Positions 1-64,000 of a stretch of DNA of 64,000 bases are shown here, in pieces. Below the pieces are notes generated by a model. The model was not told where the DNA came from, made no database searches, and saw only the letters and a program-made list of their open reading frames with translations. The stretch's first letter is position 1. The number at the start of each line of letters is the position of its first letter. The DNA lies in contig NZ_CP013926.1 of assembly GCF_001562115.1 (NCBI RefSeq), positions 62,001 through 126,000 of the forward strand. The letters are read 5' to 3'. A program made the position numbers and the translations under genes. This stretch comes from Alteromonas stellipolaris. Lineage in GTDB: Bacteria > Pseudomonadota > Gammaproteobacteria > Enterobacterales > Alteromonadaceae.

Positions 1-1
1 T

Positions 2-17
2 TTACACTTAAGTGTAA
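2..17. repeat. 16-bp perfect palindrome followed by T-run
   Basis: TTACACTT is followed directly by its reverse complement AAGTGTAA, then by six T. It lies about 80 bp upstream of the rpmB -35 box. It could be the end of a terminator of the gene left of the window or an operator for a dimeric regulator. With no loop bases, an operator is at least as likely as a hairpin. Confidence 0.4.
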
Positions 18-94
18 TTTTTTAGCTCTTTTTAAAAATAATCGTTATTTTTGACTAAAAATGTGACAAAAATTGAGCTTTTTTCCTTTTCTTA

Positions 95-132
95 TTGAAA
101 TTGGGATCTGTTTGCTGTATAAAATGCGCCCT
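95..132 (+). promoter_or_regulatory. Sigma-70 promoter of rpmB-rpmG
   Basis: A -35 box TTGAAA (95-100) is separated by exactly 17 bp from a -10 box TATAAA (118-123). The discriminator that follows is GC-rich (GCGCCC, 127-132 region), a feature typical of stringently controlled ribosomal promoters. The predicted transcript would start near 130 and leave a leader of about 95 nt before rpmB. Boxes are read from sequence; the growth-rate control is inference. Confidence 0.75.
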
Positions 133-224
133 CTAATTTATAGTAATACGTCATTTGATCCAGTGACCTTTTGATAGGTGGAATCGATTGACGCGACAGT
201 TATCGTTGTTCTGGAGACAAATCA

Positions 225-461
225 ATGTCAAGAGTATGTCAAGTAACAGGTAAGCGCCCTACGGTTGGTAATAACCGTTCGCACGCAAGAAACGCGACTC
301 GTCGTCGTTTTTTACCAAACCTTCACTCTCACCGTTTTTGGGTTGAGAGCGAAAACCGTTTCGTTAAGCTACGTTTATCTGCTAAAGGTATGCGTATCAT
401 CGATAAAAATGGTATCGATTCAGTACTAACTGACATCCGTGCCCGTGGTGAGAAAATCTAA
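225..461 (+). CDS. rpmB: 50S ribosomal protein L28
   Basis: Encodes the 78-aa large-subunit protein L28, the standard bacterial length. The N-terminus [12 protein letters not shown] and the segment [14 protein letters not shown] are family hallmarks, and the protein is rich in Arg and Lys as expected for an rRNA-binding protein. A GGAGA ribosome-binding site at 213-217 supports the ATG at 225. rpmG follows 11 bp downstream, the usual bacterial rpmB-rpmG pair, both served by the promoter at 95-123. Nothing unusual was noted. Confidence 0.98.
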
Positions 462-472
462 GGAAGCCTACA

Positions 473-628
473 ATGCGTGATAAAATTAAATTAGTTTCTT
501 CAGCAGGTACAGGTTTCTTCTACACCACTGATAAGAACAAACGTAACATGCCTGGTAAAATGGAGATCAAAAAGTTTGATCCTGTTGTACGTAAGCACGT
601 TATGTTCAAAGAGGCCAAAATCAAGTAA
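473..628 (+). CDS. rpmG: 50S ribosomal protein L33
   Basis: A 51-aa protein starting [22 protein letters not shown] and ending MFKEAKIK, the typical L33 sequence. It binds the 50S subunit near the E site. It lacks the CxxC zinc pairs of C+ paralogues, so it is the zinc-independent type. The start ATG at 473 is preceded by AAGGAAG (461-466 region). It is the second gene of the rpmB operon and is followed by a strong intrinsic terminator at 652-676. Confidence 0.97.
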
Positions 629-651
629 TAAACTTGCTTTTGTCTCCACGA

Positions 652-676
652 AAACCCAGCCTTTGCTGGGTTTTTT
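652..676 (+). terminator. Intrinsic terminator of rpmB-rpmG
   Basis: AAACCCAGC (652-660) pairs with GCTGGGTTT (665-673) around a 4-nt loop and runs into a T-tract to 676. It lies 23 bp after the rpmG stop, a classic Rho-independent terminator. Confidence 0.9.
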
Positions 677-763
677 GCTTTTCTGAGTTTGAAAATATTG
701 CTGCTGGAATGTGACGGTCTCAGGCATTACCATACAAGCTATATTCGTTAAATAGGATTGCTG

Positions 764-1240
764 GTGGCAAGACTCTCACAACGCGCGATGAACAATGTGG
801 TTATTGTGGCTATGTTGGTCATGATTGCGCTTTTTAATTTAGACAGCTTCCTGCCTAAACGTGCCGTTCCCGAATTAAGGCCGCTACTGCCACCTGACGC
901 CTATGTACTTAAAATAGAGCATGCCAGTAGCAAGTTAGAGAGAAATGGTCAGCAGTGGCGTCAAGTGTCCTCTAAAGGGGCCTTGCCTGTATCAGCACAG
1001 GAGCAAATTGCAGCGTGGCAAGCCGCTCAGCTTAAAACGGCGTCTTTGGTAGACAACGCATTTCAGTCAATTGAGCCCATAGTGGTGGTTATCTGGCTAG
1101 CAGGGCAAGCGAATGGCCATGTCTTTGCGTTTTATAACAATACGCAGCCGGTTACTGTAAAATACAACGGCCTTTGGTACACCCTTGAAAATACTGAACT
1201 GAACGCGCTTCTTCCATGGCTTAGTGAACCCGCTAATTAA
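764..1240 (+). CDS. Hypothetical membrane-anchored protein upstream of mutM
   Basis: Function not recognised. The product of about 158 aa begins with a short basic stretch and one hydrophobic segment (roughly NVVIVAMLVMIALFNL), then continues as a soluble domain rich in Ala, Gln and Trp that ends LLPWLSEPAN. This suggests a single-pass inner-membrane protein with a periplasmic domain. The frame is open from a TTG at 758, but the AGGA at 754-757 is correctly spaced (6 nt) only from the GTG at 764, so that start is preferred. It is codirectional with mutM and 95 bp upstream of it. Confidence 0.75.
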   Translation: MARLSQRAMNNVVIVAMLVMIALFNLDSFLPKRAVPELRPLLPPDAYVLKIEHASSKLERNGQQWRQVSSKGALPVSAQEQIAAWQAAQLKTASLVDNAFQSIEPIVVVIWLAGQANGHVFAFYNNTQPVTVKYNGLWYTLENTELNALLPWLSEPAN

Positions 1241-1335
1241 TTAAGCGTATTAGCCTAGTCACTACTGTCAGTGACCGGTGACGCTTAACCAATCTTCATT
1301 GCAACGAACTAGACAACCCAAAGCTGGAGGGGAAA

Positions 1336-2145
1336 ATGCCTGAGTTACCAGAAGTCGAAGTAAGCCGTTTGGGCGTATCCCCTTATCTGCTAAACGAAAC
1401 TATAGACAATATTATTGTGCGCGAACGCAGAATGCGCTGGCCTATTCCCGAAGACGTGGCGTTAGCTATCGGACAAAAGGTGATAGCCGTTAAGCGTAGA
1501 GCAAAATACCTCATGATCGAAACCGAAGCGGGTACGCTTATTTTGCATTTAGGCATGTCGGGTAAATTGCGGGTTATTGATGCGTCTACACCTGTTGCGA
1601 AACATGATCATGTTGATATTGTGATGGCGACAGGGAAATGCTTACGTTTTAACGATCCTAGGCGCTTTGGGGCCTTCTTATGGCAACCCCCGGGCGAGGC
1701 CTTGAAATTACTTGCTAACCTAGGACCAGAGCCGTTGACTGACGATTTCGATGATGCGCGTTTGTTCGCTTTATCTAGAGGCAAAAAAAGTACCGTGAAA
1801 AACTTCATCATGGACAATGCAGTTGTGGTGGGCGTAGGGAATATTTATGCCAATGAAGCTTTATTTTTAGCGGGTATCGACCCAAGAAGAGAAGCAGGGA
1901 AAGTCAGTAGCGCTCGCTACAAAAACCTTACGCAAATTATTAAGCAGGTATTAGCAAAAGCGATAGAGCAAGGCGGCACTACACTAAAAGATTTTGCGCA
2001 AACTGATGGGAACCCTGGCTACTTTGCACAGCATTTGAATGTGTATGGAAGAAAAGGAGAGCCGTGTGAGGTATGCAAAACAGAAATACAAAGTAAGGTG
2101 ATTGGCCAGCGAAATACGTTCTTTTGTAAACAGTGCCAGCGCTAG
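1336..2145 (+). CDS. mutM: Formamidopyrimidine-DNA glycosylase (Fpg/MutM)
   Basis: A 269-aa bifunctional base-excision repair enzyme that removes 8-oxoguanine and formamidopyrimidines and nicks the abasic site. The catalytic N-terminal Pro-Glu is present in MPELPEVE (after Met removal Pro is the nucleophile). The conserved Lys lies in HLGMSGKL near residue 57. The helix-two-turn-helix region includes VGNIYANEALF, and the C-terminal zinc finger uses CxxC pairs (CEVC ... CKQC). Length and domain order match the family. GGAGGGG precedes the ATG at 1336. It converges on coaD with a shared hairpin between them. Confidence 0.97.
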   Translation: MPELPEVEVSRLGVSPYLLNETIDNIIVRERRMRWPIPEDVALAIGQKVIAVKRRAKYLMIETEAGTLILHLGMSGKLRVIDASTPVAKHDHVDIVMATGKCLRFNDPRRFGAFLWQPPGEALKLLANLGPEPLTDDFDDARLFALSRGKKSTVKNFIMDNAVVVGVGNIYANEALFLAGIDPRREAGKVSSARYKNLTQIIKQVLAKAIEQGGTTLKDFAQTDGNPGYFAQHLNVYGRKGEPCEVCKTEIQSKVIGQRNTFFCKQCQR

Positions 2146-2184
2146 TTTTAGTGCACACTAGATAGAACACGTTAGATAAAACAG

Positions 2185-2230
2185 ACTGAGCTCAATAGGC
2201 ATGTTGAGCGCAGTGTGTTTAACATTTTTT
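2185..2230. terminator. Hairpin between convergent mutM and coaD
   Basis: ACTGaGCTCAA (2185-2195) pairs with TTGAGCgCAGT (2204-2214) with one mismatch, followed on the plus strand by a T-rich tract (2218-2230). Its position between two convergent genes fits a terminator for mutM and possibly for both genes. Confidence 0.6.
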
Positions 2231-2241
2231 ATTAAAGCGTT

Positions 2242-2736
<495 letters not shown>

Positions 2737-2795
2737 CTAATCTTTATAGTTGTAAGGCAACAGTATCGATAAATATGGGTAGATGCAATTGCAAT

Positions 2796-3512
2796 TCAGT
2801 TGCTTCTGTAACCCTCTAAACAATACTGCCAGTCATCTTGTGTCCAGTAAAACTGAGTATTCAAGCTTTTCTCTTTGTTTAAAGAACGTAGTAAACGAGA
2901 GAGGTTATCTTTCTTCCAATGATTGCCTCTACGCTGGTGGCAGCGATCAAAATCTATCAGCCAAATATTACGTTCGTTATCCATCATAATATTTCTGATG
3001 TTCGCATCGTGATGATAAATTTGGCAGGCATGCATTTTAGCCAAAGCTTCACCTACGGCATACCAGTCTGCTTTAGTTAATGGCTCGCGGGTAAGCATGT
3101 GATGCAAGTCTTGGCTTGCAGGGATATTCTGGGTAATAAGATTACCGCGATAAATAAAGCCTCTACGGTGTATATGGGCACCAACCGGAACCGGAACGCG
3201 CAGGCCATGCTCTCGCATTTTGGCGAGCAAGCGAAACTCTTCAAATGGCCGGGAACGTTCAACGCCTAGAAAAAAGTACTGATCACTTAAGCACTTTCCT
3301 ACTAGGCCACCCCGTCTAAAATGACGAAGTACCCAATGCTGCGTATCATGCTCAATAAAAATAGTGGTACCACGACCCTTGGCCTCACCGGTAATTTTAT
3401 TCTGAAATAGCCAAAATTCATGGCTGAACATATCTACGCTAGGTTCAGTCATTAACTTATCGTTATATAAGAAGTGATGCCCTGCACCTAAGTCTCGTCG
3501 TATTATCGCCAT
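2796..3512 (-). CDS. kdkA: 3-deoxy-D-manno-octulosonic acid kinase
   Basis: A 238-aa LPS-core kinase that phosphorylates the Kdo residue of lipid A precursors at the inner membrane. It has the small lipopolysaccharide-kinase fold: catalytic loop HHDANIRN at residues 167-174 (HxDxxxxN) and metal-binding DFD at 187-189. The adjacent divergent gene is a heptosyltransferase-like glycosyltransferase, which supports a role in the LPS core. It could be confused with the related WaaP, but the length and the FEEFRLL and NLITQNI segments fit KdkA better. Confidence 0.9.
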   Translation of the reverse strand: MAIIRRDLGAGHHFLYNDKLMTEPSVDMFSHEFWLFQNKITGEAKGRGTTIFIEHDTQHWVLRHFRRGGLVGKCLSDQYFFLGVERSRPFEEFRLLAKMREHGLRVPVPVGAHIHRRGFIYRGNLITQNIPASQDLHHMLTREPLTKADWYAVGEALAKMHACQIYHHDANIRNIMMDNERNIWLIDFDRCHQRRGNHWKKDNLSRLLRSLNKEKSLNTQFYWTQDDWQYCLEGYRSN

Positions 3513-3585
3513 GACGCCTGTTACTTATGGTAAAATTTACCATTCTAATGAATTATTTCGGCATTTCAGCAACGAGAGAGCATTT

Positions 3586-4608
3586 GTGGGAAAAAAGATT
3601 TGCTTAATGCGTCTATCTGCTATTGGTGATGTTTGCCATGCAGCCGCTATGGTAACACGTATTCAAACCCATTGGCCTGACGCTGAGCTAACTTGGGTCA
3701 TTGGCAAGGTAGAGTATCAACTGGTTAAACTAATGCCGAATGTGCGCTTTATCATTTTTGATAAAAAACAAGGCAAAGCAGCGGTTGAAAGCTTAAAAAA
3801 TGCAGTGAAAGGTGAAACCTTCGACGCATTGCTAATGATGCAAGTTGCCCTACGCGCGAACATGGCCTCTAGAGTTATAAAGGCGAAGCGCAGAATTGGT
3901 TTCGACTGGGCCAGAAGCAAAGAACTGCATTGGTTATTCGCGAACGAGCGCGTAGCGCCACGCCAACATTCTCATGTGCTCGACGGTTTTATGGATTTTG
4001 CCGACGCGCTAGGCGTGCCAAAAGTCGCTACGCCATCATGGAATATCCCTGTTAGCGAAGAAGATGAACGCTGGGGTGAAGAACAGGCCGCAGCGCTAGG
4101 CGACTATGTGGTTATTGCGCCTGCCGCCAGCAAAGCCGAACGTAACTGGCTTCCCGAAAGGTATGCTGAAACCGCTGATTATTTATCGCAACAAGGTAAA
4201 TCTGTCATATTGGTGGGCGGTCCAGGAGATCTCGATAAAACCACTGCCAATGCTATTTTAGCGTGTAAGCCCACCATTAAAGCCGACTTTACTGGCAAAA
4301 CTAGTCTTCACCAATTATTGGTATTGTTAAAGCACGCAAGTTTAGTACTTGCGCCTGATACCGGCCCTGCTCACATGGCAACCACGGTAGGCACGCCCAT
4401 TATTGGATTGTATGCCCATTCAAACCCTATTCGCACTGGTCCGTATAACAATATAGATAACACGGTCTCCGTGTACGATGAATGTATTGAAAAGCAAAAA
4501 GGAAAAAAGTGGGAACAATTACCTTGGGGAATTCGCGCAAAGGGCGATAACTTGATGGAAGGTGTTACCACAGATGCGGTATTCTCAAAAATTAATGCAT
4601 TGCTTTAA
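3586..4608 (+). CDS. Glycosyltransferase family 9 (heptosyltransferase-like)
   Basis: About 340 aa of ADP-heptose:LPS heptosyltransferase type, expected to add sugar to the LPS core at the cytoplasmic face of the inner membrane. The N-terminal motif ICLMRLSAIGDVCHA and the C-terminal donor-binding segment APDTGPAHMA are GT9 hallmarks. The frame is open back to an ATG at 3511, but that start would overlap the divergent kdkA. A GTG at 3586 has a purine-rich site (GAGAGAG, 3574-3580) at good distance and gives the typical N-terminus MGKKICLMRL, so it is preferred. The exact acceptor (Hep I, II or other) cannot be told. Confidence 0.88.
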   Translation: MGKKICLMRLSAIGDVCHAAAMVTRIQTHWPDAELTWVIGKVEYQLVKLMPNVRFIIFDKKQGKAAVESLKNAVKGETFDALLMMQVALRANMASRVIKAKRRIGFDWARSKELHWLFANERVAPRQHSHVLDGFMDFADALGVPKVATPSWNIPVSEEDERWGEEQAAALGDYVVIAPAASKAERNWLPERYAETADYLSQQGKSVILVGGPGDLDKTTANAILACKPTIKADFTGKTSLHQLLVLLKHASLVLAPDTGPAHMATTVGTPIIGLYAHSNPIRTGPYNNIDNTVSVYDECIEKQKGKKWEQLPWGIRAKGDNLMEGVTTDAVFSKINALL

Positions 4609-4698
4609 TGAATAAATACTATTTCTGGGAATTTCTTCTAACCGTTATCTACACTTAGCGTATACGCGCCAATTTTTCTAAGATATGGAGAGCGCCCT

Positions 4699-5175
4699 TT
4701 GGTGATTATGCTCGCATTGATTAAACGAATACGAGCTTTAACTAGCAATTCAGAGTACTCAGCACTGATGCTCAGCATGCTATTTTTAGCTTGTAGTCCC
4801 GTTGCTCTTGCACAACAGGCCGTTGTTGTCGCAAATGAGTCGGTGGATAACACATCCCTTACTCAATCAGAATTACGCCAAATATTTACAGGCCACAAAC
4901 AATACTGGAGCAACGGAGAAAAAATCCATGTTGTTGTTCTTGAGGATGTTCACATTCTGCATAAAACCTTTTGTCGTGAAAATATACAAATGTTTCCCTA
5001 TCAACTCTCTCGGCTTTGGGATCAACTTACTTATTCTGGTCAAGGAGTTACACCTACACGGGTGTCATCGCAAGAAGCCCTTCTCAACATGGTTGAGAAT
5101 ACGGTTGGCGCTATTGGATATGCTGATATCAGCAAAGTAAAAGATGTACAAGTTATCGAGGTGCGTGAACAATGA
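4699..5175 (+). CDS. Periplasmic phosphate-binding-protein-like protein
   Basis: A 158-aa protein with a signal peptide ending near CSPVALAQQ, followed by a short PstS-like ligand-binding fold (SLTQSELRQIFTGHKQYWSNGEKI, ending in VGAIGYADISKV). It is much shorter than true PstS and has no ABC transporter partner here. The start could be TTG 4699 or GTG 4702, both served by GGAG at 4687-4690. Its stop overlaps the next start by 4 nt (ATGA), so translation is coupled to the porin and then to a c-di-GMP protein. A sensory role for periplasmic ligand is inferred from this linkage only. Confidence 0.8.
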   Translation: MVIMLALIKRIRALTSNSEYSALMLSMLFLACSPVALAQQAVVVANESVDNTSLTQSELRQIFTGHKQYWSNGEKIHVVVLEDVHILHKTFCRENIQMFPYQLSRLWDQLTYSGQGVTPTRVSSQEALLNMVENTVGAIGYADISKVKDVQVIEVREQ

Positions 5176-6365
5176 ATAAGCAAGTGTTCGTATGGTTTCT
5201 ACGCGCTGTTTTACTTACAGCTCCTAGTTCAATGGTCATGGCACAAGAAGAGCCCAAGTTTTCATGGCATGGCTACATAGCTCAAGGACTAACGCAGTCT
5301 ATTGATAGCGATTTTATTACCGAAGATAATAATATTACTGGTGAGTTGTCTGAAGTCGGTATTAACGGCCATTATCGTTTGAATAGCAATTTATCAGTAG
5401 CGGGGCAGGTGGTTTATCTTGACGCAGGAAATAGGTTTGAAAAGGGTACAAGGTTAGATTATCTGTTTGTCGATTGGACTATCCCCGATGTGGCAGGGTG
5501 GCAAGCGCAAGTGCACATTGGCCGCTTTAAAAATACGCACTGGTTATATTCAGTCACTCGCGATGTCCCTCAAACTAGAGATACTACAGTTTTGCCTCAA
5601 TCAATATACTTCGATGGTTTTCGCGATATTGCGTTAGGGAGTGATGGGCTGCAGGCAAAATTTAAGAAATACTCAACAGACAATATTTGGGAAGTAAATT
5701 GGAGTTACGGGCGTTCTCCGCTAAATGACGCCCAAAGAGACTTTTTCCTAGGTGACGATGCTCAGGGGAAAATAGAACAAGACTTTGTACATCAAGCCAG
5801 CGCATTTTGGCAACCTGCCACAATGGCGTGGAGAGTAGGCCTAAGTTGGCTTGAGTCCGATTTTGGATACACCGCAGCGCAGGAAGACAATCGGTTAGAC
5901 GGCGGTGCGAATATCCGCAGGTTCATGTTCTCCATGCAATACTTTAGTGAAAAATGGCAATTTAGCAGCGAGCTAGTTAGAGAATTACAAGAATATAATG
6001 GTCTCTTCGCCCCTGATTATGTGGATAGGATCACCGGAGAAGGCGGGTTTGTTCAATTTAGATACTTATTCAACAACCGCTTTAGCGGCCTTATTGGTTA
6101 CGACACCTATGTGAATAACAGCAACGATCCAAATGGCGAAGACCTTGAAATAAGTACTGGTGGCCTTGTTCCTTCTTATTTTGGTTATATGGATACAGTT
6201 ACCGTTGGGGCAAGATGGGATATCTCACCAGGGTGGCGTTTACAGGCAGAGCATCACTGGGTTGATGGAGCCGCAAGAGTGGTAAGCTTGCTTGACCCTA
6301 GCATACGGGATCATTCACAGGAGCACTGGCGTATGTGGTCTGTACAACTTATGTATTGGTTCTAG
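5172..6365 (+). CDS. Outer-membrane beta-barrel porin-like protein
   Basis: A 397-aa protein with a signal peptide (cleavage near VMAQEE) and alternating aromatic/polar strands typical of a beta barrel. It ends in QLMYWF, with the terminal aromatic residue used by the BAM complex. There are no TonB box or plug motifs, so it is a porin-like channel rather than a TonB receptor. It overlaps the upstream binding-protein gene by 4 nt and is followed 8 nt later by the GGDEF-EAL gene. Substrate unknown. Confidence 0.82.
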   Translation: MNKQVFVWFLRAVLLTAPSSMVMAQEEPKFSWHGYIAQGLTQSIDSDFITEDNNITGELSEVGINGHYRLNSNLSVAGQVVYLDAGNRFEKGTRLDYLFVDWTIPDVAGWQAQVHIGRFKNTHWLYSVTRDVPQTRDTTVLPQSIYFDGFRDIALGSDGLQAKFKKYSTDNIWEVNWSYGRSPLNDAQRDFFLGDDAQGKIEQDFVHQASAFWQPATMAWRVGLSWLESDFGYTAAQEDNRLDGGANIRRFMFSMQYFSEKWQFSSELVRELQEYNGLFAPDYVDRITGEGGFVQFRYLFNNRFSGLIGYDTYVNNSNDPNGEDLEISTGGLVPSYFGYMDTVTVGARWDISPGWRLQAEHHWVDGAARVVSLLDPSIRDHSQEHWRMWSVQLMYWF

Positions 6366-6373
6366 GTTCAATC

Positions 6374-8827
6374 ATGAAAGTGGAGATGTCGTTTACCACT
6401 AAAACCATCATTATGCTGATGGCGATGGTGCTTACCGTCACTGTGGTTATCTCTATGGTGCTCATTCGTGAGTCTGATTCAAGCTTGGTTTTTCAGCAGG
6501 AAGAAGAGCAACTAAAAAACCAACGTCGACTACAGCTTTTCGAAGATATTCTGCATAACCGTATGGTGTTGTGGGTAGACATGTTTAGCCACATAGAAAT
6601 GTCGGAGCATCAGGATTTAGGCTACTTTTATGAAAATCTTCAGCGAAATCAGGAATACCTGATGCTGAACTTTCATGTGGAACAGCTGTATCTGTTTGAC
6701 CGAAACGGCGTAGTGGGAGAGCAATCCACCCCCATTAGCGATTTTGTTCTAAAATTAGTGCGCAGTACGCAGCAGTCTCTTAGCAGCAGAGCCTTAATTC
6801 GCTGCGAGGACGTGTGCACTCATTATTTATCTGTGCCCATCATGACCGACGACGAGGTAGTACCTGTCGTTATTCTATCTGCTTCAATGCGTGAGCTTTT
6901 GTCATTGTTTAATCGCTCTACCGATGCCCATAAGGTCGTCATGGTTCAGCACAAGCAAAATGACAATAATAAACCCGCGTTAACCCTATCTAGCCAGCTT
7001 TCACAATCTAATCAAGACTATTTAACCGAGCTGATTGCCGCTTTTCCCAAAGAGTGGAGTGCAGAAAAGCTTGTGGTTAAAGGGCTTCGAGTGTCATTTC
7101 AGGGAAAAGAGTTATCGGTCAGCCTGTTACCCTTTGCCCATAGTATGACCGAGCAACCTTACCTCATGGTAGTGCAAGATATCTCTGCACTGGTAAATCA
7201 AAAAGAGCAATACGAATTACTGGTTATAGTAAGTGCGATTGTGCTGTTTATTCTGTTTTCATTACTTCTAAGGCTCTTTCTAAATCAATACCGTATAAGA
7301 CTATTGGGCATCAGTGAGCGTTTACCCATGCTTGCCGACCACAAATTTGCAGAATACCGTAAACTGGTTGAGAAAAAGCATCACGCTTCGCTTTGGCGAT
7401 TAAACGACGAACTTGATGTGGTAGAAGATGCTGCGAATGCCCTGGCAAAACAACTGGAAGACTTCGATGGCCAAATGGCGGTGAATACTGCCAAACTTGA
7501 AAAAATGGCCATGTTCGATGTGCTTACCGGCCTGCCGAACCGGAATATGCTGACCTTTCAAATTGAAAACCAACTTGCCCACTCAGCGCGAGACGATAGG
7601 TTGGTTGCACTGATGTTCATGGACTTAGACGACTTTAAAAAAGTTAACGACAGCTATGGTCATGACGTGGGAGATAAGCTTTTAAAAGCCGCGGCTATGC
7701 GGATATCGCGGCCTATTAGAGAAACTGATATTGCTTCACGATTTGGTGGTGATGAGTTCGTTGTATTGTTATCTAGCATCGAAAACAAAGAACAAGTGGA
7801 ACACGTTGCGAAGAAAATCATTGAAGAGTTTGACCAGCCGATTGAAGCGGGTGGCATGCAATTTTACGTCTCTATTAGTATAGGTGTGGCCGTGAGCCGC
7901 CATGCCAGAGCTACGCCAGTGGAATTGTTACGGCATGCTGATATTGCTATGTATGAGGCAAAATCGAAAAAAGGGGCGGGCTTTAGAGTTTACGATGCCA
8001 CCATGAACTTGAAGGTAATGAAAAAGGTTGAACTTGAAGCCGAAGCGCGGGTGGCGCTAAGAGAAAGTCAGTTCAGTTTGGCCTTGCAGCCTCAAATCGA
8101 CTTGCGAACCAATGAATTAATAGGCTTCGAAGCACTACTTCGCTGGTATCACCCTGTTAAGGGGACCATATCACCGGCAGAGTTTATTCCTTCACTTGAA
8201 AACACCTCTTTCATGCTAGAGCTAGATTATTGGGTAATAGCCAAGGCCACTTACCTTATTAGAGAACTGAACGCGAATGGTTACCCTAATGTGAAGTTAG
8301 CGATTAACCTGTCTGCTGGGCAGTTTCTTGACCCCAGTCTTCCTGATTTTTTGCAGCAGCAAATTATTCGCAATGATATTTCACCATCCCAAGTGTGTTT
8401 GGAATTAACAGAAACCGTATTGGTCACCGACATTGAACGTGCAACCTCTATTATGCGTACTATTAGAGACATGGGGTGTACTTTGGCCATTGATGACTTT
8501 GGTACGGGCTACTCGTCACTCAGTTACTTAAAATCACTGCCCGCTGACTTTATAAAAATCGACCGTTCTTTTGTAGCCAATATCGTCGAGAATGCCGACG
8601 ATAGAAACATCGTGCATTCAACCATTGCCATGGTGCGAAAAATGGGGTTAATTGTGGTAGCTGAAGGCATTGAAACAGCAGAGCAGTTTGAAATGCTATG
8701 TCACTTTGATTGTCAGATGGGGCAGGGGTATTTAATTAGTCGACCCATTCCAGAGCCAGACATTTGGACCACCCTAAGCAAGAACGTACACATGGGCATA
8801 TGGGACAGTACGCGGTCTAACGAATAG
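6374..8827 (+). CDS. Membrane GGDEF-EAL c-di-GMP protein
   Basis: About 817 aa. One TM helix (residues about 9-31) is followed by a periplasmic sensor region, a second TM (near 280-300, VSAIVLFILFSLLLRLF), then GGDEF and EAL domains. The GGDEF motif is intact near residue 458, and an RETD inhibitory I-site lies five residues before it. The EAL motif (GFEALLRW, near 586), DDFGTGYSS and KIDRSF are intact, so both cyclase and phosphodiesterase activity are possible. The ATG at 6374 with AGG at 6364-6366 is preferred over a longer frame that overlaps the porin. Third gene of a coupled trio: periplasmic binding protein, porin and signalling enzyme. Confidence 0.93.
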   Translation: MKVEMSFTTKTIIMLMAMVLTVTVVISMVLIRESDSSLVFQQEEEQLKNQRRLQLFEDILHNRMVLWVDMFSHIEMSEHQDLGYFYENLQRNQEYLMLNFHVEQLYLFDRNGVVGEQSTPISDFVLKLVRSTQQSLSSRALIRCEDVCTHYLSVPIMTDDEVVPVVILSASMRELLSLFNRSTDAHKVVMVQHKQNDNNKPALTLSSQLSQSNQDYLTELIAAFPKEWSAEKLVVKGLRVSFQGKELSVSLLPFAHSMTEQPYLMVVQDISALVNQKEQYELLVIVSAIVLFILFSLLLRLFLNQYRIRLLGISERLPMLADHKFAEYRKLVEKKHHASLWRLNDELDVVEDAANALAKQLEDFDGQMAVNTAKLEKMAMFDVLTGLPNRNMLTFQIENQLAHSARDDRLVALMFMDLDDFKKVNDSYGHDVGDKLLKAAAMRISRPIRETDIASRFGGDEFVVLLSSIENKEQVEHVAKKIIEEFDQPIEAGGMQFYVSISIGVAVSRHARATPVELLRHADIAMYEAKSKKGAGFRVYDATMNLKVMKKVELEAEARVALRESQFSLALQPQIDLRTNELIGFEALLRWYHPVKGTISPAEFIPSLENTSFMLELDYWVIAKATYLIRELNANGYPNVKLAINLSAGQFLDPSLPDFLQQQIIRNDISPSQVCLELTETVLVTDIERATSIMRTIRDMGCTLAIDDFGTGYSSLSYLKSLPADFIKIDRSFVANIVENADDRNIVHSTIAMVRKMGLIVVAEGIETAEQFEMLCHFDCQMGQGYLISRPIPEPDIWTTLSKNVHMGIWDSTRSNE

Positions 8828-8981
8828 GGCAGCCTAGCCAGTTAGATTTTTAGCCACAGCTAACAAGTGTGCTAAAAAGTTTACAGCTACAAGTTTTAAT
8901 ACTGTTAAAACGCCCCCTTCCTTGTGTAACCTTTATATCGCTTTCTTTAAAATACATTTTTTATTAATTTCGGAGTCTGAC

Positions 8982-10178
8982 ATGTCAGCGGCATTTATCT
9001 CTCACCTGCAAGCGCAAATTGAGGCCACTAAAGAAGATGGTCTGTATAAAAAAGAGCGCGTTATTACTTCACAGCAACAAGCAGATATAGACGTGGCCAA
9101 TGGCGAGCATGTCATCAACTTCTGTGCGAACAACTATTTAGGTTTGGCTAACCACCCTGATCTTATCGCTGCGGCTAAAAATGGCCTTGAAACCCACGGG
9201 TTTGGCATGGCGTCTGTGCGTTTCATTTGTGGTACGCAAGACATACACAAACAGCTAGAAACCGAAATTAGTGGCTTCCTAGGTACCGAAGACACTATTT
9301 TATACCCTTCATGCTTCGATGCGAACGGCGGGTTATTTGAAACCTTGCTTGGCCCAGAAGACGCCATTATTTCTGATGCGTTAAACCATGCGAGCATTAT
9401 TGACGGCGTGCGTTTGTGTAAAGCTAAGCGCTACCGTTATGCCAATAACGACATGGACTCACTGGAAGATCAACTTAAGCAAGCCATTGCCGACGGCGCA
9501 CGATTTAAAGTGATTGCTACCGATGGCGTGTTCTCGATGGACGGTGTTATAGCCAACCTTGCAGGTATTTGCGACCTTGCTGAAAAGTACGATGCACTGG
9601 TGATGGTAGATGATTGTCACGCTACAGGCTTTTTAGGCGAAAACGGCAAAGGTAGTCATGAATACTGCGACGTAATGGGCCGAGTGGATATTCTCACTGG
9701 TACTTTAGGCAAAGCTATGGGCGGCGCATCAGGCGGTTATACGTCAGGCAAAAAAGAAGTGGTTGAGTGGTTACGTCAACGCTCTCGCCCGTACTTATTC
9801 TCAAACTCTGTTGCTCCACCTATAGTTTCGGCTTCACTTAAAGTATTTGAAATGATGAAAGATGGCGCAGCATTGCGTGAACAACTATGGCGCAATTCAG
9901 CCCACTTTCGTTCTCGTATGGAAGATGCTGGCTTTACCCTTGCAGGTAAAGATCACGCTATTATTCCTGTGATGCTAGGCGATGCGCGTGTTGCTAGCGA
10001 GATGGCAGACAAGCTACTTGAAAAAGGTATTTACGTGATTGGTTTCTCATACCCTGTAGTACCTAAAGGGCAAGCTAGAATACGCACCCAAATGTCAGCT
10101 GGGCATTCTATTGAACACGTAGACAAAGCCATTGATGCGTTTATTGAAGTAGGCCGTGAAATGGGAGTTATTGCATGA
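8982..10178 (+). CDS. kbl: 2-amino-3-ketobutyrate CoA ligase (glycine C-acetyltransferase)
   Basis: A 398-aa PLP enzyme that cleaves 2-amino-3-ketobutyrate with CoA into glycine and acetyl-CoA. It belongs to the alpha-oxoamine synthase family: [13 protein letters not shown] near the N-terminus, [13 protein letters not shown] for cofactor contacts, and the PLP-lysine segment [16 protein letters not shown]. The ATG at 8982 has CGGAG six bases upstream (8971-8975); a longer frame from 8922 lacks a site. It overlaps tdh by 4 nt, and the pair makes glycine from threonine. This links functionally to the glycine catabolic genes farther right. Confidence 0.97.
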
Positions 10179-11200
10179 AGTCGTTAGTTAAAGCAAAAGC
10201 TGAAAAAGGCATTTGGCTTCAAGATACCCAAGAGCCTGAAGTTGGCCATAACGATTTATTAATCAAAATTCGTAAAACCGCCATTTGCGGCACCGACATG
10301 CACATTTACAACTGGGATGAATGGTCGCAGCAAACCATACCTGTACCTATGGTAGTAGGTCACGAGTACGTAGGTGAAGTGGTTGGCATGGGCCAAGAAG
10401 TACGTGGGTTTGCTATTGGTGACAGAGTATCTGGTGAAGGCCATATTACATGCGGACATTGCAGAAACTGCCGTGCAGGCCGTCGCCATTTATGCCGCAA
10501 CACTGAAGGCGTTGGCGTAAATCGCTCTGGCGCCTTCGCAGAGTATTTGGTTATTCCTGCGTTTAACGCATTTAAAATTCCCGATAATATTAGTGATGAA
10601 CTGGCATCTATTTTCGACCCATTTGGTAATGCTGTGCACACCGCCCTTAGCTTCGACTTAGTGGGTGAAGATGTATTAATTACCGGTGCTGGTCCTATTG
10701 GTATTATGGCAGCTGCAGTGGCGCGTCACGTTGGTGCGCGCCATGTGGTTATCACCGACATCAACCCGTATCGCTTAGAGCTTGCTAGGAAGATGGGCGC
10801 AACTCGCGCCGTTGATGTTAGCAAGGAAGACTTGCAAGACGTGATGAACGAGCTTGGGATGAGTGAAGGCTTTGATGTTGGCCTTGAAATGTCGGGCGTA
10901 CCGGTAGCCTTTCGCGACATGCTAAAGAAAATGAATCACGGCGGAAAGGTGGCAATGCTAGGTATTCCACCACAAGATGTATCGGTTGATTGGAACCAAG
11001 TTATTTTTAAAGGGTTAGTGATCAAAGGTATCTACGGTCGTGAAATGTTCGAAACCTGGTACAAAATGGCAAGTTTGCTGCAAAGTGGCTTAGATTTGTC
11101 GCCAATCATCACACATACCTTTTCGGTTGATGACTTTCAGAAAGGTTTTGATACCATGGGTTCAGGACAATCAGGCAAAGTTATACTGGACTGGCAATAA
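10175..11200 (+). CDS. tdh: L-threonine 3-dehydrogenase
   Basis: A 341-aa zinc-dependent, NAD-linked medium-chain dehydrogenase that oxidises threonine to 2-amino-3-ketobutyrate, the substrate of Kbl. The catalytic zinc site is in [13 protein letters not shown] with [10 protein letters not shown]. The structural zinc cysteines are in [15 protein letters not shown]. The Rossmann motif [13 protein letters not shown] follows. The start overlaps the end of kbl by 4 nt, and its stop overlaps glpE by 1 nt, so the four genes kbl-tdh-glpE-glpG look translationally coupled. Confidence 0.98.
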
Positions 11201-11517
11201 TGACAGCATTTTCACACATTAGTGTACAAGACGTAGCAAACTTCAGTGGCGATGTAGCCATTGTAGATATTCGTGACCCGCAATCTTTTGCTAATGGTCA
11301 CATGCCAGAAGCGAAGCCGTTGAATAACGATAACTTCGCGGCCTTTGTAGAACAAACGCCAAAAGAAACCCCTGTGGTAGTAGTGTGCTATCACGGCGTA
11401 AGCAGTCAGCAAGCCGCACAGGTTATTGCCGAGCAAGGTTTTAACACCGTTTATAGTATGGACGGTGGTTTCGAAGCATGGCGATTAGGTCAGTCTGTGG
11501 TGTCTGAAAATTCGTGA
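11200..11517 (+). CDS. glpE: GlpE-type thiosulfate sulfurtransferase (rhodanese)
   Basis: A 105-aa single-domain rhodanese. The active-site loop CYHGVSSQ has the catalytic Cys in the GlpE-type CYHGxSS form. It transfers sulfane sulfur from thiosulfate to cyanide or thiol acceptors; the physiological acceptor is unknown. It overlaps tdh by 1 nt and glpG by 4 nt. GlpE next to GlpG is familiar from enteric bacteria, but there the pair belongs to the glycerol-3-phosphate regulon. Here it is downstream of threonine degradation genes. Confidence 0.93.
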   Translation: MTAFSHISVQDVANFSGDVAIVDIRDPQSFANGHMPEAKPLNNDNFAAFVEQTPKETPVVVVCYHGVSSQQAAQVIAEQGFNTVYSMDGGFEAWRLGQSVVSENS

Positions 11518-12392
11518 GCCATCCTTTAATTGCTTTTCGTCAGCAAGGCGTGGCGCATTTACTGGCTAACTACTTAGGTAGCCAGAATATCACCGCCACG
11601 GTAAAGCCTACTGAAACGGGTGATGAGTTTGTTGTATTATTGGCCGACGACAACGATGCACTTAAAGCCCGCGCCATAACTGAAGAATTTATTCAGCAAC
11701 CGAACAATCCTAAATATCAGCAAGCTGCTTGGCAGCATGGTGAAAACGTCGATTTAGTGCCCTCACGTCAGTTTGATATGAAAGGGTTCATCAACAATGC
11801 ATTGTCGGTACCTTTAACCAGTATTGTGTTTGTACTTTGTGTATTGGTGTATGGTTTGTCGTTGCTAGGCTTGTTCAGCCCCATTGCGCAACACCTGCTC
11901 ATGCAGCCACTTAGCGTGCTTGCTGAAAACCATGAATGGTGGAGGCTATTAGGGCCCGCGTTTATTCACTTCAGCGCACTGCATATTATCTTCAATCTGC
12001 TTTGGTGGTGCATGTTAGGCGCCAAAATAGAAAGTACCTTTGGTAAAAGCATGCTGTTTGTGGTGTTTGCACTATCGGCCATTATATCGAACGTGGCTCA
12101 AGCCATGTTTACCACGCCAGTTCAAGGTAACTTAATGTTATTCGGTGGGCTTTCAGGTGTGGTATACGCCGTAATGGGCTTTGTGTGGTGGTTGGGTTGG
12201 CTGAAGCCACAGTGGGGCTTGTCGCTGCCTAAATCGGTAATCGGTTTTATGTTGGTATGGTTAGTATTAGGCTTTGCCGATGTGCTTTGGGTGAATATGG
12301 CTAATGCAGCCCACACGGCAGGGTTAATTACCGGCTGTTTGCTAGCAGGGCTATTAAGCCTTGGGGCCGATAAACGAAAGCAAGGGCAATAG
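11514..12392 (+). CDS. glpG: Rhomboid intramembrane serine protease GlpG
   Basis: A 292-aa rhomboid protease starting with GTG at 11514. An N-terminal cytoplasmic domain (about residues 1-90) precedes six hydrophobic segments. Catalytic elements are visible: HFSALHIIFNLLWWCMLG in TM2, the serine motif GGLSGVVYAVMG in TM4 and the histidine in NAAHTAGL in TM6. It cleaves membrane protein substrates within the bilayer. It is the last gene of the coupled kbl-tdh-glpE-glpG set. Confidence 0.95.
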   Translation: MSHPLIAFRQQGVAHLLANYLGSQNITATVKPTETGDEFVVLLADDNDALKARAITEEFIQQPNNPKYQQAAWQHGENVDLVPSRQFDMKGFINNALSVPLTSIVFVLCVLVYGLSLLGLFSPIAQHLLMQPLSVLAENHEWWRLLGPAFIHFSALHIIFNLLWWCMLGAKIESTFGKSMLFVVFALSAIISNVAQAMFTTPVQGNLMLFGGLSGVVYAVMGFVWWLGWLKPQWGLSLPKSVIGFMLVWLVLGFADVLWVNMANAAHTAGLITGCLLAGLLSLGADKRKQGQ

Positions 12393-12433
12393 CGCGAGCC
12401 TTCGTTCTTGACTAGGTGCTGCTGTAGTAGCGC

Positions 12434-12847
12434 CTAGCCCTGGTATAAATATTTGGTAAAGATAACGTTTTTAATAACCTCGCCACCGGTTTCTTTTTTC
12501 ATATGATCTTGAAGCGCTTTTAGAATGGCGCGGCGAATATCTTCTCTGCCCGTTAGCGATTTTACTTTTTCTTCAGGCTGTCTGCCGAAAATATCGATGG
12601 CCGTTGCACGTAATAGCGGCATATGGTGTTCTGCAATTTCCAGCTGATCTACGTCATAAATCATTAATTCAACGGTAACGCGTACATAACCAAGCTTTCT
12701 AGAAGACTCGCCAATGTAATTGGTAACGATGTCTGGCTCTAACCCAAGATAAGCAAAATTTGCCTTTTCTTGCGCAAATGCAGGCGTGAAAGCACTACTA
12801 ACTAATAGAGCGGTAGCTATAAAGCGTGAAGCAAGTGACTTTGTCAT
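12434..12847 (-). CDS. FliL-like periplasmic/membrane protein
   Basis: A 137-aa protein with an N-terminal signal-like segment (ATALLVSSAFTPAFAQE) and a FliL-type domain, seen in YLGLEPDIVTNYIG, LGYVRVTVELMI, LLRATAIDIF and GREDIRRAILKAL. FliL normally supports the flagellar stator, but no other flagellar gene is nearby, so this is an isolated paralogue. Alteromonadales and vibrios carry such stand-alone FliL-like proteins. The ATG at 12847 is preferred; the frame extends upstream only to a TTG. It converges on glpG. Confidence 0.8.
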   Translation of the reverse strand: MTKSLASRFIATALLVSSAFTPAFAQEKANFAYLGLEPDIVTNYIGESSRKLGYVRVTVELMIYDVDQLEIAEHHMPLLRATAIDIFGRQPEEKVKSLTGREDIRRAILKALQDHMKKETGGEVIKNVIFTKYLYQG

Positions 12848-13045
12848 GATTTGAGCCAAAAATACCAATTAATTTAGATGACAGGCTGTAGTGTAGCAAA
12901 TCATAGGTTAATGACACTACTGCAAAAGTACTAAGGTACACGTAAAATCAATATGCTAGCTATTAGCAATCAGATAAACCACCATGTCACCAACAAGTGA
13001 TATGATACTTTTTTTATCGTGTAAAATTATGACAGAGATTTGGTA

Positions 13046-13615
13046 GTGAGTTTTCCTAGCAGCTTTCCCGTTGGCTTAAATGTAGAGTGGATGCAAGCCG
13101 ACAGTGCGCCCCGTAACAATCCGTATTTAAAAAATTGGTTACTAGATACGGGCTCCTTAACCGAGCGGGTGCAGTCGCTTTGCCATCAATTTTCGTTAAG
13201 CGTGCTAGGGCAAGCTGAAACCGCACTTCATGCCAATGAGCAAAGCCTGCTGTCGAACCAGCTATCACATCAGCTTTCGCAGGCATTTCAGGTACGAGAA
13301 GTACTGTTATGTGGTAACACCCTGCCATGGGTTTTTGCCCGTTCCGTTATTCCCCAGCGTTTGGTAGAAGCAGAACTAGCAAATTTAGGCAGTGAACCGC
13401 TAGGTAAGCGGTTGTTTAACGATGCTAGGTTCATACGCTCTGAGTTTGAATTGTGCCAATTGCCTGCCACGGCACTAGGCTTTGAGCGCAACCAACAATT
13501 ATGGGGCCGACGTTCATTATTTACGTTGGGTGAAGACAGCATGATAGTGGCCGAAGTTTTTCTACCCGATGCGCCCGTTTATTATTCAAGGTACGACAAT
13601 GGCACAGAGCTTTAA
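13046..13615 (+). CDS. ubiC: Chorismate pyruvate-lyase
   Basis: About 189 aa. It removes pyruvate from chorismate to give 4-hydroxybenzoate, the first committed step of ubiquinone synthesis. Recognised from the UbiC pattern [20 protein letters not shown] with the substrate arginine, PLGKRLF and the late acidic residue in VAEVFLP. GTG 13046 is preferred over TTG 13040 because AGAG at 13033-13036 is better spaced. It overlaps ubiA by 17 nt, so the substrate-making enzyme and its user are coupled. Confidence 0.93.
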
Positions 13616-14495
13616 CCTGACCCAGAATTTGAAGCATATGAAAGAAAATAAAGATGCGTATATTCGCCTGATGCGGCTAGACAAGCCCGTAGGTATTTAC
13701 CTGCTGCTTTGGCCCACCTTTTGGGCATTGCTTATGGCATCAGAGGGCTTGCCCAGTATAGGCATGGCGCTTATTTTTACCGCCGGCGTGGTAGTGATGC
13801 GCTCAGCGGGCTGCGTCATTAACGACTACGCTGATAGAAAAGTAGATGGCAGCGTAAAGCGCACCGCCACGCGGCCATTAGCTACAGGGGAAGTTACCCC
13901 TAAACAAGCGTTAAACCTGTTTGGAGGGCTAATTATACTGGCCTTCTTGTTAGTGTTTATGTTGAATTGGCAAACCGTTGCCTTGTCGGTTATTGCGCTA
14001 TTGCTTGCTGCGAGTTACCCCTTTATGAAACGCTACACCCACTTGCCACAAGTGGTATTGGGCGCTGCCTTTGGGTGGGCAATTCCGATGGCGTTTATGG
14101 CGGTGTCTGAAACTGTGCCTGCGTATGGCTGGTGGTTGTTTGTGGCAAATCTATTATGGACGGTAGCTTACGACACCATGTATGCCATGGTAGACAGAGA
14201 CGACGACCTAGAAATAGGGGTTAAATCTACCGCCATTTTATTTGGTAAGTACGACGTGCCCATCATTATTGGGCTTCAAGCTGCTACATTAACGATTTTG
14301 TACTTTATCGGCGGGGCTATTGAAGCGCACTGGCCGTATTACCTATCGCTAATCATTGGGGTAGGGTTGTTTTATCGTCAGTACCAATTTATTAAGCACC
14401 GGCAGCGAGAAGGGTGTTTTACCGCTTTTATCGAAAACCACTATGTAGGCTTGGTATTTACGTTAGGTTTAGTGGCGAATTTTTGGATAGGCTAG
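13599..14495 (+). CDS. ubiA: 4-hydroxybenzoate octaprenyltransferase
   Basis: A 298-aa integral membrane prenyltransferase that attaches the polyprenyl tail to 4-hydroxybenzoate in ubiquinone synthesis. Two Asp-rich motifs bind Mg-diphosphate: NDYADRKVD in the first half and [17 protein letters not shown] in the second. Several hydrophobic helices span the sequence. ATG 13599, with AAGG at 13588-13591, lies inside the end of ubiC; an upstream in-frame start at 13569 has no site. Confidence 0.97.
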
Positions 14496-14604
14496 GTATT
14501 TTTGTAGAGGCTAAAGGCTTAGCAAGTAAGCATCCCCTTGCATCACATGCGTTGTCTAAAGCTATTGCGATGTGTAGCAAGGGAGTGTGGAAATTAGCGT
14601 TTAG

Positions 14605-14868
14605 CTACTCAGGTTTAGCTGCTTCTGCCGCTTTCGCTTCTAATTGAACAATGCGAGCTTCCATTGCGTCTAACTTTTCGCGAGTGCGAATAAGCACCTG
14701 GCTTTGAATATCGAACTCTTCACGAGTCACTAAATCAAGCTTCGAAAGCTGCGACTGTAAAACCTGTTTAATTTTACCTTCTGCGCCTTCAGCCATGTTA
14801 CGCACACCCGGTGGTACGGCGTCAGCAATCTGTTTCGCTAAATCTTCGAGTTTTTTCGGATCCAACAT
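14605..14868 (-). CDS. ubiK: Ubiquinone biosynthesis accessory factor UbiK
   Basis: An 87-aa protein of the BMFP/YqiC family, now UbiK, which helps the UbiJ-associated lipid-binding step of ubiquinone synthesis. The sequence runs from an amphipathic N-terminal helix (DPKKLEDLAKQIADAVPPG) into a long C-terminal coiled coil (LIRTREKLDAMEARIVQLEAK), as usual for the family. Its position converging on ubiA supports the assignment. Confidence 0.9.
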   Translation of the reverse strand: MLDPKKLEDLAKQIADAVPPGVRNMAEGAEGKIKQVLQSQLSKLDLVTREEFDIQSQVLIRTREKLDAMEARIVQLEAKAAEAAKPE

Positions 14869-15040
14869 GGATTTCCCTTATAATGCGCTTCGTTAGAATA
14901 GGCTTCTATTCTATCGGTATCGCCACTTCTTGCAATGAAAAAGCACGTTAAACAAAAACAAGCCTTATCGTAAGGCGCTTTAAAGTAAGCACGGCACACA
15001 TTACACCTGTTAGCTTTTAGGAACGTAATTTAGGAACGCG

Positions 15041-17056
15041 ATGAAATTAAACGATGCGCAACAATCAGCTGTCACCTTTGTGTCTGGCCCCTGCTTAGTA
15101 TTAGCGGGCGCCGGCAGTGGTAAAACTCGGGTTATTACCAACAAAATTGCGCACCTTGTCAGAAATTGCGATATGCCAGCACGGTATATTGCAGCGGTAA
15201 CCTTTACCAACAAAGCCGCCCGAGAAATGAAAGAGCGGGTAGCCGAAACCCTAGGGAAGCCAGAGGCACGTGGTTTGAAGGTATGTACCTTTCACACCAT
15301 GGGGCTAACCATTATAAAAGCGCATATTAAAGAGCTAGGCTTAAAACCTGGTTTCTCATTGTTCGACGACAAAGACTCGTTGGCACTGTTAACCGATTTA
15401 ACCGGAGACACGATAGATGGCGACAAAGATCAGCTTTCACTATTACAAAGCTGTATTTCAAACTGGAAGAACGACTTACTGCTGCCCGAAGCGTTACTAA
15501 AACAAGCCACCAGTACCGGTGAGCGAGAGTTTGCAGAAGCTTACAAGCGCTATCAAGATAACTTACGGGCCTATAACGCCCTTGATTTCGATGATCTTAT
15601 TTTATTGCCCACACTGCTATTAAAAACCAGTGAAACCGCACGGGCCAAGTGGCAAAACAAAATTCGTTATTTGCTGGTGGATGAGTACCAAGATACCAAC
15701 ACCAGTCAGTACGAACTAGTAAAGCTATTGGTAGGCGAGCGCTCTCGCTTCACCGTAGTAGGCGACGACGACCAATCTATTTATTCATGGCGCGGTGCCA
15801 AGCCACAGAACTTAAACTTGCTACAGCAAGATTTCCCGCGCTTGAACGTTATTAAGCTTCAGCAGAACTACCGCTCTTCAGGGCGAATACTGCATTGCGC
15901 AAACATCCTTATTCAGAACAACCCGCACTTGTTCGACAAAACCCTGTTCTCTGAGCTGCAATATGGCGAACCGCTTAGAGTTATAGAAGCGAAAAACGAA
16001 GAACATGAAGCTGAACGCGTGGTTGCAGAATTGCTAGCGCACAAGTTTATGAACCGTACTAAGTTTAAAGACTACGCTATTTTGTACCGAGGAAACCATC
16101 AAAGCCGCTTGTTCGAGAAGTTACTAATGAGCAACCGCATTCCTTATAAAATTAGTGGCGGTATGTCGTTCTTCGGGCGTACCGAAGTGAAAGACATCAT
16201 GGCTTACTTGCGCTTGTTGGTGAACCAAGACGACGATAATGCCTTACTACGTGTAATTAATACGCCAAGTCGCGGCATAGGGCGCGTTACACTAGAAAAG
16301 CTAGGTAACTTTGCGAACAGCTTAGGCGTGCCCATGTTTGAAGCGGCCACTCACCCAAATTTAAACAGCGTGTTGTCGGATAGAGCATACGATGCCGTAT
16401 CGGGGTTTGCTCGTTGGATAGTGGAAGTGTCTGACAACGCGACTCGTGGCGAAACTAAAGATGCCCTTCGCGGCATGATCAAGTCGATGGGCTACGAAGA
16501 GTGGTTATACGAGCAAAGCGCTAGCCCTAAAGCGGCTGAAATGGGCATGGCGAACGTAAGTACGTTGTTTGGCTGGGTAACCGACATGCTAGAAGGCAAC
16601 GAGCTTGATAGCCCTATGAACCTTACCGAAGTAGTAAACCGCCTTATCTTGCGCGACATGATGGAGCGAGGCGAAGACGACGGTGATGGCGACCAAGTAC
16701 AGCTAATGACACTGCACGCTTCTAAAGGACTAGAGTTTCCAATTGTGTTCTTAGTAGGTATGGAAGAAGGTTTGTTACCCCATCAAAGCAGTGTAGATGA
16801 AGACAACGTAGAAGAAGAGCGCCGCCTCGCGTATGTAGGCATTACTCGTGCGCAGCGAGAGCTTATTTTCAGCCTAGCCAAAGAACGCCGCCAGTTCGGT
16901 GAAGTTATAAACCCTGAACCAAGCCGCTTTCTTTACGAGTTGCCCACAGACGACCTTCAATGGGAAAACCAAAAGCCGAAAGAAAGTGCCGAGGTACGCC
17001 AGCAAAAAGGCCAAAGCAGTATTGCTAATTTAAGAGATATGCTGGGTAAGAAATAG
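15041..17056 (+). CDS. rep: ATP-dependent DNA helicase Rep
   Basis: A 671-aa superfamily 1A 3'-5' helicase that helps replication forks pass bound proteins. Motifs in order: Walker A GAGSGKT near residue 25, Ia [13 protein letters not shown], Walker [50 protein letters not shown] and [14 protein letters not shown]. Length matches Rep (about 670 aa) rather than UvrD (about 720 aa). It is a single gene between ubiK and a convergent c-di-GMP gene. Confidence 0.96.
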
Positions 17057-17169
17057 TGCTAACAGCGTTGACGGCTATGAACGTAAGGTAATACAGGCCC
17101 CTACAACAAACTGCGCTGATAATCTGAATTAAAAGGTGTTAGTAATAACTAGCAGGGGAAGATAGCAAC

Positions 17170-17193
17170 AAACAGCTAGCCTGCTAGCTGTTT
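17170..17193. repeat. 11-bp perfect inverted repeat at gene end
   Basis: AAACAGCTAGC (17170-17180) and GCTAGCTGTTT (17183-17193) are exact reverse complements separated by 2 nt. The repeat overlaps the last codons and stop of the GGDEF-EAL gene and lies between two convergent genes. A terminator-like role is possible but there is no long T-run. Confidence 0.55.
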
Positions 17194-19791
17194 CATATCA
17201 AGCACGGTTGCGCGAGTAAGCACTTTACCTTGGGCGTAATTACACTCAATGTCGGTAAGCGCATTTAGCTGTGCAGGTGAATCAACCCCTTCGGCAATTA
17301 CCTTAAATTTAAGGTGTTCAGAAATAAGCATCACCGATTGAATAAGCTTAAGGTTTCGCTGTGAACGCGGTAGCGAGCGCACAAATCTGTGGTCAATTTT
17401 GATGAAATCGAACGGGTAGGCGAATAAGTAACTAAGCGACGCTAACCCACTACCAAAGTTATCAAGCACTAAGGTCACCCCAGCACGTTTCAACTTCTTA
17501 ATAGCGGGCAAAATAAACTGCGAACGACGATTTAAATCGTTTTCATCAAACTCAAATACTAAATCATGAGGCGATATTTTGTATTCGTCTATAAGCGAAA
17601 TCATTTGATTCACCATAGACGCTTGCAGCAAATGAATAATAGAAACGTTTACCGCAATTCGGCCAGTGTCTTCGCCTGTTGTTTTCGCGTGAGCCAGTAG
17701 CTCGCAAGCTTTGCGTAACTGAAACAAATCTAAATCTAATGTTAAGCCACTTTGTTCGGCCACTTGGCGAAACTGCTCTCGGGCTATTTTGCCGAAAGTA
17801 GGGTGGCTCCAACGCACGTACATCTCGTTATAAAGCGTTGTGTTGTCTCTTAAATCAATAACAGGCTGCAAGAAGTATTCAAACTCTTCATCGCGCAAGG
17901 CACGGCGAAATTCGTTCTCTAGCTCAAGCTCTTCAATTAAGCGGTCGCGCATGCTCTTATCGAACATAACAAATCGGCCTCGGCCCAATGTTTTTGCCTG
18001 ATACATAGCAGCATCAGCATCACGCAGCACTTCATCGGCACTACGGTAATACGACTCTAAATTAGCAATGCCGATACTGGCACCCGAATACATTTCTCGG
18101 CCTTCCAACAAAAAAGGCTCGGAGATTGAGTTGATAATACGCGATGCCACTTCTTGCACATCGGTTAAATCTTCAAAGTTATCGAGTAAAACAACAAACT
18201 CATCGCCACCTAAGCGGGCCAGTAAGTCATGCCCACGAATGCATAATGCAATACGTCTAGCCACTTCAACTAAGAACTCATCACCCGCGTGATGGCCTAA
18301 GGTATCGTTAATAACTTTGAATCGGTCCAAGTCGATGAACAACACCGCAAAGTAATTTTCGGTGTAACGCTGCTTACTGGCAATGGCTAATTCAAGCCTG
18401 CTGGTAAACATTGAACGGTTCGGAAGGTCGGTGAGTGAATCGTGATGTGCATCGTGAATAAGCTTAAGCTCAATTTCCTTACGCTCTTCAATTTGCTGCT
18501 TTAAGTATTTGTTGGCTCTATCGAGCTCGGCAGTACGCGCGGCAACCCTAAGCTCAAGCTCACTGTTATGGCGTTGAATTTCTTCAGTACTGCGCTTACG
18601 CTCCATGGTTACCGCAATATGGTGTGAAACAAAGCGCAGTAACTCTAGGTCTCTGGCGTTGTATTTGGCATGCTTACCATAGGTTTGTACCGCAATAACC
18701 CCAAACACTTCACCATCTACCACTAGGGGTGACCCAAGCCAAGAGTTGGCACTGTTTAGCATGCTTTGGGCAACAGACACATCTATTTCACCCGCTTCGG
18801 CAAGTTCCAGTACCCGTGGCGGGTTAATCAGTTCAGCTTGGCCGGTACGCAGTACAAATTCCGTTAAACCTAAGCCCATAGGCCTAGCTTCAACGCCGGT
18901 GTCTTCAACATCACTGAAATACGGAAACTCTAGCATTTGCTTCGATTCATCAATAATAGAGATAAAGCAGTTTGGCGCACTAATAAGGCGGGCTAGAATT
19001 TCGTGCAGGCTAGAATAGAAGACCGACATGTCGCCTTCTAGGTTGGCCGCTAATTCAGAAATTTCAAATAAGGCTTGTTGTAACGACTCTACTTTTTGGC
19101 GCTCAAGAATTTCCTCTTGAAGGTCGTCGTTAATTTTTCTTAGCTGGCGAGTACGTTCACGAATGGTACGTTCGGTTAGTTCACGGTTTTTAACCCTGTC
19201 TACCGTGGTAACAATGTGCTGAGAAACAAACAGAAGTACTTCGAGGTCTTCTTGGGTGTAATGCACACCTTCATCGTAGGTTTGAACCACCATAGCGCCA
19301 ATCACTTGGCTGCCACGTTTAAGTGGAACCCCAAGTAACTCAAAAGGCTGCGAGCCTACTAGTTTAATACCGTGATCTTCAGCAAAAACTTCTTCTTCTT
19401 CACGCTTGTAGAATAAGTGCTGACCGGTGCGCAATATAAAACCCGTCATGCCATCCATTAAGGAATTTGCGGGTAACTGCTTTACGGTTTGTTCGTCAAA
19501 CTCGTCAACGAAATAGGCGAAGTCGACAATTTGGCTGTCTTGTTCGTAGAAGGCAACAAAGAAGTTATCGGCGTTCATGAAATCGGCAATGATTTCATGG
19601 ATTGCGGTGTAAAGACGGTTTAGATGACTAACAGAACTTGCAAGCTCGGAAATGTCGAATAGCGCTTTCTGAACTCGTTCAGCACGCTTATATTTATTAG
19701 TGAGTTGTTGAAGCTGCGGTATAATTTCCCGCAGCTCTTCTTCTGTCAACTCATATTGCGTTGAATCTGATGACATTCCGTTCGCCGGCAA
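17176..19791 (-). CDS. Cytoplasmic GAF-GAF-GGDEF-EAL protein with degenerate EAL
   Basis: An 871-aa soluble signalling protein. GAF domains lie at about 45-195 and 245-395, linked by coiled-coil helices (200-240, 400-445). The GGDEF motif at 528-532 is intact with an RGHD I-site five residues before it, so diguanylate cyclase activity is likely. The EAL domain (about 625-868) is eroded: the EAL triplet reads EMY (656-658) and the catalytic DDFGTG loop reads DNFGSG (777-782). Phosphodiesterase activity is therefore doubtful and the domain may act as a c-di-GMP receptor. GAF ligands are unknown. The stop lies inside an 11-bp inverted repeat. Confidence 0.92.
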   Translation of the reverse strand: MPANGMSSDSTQYELTEEELREIIPQLQQLTNKYKRAERVQKALFDISELASSVSHLNRLYTAIHEIIADFMNADNFFVAFYEQDSQIVDFAYFVDEFDEQTVKQLPANSLMDGMTGFILRTGQHLFYKREEEEVFAEDHGIKLVGSQPFELLGVPLKRGSQVIGAMVVQTYDEGVHYTQEDLEVLLFVSQHIVTTVDRVKNRELTERTIRERTRQLRKINDDLQEEILERQKVESLQQALFEISELAANLEGDMSVFYSSLHEILARLISAPNCFISIIDESKQMLEFPYFSDVEDTGVEARPMGLGLTEFVLRTGQAELINPPRVLELAEAGEIDVSVAQSMLNSANSWLGSPLVVDGEVFGVIAVQTYGKHAKYNARDLELLRFVSHHIAVTMERKRSTEEIQRHNSELELRVAARTAELDRANKYLKQQIEERKEIELKLIHDAHHDSLTDLPNRSMFTSRLELAIASKQRYTENYFAVLFIDLDRFKVINDTLGHHAGDEFLVEVARRIALCIRGHDLLARLGGDEFVVLLDNFEDLTDVQEVASRIINSISEPFLLEGREMYSGASIGIANLESYYRSADEVLRDADAAMYQAKTLGRGRFVMFDKSMRDRLIEELELENEFRRALRDEEFEYFLQPVIDLRDNTTLYNEMYVRWSHPTFGKIAREQFRQVAEQSGLTLDLDLFQLRKACELLAHAKTTGEDTGRIAVNVSIIHLLQASMVNQMISLIDEYKISPHDLVFEFDENDLNRRSQFILPAIKKLKRAGVTLVLDNFGSGLASLSYLFAYPFDFIKIDHRFVRSLPRSQRNLKLIQSVMLISEHLKFKVIAEGVDSPAQLNALTDIECNYAQGKVLTRATVLDMKQLAG

Positions 19792-19883
19792 GTAAAAAGA
19801 GCTTATTCTTAGATGCAGTTAAATTACCCGATCTACTCGAAAAACGCTACTTTTTCCAACATATTGTTAGTAAATGTCGAAGG

Positions 19884-20291
19884 TTAGATACCTTCAATCA
19901 TGTACTCAATTGCGGCTTTAATTTCATCATCTGAGCACGAAGCACAAGTACCACGAGGAGGCATAGCGTTTATACCGTTAAGGGCATTTTGCCATACGCC
20001 ATCTAGGCCTTTTTCGTCTAAACGAGGCTGCCAATCAGCGGCTACGTGAACTTTAGGTGCGCCAAGCACACCAGAACTATGACACGCTACACAGGCAGAG
20101 TTATAAACATCTTCACCCGACTTAGCACCACCACCTGCAGCAGCAGGACCAGCAGCTTCCGCGCCAGCTACGTGTATCTGACCAACCGGTTTAATACGGT
20201 TAGCAATATCGTCGTTACTCATTTCTTGTGCTTGCGCCGCAAACACAGTAAGTGCTGTAGCTGCAACAATAAACCAGGTTTTCAATTTCAC
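19884..20291 (-). CDS. Periplasmic cytochrome c5-type protein
   Basis: A 135-aa c-type cytochrome with a signal peptide (cleavage near AAQAQEM). After an Ala/Gly-rich linker (about 41-57) comes one haem site, CVACH at 67-71. The likely axial methionine is in NAMPPRG, and CASC forms the extra disulfide typical of cytochrome c5. It acts as a periplasmic electron carrier, probably between the respiratory chain and terminal oxidases. It stands alone, leftward. Confidence 0.92.
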   Translation of the reverse strand: MKLKTWFIVAATALTVFAAQAQEMSNDDIANRIKPVGQIHVAGAEAAGPAAAGGGAKSGEDVYNSACVACHSSGVLGAPKVHVAADWQPRLDEKGLDGVWQNALNGINAMPPRGTCASCSDDEIKAAIEYMIEGI

Positions 20292-20550
20292 ATCTGTCTC
20301 CAGGCAATCATGAACTTTAAATTAAAGTATAACTGGCCAGATTATAACGGTAATTCAAGCCCGAACAACTATTTGCTATCAATTACCTATAAAAAGTAGG
20401 GATAAAGTACTTTCAAAACCCATTAAAGTAAGAGAATTACACAAACCAGTTGATGCGAGCCCATGGCCTAAGTATTATTACGCCGCGCTTAAGCAGGAAG
20501 TTTAACAACACCACGTTCTTATTCCTTTAGAACAGGTTAAATTTTTATCA

Positions 20551-20772
<222 letters not shown>

Positions 20773-20785
20773 TTAAGGATGAACA

Positions 20786-22261
20786 ATGCTTGCGCCAACG
20801 ATCAAAAGTGAGGGAACAACTCCCACTGAAAAGCTGCTAGTAGAACTCTCGGACAAAAGTTTTTTTGGGTTATGGAGCTATCCAAATGTATTTACCGACG
20901 AAGGGAAAACTTCCGGTGTTGGGATTGGCAAAGAGCTTTGCGACTTGCTGGTTGTATTCGATAAGCATGTATTTATATTTTCGGATAAAGATATCAAATT
21001 TAACTCTTCTAAAAATCAAGGAGTGGCTTGGAAGAGATGGTTTAAGAAGTCAGTCATAAATTCTGCGAATCAGCTATTTGGGGCTGAGACATGGATAAAG
21101 AGGTTCCCAGATAGAATTTTTCTGGACAAAGAATGTCAAAATCCGTTCCCGCTGGACTTGAGTGACAGTGAGCTAAAAATACATCTGATAGCAGTAACCT
21201 CGAACATTGAAGAACCGATAAAAAGCCATTTCGGTGGTAGTTCTGGAACATTATTTCTTCTTCCAAGCCTAAACGCACAGGATTGTTTAGAAACTCCTTT
21301 TTTCACAGGGGATCTTTATCCAAACAAAACATTTGTGCATGTTCTCGATACTTCTGCTTTAAAGCTGCTTATGAAACAGCTTAATACGATAGTAGACTTT
21401 GCAAACTATCTGCTTCAAAAGGAATACTTTTTAAGGACAGAGAATGTCGCAGTAGTTGCAGGTGAGGAGGAGTTACTGGCATTTTATCTTTCGAATCCAG
21501 CAGCGGATGATGGGCTGTCAACTCTGGCTCATCCAGCTCCAAAATCCGATAGGGCCTTAGCGATTGATACTGGGGTCTGGGAAGAATATAGGGAATCTGT
21601 AGAGTATCAGCACAAGCTAAAATTAAATTCAGATAGCCACTTCTGGGACATGTTGATAAATGACTTTTCGAATTTGATACTGAGTGGAAATGTAGGGCTT
21701 GGACAGAGCCAAACTTTTAGCACACATGAAACAGCAATAAGACTGATGGCTGAGGAAAGCAGATTTTCACGGGCTATCTTATCTCAGCATTACCTCGATA
21801 AGCTTGCCCGTGTGCCGTCAAATCATAGAAGCTCAGCGATAGTCCAGTCCCTATCTAAAAAAAATAAATGTTTCATATTTCTCTTCTGGCCTAGACATAA
21901 GAATGAAGGCTACGAAAAATACCGAGAAGAAAGAGTCTCTGTAGCGGAAGCCTATTCACTTAGTATTAAATATCATTACCCACAAATAGAACAAGTGGTT
22001 GTTATTGCTACAGAGCCCAAGCATGCAGAAGGCAGGTCTACTGACATTCTTTGTTGTGAATTTGACAGTGTATTAACCAAGGTGGAAAGAGAGCATGTCA
22101 AAGGGTTGATGCATGAGTTTAGTATACTCACAAAACATACTATGCAACAAAAATCATCTTTAAAGTCGCTGCAACATATAGCAGATAAAGGTAAAAAAAT
22201 TGGTAGAAATGATCCTTGTTATTGTGGTTCTAACAAAAAATACAAAAAATGTTGCCTTTAA
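20786..22261 (+). CDS. SEC-C motif protein, possible nuclease, element cargo
   Basis: A 491-aa protein of no recognised specific function. The C-terminus GRNDPCYCGSNKKYKKCC is a SEC-C zinc-binding motif, found at the end of many unrelated proteins including SecA. Near the N-terminus, Asp53 (ELCDLLVVF) and Asp69-Ile-Lys71 in a beta-rich context resemble the D...(D/E)xK pattern of PD-(D/E)XK nucleases; this is a weak pattern match. The gene is AT-rich and sits between att-like repeats as the only intact gene of the element, which suggests cargo, perhaps phage defence. ATG 20786 follows AAGGATG (20774-20780). Confidence 0.75.
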   Translation: MLAPTIKSEGTTPTEKLLVELSDKSFFGLWSYPNVFTDEGKTSGVGIGKELCDLLVVFDKHVFIFSDKDIKFNSSKNQGVAWKRWFKKSVINSANQLFGAETWIKRFPDRIFLDKECQNPFPLDLSDSELKIHLIAVTSNIEEPIKSHFGGSSGTLFLLPSLNAQDCLETPFFTGDLYPNKTFVHVLDTSALKLLMKQLNTIVDFANYLLQKEYFLRTENVAVVAGEEELLAFYLSNPAADDGLSTLAHPAPKSDRALAIDTGVWEEYRESVEYQHKLKLNSDSHFWDMLINDFSNLILSGNVGLGQSQTFSTHETAIRLMAEESRFSRAILSQHYLDKLARVPSNHRSSAIVQSLSKKNKCFIFLFWPRHKNEGYEKYREERVSVAEAYSLSIKYHYPQIEQVVVIATEPKHAEGRSTDILCCEFDSVLTKVEREHVKGLMHEFSILTKHTMQQKSSLKSLQHIADKGKKIGRNDPCYCGSNKKYKKCCL

Positions 22262-22348
22262 ACTTTTGTCTGTCTGTCTTTCTTTCTTCGATCGATTGCA
22301 ATTTGTTAATTAGTATACTTATTTACAGAACTCCAAGTAAAAGCATGT

Positions 22349-22365
22349 GAGCCGCTATGCGGCTC
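22349..22365. repeat. Hairpin at the end of the gpA remnant
   Basis: GAGCCGC (22349-22355), loop TAT, GCGGCTC (22359-22365). The minus-strand gpA-like remnant stops inside it, so it may be the transcription terminator of that gene. Confidence 0.5.
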
Positions 22366-23038
22366 TAGTTCCACGGTTTTCAATACGCCATTCATGAACT
22401 CGGGTAATCACTTCTTTTTCTCCTAGCTTTACGCCTCGCAATGAAATCGAAATAACTTCATCAAAGTAAGTTTGTTTGAGCTCACCCGTATCTGTGTTCA
22501 CTTTCTCTTTGTATAAAGGACGTATAGGTTGCTCATCCCGCTTACAGAATACACCACCCATTAACGTTACGAATTCAGCCCATGCACCTTTGTCAGCGGC
22601 GTCATGTATTTTTGAGAAGCTTTCATTTTCACCTAGTAACTCTTTCAATCTTCTTAGTTCACGCCATACGGTTACTGAGCCTGCCCCTATTTGCTGAAAT
22701 TGGCGTATGCCCCAACAACTAGCCCAAGCCTCTACACGTTGCGATGCTTCTATTGCATTACCACCGTCAATATCACTGTCTAAGTTCGCACCATTTACGT
22801 TCTTACTTACGTATTTTGCTATGTAGCCTATAGCGCTGCCTCTTGAGTAATCAATGTCTTTAAAGTCGCAGCGGTTCTCTATTGCGCCCGCTTCGTCACC
22901 ATCTTCGCGTAACGCATAATGCTCAATGATTCCTTTGAACTGTTCTGCCTGCTCTTGCTGAACGAATATAAGCATGTGCCAGTGTGGTGTTCCGTCGTGC
23001 TGGGGTTCAGCAATGCGAAACTCGTAAACTTTAATTCT
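22355..23038 (-). pseudogene. 5'-truncated P2 gpA-like replication endonuclease
   Basis: The 228 remaining codons encode the C-terminal part of a phage P2 gene A-type rolling-circle initiator. Reading the minus strand from the repeat gives EPQHDGTPHWHMLIFV, with the HUH metal motif HWH, and then YIAKYVSKN with the paired catalytic tyrosines. Upstream of 23038 the frame enters the att-like repeat and meets a TGA at 23051-23053, with no start codon in between except the ATG at 22975, which lies inside the HUH motif. The N-terminal part of the gene is therefore missing, cut exactly at the repeat. A product from ATG 22975 would lack the HUH motif and should not nick DNA. Confidence 0.85.
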
Positions 23039-23083
23039 CGGAGGCGAAGGTCACAGGTTCGAATCCTGTCGGGTGCGCCATTT
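23039..23083 (+). repeat. attR-like direct repeat (tRNA-Arg 3' end copy)
   Basis: An exact 45-bp copy of 20604-20648. It ends the remnant element and directly abuts the truncated gpA-like gene. Confidence 0.9.
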
Positions 23084-23194
23084 CTTCCAAATGTATTAAT
23101 TTTTCTTAGTCACAAGACTTTTCAAAGTAGTTATACTCCTTCTCACTACTTCATTTTTAAGTGTGACAACTTGTCTTTAACTTCGCCTCACCCA

Positions 23195-24580
23195 ATGCGT
23201 AGCCCCAGCTTTGCCCAGTCATTGCTATGTTTCAGCGTTATTGTAGCGTTGATAGCGGGCGGTTTGTTTGGCTTAGGCATTAGCCTGCATGCACTAATTT
23301 TCTTGTGTTTGCTTTGGGCTGGTATTAATGCTTTTAGTTTAGGGTACAAATACCTGCAAATCCGTGAGCTAATGACCAGTGCATTAACGCGGGCAATGCC
23401 GGCAATATATATTTTTATCCTTATTGGAATGGTGATCGCCAGCTTCATGCAAAGCGGCACTATCTCAACCCTCATTTATTACGGCCTAAGTTGGCTGAAC
23501 CCTAGTATATTCTTAGCGGTGGGACTAATTCTGTGTGCGGTAATGTCGGTAGCCACAGGTACGTCGTGGGGCACGGTGGGAACTATGGGGGTAATGCTAA
23601 TGGGCATTGGCGAAGCCATGAATATTCCGTTACCTATCATCGCGGCCATGGTGGTGTGTGGTGCTACGTTTGGCGATAAAATGTCTCCGGTTTCTGATAC
23701 CACCAATCTCGCGTCGATGAGTGCGGGCACCACTATTTATCGGCATATGTATGCCATGCTGCTAACTACACTGCCTAGCTTTCTTCTAACATTCGTAATT
23801 TTCTTAGTTATGGGATTTACCTACGCAAGCCAAAGTTTAAATGTTGAGGAGATATACGAAATCAAAGCAGCGCTTGCCAGCCACTATAACCTTGCGCCTT
23901 ACATTACTTTGTTACCGCTGGTGTTGCTAACGGTTATGAGCATTAAAAAAGTCCCAGCTGAAGTCGCCATGTCATGCAGCATTCTTCTTGCCGTTATCAT
24001 CGCTATTTTCTACCAAGACACCAGCACAATTAGCGTACTCAACGCACTTTGGGAAAACACCCCACAAAATACAGGTATAGCAAATTTAGATGCATTACTA
24101 GGCCGGGGCGGCATCAGCAGTATGAGTTGGACGCTATTACTCGCGTTAATGGCCATAGCATTGGGCGGAATATTACACGGTACAGGCTTTTTAGCGGCGT
24201 TATTGTCGGGCATTATTAAAAGGGTAAAGCGCACCGCAACGTTAATCGCCGTTACCATAGCATCTGGTTTTTTAGGAAACGTGGCAATGGGCGAGGCGTA
24301 TATCTCTATTATTTTAAATTGCCAATTGTTTAAATCAAAATATCAGCAACAGAAGCTTGATCCTGCCGTGCTGTCTCGGTCAGTGGAAGAAGGCGCCACC
24401 ATGACCACGGGCCTTATTCCTTGGACAACAGCGGGGGCGTTTTACTCTGCAACCCTAGGGGTTGAGGTTCTCGACTACGCGCCCTATGCATTTTTTAACT
24501 ATCTAAATGGTGTTGTTGCGATAACCATGGCTGCATTGGGCGTAGGTTTATTGAAAGGAAAAAGGGCACAACACCACTGA
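23195..24580 (+). CDS. nhaC: NhaC-family Na+/H+ antiporter
   Basis: About 461 aa with some ten to twelve hydrophobic helices, an inner-membrane antiporter that exports Na+ in exchange for H+. Family features are the conserved polar segment GATFGDKMSPVSDTTNLAS in mid-protein and ISSMSWTLLLALMAIALGGIL. The frame runs back to 22919 through the att-like repeat, but that extension is low-complexity and outside the family, so ATG 23195 (MRSPSFAQ) is chosen. No clear ribosome site is seen. It ends near a hairpin at 24623-24645. Confidence 0.88.
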   Translation: MRSPSFAQSLLCFSVIVALIAGGLFGLGISLHALIFLCLLWAGINAFSLGYKYLQIRELMTSALTRAMPAIYIFILIGMVIASFMQSGTISTLIYYGLSWLNPSIFLAVGLILCAVMSVATGTSWGTVGTMGVMLMGIGEAMNIPLPIIAAMVVCGATFGDKMSPVSDTTNLASMSAGTTIYRHMYAMLLTTLPSFLLTFVIFLVMGFTYASQSLNVEEIYEIKAALASHYNLAPYITLLPLVLLTVMSIKKVPAEVAMSCSILLAVIIAIFYQDTSTISVLNALWENTPQNTGIANLDALLGRGGISSMSWTLLLALMAIALGGILHGTGFLAALLSGIIKRVKRTATLIAVTIASGFLGNVAMGEAYISIILNCQLFKSKYQQQKLDPAVLSRSVEEGATMTTGLIPWTTAGAFYSATLGVEVLDYAPYAFFNYLNGVVAITMAALGVGLLKGKRAQHH

Positions 24581-24622
24581 CGTACCAATAAGCAGCCCGC
24601 CTGCTAAACCGGCTAATGGTTC

Positions 24623-24645
24623 AAACGGGGTTGTTGTCCCGTTTT
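24623..24645 (+). terminator. Possible terminator after nhaC
   Basis: AAACGGG (24623-24629) pairs with CCCGTTT (24638-24644), loop 8 nt, ending in a short T-run. It lies 43 bp after the nhaC stop. Confidence 0.5.
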
Positions 24646-24730
24646 CCAACGCGTTCTTAACGTTTAACTTTGCACGTACTAATGCCCAAAATCATTTAAG
24701 CATTGTTGTGGGTCGCAGGGACGTGAACTA

Positions 24731-24979
24731 TCATTCTTGACCATTTTTTAAGAAGTACAAATCAGAAAATCCCATTTTTACAAATTCGGCATCTCTAAAA
24801 TTTCTTACGGTTTTTTTATCTTTACTGATTGAGGCAAGTTGCTGTTCAGTTTGCAAAAACTGGGTAAGGTCTATTCCCTCAGCATCGGCCACTGCTTCAT
24901 GCATATTTTGATAGCGGCTGTATGAAAAATTTATCTCTTTTGCCACACCATTAAACTTATAACGTACTTTATGGGCCAT
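24731..24979 (-). CDS. Hypothetical protein, 82 aa
   Basis: Not recognised. An 82-aa soluble protein that starts MAHKVRYKFNGVAKEINF, with several Tyr/Phe near the N-terminus and a basic C-terminal half (SISKDKKTVRNFRDAEFVKMG). No membrane segment, signal peptide or cysteine. It stands alone between nhaC and the zinc-site gene. The regular amino-acid mix and the clean start suggest a real gene. Confidence 0.6.
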   Translation of the reverse strand: MAHKVRYKFNGVAKEINFSYSRYQNMHEAVADAEGIDLTQFLQTEQQLASISKDKKTVRNFRDAEFVKMGFSDLYFLKNGQE

Positions 24980-25226
24980 GTTCTACTCAGGTTGGTCGAT
25001 GTAATTCAAAAACTGTTTAACCGCCATTATAAACTCAATTAGCGGTACGTAATCAAAAAGCTTAACAATAAAACCATCGACGCTTGGTGAACATTAAGCT
25101 TAAATTCGGCTCAGCATTTGGCATGTTAGGATGCATTTTTTGTTTTTAAAACGGCACAATTAACTTTTTCTAGAAACTAGTTGTGCTACCGTAATTACCA
25201 TCAATTGCCCTAAATTCTTAAACATT

Positions 25227-25254
25227 TAGCAAGTAGCAAGTAGCAAATAGCAGC
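25227..25254 (+). repeat. Four 7-bp tandem repeats before a start codon
   Basis: TAGCAAG, TAGCAAG, TAGCAAA and TAGCAGC lie head to tail and end at the base before ATG 25255. They occupy the place where a ribosome-binding site would be, and no AGGA-like sequence is seen. Confidence 0.8.
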
Positions 25255-25881
25255 ATGTCAGTAAAGAATTATCAAAAATTCTACGAACCACTAAACGCGG
25301 TACGCTCGGCTGACTTTAACCGCTGTATTTACTGTGGCTGCGAAGCGGCACGCCCCGACTTTATCCCACCCATAAAATTTATTCACGACTGGCGAGACGT
25401 AAACTCAAGTGCTGATTTTATTTGTGTACCCTCATGCAATGAATGCTGCGACCTACTTAAAAATGAAAACAGCGGCACGCTAGAACCCAGAATTACTGTG
25501 TTAAAAAAACTATTGGCAGCAAAATATGAAAAAGCCATTAGAGTGTTTAACCACTGGAGCATGGATGAAATTGAAGAAATGGATACCGCATTTCAAATAA
25601 GCCTTAAAGGCGGCATGCATTTAGGCAAAGAAGCCCTTTCACGGCTTCAATTTGCTGGGTTCGACTATGAAGTAAACGGCAGCATAACGCGGGTAGCCAA
25701 ACCGCAGCGCGAAGTGTTTAAAGTGTTCGATGAAGAATTCGAGAGCTTCAGAGAAGCGTTAGCCTTTGCCAGCGAAACCTACCAAATAAAGAAAAGCCGA
25801 CTAAGCCAACTTTATTATGAGCATGATGAAAGCTTTGATAGGGCGGTTGAGGTTTTTCATGGGTTGGGGAAAAATCAATAG
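25255..25881 (+). CDS. Hypothetical protein with HNH-like zinc cysteines
   Basis: A 208-aa protein of unknown function. Cysteines 24 and 27 (CIYCGC) and 61 and 64 (SCNECC) form two CxxC pairs as in zinc ribbons and HNH endonucleases, but the catalytic His-Asn-His pattern is not evident between them. The C-terminal half is helical and charged. The start is preceded by four heptamer repeats rather than a normal ribosome site. Context is the accessory stretch between nhaC and the defence-like cluster. Confidence 0.65.
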   Translation: MSVKNYQKFYEPLNAVRSADFNRCIYCGCEAARPDFIPPIKFIHDWRDVNSSADFICVPSCNECCDLLKNENSGTLEPRITVLKKLLAAKYEKAIRVFNHWSMDEIEEMDTAFQISLKGGMHLGKEALSRLQFAGFDYEVNGSITRVAKPQREVFKVFDEEFESFREALAFASETYQIKKSRLSQLYYEHDESFDRAVEVFHGLGKNQ

Positions 25882-26276
25882 AGCATATCTGTAGTGACAT
25901 TTCAGGTTAAGCTTCACGATTAGAGATGTCTATTTGATATTCGCCATTACATTAAATTGAACCACTTTGCGCCCAGCTCTCAGAGTTTCTACTATCTTTG
26001 GTAACGACGCAGAGATCTTTCAGTATGTTGATCTTCATATCATCCTCTAATGCGCATCTTAGTATAAATAAAACAAGACAACCGTTGCTCTCGCTATGCT
26101 CAACCGGTTGAGTATCTTAAATATCGATGTATACAACTTTTCGAAGGGCCGCCCAAAAAGCCAAGGTCACAGGTTCGAATCCTATCGGCTGCGACACTTA
26201 AAAAGCTATTGCAGCAAAGCTTCCCATATCCCGTGGTATGCTATTGAAAATTATTTCCTTGGTACATTGTTCGATA
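25882..26276. other. Gene-free stretch with palindrome and tRNA fragment
   Basis: No convincing gene. It holds a 14-bp perfect palindrome CTCAACCGGTTGAG (26099-26112) and, 51 bp later, a degenerate tRNA-Arg 3' end (26163-26196). The rest looks like decayed sequence. It marks the left border of the AT-rich four-gene cluster. Confidence 0.6.
26163..26196 (+). repeat. Degenerate third copy of the tRNA-Arg 3' end
   Basis: Thirty-one of 34 bases match the T-arm, acceptor strand and CCA of the tRNA-Arg at 20569; differences are at 26184, 26189 and 26194. There is no 5' half, so it is not a tRNA gene. It fits an old attachment site left by another integration at the same tRNA. Confidence 0.8.
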
Positions 26277-27920
26277 CTACTTTTGCTTTTGTCGCAACCA
26301 TTCAAAAGAATCTAAACCTACTCTAGCAAGCTGTGCAGCCAAACCATTAACAATAGCTTGAGATATTGTAAATTTGAATTCACCGCACCATTCGTATTTT
26401 TCATTCGCCTCACTTAAAAATTCTGGAGTTTCGTTAGCGTTGATGACTGAAAGTACGGTCTTCTTCTCATCATTAGCTTGGAAACAGATAGACTTTAATT
26501 GTTTAACCGAGGAAACTATTTTTAACTTCAAATGGCCATCCCTTTTTCTCATGACATGAGTAAAATCACCATTACTTAGCCGTGTTTCTATAAAAGTGAA
26601 GCTTTGATTGCCGGTCAATCTGACAGTGTCACATACTGGCTGAATACAAAGATAAAACTTGCTATGCCTACATTTTATCAATGTTCCTTGCTTGAGTACT
26701 GGTGTATGCTTTTTAAGGCTAACAATGTCACGCCTAGTGCTTTCTAAAGAGCACAAATCAAGTAATGGCTCCGTACTGTAATTATCAAAACTCAATTGTA
26801 TTAGAGCTTTGTTAAATGTATCGATCGTTGATGTTTCTTTATTTCCTTTTATATCTAAATCATCTTCTAGGACTGTAATTAAGTCTTCTTCTTTTGAAGC
26901 AGATATAAGCTTTTCCATCGTCTTGTTGTTAAATTCAACCTTTTTTGAACCCATCTTAATTTTGAAACGATTAGCTTTTTGTTTTGGACTCATGTGTTGA
27001 GGCCATGACTTTAATATTTCCTTTGATAAGCTATCTTTTACGATTTGGCTTATTTGTAATTCTGACTTCAACTCTTCTGAAATTAGATCTACAGCATAAT
27101 CAAATGCAACCTCATTTGCTTGTTCGCGCATATCAGGCGAAGAAATTAAACCTAAAACATGTGATAGGTAAGCAGTGTCAAGCTCCTTGTTGAATTTATG
27201 CAACAAATTGTGGGTATTGTCACGAATCGAAGCAATAGAAGATAATGCAGCATTAGATAAAAGGCCTGCTGTTAACTCTGTAAACGAATCAATAAGATAC
27301 TCACATAACTCAATCTCTTGGGTATCACCTTTATTAACTACTTCAATTTTCCAATGTGTTAAGTTAGATAAACCAAAAGTTAAAGTGCACTTAGATACAT
27401 TTGGCTGAAGAGAATTAAGTGACTTTTGAAGTGTATCTACAACCGCGCTCGCTTCTTTTGCGGTATAAATGCAAATTAACCGAGTTCTCCCACCTTCTTT
27501 AATATCAATCTCAGATATATTAAGGATCGTATTTGTTGCAAATTCGCCATCAGGCGCACCTATATCCATTTGCCAATCTAGTATTGTGATATCAGCGTTC
27601 TTAGATGTATTAACAACTGCTTTCAATGAAGATGCGACATCGCCTTCAGGTGCAAAACCACCACATATAATTCCTTTAATCGCAAATTCGTGAGATAAAT
27701 CTTGATAATATAGCTCATGAGAAAGAGCTGGGGTCACTTCCTGTTTATTGCCACCAGTCTCAAATTCACCCAAATCAGCATCATCAGGCTCTATTAATTT
27801 TTCATTGCTCAAATCAGGTCTTGGCTCAAATTTAATATTGTCATCTACTGCTACAACCGATTGTAGAAAGTGCTGTGCAATCTTTTTCGAGTTTTCTTTA
27901 AAACTTAACACTGGTGTCAT
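26277..27920 (-). CDS. Receiver-like protein of the GHKL cluster
   Basis: A 547-aa protein. Its first 160 residues resemble a divergent response-regulator receiver: VVAVDD with the acidic pair at 26-27, a phospho-acceptor candidate in ITILDWQMD (Asp115 or Asp119), and IYTAKEA (151-157) with Thr and Lys in receiver-like positions. A long insertion (about 32-75) separates the acidic pair from the rest. No known output domain was recognised in the remaining 390 residues, which may be the effector. It starts 3 bp after the stop of the 1011-aa GHKL protein, so the two are coupled and probably act as kinase and receiver. Last gene of the operon. Confidence 0.75.
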   Translation of the reverse strand: MTPVLSFKENSKKIAQHFLQSVVAVDDNIKFEPRPDLSNEKLIEPDDADLGEFETGGNKQEVTPALSHELYYQDLSHEFAIKGIICGGFAPEGDVASSLKAVVNTSKNADITILDWQMDIGAPDGEFATNTILNISEIDIKEGGRTRLICIYTAKEASAVVDTLQKSLNSLQPNVSKCTLTFGLSNLTHWKIEVVNKGDTQEIELCEYLIDSFTELTAGLLSNAALSSIASIRDNTHNLLHKFNKELDTAYLSHVLGLISSPDMREQANEVAFDYAVDLISEELKSELQISQIVKDSLSKEILKSWPQHMSPKQKANRFKIKMGSKKVEFNNKTMEKLISASKEEDLITVLEDDLDIKGNKETSTIDTFNKALIQLSFDNYSTEPLLDLCSLESTRRDIVSLKKHTPVLKQGTLIKCRHSKFYLCIQPVCDTVRLTGNQSFTFIETRLSNGDFTHVMRKRDGHLKLKIVSSVKQLKSICFQANDEKKTVLSVINANETPEFLSEANEKYEWCGEFKFTISQAIVNGLAAQLARVGLDSFEWLRQKQK

Positions 27921-27923
27921 CCC

Positions 27924-30900
27924 TTACGCCTCTGCATCGATTACTGCTTGTTCTAGTTTGGGTGCTATAGTAAAGCACGCCCCTTCATTAGGGTTATATG
28001 GAGCTAACGATATTTCAAACCCTTCATCTTCTAGTGTCTTTCTTACTACGTATAAACCCATTCCGCGGCCGCCAGATTTTCGAGAGAAAGCAAATTCGAA
28101 CACATTATCTTTATCTATAGTTGGAATACCAGGGCCTGAATCTTTTACGATAAAACCAGTACTTGTAGCATCTAATGTTATTACTTTTTCCCCACTAGCT
28201 TTGCCAAGCCAAAAAATAGAGTTATCGATTAGGTTTATGATCGCGGGGTATATAGTAGAGGTAAATCCTATAATGCTTTGCTTTAAAAAGTTATCGGTAA
28301 CCTTTAATTGAATTTTTTCATTGTCTAAACGATCCCAGAAAACACTATTAACAAAATCAGATACCGCTTTACCTGTTATAGATACTTTCTTTCTAGTTAA
28401 TCTTCTAGTGAGTGGAGTGAACACTTTAAGGTAACCTTCAAGATGTTCAAAACCGCTCCGAATATCTTCGTATATCAAATTGAGTTTTTCATTTTTATTT
28501 GCCCAGGGTTGCATTTCCTTTAATGCTCGCCTTATACCCAATACATTTCCGCTAAACTCATGGTGTATAATTCCAATCGCCATACCTAAATGGACCATTT
28601 CAGAATTTCGATCATTTACTTCTTTTAGATGTTCATATTCTGACTCAAGTATTTCAGTAAGCTTATTTCCTGCTATTGAATTTTGCTCATTACCTTCTCT
28701 GATTGTCTGAATTTGTTCAGCTATATGTTCTACCCTCTCTAGAACAATATTTGCTGTTTCAGTTATTTTTCCCTCTAGGGAGGCTTTAAGCTCATATAAC
28801 TCATCAGCAGATCTTTCATTAAAGCTTACAGAAGATAGATCATGTTTAACCTGTTCTAGAGTCGTTTTAGCTAATTCTCTATTTCTAGAAATTTCGTCCT
28901 TAGTCCAGCCTTCTAATTCTTCTAGTACTTTATTAGCTTTGTAATAAACCGCATTGAGTTGCTTTTTTTGGAATTCCGTTTGTGAATCAATAGAATCAGT
29001 AAAACGCCTTCGCATACCTGTTCGATTTCCAAATTTGTCCTCAAATACTACTAAGCGTTTTTCTGTTTTTGTCTTTAGTTCATTAATGTTGTATTGAATT
29101 TTATCTTTTTTTACTTTATACAAATCACACAGGTCTGTAAGCGTTTTACCAAATCCTACTCCTGCTGGAAAAGTGATATTGAGATTATTTACTAGTGGTT
29201 TTAGTCCATTTGATAAGATCTCTTGAACTTCAAAAATAAAATCATCGGCAGACTCAGATTGCTTATCAAAATCTTTAAATCTATAATTGATTTTCTCAGA
29301 TATACTTGTTAATCGACTGCTCCAATAGTCATTATCGTAACGTTTGAAAAACACTTCTAGTTGCTGTTGCAGCCTTTTTTTCTTGGTGCTTGTAAGGTTC
29401 TCTCGCTTTTTGAGTAAATCATATGCTTCTTGATGTCTTGACCTTATTTGTAAAAATTGTTCTGATAAGTCACCTTTTTCATTAAAAAAATCGCGTGCTG
29501 CTTGTATAAAGAAGTTCTCTAAAATTGATTTGAATTGTTTATAAGCCTTATTTTCTATAAACCCTTCTCGGCCAGCTTTCTCGTGTAATGCATAATTGTT
29601 TTCTTTAGTTAGCTCGACGCTTCCAAGCATCCTACGATAGGAAAAGAAAGCTTGACCAGTCTTACTTCTTCTTTGCTCAATGTGTAAAAAATCAACATCT
29701 GAATCACCATAAGGAAGAACGCGAATTCCATCTCTATAAATGTACAGCCCACCGATTTTGTTGGTTTTATGGTAAATTTCTTGCCATAAGACATTTGGTA
29801 GTTTTGATTCTCTGGCAGTTCCCATAATGACAGCCAAATTAATTTTAAAATGTCCACAAGTTACAGGCTTGTTAAGTCCTTCAGGCCAAGACAATACATA
29901 TTCTCTTTTTTCTTCACCATAGATAGTTACGGTACCTGTAAACTGACCAAATTCGTTGAATGAGCCTTTGATATGATGGTCAGATTGCTCAAATTCCTGT
30001 GGAGTAAAAAAGATTGATTCACTTATTCTATCGACGACTGAGCCATCTGCTGTGTGGTCTCTAAAACGAGCCAAAATAGGTGGTTTATTATCTTTGTCCA
30101 TTGTATTGGTAAAACCAAGCAAAGCTTTTTCTAAACGAGATGCTTGGTCTGTCGCAGCTCTTGCAGCCAAGTCGCCTTCAACCTCTTCATTTAAGATCTC
30201 ATCTACTGGGGATATGACAAAGTGAGTTCCAAAACCGTCTTCATCTAAATAGAGCTTTCGAGTTGATGTGATACCATCACTTTTTAATTGGTCATCGACT
30301 TTAGCATCAAAAGCTTTCAAGTTTCGATACCAGACTTCAGGATTGAATTCAAAGGAGTCGATCTGATGAACAACAGCGTCAATTTTATCTTGAGATATTT
30401 TATTATTTAATGTTTTTACGTTGTCTTTTGCTTGCGATAACAAATTTAAAAACTGGTCATTTGTTATCATTTTATTATTTCTAATTTCAATTAAAGGGAT
30501 GTCTATATCGCTTAAATCTAGAGCAGGAAGTGAAAATAATGTCCAATTTATAAAGCTCGCAACTAGGGTTGATAAACCATCCTCTCTTTTTGCCCTAGTC
30601 AAAACTAGTACCTGAGGACCTATAGCAGCAATTGATAGTCGGCCTATACCTTTCTCGCCCATAACAGGACGAAGGGCTTTCGACATGTTTGTTGCAGGTA
30701 AAGCAATGCTATTTTCATCAACAAACTTGCTGTCTGTGCCTATTGTTAGCCATCGCTCTTCAAACTCATCACGAGTCATCCCAAGACCATCGTCTCGAAG
30801 AATTAAAAGGTTCCTTTTACGTATGTAATCGACTTCTACATTGTCTGCATACGCATCATGTGCATTCTTAAATAATTCGCTTAAAGCTGTTGGAATACCT

Positions 30901-30959
30901 GCTATTTGCTGCCTTCCTAACATATCCAAAGCTCTTGCTTTTGTTTTAATCTGAGCCAT
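27924..30959 (-). CDS. Dual GHKL ATPase: MutL/HSP90-like N-terminus, histidine-kinase-like C-terminus
   Basis: A 1011-aa protein with two ATP-binding GHKL modules. The N-terminal one has the N-box ELFKNAHDA (28-36), DDGLGM (56-61) and GEKGIGRLS (101-109), as in MutL, HSP90 and MORC ATPases. A long charged, partly coiled-coil centre (about 480-785) leads to a kinase-like end: H-box IIHHEFSG (near 798), N-box NLIDNS (909-914), DSGPGIP (940-946) and GGRGMGL (963-969). No membrane segment is seen, so it is cytoplasmic. Its ATG overlaps the methyltransferase stop by 1 nt, and the receiver-like gene follows. Related GHKL ATPases are known beside restriction-modification genes; the exact mechanism is unknown. 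Confidence 0.85.
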   Translation of the reverse strand: MAQIKTKARALDMLGRQQIAGIPTALSELFKNAHDAYADNVEVDYIRKRNLLILRDDGLGMTRDEFEERWLTIGTDSKFVDENSIALPATNMSKALRPVMGEKGIGRLSIAAIGPQVLVLTRAKREDGLSTLVASFINWTLFSLPALDLSDIDIPLIEIRNNKMITNDQFLNLLSQAKDNVKTLNNKISQDKIDAVVHQIDSFEFNPEVWYRNLKAFDAKVDDQLKSDGITSTRKLYLDEDGFGTHFVISPVDEILNEEVEGDLAARAATDQASRLEKALLGFTNTMDKDNKPPILARFRDHTADGSVVDRISESIFFTPQEFEQSDHHIKGSFNEFGQFTGTVTIYGEEKREYVLSWPEGLNKPVTCGHFKINLAVIMGTARESKLPNVLWQEIYHKTNKIGGLYIYRDGIRVLPYGDSDVDFLHIEQRRSKTGQAFFSYRRMLGSVELTKENNYALHEKAGREGFIENKAYKQFKSILENFFIQAARDFFNEKGDLSEQFLQIRSRHQEAYDLLKKRENLTSTKKKRLQQQLEVFFKRYDNDYWSSRLTSISEKINYRFKDFDKQSESADDFIFEVQEILSNGLKPLVNNLNITFPAGVGFGKTLTDLCDLYKVKKDKIQYNINELKTKTEKRLVVFEDKFGNRTGMRRRFTDSIDSQTEFQKKQLNAVYYKANKVLEELEGWTKDEISRNRELAKTTLEQVKHDLSSVSFNERSADELYELKASLEGKITETANIVLERVEHIAEQIQTIREGNEQNSIAGNKLTEILESEYEHLKEVNDRNSEMVHLGMAIGIIHHEFSGNVLGIRRALKEMQPWANKNEKLNLIYEDIRSGFEHLEGYLKVFTPLTRRLTRKKVSITGKAVSDFVNSVFWDRLDNEKIQLKVTDNFLKQSIIGFTSTIYPAIINLIDNSIFWLGKASGEKVITLDATSTGFIVKDSGPGIPTIDKDNVFEFAFSRKSGGRGMGLYVVRKTLEDEGFEISLAPYNPNEGACFTIAPKLEQAVIDAEA

Positions 30960-32014
30960 TACTCTTGTCCTTCCTGAACGCGATTAAAATGATTTAAAAT
31001 TGCTAAACCAAAATTTCTAGCCAACTCGCAGGGTACGGCATTTCCTATTTGTTTAGCCATGGAAGTAAGTGTACCTGAAAAAATATAGTCGCTTGGAAAT
31101 GTTTGAAGGTTTGCAGCTTCCCTCATGCTTATTGGCCTATTTTGATTTACATCTGGATGTCCAAATCTACCATTAGAGTAACCATTACATCTTGTAGTTA
31201 GTGTAGGTGATGGTTTGTCCCAACTCATCCTCCCATATGTGTCGTAGTGTCCGTCATAATCTTTATGAGCTTTATTTACCAACCTGGTGGGCCAATTCCT
31301 TCTATCACCCCCTTCAGGTGTCAAACTAATTCGTTCAAGATTGATAGAATCTAAATTAGAGCATCTATGAACTGGATCTTCGCCAGATACTTCTCCCGCG
31401 CGAAGTGCTGGTAGCATAAAAATTGCGTCTCTGACTGTAACGTATGGGATACCATTTACACCGTGTGTTTTCTCTGGTTCCTCTATTCTTCCGAGTCTAC
31501 TTGCTAATAGAACCAACCTTTTTCTTTTTTGTGGGACGCCGTATTCTTCGGACTTTGCGATAAATTTTAAGTGTTGGTAGCCGTTTTTTGACAAGAAAGA
31601 TAGAAAGCGACAGAATGGCCCTTCGACATTAGGGTTAACGTTTTGCATTCCTGGTACATTTTCAAGCAATATATATTCAGGATTAAAGGCTAATATAAAC
31701 CGATGTGTTTCATCTAAAAGAGTTCTTCTTATATCAGCATCAGACTTTTTATTGTTTTGATTTGAAAAAGGCTGGCAAGGCGCGCAAGTACATATTAACA
31801 AAGGCTCTTCGGTGATATTGGGAACTTTGGTAACAATATCTTCAACTGTTATATTTCTGACGTCATCTAAAATAAACTGTGCGTCTGGGAAATTGGCTTT
31901 ATAAGTCGAAGCAGCATTCGGTTCGAAATCTATCCCTAATGAGATATTACAACCAGCCTGCTCTAATCCTTTGCTTGCCCCGCCGCAGCCACTAAAAAAG
32001 TCAATTACATTCAA
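30959..32014 (-). CDS. DNA (cytosine-5-)-methyltransferase
   Basis: A 351-aa C5 DNA methyltransferase that uses S-adenosylmethionine. Motifs in order: I DFFSGCGGASKG (residues 5-16), IV with catalytic Cys CAPCQPFS, VI ENVPG, VIII KRKRLVLLAS, a target region around SPTLTTRCNGYSNG, and X QIGNAVP. The recognition sequence cannot be read from this. It lies between the nuclease-helicase and the GHKL gene and probably protects host DNA from the cluster's nuclease. A 242-bp gap upstream could hold its own promoter. Confidence 0.93.
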   Translation of the reverse strand: MNVIDFFSGCGGASKGLEQAGCNISLGIDFEPNAASTYKANFPDAQFILDDVRNITVEDIVTKVPNITEEPLLICTCAPCQPFSNQNNKKSDADIRRTLLDETHRFILAFNPEYILLENVPGMQNVNPNVEGPFCRFLSFLSKNGYQHLKFIAKSEEYGVPQKRKRLVLLASRLGRIEEPEKTHGVNGIPYVTVRDAIFMLPALRAGEVSGEDPVHRCSNLDSINLERISLTPEGGDRRNWPTRLVNKAHKDYDGHYDTYGRMSWDKPSPTLTTRCNGYSNGRFGHPDVNQNRPISMREAANLQTFPSDYIFSGTLTSMAKQIGNAVPCELARNFGLAILNHFNRVQEGQE

Positions 32015-32256
32015 CGTTTATACTCAAAAAACTATAATTATTCTCGTGTAGATGGTATCAGGTTAGTGTTGTATCGTCATTACTGGGTCAGTTCTACGAC
32101 AAAAAGATTATCTATGTAGTGAATACCCTTGCATTAGAAGTTATAGACATAGATAGATGTATTTTCGAAGGTGCGCTCCAGAGTCGCAAAACTAAAGACT
32201 GTAATTTTTCGAGAGCTATACTCTTCTTTTTGTGAAATATAGAAAAATCTCGCAAG

Positions 32257-34836
32257 TTAGATACCTTCATACCAATTATCACCAATCCCACCAGCCTCTA
32301 CATGTTTATTAAAGTAAGCCTCCCCATCACTACGCATCTGCTTCCTTATTAACTCTATATCGCCATTTTCTAGGTTCTCCCATAGCACGGGGTCGAACGC
32401 CAACTTATCTAACTCCTTTGAGTGGTACATGAAGTTTTTGCGTTCAAATTTTTCGAAAGGGTTTTGCAATATACTTTTTGTAATAGCTGGTACATCATCT
32501 AAGTATTCTTCATTGTTCAGCGGGCTATTGGTTTTTTCCGCTTGGCCGTATTTTGTCAACAGCTTTTTATAAAATGATTGATAATCCGCTCTCAGTAGCG
32601 AAAGAGTAACTTCCCCAGTTTTATCAGCATGCTTTAGCATCAGTAGTAGAAATATAATTTTGAACGAAAACGAGTAATCACGTTGTTCTAAAAACTCGAA
32701 AAAATCATCTCTTCGTGTGTCTTCATTACGGTACTTGAGATTTTTCTCCTCGCGTATTTCATCCACTCTACTTTGTTCATAGTAATTGAGCGTATGGCTA
32801 CCAAACGGCAACTGTTTATCTGGTAATAAACTTTGGTTTTTTACCCAAGCTTTAACTGTACCAGTCGATACAAAAAGTTCTCTAGCGAGTTGTTCATCAT
32901 TAATGTAATCACCAAACTCATCTTCAAAGTTAAATAGCTTGATGGGATGAAGTTTGCGCTCGTGTTCGTAAAGGTGATCGAGAATCACTTCTTCGCCTAC
33001 AAACGCCTCGTTTGGATTAAATATGTCAGCAAAGGGCTTATAACCATCAAGATTGAATATACTGTGTAGGCTCCATGGTTGCAGCGCGGGACCATAGCTA
33101 TCTACCACATCTATCGCGTAAAGTGCTTCCTTGCCAGGATGATTACGTGTGCCTCTTCCTAGTTGCTGCATATATAGCACTTTTGACATCGTGGGCCGTG
33201 CCATTACCACAATGGAGGTATTGGGCGCATCCCATCCTTCATTTAATAAATCGCAAGCACATAAAAACCGAACATTACCTTCTTTGTATTTCTTCAATCC
33301 TTCTCTGCTATTTGCAGAAACGCCTTCAGCGCTAATTTTGTGTTTATTTAGAAGCGCAGCTAATCGATTGGCGTGTTTCACGTCAACACAGAAGATAACA
33401 CCTTGCAGCGTCGCTAAAGACTGGCCTGTTACAGCATCTTGTTGAGTAAAGTATTTTGAGAGTACGTCTACAATAAGTTGGTCTCGGGAGGGCAAAATGA
33501 CGCGCTTGTTTAAGTCGCTTTTAACGAACTCTTTTCCGTTGAATCTAACCTGAGAAAAATCAATGTTACTTTCCAAACGAAAAGCGCGAATTGGTGGTAA
33601 TAGCTTTTGTTTAATCGCCTCTTCAAGAGTCATGTTCAATTGATATCGACCGAATATTTCAGCAAGATCTTTTTGGTCGAGTCTTTTATCCGTAGCGGTG
33701 CAACCAAACAACGTTTTTGGATTGAAGTGTTCTAATACTCGTTTGAGGCCTTGTGCAGGGGCATGATGAGCTTCATCCACCACAATATAATCAAAATGAT
33801 CCGTTGAAAGCGAAGCAAATTGTCGTTGGATTGCTTGTGTCGTTTGCACTATTACATCAGCTGATGAGTCCAAAATGTTGGAGGAAACTATGAGGTTGGG
33901 GTTTCGTTCTATGAACCGTGCTTTTGTTTGTTCGCGTAAGTCTTTGAACGGAACAATGACTAACGCTCTATCAGCGTTGCCTAATTTTTTTTGATTGCTG
34001 TGGTCTGCAATAAATACTTCGGTTTTTCCGGTTCCAGTCGGCAGTACTAGCAAAAACGTATTTTTACCCTGCGTTCTGCCATTTTCAATATCTAAAAGCG
34101 CATCTTGCTGGTGTTTGAAAAGTGAAAAACTAATGTTTCTAAATTGGCTTGCTGTTGGCTTACTGCAAAATTTTTCTTCTTCTCCAAAGTAGAGGCGAAT
34201 TTGATCTGCAAACTTCTTCTCATCAGCCATTCCCGCATTAGACCAGCGATATACTTTGATACCGTCTTTCATAAGCGAGTTTTGCTTAAGTAGCTGGGAT
34301 TGATAGCGGCTTTGTCTAATGTGCAGTGGATGGTGAAAGCTTTCACCGTTAAGCTCTATGGCAATTTCGCCTTCAATAGTTTTAAGAACGTAATCCACAT
34401 ATCGGCTTTTACCAAGCAAGTCTACATACTGATATTCTCGCTCTAAAGCATGCAGATATTTTGAACCATAAACCTGCTCAAATAGACTCTCAAAATTGTA
34501 TTCTGGGCGAGTTGGGTCTGTTTCACTAATCTGTCTGTCAGCGCCAAACTGCCGAAAATCATACTCATCAGTACTGTCATTCAATATCGCATCAATTAGC
34601 AATCTATCTTCGTGTGCTTCGCTGTCGATAAATCGGTATAGCCGCTCAAATTTATGCATCAACATGTTTTGCCACGAAGTATATTCGTGGTAGCGATAGC
34701 TGGGTTTATTGGTTCCATACAGTTGCGTATCGATGATGATACCGACTTTTTGAGTGTTATCACTGAAAAGGTAGGAAGTGAATTGAGAATCTATCTGTTG
34801 AAAACCTAGGCTTCTGAGATAGTCTGATAAAGTCAT
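32257..34836 (-). CDS. Nuclease-fused superfamily 2 helicase
   Basis: An 859-aa restriction-type protein. The N-terminal part has a PD-(D/E)XK/Vsr-like pattern: Asp148 in RYVDYVL, then IAIELNGESFHH with Glu161 and His168, where Asn replaces the usual Lys of ExK. The helicase core follows: Walker A LPTGTGKT (265-272), DEAH (354-357), TAT (380-382) and motif VI QQLGRGTR (557-564). A helix-turn-helix-like segment lies at about 645-672. It is the first gene of the minus-strand cluster and the likely effector that translocates on and cuts unmodified DNA. It resembles the R subunit of type I/III systems, but no specificity subunit is present. Confidence 0.85.
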   Translation of the reverse strand: MTLSDYLRSLGFQQIDSQFTSYLFSDNTQKVGIIIDTQLYGTNKPSYRYHEYTSWQNMLMHKFERLYRFIDSEAHEDRLLIDAILNDSTDEYDFRQFGADRQISETDPTRPEYNFESLFEQVYGSKYLHALEREYQYVDLLGKSRYVDYVLKTIEGEIAIELNGESFHHPLHIRQSRYQSQLLKQNSLMKDGIKVYRWSNAGMADEKKFADQIRLYFGEEEKFCSKPTASQFRNISFSLFKHQQDALLDIENGRTQGKNTFLLVLPTGTGKTEVFIADHSNQKKLGNADRALVIVPFKDLREQTKARFIERNPNLIVSSNILDSSADVIVQTTQAIQRQFASLSTDHFDYIVVDEAHHAPAQGLKRVLEHFNPKTLFGCTATDKRLDQKDLAEIFGRYQLNMTLEEAIKQKLLPPIRAFRLESNIDFSQVRFNGKEFVKSDLNKRVILPSRDQLIVDVLSKYFTQQDAVTGQSLATLQGVIFCVDVKHANRLAALLNKHKISAEGVSANSREGLKKYKEGNVRFLCACDLLNEGWDAPNTSIVVMARPTMSKVLYMQQLGRGTRNHPGKEALYAIDVVDSYGPALQPWSLHSIFNLDGYKPFADIFNPNEAFVGEEVILDHLYEHERKLHPIKLFNFEDEFGDYINDEQLARELFVSTGTVKAWVKNQSLLPDKQLPFGSHTLNYYEQSRVDEIREEKNLKYRNEDTRRDDFFEFLEQRDYSFSFKIIFLLLMLKHADKTGEVTLSLLRADYQSFYKKLLTKYGQAEKTNSPLNNEEYLDDVPAITKSILQNPFEKFERKNFMYHSKELDKLAFDPVLWENLENGDIELIRKQMRSDGEAYFNKHVEAGGIGDNWYEGI

Positions 34837-35136
34837 TTAAATCTATCCATGATCGATTCCTTCTTCACGTCGTGTGAACATTGTTGTATCCATCTTCAAA
34901 TCGCTAGAGTTAGCGCACTACAAAAGATACTTTAAATATGAGCATAATGGAGGATTGATTGTCCAGACAAACGTATGAATAGTAGTGATATTTGCTATGT
35001 TAATGTACGCGGCGCTAGTTAGCACACTCGCCGTGAAAACTCTTACCCTACTGCTGACTAGTTATTGTTTGAAAAATATCTTAGCTATTGGGTAGTGACT
35101 GGCTGTTTTTTCTATCTAACACGGCTGGGTTAATCA
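34837..35136. other. Intergenic stretch between defence cluster and permease
   Basis: No gene seen. It must contain the promoter of the minus-strand cluster, but no clear -35/-10 pair was recognised. No further tRNA fragment or inverted repeat that would mark the right border of the island was found. Confidence 0.5.
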
Positions 35137-36837
35137 TCATCCACCAACCCCAACCCCAACCCCAACCCCAACCAACAACACACCCATCCCCCCAGCCACT
35201 ACAGCGAACACGGCCAGTATCAATGACGTGCTTTTTAGTATGTCGCCGTCGCGGTTTTGCAAACCCAGAATAGCGGTAACGGCCACTATGTTATTTATGC
35301 ACACCATGTTGCCCATGGCGGCGCCTACACTTTGCAGTGCCAATATAGTGGTAAGGGGTAATGACAGTTGTTCGGCAATAGTGGTTTGAATACCCGCGAA
35401 GGTTAAATTAGAAATTGTGGCCGACCCTGAAAAGAACGAACCTAGCGCGCCTAAAAGCGGGGCGAAGAAGGTCCAGTTTGCGCCCGTTATTTGTGCCAAG
35501 TGATGACCTATTTGGGCTACCGCTGCGCTGTTTTGGCCAGAACTGTCGCCAAGCATCATCATGTTCACAAAAACAAGCGCGCCTAGCATGGCGAAAAAAG
35601 GTGTGCGCATGCGCGTTAGAGTTTGTTGGCTTGCTGTTTTTAATGAGTTCGAGTCTGATGAATGACGAAATAGCCACAAGGTCGCGCTGCCTGTTACCGC
35701 AAAAGGAATGATAGACGGAATATACAAAACGCTATGTTTCCAAGTTACCGCGGTATCTAAAATGCTGGTTAAGCTGGCCACTAAACTTGTGCTTATGTGA
35801 AAGGTGCCTAAAAAACCTAGGCTAATGTGTAATGCAGGTTCGGTGGCTTGTAAAAGCGCTTTAAGCCCTAGCTCGGGCAGGCGAGTTAATACTAACAGTA
35901 ACACAGTGCCCCACAGCGGGAACGCGGCTTTTATTAACGTTTTCAGTGGTACCGTATTCTCTGGGGTTTGTTCTGGGGGTTGTTTTGGGGAGTGTGCGGT
36001 GGCTGCTGTTCGATTAGCTGCGGGTCGATTTACTGCCGGTTGATTTGTTGTCTCTGTCCCTATTTTATATTTCGCCAGTAACAGGGTAATAACTAAGCCA
36101 ATTAACCCGCCTAGTAACGAAGGAAATTCCACACCAAAATAACTTAGCCCCAAATAGGGCAGGGTGCATGCGCAGGTGGAAAGTAGAATAAAAAGCAGGT
36201 TCTTTTTAATATCGGCGGTATCGCTCACTACTAATCGTAATGCCAATATCACAATGATAGGTGCGGCTATGGTGTTAATAAGGGCCGCTTGCTGGGCTAT
36301 TTCTAGCACGCTTTGTTGAGGTAGTTCCAGTAGCGATAAGCCAAACCATACGGGTGTGCCCATGGCTCCAAAAGTAACGGGAATGGTATTAAGCACTAAA
36401 CAGAACAGTGCCACTCGTATCGCGGGAAAACCAAGGCTGTAAAGTATGGGGGCGGCAATGGCGGCAGGTGTACCAAAGCCACTGGCACCTTCAATTAGAA
36501 ACATAAACGCCCAGCCCACAATCATTAGCTGGGCTACGGGGTTTGCACTTACGCCGTCTAGCGCTTTGCGTAAAATAGCTAATGCACCGGTAATTTCCAT
36601 GCATTTAAAAAGGAATATAGCGCCTGCAATAATAGACAGCGGGGTGAGTGCTAGCAATGCGCCACTTATTACATTGGCATTCACTAACCTTGCATCTTGC
36701 TTAAATACTAATAGCACCACCATATAAGCAACTACAGCGCTTAAAGGTAAAGCTTTGCTAGATGGCATAGGGTTCTTTTTTACCATTAAGGTAATAAGCA
36801 AAATAAGAGGTAGGTAAGAGAACGCTAAATTCATCAT
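35137..36837 (-). CDS. L-lactate permease family transporter (LctP type)
   Basis: A 566-aa inner-membrane carrier of the LctP/GlcA family (lactate or glycolate, proton symport). Family features include FLIEGASGFGTPAAIAAPIL and FNMVFIA-like late segments, with some twelve hydrophobic helices. Two odd parts stand out: a Pro/Ala/Thr-rich cytoplasmic linker (NQPAVNRPAANRTAATAHS and on, about residues 270-305) and a Gly-Val repeat tail coded by hexamer repeats. It follows the betaine-pathway genes on the same strand, 103 bp after etfB. Its substrate here is unknown. Confidence 0.85.
   Translation of the reverse strand: MMNLAFSYLPLILLITLMVKKNPMPSSKALPLSAVVAYMVVLLVFKQDARLVNANVISGALLALTPLSIIAGAIFLFKCMEITGALAILRKALDGVSANPVAQLMIVGWAFMFLIEGASGFGTPAAIAAPILYSLGFPAIRVALFCLVLNTIPVTFGAMGTPVWFGLSLLELPQQSVLEIAQQAALINTIAAPIIVILALRLVVSDTADIKKNLLFILLSTCACTLPYLGLSYFGVEFPSLLGGLIGLVITLLLAKYKIGTETTNQPAVNRPAANRTAATAHSPKQPPEQTPENTVPLKTLIKAAFPLWGTVLLLVLTRLPELGLKALLQATEPALHISLGFLGTFHISTSLVASLTSILDTAVTWKHSVLYIPSIIPFAVTGSATLWLFRHSSDSNSLKTASQQTLTRMRTPFFAMLGALVFVNMMMLGDSSGQNSAAVAQIGHHLAQITGANWTFFAPLLGALGSFFSGSATISNLTFAGIQTTIAEQLSLPLTTILALQSVGAAMGNMVCINNIVAVTAILGLQNRDGDILKSTSLILAVFAVVAGGMGVLLVGVGVGVGVGG
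35144..35173. repeat. AACCCC hexamer repeat in the permease 3' end
   Basis: Four full AACCCC units from 35146 to 35169 plus flanking partial units. On the coding strand they encode an alternating Gly-Val tail just before the stop. A unit of 6 bp means gain or loss keeps the reading frame. Confidence 0.85.
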
Positions 36838-36940
36838 AGTGAGAAGGTTTCGCTTAGTGTAAGCATCTTTATACTTTGCTAGTTGCCTATTAACTAGTCA
36901 AATTATTAGCACATATGAGTTACAGCGCAATTAAATAGTT

Positions 36941-37789
36941 TTACAACACCTTCTCATCTTTCAATATTTTAAAAATAGCGTCGGCTGCTTCTTGGTTGTT
37001 ATAAATGACCTTTCCTGCGCCGCCTTGGGCTTTGGCTGTGGCGGCTTTGAATCTATCAGCTGCAGTTTTGGCTTTAATTATTTTAAGCCGTTTAGGGCGG
37101 GGTTGAGCTGGGGTTATTTTCCATTCGGCTTGCAAGGTTTCGCAGTTTGTTAAATCAGGTGAAATAGATGCGCTACCCGCCGAATCTGTATGGGCAGCGA
37201 TGGTATCTATTACAGTAATTTTACCTCGCATGGCTGCACCAAAAGCACTTTGTCGTGGCGCTTGCGCGGCCATATCGACAGTTGCGACAAAAGGCAGTTT
37301 TACGCTTATTTTTCTGCGCTGGCCTCTTGGTAGGGCTTGCAATAGTTCTGCGTATCCGGCTGTTTTATTAATGCATAAAATTTCGGTTATGCTGGGTACT
37401 AATGCCATGCCTAATTTTTCAGATAATACATAAGGTGTCATGCCTGACGATTCGCCGGTTTCGGCGCGTATTCCGGTAAGTAGAATATCGGGGATATTTT
37501 TATCAAAAGTGTTAATTAACGCGGTAAGGCTATCGTTTTCATGCGGTATGTTTAAAAGCTTAATTTCGGGTAAGCCCATACCTAAATAGTCTTTTAATAC
37601 GGTATTGGTTTGCACATTGTTTGCAGCGCCTGCGTGCATCACCTGTAGGTTGGTATCAGGTACATTCAGCCCAATTTCTAACGCTCTAGCGTCTTGTTCT
37701 GCTCGCCGTGGGCGCTTTGATAGCGGGTGCTCTCCTACCGACACTAATACGGTTATATTCACGTTATCTTCAACGGTCTGTTTATGCAT
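36941..37789 (-). CDS. etfB: Electron transfer flavoprotein beta subunit (dimethylglycine pathway)
   Basis: A 282-aa ETF beta-type subunit. Features are ITVLVSVGEHP at the N-terminus, DILLTGIRAETGESSGMTPYVLSEKLG and a C-terminal segment ending AADAIFKILKDEKVL. It pairs with the alpha subunit directly upstream (8-nt overlap) and, with DgcB, probably carries electrons from dimethylglycine oxidation to the respiratory chain. The sequence departs from housekeeping EtfB, as expected for a dedicated paralogue. Confidence 0.87.
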   Translation of the reverse strand: MHKQTVEDNVNITVLVSVGEHPLSKRPRRAEQDARALEIGLNVPDTNLQVMHAGAANNVQTNTVLKDYLGMGLPEIKLLNIPHENDSLTALINTFDKNIPDILLTGIRAETGESSGMTPYVLSEKLGMALVPSITEILCINKTAGYAELLQALPRGQRRKISVKLPFVATVDMAAQAPRQSAFGAAMRGKITVIDTIAAHTDSAGSASISPDLTNCETLQAEWKITPAQPRPKRLKIIKAKTAADRFKAATAKAQGGAGKVIYNNQEAADAIFKILKDEKVL

Positions 37790-39269
37790 GCTGAGCCTCC
37801 GGTGCGTTCTTGGCCGTTGCTCGATATGGGGTTAACCCTGAAGTATCGCTGGTGGCGTTATTGTTTTTCTGATCGCGTTTCTGATTGCCTTTGAGTGCGC
37901 TTTTTTGCTCATGTACCAAATCGAGTAACGCGGCTAATATTGCGCTGCTATCCCCTATGGCGCTTAAATCGGCGCGTTTAACCATGTCGCAGCTATCATC
38001 GGTATTAATGGCAATGACCTTTTCACACTGTGCTATGCCTTGCATGTGCTGAATTGCGCCAGATATACCTACCGCAATGTACACCTTTGCTGTAACCCAG
38101 GTGCCGGTTGCGCCTACTTGTCGTTCACGTGGCATAAAGCCATCGTCTACCGCTACACGGCTTGCGCCTTCGGTAGCGCCCAATATAGCGGCTGCGTGGT
38201 GAAATTGATCCCAATCGGTAATGCCATTACCGCCAGATAAAATAAACCCAGCTTCGGCCAAATTAATATCGTTAGGGTTCACGCTTTCATTGCCTAGGTC
38301 TGTAATTTTTTGTTCGTAGGTATTTGTTATCGCTTGTTCTAGTGTTTGATCAGATGCCTGTTTAGGAAGCGGAATAAGTGGCTGCTCAAGCACTTTGCAT
38401 TCGTGCCTAGTATCACTCACCGGCTCATTGCATTCTTCTAATGCCAGCATAATGTTTGTAATTGGGCGGGTAATGTCGGTTTTACCTGCCGAGCCTCGGC
38501 ATACTATTTGGTTACCATTAACTTTCCACACATTGCTGGCCACCGTGGTATTAAGCTTTGCGGCTAGTCGGCGGCCTAAATCTGCTCCGCCATGAATGCT
38601 ATCTGGAAATAAAATATGTTTAGGATTTATCTGGTTTACTAGCTTGTATAAATCGGCGCACCGCTTTTCAGGGTTGTATTGCTGATATTCATTGCCTTCA
38701 AAATTTACCAGCCTGTCTATGCCGGCGGTGTCTAGCTTTTCTTCGGTAATGGTATCGAAAAATACCGCCACTACTGCGCCTGTTCTTTCGCCTGGGTCTA
38801 CACCTACACCTGCATCTACACCTGCACCTGTTCGTGCTTCGTTGCCTCCAGTACCTTTATCAAAAGCTGCGTCATTTTCGATAGTCGCAGGCTGGGTTGC
38901 CAATTTATGGGCTAAGCCTAAGATATCTCTGTCGTGGCTAGATAATCGGCCTGAAACGCCGTCTACCACCACTAGAATATAAAAATCTGGGTTAGCTACT
39001 TTGTGTAGCGGTAGCACAATCTCTTCTTGGGCTGCTGACTTACTACCTTGAGCCGATTGTCTGTTTAGCTGTTTGAAAGAGCCCGCAGCGCCCGACCTAT
39101 CAATTCGCTTTAACCCATTCGGGCCAATAAAGCCGATGGCGTGTACGTTTTTACGCAATAAACCGGTAGGGCCACGTTGAACTAGCTGGCCTTCAGGTAC
39201 ATGTAGTGGATGTAGCCTGTTTCGGGCAATCCATTGGGCTCGTGGGTCGCGACGAAATAGGTTAGACAT
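37782..39269 (-). CDS. etfA: Electron transfer flavoprotein alpha subunit (dimethylglycine pathway)
   Basis: A 495-aa ETF alpha subunit, longer than the usual 310-aa housekeeping form. The FAD-binding C-terminal domain is clear: GFMPRERQVGATGTWV, YIAVGISGAIQHMQGI and IAINTDDSCDM. The extra N-terminal region (about 110 aa, starting MSNLFRRDPRAQWIARNRLHPLH) is typical of the betaine-locus version. An Ala/Gly/Val/Asp-rich insertion near residues 145-175 is coded by imperfect ACACCT-type repeats (38795-38835). Overlaps of 8 nt with dgcB and etfB show a tight operon. Confidence 0.88.
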   Translation of the reverse strand: MSNLFRRDPRAQWIARNRLHPLHVPEGQLVQRGPTGLLRKNVHAIGFIGPNGLKRIDRSGAAGSFKQLNRQSAQGSKSAAQEEIVLPLHKVANPDFYILVVVDGVSGRLSSHDRDILGLAHKLATQPATIENDAAFDKGTGGNEARTGAGVDAGVGVDPGERTGAVVAVFFDTITEEKLDTAGIDRLVNFEGNEYQQYNPEKRCADLYKLVNQINPKHILFPDSIHGGADLGRRLAAKLNTTVASNVWKVNGNQIVCRGSAGKTDITRPITNIMLALEECNEPVSDTRHECKVLEQPLIPLPKQASDQTLEQAITNTYEQKITDLGNESVNPNDINLAEAGFILSGGNGITDWDQFHHAAAILGATEGASRVAVDDGFMPRERQVGATGTWVTAKVYIAVGISGAIQHMQGIAQCEKVIAINTDDSCDMVKRADLSAIGDSSAILAALLDLVHEQKSALKGNQKRDQKNNNATSDTSGLTPYRATAKNAPEAQHA

Positions 39270-41319
39270 CGGCAGTACTCGCTATTTCGCCTGAAGCTTT
39301 CGCATCTGCCGCTAGTGCCGCAGTGGGTTTAAGGTTTACGGCTGGCGCTTGAAAATCAACAGCAGTTTCGGCTACTAAAGCCTGTGTAACTAAAGTCTTT
39401 GTATCTAAAAGCTGCGTATCTAAAACAAGCGCATCTAACATTAACTCGGCAATGTCTTTTACCTGTGGGCGTGGCTCTACAACCCCCTCTAGCATTAAGC
39501 TACATTGTGGGCAGCCCACTGCGATAATGTCTGCGTTAGTTGCTTTTGCGTCTTCCATTCGCATATCGGGAATGCGCTGCGTGCCGGGTATATCGGTAAC
39601 GGGGGCGCCGCCACCGCCGCCGCAACAGCGGGCTTTTGTTTTGCTTCGCTCCATTTCCTTTATGTTAATACCCATCGCTTCAAGTAAGTATCTAGGGGCG
39701 TCGTATTCGCCGTTGTATCGTCCTAAATAGCATGGGTCGTGGTAGGTAAGCGATAAGGCTTTGTCGGTGCTTAAGCGTAGCTTTTGGCTTTTCACCAAAT
39801 CTGCGAAAAAACCGGTGTGGTGATACACATCGTAATGGCCGCCAAAATCACTATATTCATTTTTAAGGCAATGAAAGGCGTGGGGGTCGGCGGTAACAAT
39901 ATGCTTAAATTGATATTGCGCCATGGTGGCAATATTGGTTTTCGCCAAACGCTGGAAGGTGGCTTCATCGCCTAGTCTACGTGCGGGATCGCCACTGTCG
40001 CATTCGCTATCGCCCAATACTGCAAAATCTACGTTAGCAGCGCGCAATAAACTTACCATGGCACGCAAGGTACGTTGGTTTCGCATATCGAAAGCGGCAT
40101 CGCCTATCCACAACAATACGTCTGCTTTATCTACATGTTGGCCAAATACGGGTAAATTCTGATCTGCTGCCCAGTTCATTCGGCTGTTAGGGGCATAGCC
40201 GTTGGGATTGTCGGTGGTTTTTAAGTTCTCGAGCAATTCAGCACCTTTGCCCGGTGTTTGGCCTTTTTCTAAAGTTTCGAAGCGGCGCATATCAACAATG
40301 GCGTCTACATGTTCAATCATCATGGGGCATTCTTGAACACAGGCGCGGCAGGTGGTGCAAGACCACACGGTTTCAGAAGGTACTAGCACGTTCACTATAG
40401 GAATAATTGCGCCGCCTTTATGAGTTCCTGCCTGCACGCCAGGGTAGGGGCTGCCAGCAAACTGCGCATCGCTACCTCCGGCCATGCCAACTACCATGTC
40501 TTGAATAAGCTTTTTAGGGTTAAGTGGTTGGCCTGCTGCAAAGGCAGGGCAGGCTTTTTCGCATCGCCCGCATTCTACGCATGCGTCGAAACTAAGTAGC
40601 TGGTTCCATTTAAAGTCTTCAGGCTTTTCTACGCCTAGCTTTGCTGTTTCAAGGTTAATGCTTTTAAGGCCTGTTGAGCGCCCGCCGCCAAAACGTTCTT
40701 GCCTGCGGTGAAAGCCTAAATGCAGCGCGCCAGCAAAGGCATGTTTCATGGGCCCGCCCCAGGCCATGCCTAAATACATTTCGCCCACGCCCCAAGTTAT
40801 GCCAAGCAATAACACCACGGCTAACAACCAACCGCCTGTGTTTGCGGGTAACAGGCCGGTGGCGGGTAAACTTAAAATAAAGAAGCTACTTGCATAGGTT
40901 AACAAGCTATAGGGTAGGCGCGACCACGGCCCTTTAGACAAATTAGGCGGTGGGTTCCTACGCCGTAAAAATACAAAAACTGCGCCAATAAACATAAGGG
41001 CGCTACTGGCCAGCAAGGCATAGTTTAAAACAGAGCCTGTTATGCCGAATAAGTAAATGCTTAGCACTAAAATTGTCGTTAAAACAAAGCCGCCCGCGGT
41101 GGCCACGTGGGTATTTGAAATGTATTTGTCGCTAGCAACTACGTGATGAAGGTCTACCAAATAGCGCCTTGGAATGGAAAGTAAGCCAGCCCAATGCACA
41201 GTAGAAGCCTGACCTTGTCGCCATAAACGCACGCGGCGTCCCGCGCCAATTAGCGTAAGCAGTACCGACACTAACAACAGCACAAATAATACAGCCGGTA
41301 AAAAATCATCAGCAAACAT
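39262..41319 (-). CDS. dgcB: DgcB, membrane Fe-S electron carrier of dimethylglycine demethylation
   Basis: A 685-aa protein. Its N-terminal 200 residues hold several TM helices. Two 4Fe-4S ferredoxin-type clusters follow, CVECGRCEKACP (247-258) and CTTCRACVQECP (321-332), then a CCG-type domain with ARCCGGGGGAP near 573. It resembles heterodisulfide-reductase-like ETF oxidoreductases and with DgcA and the ETF forms the dimethylglycine demethylase chain to quinone. The last 60 residues are a low-complexity Leu/Thr/Ala repeat tail (LVLDTQLLDTKTLVTQALV), likely an expansion. Confidence 0.9.
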   Translation of the reverse strand: MFADDFLPAVLFVLLLVSVLLTLIGAGRRVRLWRQGQASTVHWAGLLSIPRRYLVDLHHVVASDKYISNTHVATAGGFVLTTILVLSIYLFGITGSVLNYALLASSALMFIGAVFVFLRRRNPPPNLSKGPWSRLPYSLLTYASSFFILSLPATGLLPANTGGWLLAVVLLLGITWGVGEMYLGMAWGGPMKHAFAGALHLGFHRRQERFGGGRSTGLKSINLETAKLGVEKPEDFKWNQLLSFDACVECGRCEKACPAFAAGQPLNPKKLIQDMVVGMAGGSDAQFAGSPYPGVQAGTHKGGAIIPIVNVLVPSETVWSCTTCRACVQECPMMIEHVDAIVDMRRFETLEKGQTPGKGAELLENLKTTDNPNGYAPNSRMNWAADQNLPVFGQHVDKADVLLWIGDAAFDMRNQRTLRAMVSLLRAANVDFAVLGDSECDSGDPARRLGDEATFQRLAKTNIATMAQYQFKHIVTADPHAFHCLKNEYSDFGGHYDVYHHTGFFADLVKSQKLRLSTDKALSLTYHDPCYLGRYNGEYDAPRYLLEAMGINIKEMERSKTKARCCGGGGGAPVTDIPGTQRIPDMRMEDAKATNADIIAVGCPQCSLMLEGVVEPRPQVKDIAELMLDALVLDTQLLDTKTLVTQALVAETAVDFQAPAVNLKPTAALAADAKASGEIASTADV

Positions 41320-41436
41320 GACAACGCCTATGGTGGTTCGATTTCTCGTTTTTTATCGCCAAACACTTAGCAGGGTTGGCGCCGTATATGGTCAAAGAGG
41401 AAAAGAAGGCGAAGTAAGCCAAGCTTTCCTCTGATA

Positions 41437-43497
41437 TTAGAAATCTTTGCATAGCCTTAGGGCGTCATAAATGGCGGCGTGTGTGTTGCGCTGGGCCACG
41501 CAGTCGCCAATTCTATACAGCAAATAGCCGCTGGCCTCTTCTAAAAGCATAGGCTGAGGTTTTGCGTCGTATAGGGCTTCAATATCTATTTGCCCTTTAT
41601 TGCGAGAGTCTTGTTTTAGTTGGTAGTACAGCAATTCGTCGGGGCGGGTGCCGTTTTCTACTACAACTTGGTCAACCACGCGTTCTTCTTGCTGCCCTGT
41701 GTACTCGTTTTCAAGCACGGCCACAAGCTTGTCGCCTTCCTTGTATACCCTTTCTAGTAACAAGTCAGAGGTCATAATAACTTCTCGCTCGTACAAGCTG
41801 CGGTAATAAGTTGGGAAGGTGGTGCCGCCTACTGCTGCACCTGGCTTAATATCATCGGTAACTACTTCTACTAATGCGCCATTGTGGGCCAAGAAGTCGG
41901 CAACCGATAAGCCGCTGAATTCGCAAATGGTGTCGTACACCAATACATTTTTGCCCGGCTCAATGTGGCCGTTTAATATATCCCATGAACTCACTACTAA
42001 GCCGTCATCAGCACCCCAATGTGGGTTTTGGTTAATGAATGGTGTCGCGCCGGTGGCAAGAATGACTACATCAGCATTGAACCCGCGAATACTGGCTTCG
42101 TCGGCGGCAGTATTTAGCTGAATATCTACCCCTAAGCGTGCAAGTTCTAGGGCGAACCAGCGAGTAATGCCCGCTATTTGGTCCCGCTGCGGCGCTTTGG
42201 CAGCTATGGTAATTTGACCGCCTAGCTCACTGCTTTTTTCTATTAGGGTTACTTTGTGGCCGCGCTCAGCGCAAACTCGCGCCGCTTCCATGCCCGCAGG
42301 GCCGCCGCCTATAATCACTACAGTGCGAATAGGGCCGTCGGTTTTTTGAATAATATGGGGCATAGTAGATTCACGGGAAGTAGCCGCGTTTTGAATACAC
42401 AGTACATCTAACCCTTGGTATTGGCGGTCTATGCAATAGTTCGCGCCCACGCACTGCTTTATTTGATCTACTTGGTTAAGCTTAATTTTGGTTATGAGGT
42501 GCGGGTCGGCAATGTGCGCCCGTGTCATGCCCACAAAGTCTACGTAGCCTGCTTCTAATATGCGCTGCGCTTGGTTAGGATCTTTAATGTTTTGTGCGTG
42601 CATAACCGGCACGCTCACCACTTCTTTAATGCCTGCCGCTAAGTGCAAAAATGGCTCTGGTGGGTAGCTCATGTTAGGAATAACGTTAGCAAGGGTATTG
42701 TGGGTGTCGCAGCCCGAGCCTACTACGCTAAAAAAGTCGAGTAGGCCGGTATTGTTGTAATAGGCCGCTATTTCTTTCATGTCGTCGTGATTAAGGCCAT
42801 CGGCGTGAAATTCATCGCCAGTAATGCGTAAACCTACGGCGAAATCGCGGCCTACTTCTTCACGTACGGCTTTTAGTACTTCCATGCCAAAGCGCATGCG
42901 GTTTTCAAAGCTGCCGCCCCATTCGTCGGTGCGCTGGTTTACCCTAGGGCTCCAAAATTGATCGATTAAATGTTGATGTACTGCTGAAAGCTCAATGCCA
43001 TCTAATCCGCCCGCTTTAGCCCGGCCTGCAGCTTTAGCGAAGTCGCCAATAATGCGCTGCATTTCTTCTATTTCAATGGTTTTACAGGTAGCACGGTGTA
43101 CTGGTTCACGAATACCACTTGGGCTAAGTAGGGTGCTCCAATTGCCCCCGTCCCATCTAGAGCGCCTTCCCATATGCGTAATTTGAATCATAATTTTGCC
43201 GCCGTGTTTGTGCACGGCATCGGCTAAATTTTGAAAATGAGGGATAATACGATCGGTAGATAAATTAACAGATTTCCACCAATCTTGAGGGCTATCAATA
43301 GATACCACGCTCGACCCGCCACAAATACACAGCCCTACACCACCTTTGGCTTTCTCTTCGTAATATTTTACGTAGCGTTCTGTGGTCATACCGCCTTCGG
43401 TGGCATACACCTCTGCGTGAGCCGTACTCACTACTCGGTTTCGAATAGTCAGTTTATTAATTGCTAATGGCTTAAATAAGGCTTCAAACTGCGCCAT
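41437..43497 (-). CDS. dgcA: Dimethylglycine demethylase DgcA
   Basis: A 686-aa flavoenzyme of the old-yellow-enzyme/trimethylamine-dehydrogenase family. The N-terminal TIM barrel binds FMN (FKPLAINKLTIRNRVVSTAHAE). A Cys cluster region (CVGANYCIDRQYQGLDVLC) holds a 4Fe-4S centre. The C-terminal half has a Rossmann domain with VVIIGGGPAGMEAARV. It oxidises dimethylglycine to sarcosine and passes electrons to DgcB/ETF. Size, order and neighbours match the Pseudomonas dgcAB arrangement. Confidence 0.93.
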   Translation of the reverse strand: MAQFEALFKPLAINKLTIRNRVVSTAHAEVYATEGGMTTERYVKYYEEKAKGGVGLCICGGSSVVSIDSPQDWWKSVNLSTDRIIPHFQNLADAVHKHGGKIMIQITHMGRRSRWDGGNWSTLLSPSGIREPVHRATCKTIEIEEMQRIIGDFAKAAGRAKAGGLDGIELSAVHQHLIDQFWSPRVNQRTDEWGGSFENRMRFGMEVLKAVREEVGRDFAVGLRITGDEFHADGLNHDDMKEIAAYYNNTGLLDFFSVVGSGCDTHNTLANVIPNMSYPPEPFLHLAAGIKEVVSVPVMHAQNIKDPNQAQRILEAGYVDFVGMTRAHIADPHLITKIKLNQVDQIKQCVGANYCIDRQYQGLDVLCIQNAATSRESTMPHIIQKTDGPIRTVVIIGGGPAGMEAARVCAERGHKVTLIEKSSELGGQITIAAKAPQRDQIAGITRWFALELARLGVDIQLNTAADEASIRGFNADVVILATGATPFINQNPHWGADDGLVVSSWDILNGHIEPGKNVLVYDTICEFSGLSVADFLAHNGALVEVVTDDIKPGAAVGGTTFPTYYRSLYEREVIMTSDLLLERVYKEGDKLVAVLENEYTGQQEERVVDQVVVENGTRPDELLYYQLKQDSRNKGQIDIEALYDAKPQPMLLEEASGYLLYRIGDCVAQRNTHAAIYDALRLCKDF

Positions 43498-43554
43498 GGT
43501 GTTCCCTCAAGAAATGCGTATTGCGACTGCGTGTTTCAATCAATATGGTTGTGG

Positions 43555-44088
43555 CTACAAAGGAGACACTTCAAAAATGCCATAATCACAGCCTTCTTCG
43601 GCGGCGCATTGGGTTTGCTCGGCTTGCGTTTTCACCGTGTAGCCTAGGCTTTGGGCAATTTGATCCATGGCGCCAGCAAACCAGCCTGTAAACATGTAGT
43701 CGACCTTGCGGTTCACGTTGCCGTACTGATACACAAAAGCGGAATTTTCAAGGCGAACGCGGGCAGTGCCCGCTTCTAAGTCTAGGGATTCGGTAATGAA
43801 AAAACCCCAGCCGCGCTGAGATAAACGCTTCATGTAATGCTCAAATACCGCTTCGCCCGATATGCCGTGGGCCTCTGCTTCCTTTTCGCACCAGTAATAA
43901 GCCGATTTATAGCCCGCTCTATAAAGAATGTCGGCATACTTTTCTGCGCCAATTTCTTCTTCAATGCCCATGTGGTTATTCACAAAAAAGTGACGTGGTA
44001 CATAAAGCATGGGCAGGGCGTCGGTGGTCCATACGCCGGTTTCATCGTCTACTTGTATTGGCATTTCTGGGCTGTGATACGACATCAT
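43555..44088 (-). CDS. 4-vinyl-reductase-like (DUF5943) protein of the dgc operon
   Basis: A 177-aa protein related to V4R/4-vinyl reductase domains, corresponding by context to the small gene upstream of dgcA in Pseudomonas (PA5397). Function is not established. Visible features are GIEEEIGAEKYADILYRAGYKSAYYWCEKEA, GWFAGAMDQIAQSLG and late cysteines (QTQCAAEEGCDYG) that could bind metal or a small ligand. ATG 44088 is chosen because GGGGAG lies just upstream and the dipeptidase stop overlaps it (TAATG), indicating coupling. Confidence 0.83.
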   Translation of the reverse strand: MMSYHSPEMPIQVDDETGVWTTDALPMLYVPRHFFVNNHMGIEEEIGAEKYADILYRAGYKSAYYWCEKEAEAHGISGEAVFEHYMKRLSQRGWGFFITESLDLEAGTARVRLENSAFVYQYGNVNRKVDYMFTGWFAGAMDQIAQSLGYTVKTQAEQTQCAAEEGCDYGIFEVSPL

Positions 44089-45068
44089 TATTCTCCCCAC
44101 ACTTGTTTTAAAACGTTAACCCAGTTTTCACCCATCACTTTTTTAATTTTTTGCTCCGACCAACCGTGCTTTAACATGGTGGCGGTTAAATTGGGGAACT
44201 CGCCAAGAGTACGAATACCAAGTGGGTTCACAATTTTTCCAAAGTTAGTGAGGTTACGTGCGTAGCCTTTATCGTGAGTTAGCATGTCGAAGAAGGCTTT
44301 ATCGTGGCCTTGAGTGAAATCTGTGCCAATACCTACGCAGTCTTCCCCTGCAATATCAATCACGTAGTCCATGGCTTCTACGTAGTCGTCTACGGTGGAA
44401 TCGATGCCTTTTGCCAAGAAAGGGGCAAACATGGTTACGCCAATGAAGCCGTTTCTGTCGGCAATGAATTTCAGTTCTTCATCTGACTTATTGCGGGGAT
44501 GATCTTTCAACCCTGATGGTAAACAGTGGGAGTAACACACAGGTTTAGTAGATGCTTCAATGACTTCAATTGAGGTTTGTGGGCCTACGTGGCTTAGGTC
44601 GCACATAATGCCCACGCGATTCATTTCAGCTACAATTTCACGGCCAAAACCCGATAAGCCGCCGTCCCGTTCATAGCAACCTGTACCTACTAAGTTTTGC
44701 GTGTTGTAGGCCATTTGCACTATGCCTACACCCAGTTTCTTAAATATTTCTACATAGCCAATTTGGTCTTCAAAAGCATTCGCATTTTGAAACCCTAAAA
44801 TAATGCCAGTTTTACCAAGCGCTTTTGCGGTGGCGATATCAGCAGTTTTGGTTACCGGCATGATAAGGTCACTGTCGGTTTCAAAAAACTGATTAAATTC
44901 CACGATGTTATCTATGGTGCTTTTAAAACCTTCCCATACCGATACCGTACAATTCGCTGCGGTTAGGCCGCCGCGATGCATGTCTTCAAACAAATCTCGG
45001 TTCCATTTGGCTATCACTAAACCGTCGAATATTATCGAGCTGTCGTGTAACTCTTTAGCGTCTTGCAT
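44088..45068 (-). CDS. M19 membrane (renal) dipeptidase family protein of the dgc operon
   Basis: A 326-aa amidohydrolase-fold protein of the peptidase M19 family. The metal-site motifs DGLVIAKWNRD (N-terminal, usually HxD but altered here), VGIMCDLSHVGP, CYSHCLPSGLKDHPRN and VGIGTDFTQG are visible. The altered N-terminal site suggests a changed activity. In Pseudomonas its counterpart (PA5396) begins the dgcAB operon. A role on dimethylglycine, sarcosine or a peptide derivative is inferred only. A candidate operator lies about 100 bp upstream (45167-45193). Confidence 0.85.
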   Translation of the reverse strand: MQDAKELHDSSIIFDGLVIAKWNRDLFEDMHRGGLTAANCTVSVWEGFKSTIDNIVEFNQFFETDSDLIMPVTKTADIATAKALGKTGIILGFQNANAFEDQIGYVEIFKKLGVGIVQMAYNTQNLVGTGCYERDGGLSGFGREIVAEMNRVGIMCDLSHVGPQTSIEVIEASTKPVCYSHCLPSGLKDHPRNKSDEELKFIADRNGFIGVTMFAPFLAKGIDSTVDDYVEAMDYVIDIAGEDCVGIGTDFTQGHDKAFFDMLTHDKGYARNLTNFGKIVNPLGIRTLGEFPNLTATMLKHGWSEQKIKKVMGENWVNVLKQVWGE

Positions 45069-45450
45069 GGGAAAATTCCTTTACTAAAAGCGGTTATTTA
45101 CAGGCGCTTTGTGCTTACAATTTGGAAATTAGAATAGCACTAGCAAATTGGCCGATTAGAGCTAATACGACTCATTATTTGCTAAATGCGTCGTGTGAAG
45201 CAGATAGTTGAAAATTGTTGTTAAGGCTAAATTTCAAGTGCAAAGGCTAGTGACGTTGCGCCATTGAAAAAAAGCCAATTTATGCAATTGAAAATAAGTA
45301 AAAAGGGGATAGGAAAATAGTCTGGCAGGAGGTTTAAAGCGAGCATTTCATAAAAAGGGAAAAGTGAAACAGCGTTATAGAAATGCCCGCTTACCAGTTA
45401 ATCTAAGATAAGTGAGCATTAACTAATGCGTGTTTTTGAGGGTATTTACA
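45069..45450. other. Intergenic stretch: promoter side of the dgc operon and 3' side of gbdR
   Basis: No gene seen. It contains the 27-bp motif at 45167-45193. The rest is AT-rich, with short repeats such as AAAAAGGG but no clear terminator after gbdR. Confidence 0.5.
45167..45193. promoter_or_regulatory. Candidate operator copy 1 (dgc operon)
   Basis: This copy fits ACGACT-N9-CTAAWTRCGTCR, shared with 46663-46689 and 61033-61059. The ends CGAC and GTCG are inverted, as for a dimeric regulator. It lies 99 bp upstream of the dipeptidase start. GbdR is the natural candidate protein, an inference. Confidence 0.6.
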
Positions 45451-46518
45451 TTAGCCACATTCTAACTGCGGTGTAGGTAAGTGATGTATTTTAACGGTAC
45501 CGTAAGTAGATTCGCCACTGGCATTATCAAACTGTAAGCCGCGGTTGGCGCGTTCTTCTCGAGGCGGTATTTTAAACGCGTTTCGATAACACTTACTAAA
45601 GTGAGGAGTAGAAACAAATCCACAGCAAATAGCTACTTCAATAATAGAAATATTGGTTTGCTTAATAAGCTGCCTTGCGCGGGTTAAACGAATTTGCATG
45701 TAATAACGATGGGGGGAGCAGTGCAAATACCGTTGAAACAAACGTTCTAACTGCCTGCGAGACAAATTCACAAAACCAGCTAGCTCGTTTAGATTCAAAG
45801 GCTCTTCAATATTGGCTTCCATCAAATGCACTATATCTTGAAGCTTAGATTGATTAGCGCCTACAACGTGCTGAAGTGGAATGCGCTGCATTTCTGATTC
45901 GTCGCGAATATGCTCATGGGCAAACATCTCACAAATCGCAATTTGAAGTTCTTTTCCGTACTCTCTGCCTATTAGGCAAAGCATCAAATCCATAGGGGCA
46001 GTGCCACCGGAACTACACCAACGTTTATGTTCAATGGTGTAAAGTTGGTTGGTGCTTTTAATTTTGGGGAAGTCTTCTTGCCAGCTGGCTAGCATTTCCC
46101 AGTGAATGGTGCAGTTTACGTTATCTAACAATCCCGCTTTTGCTAATGCATAACTTCCCGTGCAAATACCACCCAAAATCACGTTCTTTCTGGCTAAGTA
46201 ATTTAACCAGTTCAAATCGAGTTTGGTAATGTTTTCTTTTACCGCAACGCCGCCGCAAACCATTACCGCCGAGTAGCTTTCATGGTTTTCGTATCGGGCG
46301 CTTACGTTAACACTCAAACCGTCACTAGCAACAACGGGTTCTCCGCTGGCGCTAATGGTAGCCCAGGTGTACAAGGTTTTACCTGAAAGATGGTTTGCCA
46401 TGCGCAAGGGTTCAATGGCAGACGTTAATGCCATCATGGTGAAATTTGGCAGTAACAAAAAGCCAATATGACGAACACGGTCGCCCTTTCCTTCGTACTT
46501 TGTCTGTATCGGTATCAT
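45451..46518 (-). CDS. gbdR: GbdR-type AraC regulator of betaine catabolism
   Basis: A 355-aa regulator of the GlxA/AraC type. The N-terminal DJ-1/PfpI-like domain (HIGFLLLPNFTMMALTSAIEPLRMAN to about residue 200) senses a small molecule; in Pseudomonas GbdR this is betaine or dimethylglycine. The C-terminal AraC domain has two HTH units (LNELAGFVNLSRRQLERLFQRY and IIEVAICCGFVSTPHFSKCYRN). It sits inside the betaine locus, 365 bp after gbcA, and likely activates the gbc, dgc and perhaps sox genes. Confidence 0.9.
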   Translation of the reverse strand: MIPIQTKYEGKGDRVRHIGFLLLPNFTMMALTSAIEPLRMANHLSGKTLYTWATISASGEPVVASDGLSVNVSARYENHESYSAVMVCGGVAVKENITKLDLNWLNYLARKNVILGGICTGSYALAKAGLLDNVNCTIHWEMLASWQEDFPKIKSTNQLYTIEHKRWCSSGGTAPMDLMLCLIGREYGKELQIAICEMFAHEHIRDESEMQRIPLQHVVGANQSKLQDIVHLMEANIEEPLNLNELAGFVNLSRRQLERLFQRYLHCSPHRYYMQIRLTRARQLIKQTNISIIEVAICCGFVSTPHFSKCYRNAFKIPPREERANRGLQFDNASGESTYGTVKIHHLPTPQLECG

Positions 46519-46882
46519 TGCATTAGCCTCTAGCTTGCCATGTTTTTATTATTTTTAGTGGGTCTATTTTTTGATCAAAATTTGATTCAAATAACCGTCA
46601 GATTAGCGATGAGGCTAGGTGACGATTATTGAATCACTACAGGCAAATGCAGTATAAAAATAACGACTTTATCTATTCTAATTGCGTCATTTTTATTCAA
46701 AATACAAATTTATTGATGTTTTATTACACATAACGAAAGTTTTTTCTACAACGAATATGCACTCTCGTTAGTTTGTGTGTACAGGTTGATAAAATTAGTA
46801 TGGTGAAAGCTGGTTGATTTAGGCCTCTTAGCTTAACCCTCTTATTTTATATCTTTCAGTTAAGGCCTTTTGGTTAAAGCCC
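46519..46882. other. Intergenic stretch: upstream of gbdR, downstream of gbcA
   Basis: No gene seen. It carries the second copy of the 27-bp motif (46663-46689), 145 bp upstream of the gbdR start, and is otherwise AT-rich. A separate gbdR promoter is likely, since the gap exceeds 300 bp. Confidence 0.5.
46663..46689. promoter_or_regulatory. Candidate operator copy 2 (gbdR upstream)
   Basis: Shares 19 of 27 positions with the copy at 45167, including ACGACT, CTAA and TGCGTC at identical spacing. Its position upstream of gbdR would fit autoregulation. Confidence 0.45.
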
Positions 46883-48160
46883 TTAACTGCGAGTTGTCGA
46901 CGTCGCAATATTCACTTGCATGGTGTAACTAAACCAGTCGATAAAGTTAATTACTCCAAACTCATAAGTGGCAGAATAAGGCCCTGGTTGATAGGCTATT
47001 GAATTAATACCTCGTTGGTTGTTTTCTACCAAACGTCTATCTTGTTTATTGGTTTCATCCCATACATAGGTGAGTCTTTCAGGGTCGTAATCTACACCTT
47101 CAACCGCGTCTTTATGTACCACCCACTTTGTTGTTACTTCTGTTTTACGTGGTCCAAGGGGTTTAACTTGAAAGGCAACAATATGGTCACTTTGCGCATG
47201 GTTCCACGAATTCGGCAGGTGCAAAATTCGCATTGAACCTAACTCTGGGTTTTTAATCCTTCCCATTAATTTCTTTACCGCTAATTGGCCATCTACTGTC
47301 ATTGCTAGCGTCCCCTCTTTTAACGGCATACGAACAATGCGGTTGCGCTTGGCGTACCCGTGAGAAACGTGCTTGTGAGGAATTCCTTCTGCGTCCCATA
47401 ACGCCTGCTTCGATGCTACTAGAAACTTAAACTCATCGCTGGCTCTTGGATCTTCAGTATCATCCCACTCCAGCAACGAGCCTAAAAGCTCTGGATGCGA
47501 GCCGCTACAGTGATAGCACTCACGGTTGTTTTCTATCACTAGCTTCCAATTTGCCTCTTCTACTATGGTCTTTTCAACGGCCACTTTTGCATTTTCTAAA
47601 TCGTAGGGTTCAAGGTAGTGGGCAAGATCTTCAAAGTAATCGTCGATATTGGTTGGGTTGTCACTAAGCGAAATATAAATGTACCCGCCCGCATTTCGAC
47701 AATGCACAGGGTGTAAGCCGAATTTTGATTTATCAAAATCGTCACCCATGTCGGTACCAGCGTACAGTAAATTACCATCTAGTTCGTACGTCCATTGATG
47801 GTACGAACATACTAGCTTGGCCGTTTTACCTTTTTCGGTTAAACACAATTTCGAACCACGATGGCGGCAAACATTATGAAATGCGCGTACTTCGCCGTTT
47901 TGATCGCGCACTATTGTGATAGAGCTATTACCAATTTGCTGAGTCATGAAATTACCTTTCTTAGGAATTTCGCAGCTAAGCCCTACAAACAACCATTCTT
48001 TTTGAAAGATTTGCTCCATTTCAACATCGAAGTTGGCTTGCTCGGTGTAGAAGGGCTGAGGAAGCGACAACGAGATAGGGTGCGCTTTTAAGCTATCCGC
48101 TATCGCTTGCTCTTTGGTACAAGGTATTGTCGAACTCGGTATAATATTTAGGTTTGCCAT
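46883..48160 (-). CDS. gbcA: Glycine betaine monooxygenase, Rieske oxygenase subunit
   Basis: A 425-aa ring-hydroxylating-type oxygenase subunit. The Rieske 2Fe-2S ligands are Cys98/His100 (CRH) and Cys118/His121 (CSYH). The mononuclear iron site is in ENNRECYHCSGSHPELL. With GbcB it demethylates betaine to dimethylglycine and formaldehyde. Transcribed leftward, divergent from gbcB, with AAGGA in front of ATG 48160. The C-terminus NFIDWFSYTMQVNIA fits the family. Confidence 0.95.
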   Translation of the reverse strand: MANLNIIPSSTIPCTKEQAIADSLKAHPISLSLPQPFYTEQANFDVEMEQIFQKEWLFVGLSCEIPKKGNFMTQQIGNSSITIVRDQNGEVRAFHNVCRHRGSKLCLTEKGKTAKLVCSYHQWTYELDGNLLYAGTDMGDDFDKSKFGLHPVHCRNAGGYIYISLSDNPTNIDDYFEDLAHYLEPYDLENAKVAVEKTIVEEANWKLVIENNRECYHCSGSHPELLGSLLEWDDTEDPRASDEFKFLVASKQALWDAEGIPHKHVSHGYAKRNRIVRMPLKEGTLAMTVDGQLAVKKLMGRIKNPELGSMRILHLPNSWNHAQSDHIVAFQVKPLGPRKTEVTTKWVVHKDAVEGVDYDPERLTYVWDETNKQDRRLVENNQRGINSIAYQPGPYSATYEFGVINFIDWFSYTMQVNIATSTTRS

Positions 48161-48206
48161 TCTATGTGTTTCCTTGCCCTGTATGGTTTCCAGCGTTTTT
48201 ATATGG

Positions 48207-48443
48207 TTAAGCTGGTGAAGTGTTGGTTTTACAGAGCCTTTGTATGTTCGACATGTGCTCTACCTGAATTTTTTGATTTTGCAGCGCCTGAGTGATTAAA
48301 GCATTTCCAAAAACGACAAAACTAGCGTGCAATTCCGACCTGTCGCGTTTTTTCTTAACCCGTTTAATTTGCGCAAGCGAGATTGGATTTTTACTGTTGG
48401 TGTTATTGGTTATAGGCTTGTCGTTTTTGAATAAGTGGGGCAT
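48207..48443 (-). CDS. Possible small basic protein between gbcA and gbcB
   Basis: A 78-aa frame, MPHLFKNDKPITNN, with a Lys/Arg-rich middle (KRVKKKRDRSE) and a hydrophobic stretch LHASFVVFGNALITQALQ. It fills most of the divergent gap but has only a weak ribosome site and would overlap the open frame before gbcB. It is not recognised. It could be a real small gene or chance; the gap must also hold the gbcA and gbcB promoters. Confidence 0.35.
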   Translation of the reverse strand: MPHLFKNDKPITNNTNSKNPISLAQIKRVKKKRDRSELHASFVVFGNALITQALQNQKIQVEHMSNIQRLCKTNTSPA

Positions 48444-48500
48444 TTCTTACTAGTAGATATTGAGCGCATATCCCGTTTAGTTTTATGGAATGTGTTCGCA

Positions 48501-49598
48501 ATGAGCGAGAATTTTTTAACCGATGTAAATACGCAAAGTTGGGCCAATGGGCGCCATGAAGTGCAGTGCGTTAACGTTATCTATGAAACCATGGATGTGC
48601 GCACATTTTGCTTTAAGGCAAGCTCACCGGTTATGCATTTTTTCAAGCCAGGGCAGTTTGTTACCTTTGAATTGCAAATAAACGGTGAGCAAGTATTTCG
48701 TAGCTACACTATTTCGTCGTCACCCTCTGTGCCCTACAGCTTTTCCGTTACCATAAAACGCATACCTGGCGGCCAAGTATCTAACTGGATGCACGACAAT
48801 TTGAAGCTTGGTGATCTACTCACTATTCACGGCCCCGTTGGTGCATTTAATTGCTTTGATATTGTTAGCGACAAAGTCTTATTGCTATCTGGCGGGGTAG
48901 GTATTACCCCTATTATGTCAATGACACGCTGGTGGTACGACACCAATGCTAACGTAGATATCACCTTCGTTCACAGCGCCAGAACACCTAGAGACATCAT
49001 TTATTATCGCGAACTGAAATTAATGGACTCGCGCATTGATAACTTCAATTTAAATATCGTGTGCGAGCGTTACGAAAATGGTGAAAGTTGGAATGGTTAT
49101 TATGGGTTTGTCGATCAGCGCCAACTAGAAATTATTGCCCCTGATTTTATGCAGCGAACTATTTTTTGCTGCGGACCGCCAGCCTACATGGATGCCATCA
49201 AAAAGCTGCTTACGGTAGTGGGTTTCAACATGGAAAATTACCATGAAGAAAGCTTTGGCTTGCCGCCTACCGAAGCCCACGAAGATGCGCAGCAGCAAGC
49301 TGACGATAATGCGAATATCGATATTGATACCGACGATTTATTACAGGTTGAATTTAGTAACAGCGGTAAATCAATCAAAATTCAACCCGATCAAACCGTG
49401 CATACCGCCGCGGCATTGGTGGGGCTGCATATTCCCAAAGGCTGCGGGCTAGGCATGTGCGGTACTTGTATGGTGAAGAAAACAGCTGGCGAAGTTGAAA
49501 TGTCACACAACGGCGGTATTACCGATGAAGATGTGGAAGATGGCTATATTCTAAGCTGCTGCAGCATACCTAAAGGCGATGTGTCGATAGAGTATTAA
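48501..49598 (+). CDS. gbcB: Glycine betaine monooxygenase, reductase subunit
   Basis: A 365-aa reductase that feeds electrons from NAD(P)H to GbcA. FAD domain: FKPGQFVTFEL and RSYTISSSPS. NAD domain: LLSGGVGITPIMSM, with CCGPPAYM later. The C-terminal 2Fe-2S ferredoxin domain has CGLGMCGTC and a final Cys near LSCCSIP. The frame is open back to a GTG at 48435, but ATG 48501 gives MSENFLTDVNTQSWANGRHE, which agrees with the Pseudomonas start. A strong terminator follows at 49639. Confidence 0.94.
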   Translation: MSENFLTDVNTQSWANGRHEVQCVNVIYETMDVRTFCFKASSPVMHFFKPGQFVTFELQINGEQVFRSYTISSSPSVPYSFSVTIKRIPGGQVSNWMHDNLKLGDLLTIHGPVGAFNCFDIVSDKVLLLSGGVGITPIMSMTRWWYDTNANVDITFVHSARTPRDIIYYRELKLMDSRIDNFNLNIVCERYENGESWNGYYGFVDQRQLEIIAPDFMQRTIFCCGPPAYMDAIKKLLTVVGFNMENYHEESFGLPPTEAHEDAQQQADDNANIDIDTDDLLQVEFSNSGKSIKIQPDQTVHTAAALVGLHIPKGCGLGMCGTCMVKKTAGEVEMSHNGGITDEDVEDGYILSCCSIPKGDVSIEY

Positions 49599-49638
49599 GC
49601 GCCCTCATTCATATTTCCATACTGATTACTTTCCTATT

Positions 49639-49670
49639 AAAAATTCCGGCTAGCCCGGAATTTTTCGTTT
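49639..49670 (+). terminator. Intrinsic terminator of gbcB
   Basis: AAAAATTCCGG (49639-49649), loop CTAGC, CCGGAATTTTT (49655-49665), then TCGTTTTT. It is a perfect 11-bp stem and lies 40 bp after the gbcB stop. It separates gbcB from glyA. Confidence 0.9.
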
Positions 49671-49952
49671 TTATAACCCTTTTTTTACAAGCCTTTTGAT
49701 AAGCCAAATGGGTGAGTTAAGCCAAGTTTTTACGCCATGAAAAAATGTCGCTAATGGTGGCAATTGTGGCGTTAGCAGAACTATTAGCCAGTAAAACGAG
49801 GGCTAATATGCTGCACAAGAAGTCGAACTAAACAGCGAAAAGATTCACTTTGAATCAGCTAGATACAAAGCGCCTTCGTCCAAAAGTTAGTGTCATTACA
49901 TTCACATTTATTTACGACAATGTTCGCTGCTGTCGGTGCTGAGGAAAGAAAA
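49671..49952. other. Promoter region of the glyA-sox-purU operon
   Basis: Gene-free. It follows the gbcB terminator, so it must hold the promoter for glyA and probably for soxBDAG. The consensus of the 27-bp motif was looked for here and not found. A GAGGAAAG site at 49941-49948 sets the glyA start. Confidence 0.5.
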
Positions 49953-51206
49953 ATGTTTTGCAAAGATGATCAGATTGCCGAGTACGATAATGAAATTTGG
50001 CAAGCTGTGCTTGAAGAAGAAAAACGCCAACAGGATCATGTGGAACTGATTGCGTCTGAAAATTATACCAGCGCCCGGGTGATGCAGGCGCAAGGCACTC
50101 AGCTAACGAATAAATATGCTGAAGGTTACCCTGGTAAACGTTACTACGGCGGTTGCGAACATGTTGACGTAGTAGAGCAATTGGCTATCGATAGAGCGAA
50201 AGCGTTGTTTTCAGCTGATTACGCAAACGTGCAACCCCATTCTGGATCGCAAGCTAACGCCGCTGTATTTATGGCATTGCTCGAGCCAGGCGATACGGTA
50301 TTAGGCATGAGCTTAGCGCACGGTGGGCACCTAACCCACGGTTCAAAGGTTAGCTTTTCAGGCAAAATTTATCATTCTGTGCAATACGGTTTAAATGAAG
50401 CTACTGGCGAAATCGACTACGACCAAGTAGCGGCGTTGGCGCACGAACACAAACCTAAAATGATTATCGCCGGTTTTTCGGCTTATACTCGCGTAGTAGA
50501 TTGGCAGCGTTTTCGCGATATTGCCGATGAAGTTGGCGCATGGTTCTTCGTTGATATGGCCCATGTGGCAGGCTTAGTAGCGGCGGGGCAGTACCCTAAC
50601 CCAGTACCCATTGCCGATGTGGTCACCACCACTACCCATAAAACCCTTCGCGGCCCTCGTGGTGGGCTTATTTTGAGCAAACACAATGAAGCTTTAGAAA
50701 AGAAATTTAACTCGGCGGTTTTCCCTGGCGGCCAAGGTGGCCCGCTAATGCATGTTATTGCAGCCAAAGCCATTTCGTTTAAAGAAGCGATGGAAGCAGA
50801 CTTTGTTGAATACCAAAAGCAGGTTATCGATAACGCCCGTGCCATGGCCGATGTATTTAAAAAACGTACTTATAAAGTGGTGTCGGGCGGTACCGATAAC
50901 CATTTATTTTTGCTCGATTTAATTGATAAAAGCATGACCGGTAAAGATGCTGATGCCGCCCTTGGTAAGGCAAATATTACGGTAAATAAGAACTCAGTGC
51001 CTAACGACCCTCAATCACCTTTTGTGACCAGCGGGCTGCGTATAGGTACGCCAGCTATCACCACTAGAGGGTTTGGCATTCAACAGGTGACTGACCTAAC
51101 CCATTGGATTTGCGATGTGTTAGACGACATTCACAACGAAGACATGATAGCCACCGTACGCGCTAACGTGTTGGCTCTGTGTGAAGCTCACCCGGTCTAT
51201 CGATAA
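49953..51206 (+). CDS. glyA: Serine hydroxymethyltransferase
   Basis: A 417-aa PLP enzyme. It joins glycine and methylene-THF to serine, here using both products of the sarcosine oxidase. Visible: [35 protein letters not shown] and the PLP lysine in [17 protein letters not shown] 49953 ([12 protein letters not shown]) has GAGGAAAG just upstream and matches the betaine-locus glyA of Pseudomonas. The longer frame from GTG 49890 has no support. It is likely a second, pathway-specific GlyA. Confidence 0.95.
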
Positions 51207-51302
51207 CATCTTAGCCATTTTTACTATGACTAGCAGCCTACAGAAGTAGGGTTGGCATTAATAAACAGATATTGCTGCGCGCAATGAATGAAAGGTAGAA
51301 CC

Positions 51303-52553
51303 ATGCAAAAATACTCTGGGTTCGGACTGCTAAAGCATTCCTTGAGTCACCACGAAAACTGGCAGCGAGTATGGCGAAACCCAACGCCTAAAAAGCACTA
51401 CGATGCCATTATTGTTGGCGGTGGTGGTCATGGTTTGGCCACGGCCTATTACATGGCAAAAGAGCATGGCATGACCAATATTGCCGTGGTTGAAAAGGGC
51501 TACCTTGGCGGCGGCAATACGGCGCGTAATACCACCATTATTCGTTCCAATTATTTGTGGGATGAAGCGGCGCATTTGTATGAACATTCATTGAAGTTGT
51601 GGGAAGGCTTGGCCCAAGATTTAAACTACAACTTAATGTTCAGTCAGCGAGGAGTGCTTAACTTAGGTCACACATTACAAGACATGCGTGACATTGAGCG
51701 AAGAGTAAGTGCTAACCGACTTAACGGTATCGACTCTCAATTACTTAATGGTCAAGAAGTACAAGACCTAGTGCCAATTCTTGATTGTTCTAAAAACGCA
51801 CGTTACCCCGTTATGGGGGCATCGTGGCAACCCCGTGGCGGCACAGCTCGTCATGATGCCGTGGCATGGGGCTATGCCCGCGCCGCAGATGCCCTAGGCG
51901 TAGACTTATTACAGCAAACCGAAGTAACCGGAATTCGTCGTAAAGACGGTGCAGTTTGTGGTGTAGAAACCAATCGTGGCTTCATTTCTACCGATAAAGT
52001 TGCCTGCGTAGCCGCAGGTAACTCGGGTACGCTAGCCAAAATGGTTGGCATGGAGCTGCCATTGGAGTCTCATCCTTTACAAGCCATGGTGTCTGAGCCC
52101 ATTAAACCCATACTCGACACGGTTGTTATGTCTAACCATGTACATGGTTACGTAAGCCAATCGGATAAAGGCGACTTAGTCATAGGCGCGGGAATCGATG
52201 GCTACTTGGGCTACGGGCAACGTGGCTCGTTTAATATTCTTGAACATACTATTTCTGCCATTATCGAAATGTTCCCTATTTTTAGCCGAGTAAGGCTTAA
52301 TCGCGCATGGGGCGGCATTGTTGATACGTGCCCTGATGCCTGCCCGATTATTTCGAAAACCCATATTAAGGGGCTGTACTTTAATTGCGGTTGGGGCACC
52401 GGTGGGTTCAAAGCTACGCCGGGGTCGGGCCATGTTTTTGCACACACAGTGGCAAAAGATGATCCACACCCACTTGCCAAAGCCTTCGATGTGAACCGTT
52501 TTACATCGGGCAAACTAATTGACGAACACGGCGCTGCCGGTGTTGCGCACTAA
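51303..52553 (+). CDS. soxB: Heterotetrameric sarcosine oxidase beta subunit
   Basis: A 416-aa FAD subunit of the DAO family ([23 protein letters not shown] near residue 36). With SoxA, D and G it oxidises sarcosine to glycine, giving H2O2 and methylene-[15 protein letters not shown] near the N-terminus and [11 protein letters not shown] are family marks. ATG 51303 has AAAGG a few bases upstream. Followed by soxD after 17 bp. Confidence 0.96.
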
Positions 52554-52570
52554 GCCAGGGAGATTAAAAC

Positions 52571-52864
52571 ATGTTACATATCTACTGCCCTTATTGCGAA
52601 GAATATCGCGAAGAAGAAGAGTTTCATCCCCATGGTCAGGCCCACATTGTGCGCCCTTTAGCGCCAGAGTCGTTAACTGATGAAGAATGGTCTCAGTATC
52701 TGTTCTTCCGCAAAAACCCACGTGGTTTACACCATGAAATGTGGGTGCATGCAACTGGGTGTCGAAAGTTCTTCAATATGACCCGACACACCGTGACCTA
52801 CAAAATACTCGAAACTTACAAAATGGGGCAGCAGCCCAGTATTACTGCTGAGGACACACAATGA
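52571..52864 (+). CDS. soxD: Sarcosine oxidase delta subunit
   Basis: A 97-aa zinc-binding subunit. CPYCEEYREEEEFHPHGQAH holds the CxxC pair and His ligand, and a further Cys (GCRKFFNMTRH) completes the site. It stabilises the SoxABDG complex. Its stop overlaps the soxA start by 4 nt (ATGA). Confidence 0.95.
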   Translation: MLHIYCPYCEEYREEEEFHPHGQAHIVRPLAPESLTDEEWSQYLFFRKNPRGLHHEMWVHATGCRKFFNMTRHTVTYKILETYKMGQQPSITAEDTQ

Positions 52865-55800
52865 GCCAAGTAAACCGTCTTGAACAAGGTGGCCGCATTA
52901 ATCGGTTTAAAGCCTTAAATTTCACGTTTAATAACAAAACCTATCAGGGCTTTGAGGGCGATACACTCGCCTCTGCATTATTAGCTAATGGCGTTGATGT
53001 AGTCGGCAGAAGTTTCAAATATAGCCGCCCCAGAGGGATTATTACCGCTGATGCCCAAGAGCCCAATGCTATCTTTCAAATAGGCTCGAACGACGCTTCT
53101 ACTATTCCCAATCCGCGGGCAACCCAAACCGAGCTGTATCAAAACCTTGTGTGCAACGCCACAAACGGTTGGCCTAATGTAGATTTCGATTTAATGGAAA
53201 CGGTAGGCAAAGTAGGCGGCGCAGCTATGCCTCCGGGTTTTTACTACAAAACCTTTATGTTTCCGCAGTCTATGTGGATGTCGTATGAAAAAATTATTCG
53301 CAAAGGCGCTGGTTTAGGCAGTAGCCCATTACAACCCGACCCAGATACCTACGACAAAATGTATCATCATTGTGATGTGATGGTAGTGGGTGCTGGCCCA
53401 GCTGGTTTATCTGCGGCATTAGCTGCAGCGCAAGCAGGCTGCCGCGTTATTATTGCCGATGAACAAAACGAAATGGGTGGCAGCTTACTGTGCTCTACCC
53501 AATTGCTTGATGGAATGAGTGCATCTGCTTGGGTGGCCAATACCCTAAGTGAGTTAGAGCAAAATGAAAACGTTACGCTACTTCCACGCAGCACCGTATT
53601 CGGTTATTTCGACCATAACTTTTTAGGTATTAACGAGCGCCGTAGCGATCATATTGGTGAAACTGATAGCAATGGCACGCGTCAGCGGGTGCATAAAGTA
53701 CGGGCTAAACAAGTTATTCTGGCCACGGGCGCCCACGAACGGCCATTGGTGTTTGGTAATAATGATGTGCCGGGTTGTATGTTGGCGTCTGCGGTTTCTA
53801 CTTACATTAATCGTTATGCGGTAGTACCTGGCAATACATTGGCCTTAATGACCACCAACGACAATGCCTATAAAGCAGCAATAGCTTGGCATAACGCTGG
53901 TAAACAGGTGGCCTTAATAGCAGATACACGGCCTACCCCAGAAGCTGGTACTGAAGGCGATTTGGTAAAACAAGCCATTGAGCTTGGCATTAAGGTTTTA
54001 TTCGGCCACGCCATTATTAACGTAAAGGGCAGTAAGCGGGTTAAATCGGTGGAAGTGGCACCTATTAGCAGCAATGGCGAAAAGGTTGAGGGTGAAGTGG
54101 TGAGCTACACCTGCGATACCGTCGCCAGTTCTGGCGGTTGGAGCCCTGTACTGCATTTATCGTCGCACACTGGCAGCAAACCAGTATGGCGAGATGATAT
54201 TCAAGGTTTTGTGCCAGGTAAAACCGAGCAAGCTCAGCTTATCTGTGGCGGCGTTAATGGCGTATATTCGTTAGCACAAGTGTTGAATGATGGTATGCAG
54301 TGCGGCACTAAAGCATCACAAGCGGCAAACGGTGAGTTGGTGCTAGAGCCTTCAGCGGATCAAGAGCCTTCAGCGGATCAAGAGCCCTCAGCGGGTCAAG
54401 AGCCTTCAGCGGATCAAGAGCCCTCAGCAGGTCAAGAGCCCTCAGCGGGTAACAAGCCATCAGCTGAACCAGCTCCCAAATTAAAGCTAGTAGAGCCAAG
54501 CAGTGCACCTGTTATTAATGAGCCAGTTGAAGCACCCGCCATGGCACTATTTCATATTCCGCATGTGAAACCTACTAGTCGTGCTCCAAAACAGTTTGTC
54601 GACTACCAAAACGACGTGACCGCCGCAGGTATCGAGCTTGCAAACCGCGAGGGCTTTGAGTCTATCGAACATGTTAAGCGTTACACCGCGCTGGGATTTG
54701 GAACCGATCAAGGCAAGCTAGGTAACATTAATGGCATGGCCATTACTGCCAAGTCATTAGGTAAAACTATTCCTGAAACAGGCACCACAATTTTTCGGCC
54801 TATGTATACGCCGGTTACCTTTGGTGCGCTGTCGGGCAGTGATGTTAAGCATCTTTTCGACCCCGCTCGCTTTACCGCTATGCACAGCTGGCATTTAGCC
54901 AATGGCGCAGAGTTTGAAGATGTAGGTCAATGGAAGCGCCCATGGTATTTCCCTAAACCAGGTGAAACTATGGAGCAAGCACTGCAACGTGAATGCTTGG
55001 CCACTCGCAACAGCGTAGGTATTTTAGATGCTTCAACCCTTGGCAAAATAGACATTCAAGGCAAAGACGCTCGAGAATTTTTAAACCGTGTTTATACCAA
55101 CCCATGGAGCCAGTTAGCCGTAGGGAAATGTCGCTACGGGGTAATGTGTAAAGAAGACGGTATGGTCTTTGATGACGGGGTTACCTCGTGTATTAACGAC
55201 AACCGCTTCTTAATGACCACCACCACAGGCGGCGCGCCTGCTGTTTTAAGCTGGCTAGAACTATGGCATCAAACTGAATGGCCTGAATTAGAAGTGTACT
55301 TCAGCACGGTTACCGATCATTGGTCTACCATGACCATTTCGGGCCCTAATAGCCGTAAAGTGTTGGAAAAACTCACTGATGCTGATGTGAGCAACGAGGC
55401 CTTTCCATACATGGGCTGGATTGCCACAGAAGTGGCTGGTGTGAAGGCGCGTATCTTCCGTATATCGTTCACTGGTGAACTGTCTTTTGAAATAAATGTG
55501 CAAGCCAACCATGGGCTTCATACATGGGAAGCAGTAATGGAAGCCGGAGCGGAGTTCGAAATAACCCCATACGGCACGGAAACCATGCACATATTACGGG
55601 CTGAAAAAGGCTTTATTATAGTGGGGCAAGATACCGATGGCTCGGTAACGCCGCAAGATTTAGACATGAACTGGGTGGTAGGGAAAAAGAAAGAATTCAG
55701 TTACCTAGGTAAACGCTCGTGGACTCGAGAAGATAACCAGCGCAGCGATCGTAAACAATTTGTAGGGTTAAAACCCAAAGATAAGCACTTCGTATTACCC

Positions 55801-56040
55801 GAAGGCGCGCAGCTTGTGTTCGACCCCAACGAAAGTATTCCTATGACTATGGTGGGCCATGTTACCTCTAGCTATTACAGTGCGTGCTTAGGTCACTCTT
55901 TTGCACTGGCTGTTGTGAAAGGAGGTCTTGAGCGCATGGGGCAGTCTGTATTTGTCCCTCTGGCCGATGGCACCACAGTGGAAGCCGAGATATGCAGTTC
56001 CGTATTTTATGATGCCAAAGGAGACCGTCAAAATGTCTAA
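52861..56040 (+). CDS. soxA: Sarcosine oxidase alpha subunit with expanded linker
   Basis: A 1059-aa subunit, longer than the usual roughly 965-1005 aa. Domains: an N-terminal ferredoxin-like domain (15-100, KTYQGFEGDTLASALLANG), a NAD/FAD Rossmann domain (VVGAGPAGLSAAL near 173) and a C-terminal GcvT-like THF-binding domain (about 660-1055). The extra length comes from a hexapeptide repeat, EPSADQ/EPSAGQ, at residues 496-531, followed by a Pro/Ala-rich linker. It overlaps soxD by 4 nt and soxG by 8 nt. Confidence 0.95.
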   Translation: MSQVNRLEQGGRINRFKALNFTFNNKTYQGFEGDTLASALLANGVDVVGRSFKYSRPRGIITADAQEPNAIFQIGSNDASTIPNPRATQTELYQNLVCNATNGWPNVDFDLMETVGKVGGAAMPPGFYYKTFMFPQSMWMSYEKIIRKGAGLGSSPLQPDPDTYDKMYHHCDVMVVGAGPAGLSAALAAAQAGCRVIIADEQNEMGGSLLCSTQLLDGMSASAWVANTLSELEQNENVTLLPRSTVFGYFDHNFLGINERRSDHIGETDSNGTRQRVHKVRAKQVILATGAHERPLVFGNNDVPGCMLASAVSTYINRYAVVPGNTLALMTTNDNAYKAAIAWHNAGKQVALIADTRPTPEAGTEGDLVKQAIELGIKVLFGHAIINVKGSKRVKSVEVAPISSNGEKVEGEVVSYTCDTVASSGGWSPVLHLSSHTGSKPVWRDDIQGFVPGKTEQAQLICGGVNGVYSLAQVLNDGMQCGTKASQAANGELVLEPSADQEPSADQEPSAGQEPSADQEPSAGQEPSAGNKPSAEPAPKLKLVEPSSAPVINEPVEAPAMALFHIPHVKPTSRAPKQFVDYQNDVTAAGIELANREGFESIEHVKRYTALGFGTDQGKLGNINGMAITAKSLGKTIPETGTTIFRPMYTPVTFGALSGSDVKHLFDPARFTAMHSWHLANGAEFEDVGQWKRPWYFPKPGETMEQALQRECLATRNSVGILDASTLGKIDIQGKDAREFLNRVYTNPWSQLAVGKCRYGVMCKEDGMVFDDGVTSCINDNRFLMTTTTGGAPAVLSWLELWHQTEWPELEVYFSTVTDHWSTMTISGPNSRKVLEKLTDADVSNEAFPYMGWIATEVAGVKARIFRISFTGELSFEINVQANHGLHTWEAVMEAGAEFEITPYGTETMHILRAEKGFIIVGQDTDGSVTPQDLDMNWVVGKKKEFSYLGKRSWTREDNQRSDRKQFVGLKPKDKHFVLPEGAQLVFDPNESIPMTMVGHVTSSYYSACLGHSFALAVVKGGLERMGQSVFVPLADGTTVEAEICSSVFYDAKGDRQNV
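54346..54453 (+). repeat. Six 18-bp tandem repeats within soxA
   Basis: The unit is GAGCCNTCAGCGGRTCAA. Six in-frame copies encode EPSA(D/G)Q. Two variants alternate (GAT for Asp, GGT for Gly), and the last copy is degraded to EPSAGN. A unit of 18 bp allows copy-number change without a frameshift. Confidence 0.9.
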
Positions 56041-56632
56041 TATCGTTAATGTACAGTCACCTTTGTACCATGCAGATTTTGAGTCTTTAGCTAGTGTAAC
56101 TAACGAAGGCGGCGTATCTCTTCGTGAAGCTAAATTACTGGGGCACCTTAATTTACGAGGTAATAGCGACAGTCCAGAATTTAAAAACGGTGTAGAAAAA
56201 GCACTGGGTTTAACCTTACCGCTAACCCCGTGTACGTCGGTAGAAAACGATGACGCTACTATTATGTGGTTATCGCCCGATGAGTGGCTAATTATTATTG
56301 AAGGCGGGAAGGAAGAAGCAATAGAAGCAGCCCTAAGAGAAAGTATCACTGGGCACTTTGCGGTGTCTGATATTAGTGGCGGGCAAACTATTCTTGAGCT
56401 TAGTGGGCCTGATTGTATCAAGGTACTAAAAAAATCAACGGGCTACGATTTCCACCTTAAGCAGTTCCCTGTTGGTAAGGTTATCGGTACCGCATTCGCT
56501 AAATCGTCAACTCATATTCGCCGCACAGGTGATTACAGTTTTCAGCTTATTGTACGCCGCAGCTTTGCCGACTACTTTTGGTTGTGGATACAGCAAAGCA
56601 GCAAAGAATATGGCTTGCGTGTAACCCTCTAA
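56033..56632 (+). CDS. soxG: Sarcosine oxidase gamma subunit
   Basis: A 199-aa subunit with a GcvT-like fold, the last part of the SoxABDG enzyme. MSNIVNVQSPLYHADFES and the mid-segment WLSPDEWLII are family features, with RRTGDYSFQLIVRRSFADYFW near the end. ATG 56033 lies 8 nt inside soxA after AAAGGAG (56017-56023). A longer frame from 55928 is within soxA and rejected. Confidence 0.93.
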   Translation: MSNIVNVQSPLYHADFESLASVTNEGGVSLREAKLLGHLNLRGNSDSPEFKNGVEKALGLTLPLTPCTSVENDDATIMWLSPDEWLIIIEGGKEEAIEAALRESITGHFAVSDISGGQTILELSGPDCIKVLKKSTGYDFHLKQFPVGKVIGTAFAKSSTHIRRTGDYSFQLIVRRSFADYFWLWIQQSSKEYGLRVTL

Positions 56633-56670
56633 TTGGGTCTACATCTTTATATTTCGTGAAAGGAACCGTA

Positions 56671-57561
56671 ATGGCGCTGCCTAGAAATACTCAACAACAA
56701 AACGCGCAAGCACAAATTATTACTGCTAGCTGTTCAAGTAAGTTAGGTACGGTCGATGTGGTCACCCGTTATTTGTATCAAAACGGCTTCTACATTACCG
56801 AAATTCACTCGTTTGACGACACTGAAAACGAACAGTTCTTTATTCGCATCGAATTTCGGCCAGACAACGGCGCGAACTTCGACAGGCAAGCCTTCTTTGA
56901 CGGTTTTAGCCCGCAAGCCGATAAGTTTTCGATGCAATGGCAGTTGGTCGCAAAGGCATATAAACCTAAAATTGTGATCATGGTGTCGAAGCAAGATCAT
57001 TGCTTAAATGATTTGTTATACCGTTGGCGGGTGGGCAGTTTGGCGGTAGATATACAAGCTATAGTGTCTAATCACCCCGACTGCGAAAGCCTAGCAAAAT
57101 GGCACAATATTCCTTACTACCACTTTCCTATTAGCAGCGAAACTAAGGCTGAACAAGAAGCCTTGGTTTGGGGAGTCATTCAGCAATACGATACGGATTT
57201 AGTGGTACTTGCACGGTATATGCAGGTGTTGTCGAACGACATGTGCGTGAAGCTAAAAGGCCGCGCGATTAATATTCACCACTCGTTGCTACCTGGTTTT
57301 AAAGGGGCTAAGCCTTATCATCAGGCTTATGAAAAAGGCATTAAATTGGTAGGCGCTACTGCCCATTATGTTAGCGATGAACTTGATGAAGGGCCTATTA
57401 TTAGTCAAGGCGTGGAAACGGTAGATCATGGTTTCTTGCCGCAAGACCTAGCTGCAAAAGGGCGTGACGTAGAGTGCTTAACTCTGGCTCGCGCGGTACA
57501 AAATCACATTGAAAACCGCATATTTCTGTATGGGCAAAAAACCGTGGTGTTCACTAAGTAA
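56671..57561 (+). CDS. purU: Formyltetrahydrofolate deformylase
   Basis: A 296-aa enzyme that hydrolyses 10-formyl-THF to THF and formate. The N-terminal ACT domain (about 10-90, IITASCSSKLGTVDVVTRYL) senses regulators, and the formyltransferase domain has HHSLLPGFKGAKPYHQAYE and GATAHYVSDELDEGPII. In this operon it restores free THF consumed by sarcosine oxidase. AAAGGA at 56659-56664 sets ATG 56671. Confidence 0.95.
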   Translation: MALPRNTQQQNAQAQIITASCSSKLGTVDVVTRYLYQNGFYITEIHSFDDTENEQFFIRIEFRPDNGANFDRQAFFDGFSPQADKFSMQWQLVAKAYKPKIVIMVSKQDHCLNDLLYRWRVGSLAVDIQAIVSNHPDCESLAKWHNIPYYHFPISSETKAEQEALVWGVIQQYDTDLVVLARYMQVLSNDMCVKLKGRAINIHHSLLPGFKGAKPYHQAYEKGIKLVGATAHYVSDELDEGPIISQGVETVDHGFLPQDLAAKGRDVECLTLARAVQNHIENRIFLYGQKTVVFTK

Positions 57562-57599
57562 CGCCACGGCAGTATATGCGCGTATTTCTATGGTTTAGC

Positions 57600-58964
57600 C
57601 TAAGCATCTGGTTTTGGTTCATGCTCACCATAAGCGGCTGACGTAGAGTCCTGTTCTAGTCCAAAAGCGGGCGCGTATTCTGTTACTGGCTCTGGCTCTG
57701 AAGCTGACTCAACAGCTGAAGCTTCCTCAGAATTAACAGGCTCTTCTTCATCAATACCCACTTCTATAACTTCATGGGTCGTTTTGCTTACACTTACGAA
57801 AGGCATGAAGTGCTCACGGTCTACCTTGTGGAATTTAATTCGGTACACCGTCCAGCAAGCCAAAATGAAAAAGGCGAGGGCGGACACTATAAATAAAGCA
57901 TGCGGGGTGTATTTAATTAACGAAGACACCACTATTGGCCCAAATACACTGCCTAAGCTATTCATCATTAACACACCGCTCCCAATCTCAATCACCGATA
58001 GGTCGGTGTTATCGTTAGCGTGGGCTAAGCACAGTGCATAAAGCGGAAAGACTAAACCGCCGAATAAAAACATGGTGATGAATATAAACGATGGGCCTTC
58101 AAAAAAGGGCTGCACAGCAATAATACAAATAATGAACCCAACAACAGCTAGACCAGCAATGACTAGGCGTCGGTCGATAAAGTCAGATAATCGACCTAAT
58201 GGGTATTGCAACGCGGCCCCCCCTAGCAGGGTGACGGCCATAAAAATACCCACTTGGCCTGCATCAAGGCCATTGCTGTTGGCGGCCACAGGCCCTAATG
58301 CCCAAAAGCCGCCTGTCACAAAGCCGCCTAAGAAGGCTCCTACCATGGCAATTTGTGAAACCGACATAATACGTTTAAAACTAAATTTTATATCAGGAAT
58401 AGGATTTGGCGCTGTGCGTGAGGTTAACCCAATAGGTAATATGCCTAGTACTAATAGTGCCGCGGCCAGCATGAATAGCCTTTCAAAGCCAATATCGAAG
58501 CCGACCAACACTTGCCCTATACAGATGGCGAATAACGTAATAACCGCATATATTGATAGAATACTGCCGCGATGATCAGAGCTAGTTTTCTCGTTAAGCC
58601 AGCTTTCAATTACCATGTAGATACCCGCCATCGACCATCCCATCAGCAATCGCGCTATCAACCAAGATTCAAAATGGTTCACCATGCCAATGAACAGCAT
58701 AGAGGCAGTAGTCAGGGCAATTAACACAGTAAACACTCTGATATGACCTACCCTAGCTACAAGCTTTGGCACACTTAAACACCCAAATACAAAGCCAAGA
58801 AAATAGCTAGAACCGATATAGCCTATGGTAGAGGGCGCCCAATCTAGACTAACAGCATACAAAGGCACTAGGGTATATTGTAGACCGTGGCCTATCAGTA
58901 AAATGGCCGCAGAAAGCAGCAATGAAAACATAGATTGAAGTAAAACGCGCATAACTCTACTCAA
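57600..58964 (-). CDS. MFS transporter, YcaD-like
   Basis: A 454-aa major facilitator with twelve predicted helices. It resembles the YcaD/UMF2 branch: the N-terminal LLIGHGLQYTLVPLYAVSLDW, GIYMVIESWLNEKTSSDHRG and late PLYALCLAHAND. Substrate unknown. The C-terminal 60 residues form an acidic, Ser/Glu/Pro-rich tail (EEPVNSEEASAVESASEPEP), probably cytoplasmic and variable. Transcribed leftward from beside the BCCT gene, so it may share the betaine regulon. Confidence 0.87.
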   Translation of the reverse strand: MSRVMRVLLQSMFSLLLSAAILLIGHGLQYTLVPLYAVSLDWAPSTIGYIGSSYFLGFVFGCLSVPKLVARVGHIRVFTVLIALTTASMLFIGMVNHFESWLIARLLMGWSMAGIYMVIESWLNEKTSSDHRGSILSIYAVITLFAICIGQVLVGFDIGFERLFMLAAALLVLGILPIGLTSRTAPNPIPDIKFSFKRIMSVSQIAMVGAFLGGFVTGGFWALGPVAANSNGLDAGQVGIFMAVTLLGGAALQYPLGRLSDFIDRRLVIAGLAVVGFIICIIAVQPFFEGPSFIFITMFLFGGLVFPLYALCLAHANDNTDLSVIEIGSGVLMMNSLGSVFGPIVVSSLIKYTPHALFIVSALAFFILACWTVYRIKFHKVDREHFMPFVSVSKTTHEVIEVGIDEEEPVNSEEASAVESASEPEPVTEYAPAFGLEQDSTSAAYGEHEPKPDA

Positions 58965-59027
58965 TGTAAGAGGCGCTAGTAGGGTAGTTTACTAACGCCA
59001 TGCCTGTAACTGGTTAATTGGAAAAGG

Positions 59028-60728
59028 TTAAAAGCCTTCAGGAGGGTCTATATTCCTGTGGTTTTTTGCTGGCTTCGGTTCCAGCATATTGCCACGAGCT
59101 ACGCGGTATATCAGCACAAATAATGAAGCGTTTACGCAAATAATGATAAACATGGCAGGCAGGCCGCCTAAATTCGACATCATTTTAATGCCGTCAATAC
59201 TGGCAAAGCTCACCATTACCCATGCGATAACGCCAATACTAATACCCCACACGAATTTAAGCATTAACAATGAGCCCGAGTTTGCACTCGCATCTTCGGT
59301 GGTATCTGTGGCGCATTCAACACTAGCAGCTGTCTCTGGTTCATCGGAATCTGTAGAGCACAAGTTACTCATGGTGTCGGTGTTGGAGTCGGCGGCGGTA
59401 ACGTAAGAAATAAACGTGATACAAATGAATATAGTCGCCACGATAGCGCTAATTGGCAGGTTATCAAATAGCGAGTAAATAGCGCCTTCAGCCCCGCTGG
59501 TATCCATAGCTTGGCGAATGCCGCCATTTAATTCTTGGTCAAAGAACAAGGTGCTGCCAGAAAACGTAGACATCCATATCATGGCGAATAAGGCAGGAAG
59601 TACTAAGTTCACCACAATGAACTGCCTAACGGTGTAACCACGGGCAATTCTTCCTAAAAATAACGCTACCACGGGGGCCCATGCGTACCAATTTGCCCAA
59701 TAAAACACTATCCATAACTTCGGCCAGTCGTCGTTCGGTCCGGTGTAAGTATTTAGGCTTCGGGCAAAAAAGTTAGTGCCATAGTCAATTAACCCTTCAA
59801 TACCTAACGAAAATACATAGCTGGTGGGGCCGAATAAAAGTACAAATATACAAGCAACGATAAAGATTTTAGCGTTCAGATTAGATAGCTTAGCAATACC
59901 TTTTTGTAACCCACTTACCGCAGATGCCACGAAGGTAATAACAATGGCGGCACACACTAATGCCATCACGGTTTTCGTATTGGGCAGCCCTAATACTGAC
60001 TCTAACCCGCCGCTTAACATCAACACTCCTGTGCCTAACGAAGATGCCATACCGGCAACTAACGCAAACAGCGCAATCGCATCGATAACCTTGCCTGTTG
60101 CTGGGGTGATGAGCTTGCCTAAAAAAGGCCTTAGTGACGAGCCAAGAGAAAAGGGCATTTGTAAGTTGTAAAAACACAGGGCAAATACCAATGCTGGCAA
60201 GCAGTAAATAGCATAGGGGGTGAACGTCCAATGCATAAACATGGTGGCCATGGTAAATACCGCTGCGGCTTCACTTTGCGCTTCAATATTGAGTGACACG
60301 GGCGGTTCATAGAAATGGAACATGGGCTCTGCCGCACTCCAAAACAAAATGCCGGTGGCTAATGTGGTACATAAAGTAATAGAAAACCACTGCCATTTAG
60401 AGAGCAATGGAGTAGCACGGCTACCACCAATTCTAATTTTGCCTAACGGGGAGAAAAAAGTAGCGATAAGTGAGAGCAGCAAACACAGCGTAGAAAAGCT
60501 AAATAACCATGCGAAGGTATCTAATATCCAATCATTGATGTTGGTAACCACGCGTAAGAAATGTGCTAAATCAATAAAACTGAAAACCATGGCGGCGAGA
60601 AGGAGCAAAAAGGGAGGCCAAAATACGCTGTGTTTAATATCGTTTTTAAAATCGAAGCGTAGCCATGCAGGGGGCTTTTTAGCTAGGGCTTTTTTTGCAT
60701 TTAATGCTTTAGCTGCATTATGAGACAT
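59028..60728 (-). CDS. BCCT family betaine/choline/carnitine transporter
   Basis: A 566-aa secondary carrier with twelve helices. The BCCT signature is visible as WIVFYWANWYAWAPVVALFLG, with aromatic residues that bind the trimethylammonium group. SVFWPPFLLLLAAM opens TM1. An insertion rich in Asp/Ser/Thr/Ala (about 465-500) breaks the late cytoplasmic loop. It is the likely uptake route for glycine betaine that feeds GbcAB; choline or carnitine remain possible. AGAAGGT precedes ATG 60728. Confidence 0.92.
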   Translation of the reverse strand: MSHNAAKALNAKKALAKKPPAWLRFDFKNDIKHSVFWPPFLLLLAAMVFSFIDLAHFLRVVTNINDWILDTFAWLFSFSTLCLLLSLIATFFSPLGKIRIGGSRATPLLSKWQWFSITLCTTLATGILFWSAAEPMFHFYEPPVSLNIEAQSEAAAVFTMATMFMHWTFTPYAIYCLPALVFALCFYNLQMPFSLGSSLRPFLGKLITPATGKVIDAIALFALVAGMASSLGTGVLMLSGGLESVLGLPNTKTVMALVCAAIVITFVASAVSGLQKGIAKLSNLNAKIFIVACIFVLLFGPTSYVFSLGIEGLIDYGTNFFARSLNTYTGPNDDWPKLWIVFYWANWYAWAPVVALFLGRIARGYTVRQFIVVNLVLPALFAMIWMSTFSGSTLFFDQELNGGIRQAMDTSGAEGAIYSLFDNLPISAIVATIFICITFISYVTAADSNTDTMSNLCSTDSDEPETAASVECATDTTEDASANSGSLLMLKFVWGISIGVIAWVMVSFASIDGIKMMSNLGGLPAMFIIICVNASLFVLIYRVARGNMLEPKPAKNHRNIDPPEGF

Positions 60729-61343
60729 TTTTTACCTTCTTTTGCTTATTGTTTGCTGTACGAAGCAGCGCTTTAAATTTTTAAGGTAAAGCCAAGATTT
60801 GGTGAATGTAAATTGTAAATGGCAATCACAGTGTGAATGTGTTTTTTGCCCAGTTTTTGTTCTCACCAAACTTCTTGTCGATTGCGAAAAGTGAACAAAC
60901 CTTGTTCGGTTATTGCTTATTAATGATGCCATTGTTGTAGTCAAAAAATGGCAGTGAGTATGTTCACTATTATTCTTGAATAGGGCTCTTTGTGCCAGAT
61001 TAGCATTCAAGGGTGTTGATATTTTGATTATAACGACTCATAACTTTCTAAATACGTCGCTACAAGTTTAAAAATTATTTCCTTTGATTATCTGGTTATA
61101 AAAATTAATTTTTAAGCTTGTAAATCATTTAGCATTTTTTAATTAGACCTGAGTTTTTCTCTGGCTTTACCAATTTTCACGTTTTTTTAGTTTGGAATTA
61201 ATACAAACCAATTTTTAGTATATAGAAATAAAATTCGTATGTCTTATATGAACCAGTAAATGTCTTGATTGGAAAAGTGAAACATATCTACAGTGCTTTA
61301 ATAGACGGCTATTCAGGGTAAAAATTAATTTAACGAGTAAGCC
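60729..61343. promoter_or_regulatory. 615-bp divergent regulatory region between BCCT carrier and serine dehydratase
   Basis: No gene supported. A minus-strand frame at 60732-61010 has unlikely composition. The stretch is AT-rich and contains the motif copy at 61033-61059, roughly equidistant (about 285-305 bp) from the two starts. Divergent promoters controlled from the middle are plausible. No clear promoter boxes can be assigned with confidence. Confidence 0.5.
61033..61059. promoter_or_regulatory. Candidate operator copy 3 (BCCT / serine dehydratase)
   Basis: Matches the copy at 45167 in 23 of 27 positions, with the inverted CGAC/GTCG ends conserved. It lies between the betaine carrier gene and sdaA, which fits control of both ends of the pathway, import and serine use. 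Confidence 0.6.
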
Positions 61344-62717
61344 ATGATCAGCGTCTTCGATATGTTCAGTATTGGTATAGGGCCGTCAAGTTCTCATACC
61401 GTTGGACCCATGCGTGCTGGCATCGCCTTTTGTGAACAGCTGAAGTACCTTCAGTTGTTTGAGCAGGTTGATGAAGTACGTGTAGAGTTGTTTGGATCGC
61501 TAGGGCAAACGGGTAAAGGGCATGGCACGGGAAAGGCGGTTATATTAGGCCTTCAAGGTTTTACCCCAGAGTCTATTGAGATAGAAAGTGTCGAGCGCAA
61601 TTTGGCTGATGTTGCACATCAACAATGGCTAAAATTGCATGGCCAGCGACAGGTTATTTTTAAGCGTGAAAACGCTATTGTATTTCATCGCCGCAAAACA
61701 CTGCCCCTTCATGCAAACGGTTTGACCTTCCATGGGCTTCAAGGGCAACGCATAGTCGCTAGCCAAAGTTACTATTCCATTGGTGGCGGTTTTATATTGC
61801 GGGATGAAGACTTCCATCAAGAAAAGGCAGCAGCGGTCCAACAAGACGATAAAAGCGTACCTTACCCTTTTTCCTCAGCGTCTGAATTACTGCGTTTATG
61901 TAAAGAGCACGGGTTATGTATTAGTTCTCTGATGTTGGCAAATGAAAGCGCAGTGTGTAGTAACGGTGAAGTTAAACAGAAGCTATGGCACCTGTGGCAG
62001 GTTATGCAAACCTGTGTATCTAATGGTATTGCCAACGAGGGAATTCTACCAGGAGGCTTAAAAGTGACACGGCGTGCCCCTAAGTTATTCCGCCGACTTC
62101 AAAATGAACGTACCACCGATCCTATGCAGGCAATGGACTGGGTTAACTTATTTGCATTGGCTGTAAATGAAGAGAATGCGGCGGGCGGCCGAGTGGTTAC
62201 TGCACCTACTAATGGTGCGGCGGGCATTATTCCTGCTGTACTGCATTACTATGAAAAGTTTGTTCGCCCGGTAGATGAAGATATTGCGGTACGGTATTTA
62301 CTGACGGCAGCGGCGATTGGTATTTTATACAAGAAGAATGCGTCTATTTCTGGGGCTGAAGTAGGTTGCCAAGGTGAAGTGGGTGTGGCTTGCTCTATGG
62401 CCGCTGGGGCGTTAACCGAGATACTTGGGGGCACGGTAAGCGAAGTTGAGAATGCGGCTGAAATTGGCATGGAGCACAATTTAGGGCTAACGTGCGACCC
62501 TGTAGGTGGCTTAGTGCAAGTGCCTTGTATAGAAAGAAACGCGATGGGAGCGGTAAAAGCAATTAATGCCTCTCGACTGGCGCTTCGGGGCAACGGCGAT
62601 CAAAAAGTCTCCCTCGATAAAGTGATTAAAACCATGCTTGAAACCGGCAACGATATGAAATCAAAATACAAGGAAACCGCTCGTGGAGGCTTAGCGGTTA
62701 ATATTATAGAGTGTTGA
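61344..62717 (+). CDS. sdaA: L-serine dehydratase (Fe-S, single chain)
   Basis: A 457-aa iron-sulfur L-serine ammonia-lyase that turns serine into pyruvate and ammonia, the exit step of the betaine route. The N-terminal beta-type domain starts [25 protein letters not shown]. The catalytic alpha-type part has [19 protein letters not shown], and the 4Fe-4S cysteines are in [12 protein letters not shown] and [12 protein letters not shown]. Length matches SdaA/SdaB. Neighbours suggest a role in betaine-derived serine; which paralogue it is cannot be told. Confidence 0.95.
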
Positions 62718-62824
62718 CATAAATGCGTGGGTGATTGAGCTCACAAGCCTGTAACGCACAAAGCATTGAAAAGCTGAAGAATGTTAGATAGCGTCCTCTG
62801 CAAATAAGACATTAAGGTCTTACA

Positions 62825-63721
62825 CTATACCTGGGAAGTGATTTTTAGCATCCAGTCAAAGAAGTGTTTAACATCAGGTTTGTCTTTGTCTTCCTTGCGA
62901 CAAATAATACCCCAGCTTCCAGAAAACGTGGTTTCATGCTCACAGGGCTTTACCAATCGACCCATGCGTAAATCATCGTCTATAAAGGGCCCATTCACCA
63001 ACGCCACCCCTTCATTATTAATGGCCATTTCAAGGGCAACAGCTTTTGTATCTACCACCATATAAGGTGTAATAACATTGGGTGTAAGATTGGCGCTCTC
63101 AAACCACCGCTTCCAATAATCTACTTCGGTTTCTACAGACAGTAGGGGTAAATCTAATAAATCTTCGGGTGTTAATTTACCATCGTATTTTTCAAGCAAG
63201 GTTGGGCTACACACCGCGTATACACGGGAGTCGAAAATGGGCTCCCAATGATACCTGTCTGAAGGCGCGGTATCGCAATACACTATGCCTACATCTGAAG
63301 ATTCTTCGTCGAATTCCCATTTCGAAGCATACGTATCAAGTTGAACATTTACCGTGGGGTGTTCATCGTGAAAAGCGGGTAATCGGCGAGCCAGCCAGCG
63401 TATAGATAGGGTGACATAAGTTTGTACTCGCAGTGGCGCGTGCTCTACCGCTTTTTTAACCGTTGCCACACCTAAAGCAAGTTGCTCAAGTGCTTCTAGA
63501 ACATAGGGGTAAAACAACTTTCCTTCATCGCTAAGAATGACATTTCTGCCGTCGCGATTAAATAGTTTTACTCCTAAGTGCTCTTCTAAGTTTTTGATTT
63601 GATGGCTAATCGCTGGATGCGTTAAATTTAACTCTTCCGCCGCTGCGCGGTGGCTCAGCCTGCGTGCAGCGGCCTCAAAACCGCTTATGGTACTGAGTGG
63701 CGGAAGTAACCGACGTTCCAT
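62825..63721 (-). CDS. LysR-type transcriptional regulator (GcvA-like)
   Basis: A 298-aa LysR regulator. The N-terminal winged HTH is FEAAARRLSHRAAAEELNLTHPAISHQIKNLEEHLGVKLF. The effector domain spans about 90-298. The sequence resembles GcvA, the glycine-responsive regulator, which would fit a locus that makes glycine and serine. It converges on sdaA. Target genes are unknown. Confidence 0.9.
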   Translation of the reverse strand: MERRLLPPLSTISGFEAAARRLSHRAAAEELNLTHPAISHQIKNLEEHLGVKLFNRDGRNVILSDEGKLFYPYVLEALEQLALGVATVKKAVEHAPLRVQTYVTLSIRWLARRLPAFHDEHPTVNVQLDTYASKWEFDEESSDVGIVYCDTAPSDRYHWEPIFDSRVYAVCSPTLLEKYDGKLTPEDLLDLPLLSVETEVDYWKRWFESANLTPNVITPYMVVDTKAVALEMAINNEGVALVNGPFIDDDLRMGRLVKPCEHETTFSGSWGIICRKEDKDKPDVKHFFDWMLKITSQV

Positions 63722-64000
63722 TTAGAGACCTTAATCATTGAAAAATTATCACAACATAACTACCAAACAATGGCGTAAAATCCAACTAATAACTACAGAT
63801 AGACCCGCGAAAGTAGTTGTTTTCACACCTAAACGCATAAGCTTAAAGGCATTAACCTTAAGCCAATAAGATGAAGGCAACCCGTTCAGGTTGCCTTCTA
63901 GTAAAGGTGCTGCCTAGTGCAATGTTTTCTTAGTTAAGCATGCGATAAATGGAAATAATGGCTTTAGTAATCGCTTCTTAGTGGCACCACAACTTCGTAG
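63722..64000. other. Right-edge stretch with hairpin and possible gene end
   Basis: A 10-bp perfect stem GAAGGCAACC (63873-63882)/GGTTGCCTTC (63889-63898) with 6-nt loop could end a minus-strand gene that starts beyond the window. On that strand one frame stops at TAA 63964-63966 after YEVVVPLRSDY and another at TAG 63914-63916. Neither can be decided without flanking sequence. Confidence 0.4.

Follow-up and report, generated by a model that had tools for sequence, protein, structure and literature searches.

A locus of three adjacent minus-strand genes in Alteromonas stellipolaris, encoding a C5-cytosine DNA methyltransferase, a sensor kinase and a regulator, may represent a restriction-modification-like unit in which a two-component relay has taken the place of the nuclease as output, methylation marking self and the kinase detecting unmarked DNA. 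We give this reading a probability of somewhat under one half (about 0.45). In the model, the methylase would mark one conserved host-genome sequence as self. The N-terminal MORC/MutL-like ATPase of the kinase would act as an ATP-gated DNA sensor for unmarked incoming DNA and would trigger autophosphorylation: the C-terminal ATPase of the same protein would phosphorylate His800, from which the phosphoryl group would pass to Asp115 of the regulator. Phosphorylation would free the output domain of the regulator. Its action, on nucleic acid or an enzyme that works on it, would then halt phage growth or the cell itself. The trigger, the target and the anti-phage role of the trio are what we infer; that the unit comprises methylase, kinase and regulator, three genes and not four, and is old and widespread, is what the sequences indicate.

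The three-gene unit and its helicase neighbour

The genes lie in an island of the window, that is, the whole 64,000-nt stretch of DNA analysed:

25868..35142, no strand: island; flanks kept in sister genome G401, stretch replaced there by other genes
26155..26199, plus strand: degenerate tRNA-Arg 3′-end copy (att-like repeat) near the island's left edge
26277-27920, minus strand: regulator ORF, 547 aa
27924-30959, minus strand: sensor kinase ORF, 1011 aa
30959-32014, minus strand: ORF of the C5-cytosine DNA methyltransferase that opens the trio, 351 aa, TTG start
32257-34836, minus strand: nuclease-like/SF2 helicase ORF, 859 aa; same island, judged outside the unit

An earlier, sequence-only reading had described these four ORFs as one AT-rich, restriction-like cluster built with two-component-like parts. 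The ORFs were found at the coordinates it gave, with the 1-nt methylase/kinase overlap (30959) and the 3 bp (27921-27923) from kinase to regulator, and G+C content is indeed low (34-42% in the 1-kb bins 26001-35000 vs 43-50% in the bins 36001-44000). The motifs it had read by eye were borne out by domain matches (Response_reg_2; HATPase_c_3 + HEF_HK + HATPase_c; DNA_methylase; ResIII/SF2). A promoter/terminator scan returned fewer sites than in shuffled sequence and was thus uninformative.

When co-location elsewhere was checked, the claim of a restriction-like unit held for the methylase, the kinase and the regulator and not for the helicase. Of 80 related loci, which span bacterial phyla and archaea, nearly all keep the trio intact. 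Counting the window as well, 80 of the 81 loci have the regulator directly 3′ of the kinase, and the remaining one is cut by a contig end. The methylase is directly upstream of the kinase on the same strand in 71/81, downstream on the opposite strand in 5/81 and at contig edges in 2/81; it was missed by the search rule in three more (L003, L037, L071), of which L003 shows a weaker C5 methylase on the downstream side and the sequence of the other two ends too soon. Because the same three genes recur jointly across phyla, the arrangement is beyond chance. A search with the kinase returned 3176 proteins (E ≤ 0.001), some of which differ in architecture. On plasmids it matched 101 records, with at least 80% covered in 3, at 27-29% identity; in phages it gave three weak records, none of them 80% covered, and the regulator gave no phage records.

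The helicase (ResIII/SF2, 107 bits) carries ahead of its helicase part a DUF2726 match of 16.1 bits, below the cut-off of 24.7. It had been proposed as the effector nuclease licensed by the other three genes, and its position speaks for this: it shares strand and AT-rich island with the trio and lies 242 bp from the methylase gene, on the upstream side. However, phmmer (E 1e-5) found no helicase ortholog among the ORFs of the 80 related loci, where at least 5 kb of sequence was searched upstream of the kinase in 59, downstream in 55 and on both sides in 46; the one match, in L002, is generic (121 bits vs 1964 for the helicase against itself). Of the 394 genomes of the order, 5 have full-length relatives, without the trio outside the window's genome, so that helicase and kinase coincide in 1/394, the window's own. 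In the four other genomes the helicase neighbours a different gene, methyltransferase-like and of ~200 aa. On the lack of an ortholog in the sequence searched at trio loci, the single co-occurrence and the different neighbour, we reject the helicase as fourth trio member; a four-gene system is very improbable, and the helicase is probably a separate passenger beside the trio.

Methylase, kinase and regulator

Conservation was counted over the 68 of the 81 loci with full-length genes. The regulator alignment (A1) holds 69 of 120 regulators among the matches listed and the kinase alignment (A2) 67 of 120 kinases among the matches listed, each plus that of the window; set A3 comprises 56 of 66 next-downstream genes, and L037 and L038 were left out of set A5.

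The methylase matches PF00145 (184 bits) and TIGR00675 (148 bits), and its PCQ and ENV motifs are present in 68/68 loci. The locus thus has what type II restriction-modification calls for, a DNA methyltransferase with intact motifs, and the enzyme looks active. Its TRD is conserved nearly as well as its core (identity 0.385 vs 0.420, n=68), in contrast to control C5 methylases (0.107 vs 0.394, n=27). Through its whole length and so also in the TRD, the window methylase resembles (37% identity) a methylase beside a 719-bit BbrUII/HgiDII-family REase, and the L222 methylase of this lineage, with a mean TRD identity to the trio of 0.37, has a homologous target-recognition region. Among the 27 controls, TRD identity to the trio was 0.06-0.20 in 22 and 0.25-0.33 in 5, so this type of methylase is not exclusive to the trio. 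In PADLOC its second-best match was the Druantia DruM model (267 bits). The distances among methylases also track those among output domains only loosely (Spearman 0.18; 0.33 against the kinase N-half). All three observations count against our main reading. The target of M.HgiDII is given as GTCGAC in the accessible text of PMC5867850, and the trio methylase would mark one conserved sequence in the host genome, probably GTCGAC or close to it. The suggestion that it marks self is supported as probable.

The kinase and the regulator are organised as follows:

kinase residues 24-137, minus strand: N-terminal MutL/MORC-like GHKL ATPase (HATPase_c_3, 62.8 bits, over the cut-off)
kinase residues 791-856, minus strand: HEF_HK phospho-acceptor domain with His800 (87.5 bits, cut-off 24.1)
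kinase residues 903-1003, minus strand: C-terminal HATPase_c (60.7 bits, over the cut-off)
27324..27869, minus strand: regulator receiver domain, residues ~18-199; Asp115 is the phospho-acceptor
26277..27323, minus strand: output half of the regulator (residues 200-547), made up of a helical part, a predicted MazF/CcdB-like barrel (~404-534) and a conserved tail

A linker/coiled region separates the N-terminal ATPase of the kinase from HEF_HK. Residues E28, N32, D56, G101, G104, G106, H800, N909, N913, G964, G966 and G968 are identical in 68/68 kinases. One point against our main reading is that the C-terminal ATPase, whose ATP site is canonical in the window (G1-box Asp), has Asn at this position in 32/68 loci. 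The kinase also reaches 74 bits with the BbrUII/HgiDII REase model NF050001, through its GHKL part only and short of the cut-off of 550; indeed, its residues 8-114 align to the GHKL domain of that REase family (hhalign 97.0%). Since this homology is confined to ~107 residues of the GHKL domain, it does not establish shared DNA recognition.

The regulator matches Response_reg_2 with 92 bits (cut-off 27). In its receiver, D26 and D115 are kept in 68/68 loci, D27 in 62/68, T153 in 65/68 and K197 in 67/68, so that with H800 of the kinase the residues typical of a two-component phosphorelay (phospho-His, receiver Asp, acidic pair, Thr, Lys) are conserved. Its output domain has near-invariant Cys425, Cys430, Asp431, Arg434, Trp511, Lys516, Arg533, Glu540 and Arg543. 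The structure model of this domain predicts a MazF/CcdB-like fold (best Foldseek E-value 0.0099, MazF/CcdB-type toxins). For a model of the whole regulator, the matches that stood out were all to receivers, the rest being flavodoxins and unrelated chains, and nothing in a viral structure library matched the output half convincingly (best E 0.12). The likeness to MazF, PemK and CcdB toxins lies in this predicted fold only, and no sequence similarity was found: hhalign against a 19-sequence PemK alignment gave 0.4%, inside the 0.0-2.1% of 15 column-shuffled controls (one reversed control was also run); hmmsearch of PDB sequences was negative for a MazF link; in Pfam at E up to 1 the output domain of the window matched only RecJ_OB (0.034) and not PF02452 (PemK); and of the 31 Pfam families matched by the 74 relatives, the 25 listed do not include PemK. 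Unlike those toxins, the domain is fused to a receiver. The catalytic residues of MazF are Arg and Thr, and RNase activity is doubtful because the aligned output domains have no obvious equivalents.

Could the trio cut DNA itself? The C-terminal half of the regulator might be a nuclease that has escaped recognition and needs the kinase as its licence, which would make the trio a type II-like restriction-modification system. The near-invariant output residues (Cys425, Cys430, Asp431, Arg434 and others) would suit such a role, as would a near-universal C5 methylase partner related to the BbrUII/HgiDII type. Also, a Vsr-like repair gene, the commonest extra gene, lies near the trio in 28 of the 80 loci examined, as expected with widespread 5-methylcytosine. 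Yet neither kinase nor regulator of the window matched a nuclease family in Pfam, and the predicted output fold is that of a MazF/CcdB-type toxin and not of a restriction nuclease, so we consider this explanation unlikely.

Genomic context: defence, regulation or housekeeping

The island occupies a variable slot. BLASTN of L235 matched window positions 25133-25867 at 88.2% and 35143-36930 at 88.8%; between these flanks G401 has defence-like genes, for a helicase of 1098 aa and an Mrr-like nuclease of 252 aa, whereas sister genome G646 has metabolic-looking genes after lctP. The tRNA-Arg repeat has 80% identity over 45 nt with an exact 21-nt core, and such 3′-end matches number 3 within the window vs 0.00 expected. 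A 208-aa ORF at 25255-25881 with an HNH-like Cys/His pattern (by eye) was considered as the cutter and rejected: nothing in Pfam, NCBIfam or PADLOC matches it, and it is also flank DNA, 88% identical in G401, which is without the island.

This context bears on the possibility that the trio serves epigenetic or DNA-repair signalling and not defence, the methylase setting a mark and the kinase reporting DNA state to a housekeeping response. A TRD conserved across phyla, unlike that of the control methylases, a MORC/MutL-like ATPase and the frequent Vsr-like gene would all fit, and the content of the G646 slot implies that it is not purely a defence site. However, the spread of the trio is patchy. 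The kinase is present in 9/394 genomes of the order and the trio matched 196 of 5426 E. coli genomes, of which 194 keep 80% or more of the three-gene stretch at a single site and all 196 have identity of at least 99%. This pattern, together with the restriction-type genes that G401 carries in this slot, fits a mobile defence or selfish module better and makes a housekeeping role quite improbable.

Alternatively, the kinase-regulator pair could be a two-component system that regulates the variable restriction genes nearby, through either their expression or their activity. The available portion of the 2021 paper by Bellieny-Rabelo et al. (PMC8011034), which described the pair with its upstream C5 methylase from sequence only, suggests that the signalling pair controls restriction systems, and some loci are flanked by HNH_2 nucleases, AAA ATPases or Vsr genes. 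Several observations render this proposal rather unlikely. No nuclease gene was common to the 80 loci, since even the Vsr-like gene is confined to about a third of them and HNH_2 matched 4/56 next-downstream genes scanned; E. coli UTI89 carries the trio and, in the 18.7 kb examined, neither another annotated restriction gene nor a helicase; and the window regulator matched no DNA-binding family in Pfam.

Known systems and what the trio may mean

As the sequence-only reading had anticipated, no named anti-phage system in PADLOC-DB 2.0.0 (2023) covers the trio: the regulator matched 0 families, and the kinase matched two type II REase models through its GHKL part only. The locus belongs to the HEF_HK/Response_reg_2 elements of PMC8011034, whose accessible text describes the same domains and architecture (HATPase_c_3 + HEF_HK + HATPase_c, group 1), an adjacent receiver with unassigned C-terminus and an upstream C5 methylase. 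That text does not contain the conserved methylase TRD, the BbrUII/HgiDII likeness or the fold of the output half reported here. It was the one paper on the pair in a full-text literature search, which returned no functional test of it; PMC10663231 mentions HEF_HK once, and the passages covered of PMC12137116, PMC12839542 and PMC5867850 do not mention the trio.

BbrUII/HgiDII-type systems (NF050001; GTCGAC) combine, as the trio does, a homologous C5 methylase with an N-terminal GHKL domain on the partner protein. There, the partner runs into a nuclease-like C-terminus (ELK motif by eye, L222), whereas in the trio it runs into a histidine-kinase core and a second protein is the output. The paraMORC ATPases of restriction loci, reportedly described by Iyer et al. 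in 2008, a study that PMC8011034 and PMC12137116 cite, likewise place a MutL/MORC-like N-terminal GHKL ATPase beside restriction genes, as in the trio kinase; the predicted phosphorelay output of the trio differs from their fused nuclease. Detocs is a two-component-like anti-phage system whose kinase and receiver proteins serve defence and not ordinary gene regulation; to our knowledge it lacks a DNA methylase, and its sensor and effector domains are different ones. In VcSduA, which joins GHKL to a Shedu nuclease, a GHKL-domain mutation abolished defence, according to the available text of PMC12137116.

What is new here is the invariance of the phospho-His and phospho-Asp in 68 loci, together with most ATP-site residues; a conserved methylase TRD and a likeness to the BbrUII/HgiDII type (GTCGAC), whose nuclease starts with a related GHKL domain; and a predicted MazF/CcdB-like fold of the output domain, to which sequence comparison adds no support. 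A more specific version of our main reading is less likely: a restriction-modification lineage would have swapped its nuclease for a His-Asp phosphorelay, with a MORC-like ATPase-kinase sensing unmethylated DNA and a receiver-gated MazF/CcdB-fold effector, giving a signal-transducing, probably abortive immunity whose target is fixed across bacteria and archaea. If the main reading is true, methylation-based discrimination of self from non-self would be coupled to a phosphorelay and not to cutting, and restriction, two-component signalling and toxin effectors would be joined. The HEF_HK/Response_reg_2 proteins would then have a concrete job, and the role of a bacterial MORC-like ATPase would become directly testable by a three-gene cassette.

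The three-gene unit and its linkage

The four open reading frames of the sequence-only reading, with their coordinates and spacing, are borne out in the window sequence:

26277..27920, minus strand: regulator, 547 aa (Pfam Response_reg_2)
27924..30959, minus strand: kinase, 1011 aa (Pfam HATPase_c_3, HEF_HK and HATPase_c)
30959..32014, minus strand: C5 DNA methylase, 351 aa (Pfam DNA_methylase)
32257..34836, minus strand: nuclease-like helicase, 859 aa (Pfam ResIII/SF2 helicase)

Among named proteins, the closest relatives come from Aliiglaciecola (93%) and Alteromonas (85%). Against the 2023 PADLOC library the regulator matches no model, and the kinase matches through its GHKL part alone, to two type II restriction enzyme models.

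Methylase, kinase and regulator form a unit of three genes. Species genomes were scanned with the kinase alignment, and the best 80 of at least 546 confirmed relatives, which include Gammaproteobacteria, Bacteroidetes, Acidobacteria, Chloroflexi and archaea, were taken together with the window as a set of 81 loci. The regulator gene directly follows the kinase in 80 of the 81, the remaining locus stopping at a contig end. A C5 methylase lies directly upstream of the kinase on the same strand in 71/81 loci, at a distance of 50 bp or less in 64 of these 71, and downstream on the opposite strand in five; two lie at the edge of a contig, and of these L074 has a partial methylase. Three loci fail the methylase rule: in L003 the C5 methylase match lies downstream and is weaker, L037 stops 74 bases past the regulator and L071 stops just past the kinase. 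The neighbourhood test proposed by the sequence-only reading thus came out in favour of the trio, whose co-location recurs across the 81 loci.

A kinase survey of 394 genomes of the window's order (E 1e-60 or better) found that all nine kinase places outside its own genome are adjoined by a methylase match and an open reading frame of 542-634 aa; at E 1e-5 the regulator profile picks up three of these frames and misses the other six. With the trio of Escherichia coli UTI89 as query, 196 of 5426 E. coli genomes gave a match, and 194 of them keep at least 80% of the trio in one place at an identity of 99% or more. The UTI89 trio lies among remnants of transposase and conjugation genes; within 2 kb of it the annotation lists neither a nuclease nor a helicase, the nearest annotated nuclease being the CdiA effector 2.7 kb upstream.

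Other genes are found near some trios. Homologous AAA ATPases of about 600 aa lie directly beside the regulator in eight loci (L041, L045, L050, L051, L053, L063, L067 and L075); that of L041, the only one to be scanned individually, matches HEC-04 and AriA-like models in PADLOC. A Vsr-like repair nuclease gene (assignment Pfam-confirmed in the 10 next-downstream genes scanned) is present a few genes from the trio in 28/80 loci, in varying places and on varying strands, including between methylase and kinase in L009, L012 and L070.

The helicase and the island slot

The helicase had also been counted as a member of the system, a claim that found no support: it has no convincing match at the 80 trio loci and is probably a passenger outside the unit. 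Queried with phmmer (E 1e-5) against the open reading frames of these loci, whose sequence reaches 5 kb or more beyond the kinase on the upstream side in 59/80, on the downstream side in 55/80 and on both in 46/80, it gave a single match of 121 bits (self, 1964 bits), in a partial frame of L002 more than 7 kb from the kinase. Some trios do have helicases unrelated to this one nearby, as the Pfam helicase domains in L046 and L057 show. Within the order, 69 of the 394 genomes have some helicase match, exceeding 900 bits and including the N-terminal side in five only; the kinase is present in nine, and both together only in the window's genome. Around the four other full-length helicases, the 19 kb analysed contains no methylase or regulator match, and the sole trio-type match is a generic 29-bit kinase-profile match in L123. 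Immediately upstream of the helicase, these four loci (L122, L123, L124 and L125) share a small homologous gene (about 200 aa) whose motifs look methyltransferase-like; the window's helicase lacks it. Possibly, helicase and methyltransferase-like gene form a two-gene system of their own.

The sister genome G401 matches window positions 25133-25867 and 35143-36930 at 88% around different content, and the island therefore spans about 25868-35142. In the G401 slot (L235:3380-7786) are an SF2 helicase of 1098 aa, which looks PLD-like by eye and scores 380 bits against a PADLOC type IV restriction enzyme model, and a 252-aa Mrr-like nuclease, also with a PADLOC restriction-type match. In a second sister genome, G646 (L236:2955-11366), the genes that come after lctP seem by eye to be metabolic (glycosidase-like, transporter, TonB receptor, AraC-like regulator). 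The slot is therefore variable and not reserved for defence genes. Direct repeats of a tRNA-Arg 3' end were located at:

20604-20648: first copy
23039-23083: second copy, identical to the first over 45 nt
26155-26199: third copy, degenerate, near the left edge of the island

The first and second copies flank a small element that includes a GPA-like phage replication fragment and encodes a SEC-C-motif protein.

Methylase conservation and a restriction-type relative

Target-recognition regions (TRD, residues 180-261) and cores (1-174 plus 290-335) were defined by alignment to the window's methylase. Controls were 27 C5 methylases from 30 loci, one dropped for want of a frame by the motif rule and two as too long. 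Mean pairwise identity in the trio methylases (n=68) is 0.420 in the core and 0.385 in the TRD, versus 0.394 and 0.107 in the controls; for pairs at core identity 0.28-0.45, TRD identity is 0.322 versus 0.077. Such TRD conservation suggests that the whole family has a single target or a small number of related ones. Compared with the trio, 22/27 controls have a mean TRD identity of 0.06-0.20; the other five (L189, L194, L197, L198 and L199) have 0.25-0.33, with trio-profile scores as high as 319 bits. Since the second-best PADLOC match of the window's methylase is moreover a Druantia DruM model (267 bits), the methylase type is wider than the trio. A further C5 methylase-like frame, interrupted by a stop, lies on the other contig of the window's genome (G000:C2:33609-34385).

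The genome G467 encodes a bona fide BbrUII/HgiDII-family restriction enzyme (719 bits, cut-off 550) beside a methylase that is 37% identical to the window's, TRD included, and that averages 0.37 TRD identity with the trio. The N-terminal GHKL domain of this enzyme aligns to kinase residues 8-114 (hhalign 97.0%; BLASTP 29%, 2e-12), with no clear extension beyond them, and by eye its C-terminus shows an ELK motif of nuclease type. The BbrUII/HgiDII pair is thus like the trio in its methylase and in the N-terminal GHKL domain of the partner, which ends in a nuclease-like part whereas the trio partner ends in a kinase core. The trio therefore looks like the same plan with a kinase core in place of the nuclease. 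The target of M.HgiDII is given as GTCGAC (PMC5867850), and we infer that the trio methylase would recognise it too. In L205 and L208, methylases of this type neighbour GHKL proteins (760- and 751-aa open frames) whose kinase-profile matches fall into separate blocks; these are perhaps a shorter relative of the trio system.

Relay residues and a proposed signalling role

Residues were counted in the 68 loci whose genes are full length. In the kinase, all 68 share E28, N32, D56 and the N-terminal GHKL-site glycines, as well as H800 (the putative phospho-His), N909, N913 and the G2-box glycines of the C-terminal part. In the regulator, D26 and D115 (the putative phospho-acceptor) are kept in 68/68, K197 in 67/68, T153 in 65/68 and D27 in 62/68. 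The G1-box Asp940 of the C-terminal ATPase, canonical in the window, is Asn in 32/68 loci (16 of these with Glu at 944), about two thirds of them Bacteroidota or archaeal records. This argues against a simple kinase picture, and nucleotide use may differ in these loci.

Distance matrices compared by region gave 0.56 for the kinase C-terminal part against the receiver and 0.18-0.44 for the methylase pairs, the observed value being reached in 0/500 permutations for each of four pairs, with shared host descent uncorrected. These values are consistent with kinase and regulator being inherited together and the methylase being more loosely coupled. Because the coupling is weak, exchange of parts would be allowed and strict co-evolution of methylase and output is disfavoured.

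The kinase-regulator pair was described in 2021 in 644 regions with 91.6% linkage, together with its upstream C5 methylase and group 1 architecture (PMC8011034). A full-text literature search found no functional study of the pair; the window locus thus belongs to a kind already described. Our data directly support the composition of the unit and the conservation of its catalytic residues, linkage and methylase recognition region. We infer that the methylase would mark self DNA, the MORC-like ATPase of the kinase would sense unmarked DNA, H800 would pass the signal to D115, and the C-terminal output domain of the regulator would be released. The 2021 authors proposed a signalling that controls restriction systems (PMC8011034); as a new reading, we propose that the trio may be a restriction-derived relay with a MazF/CcdB-like output.
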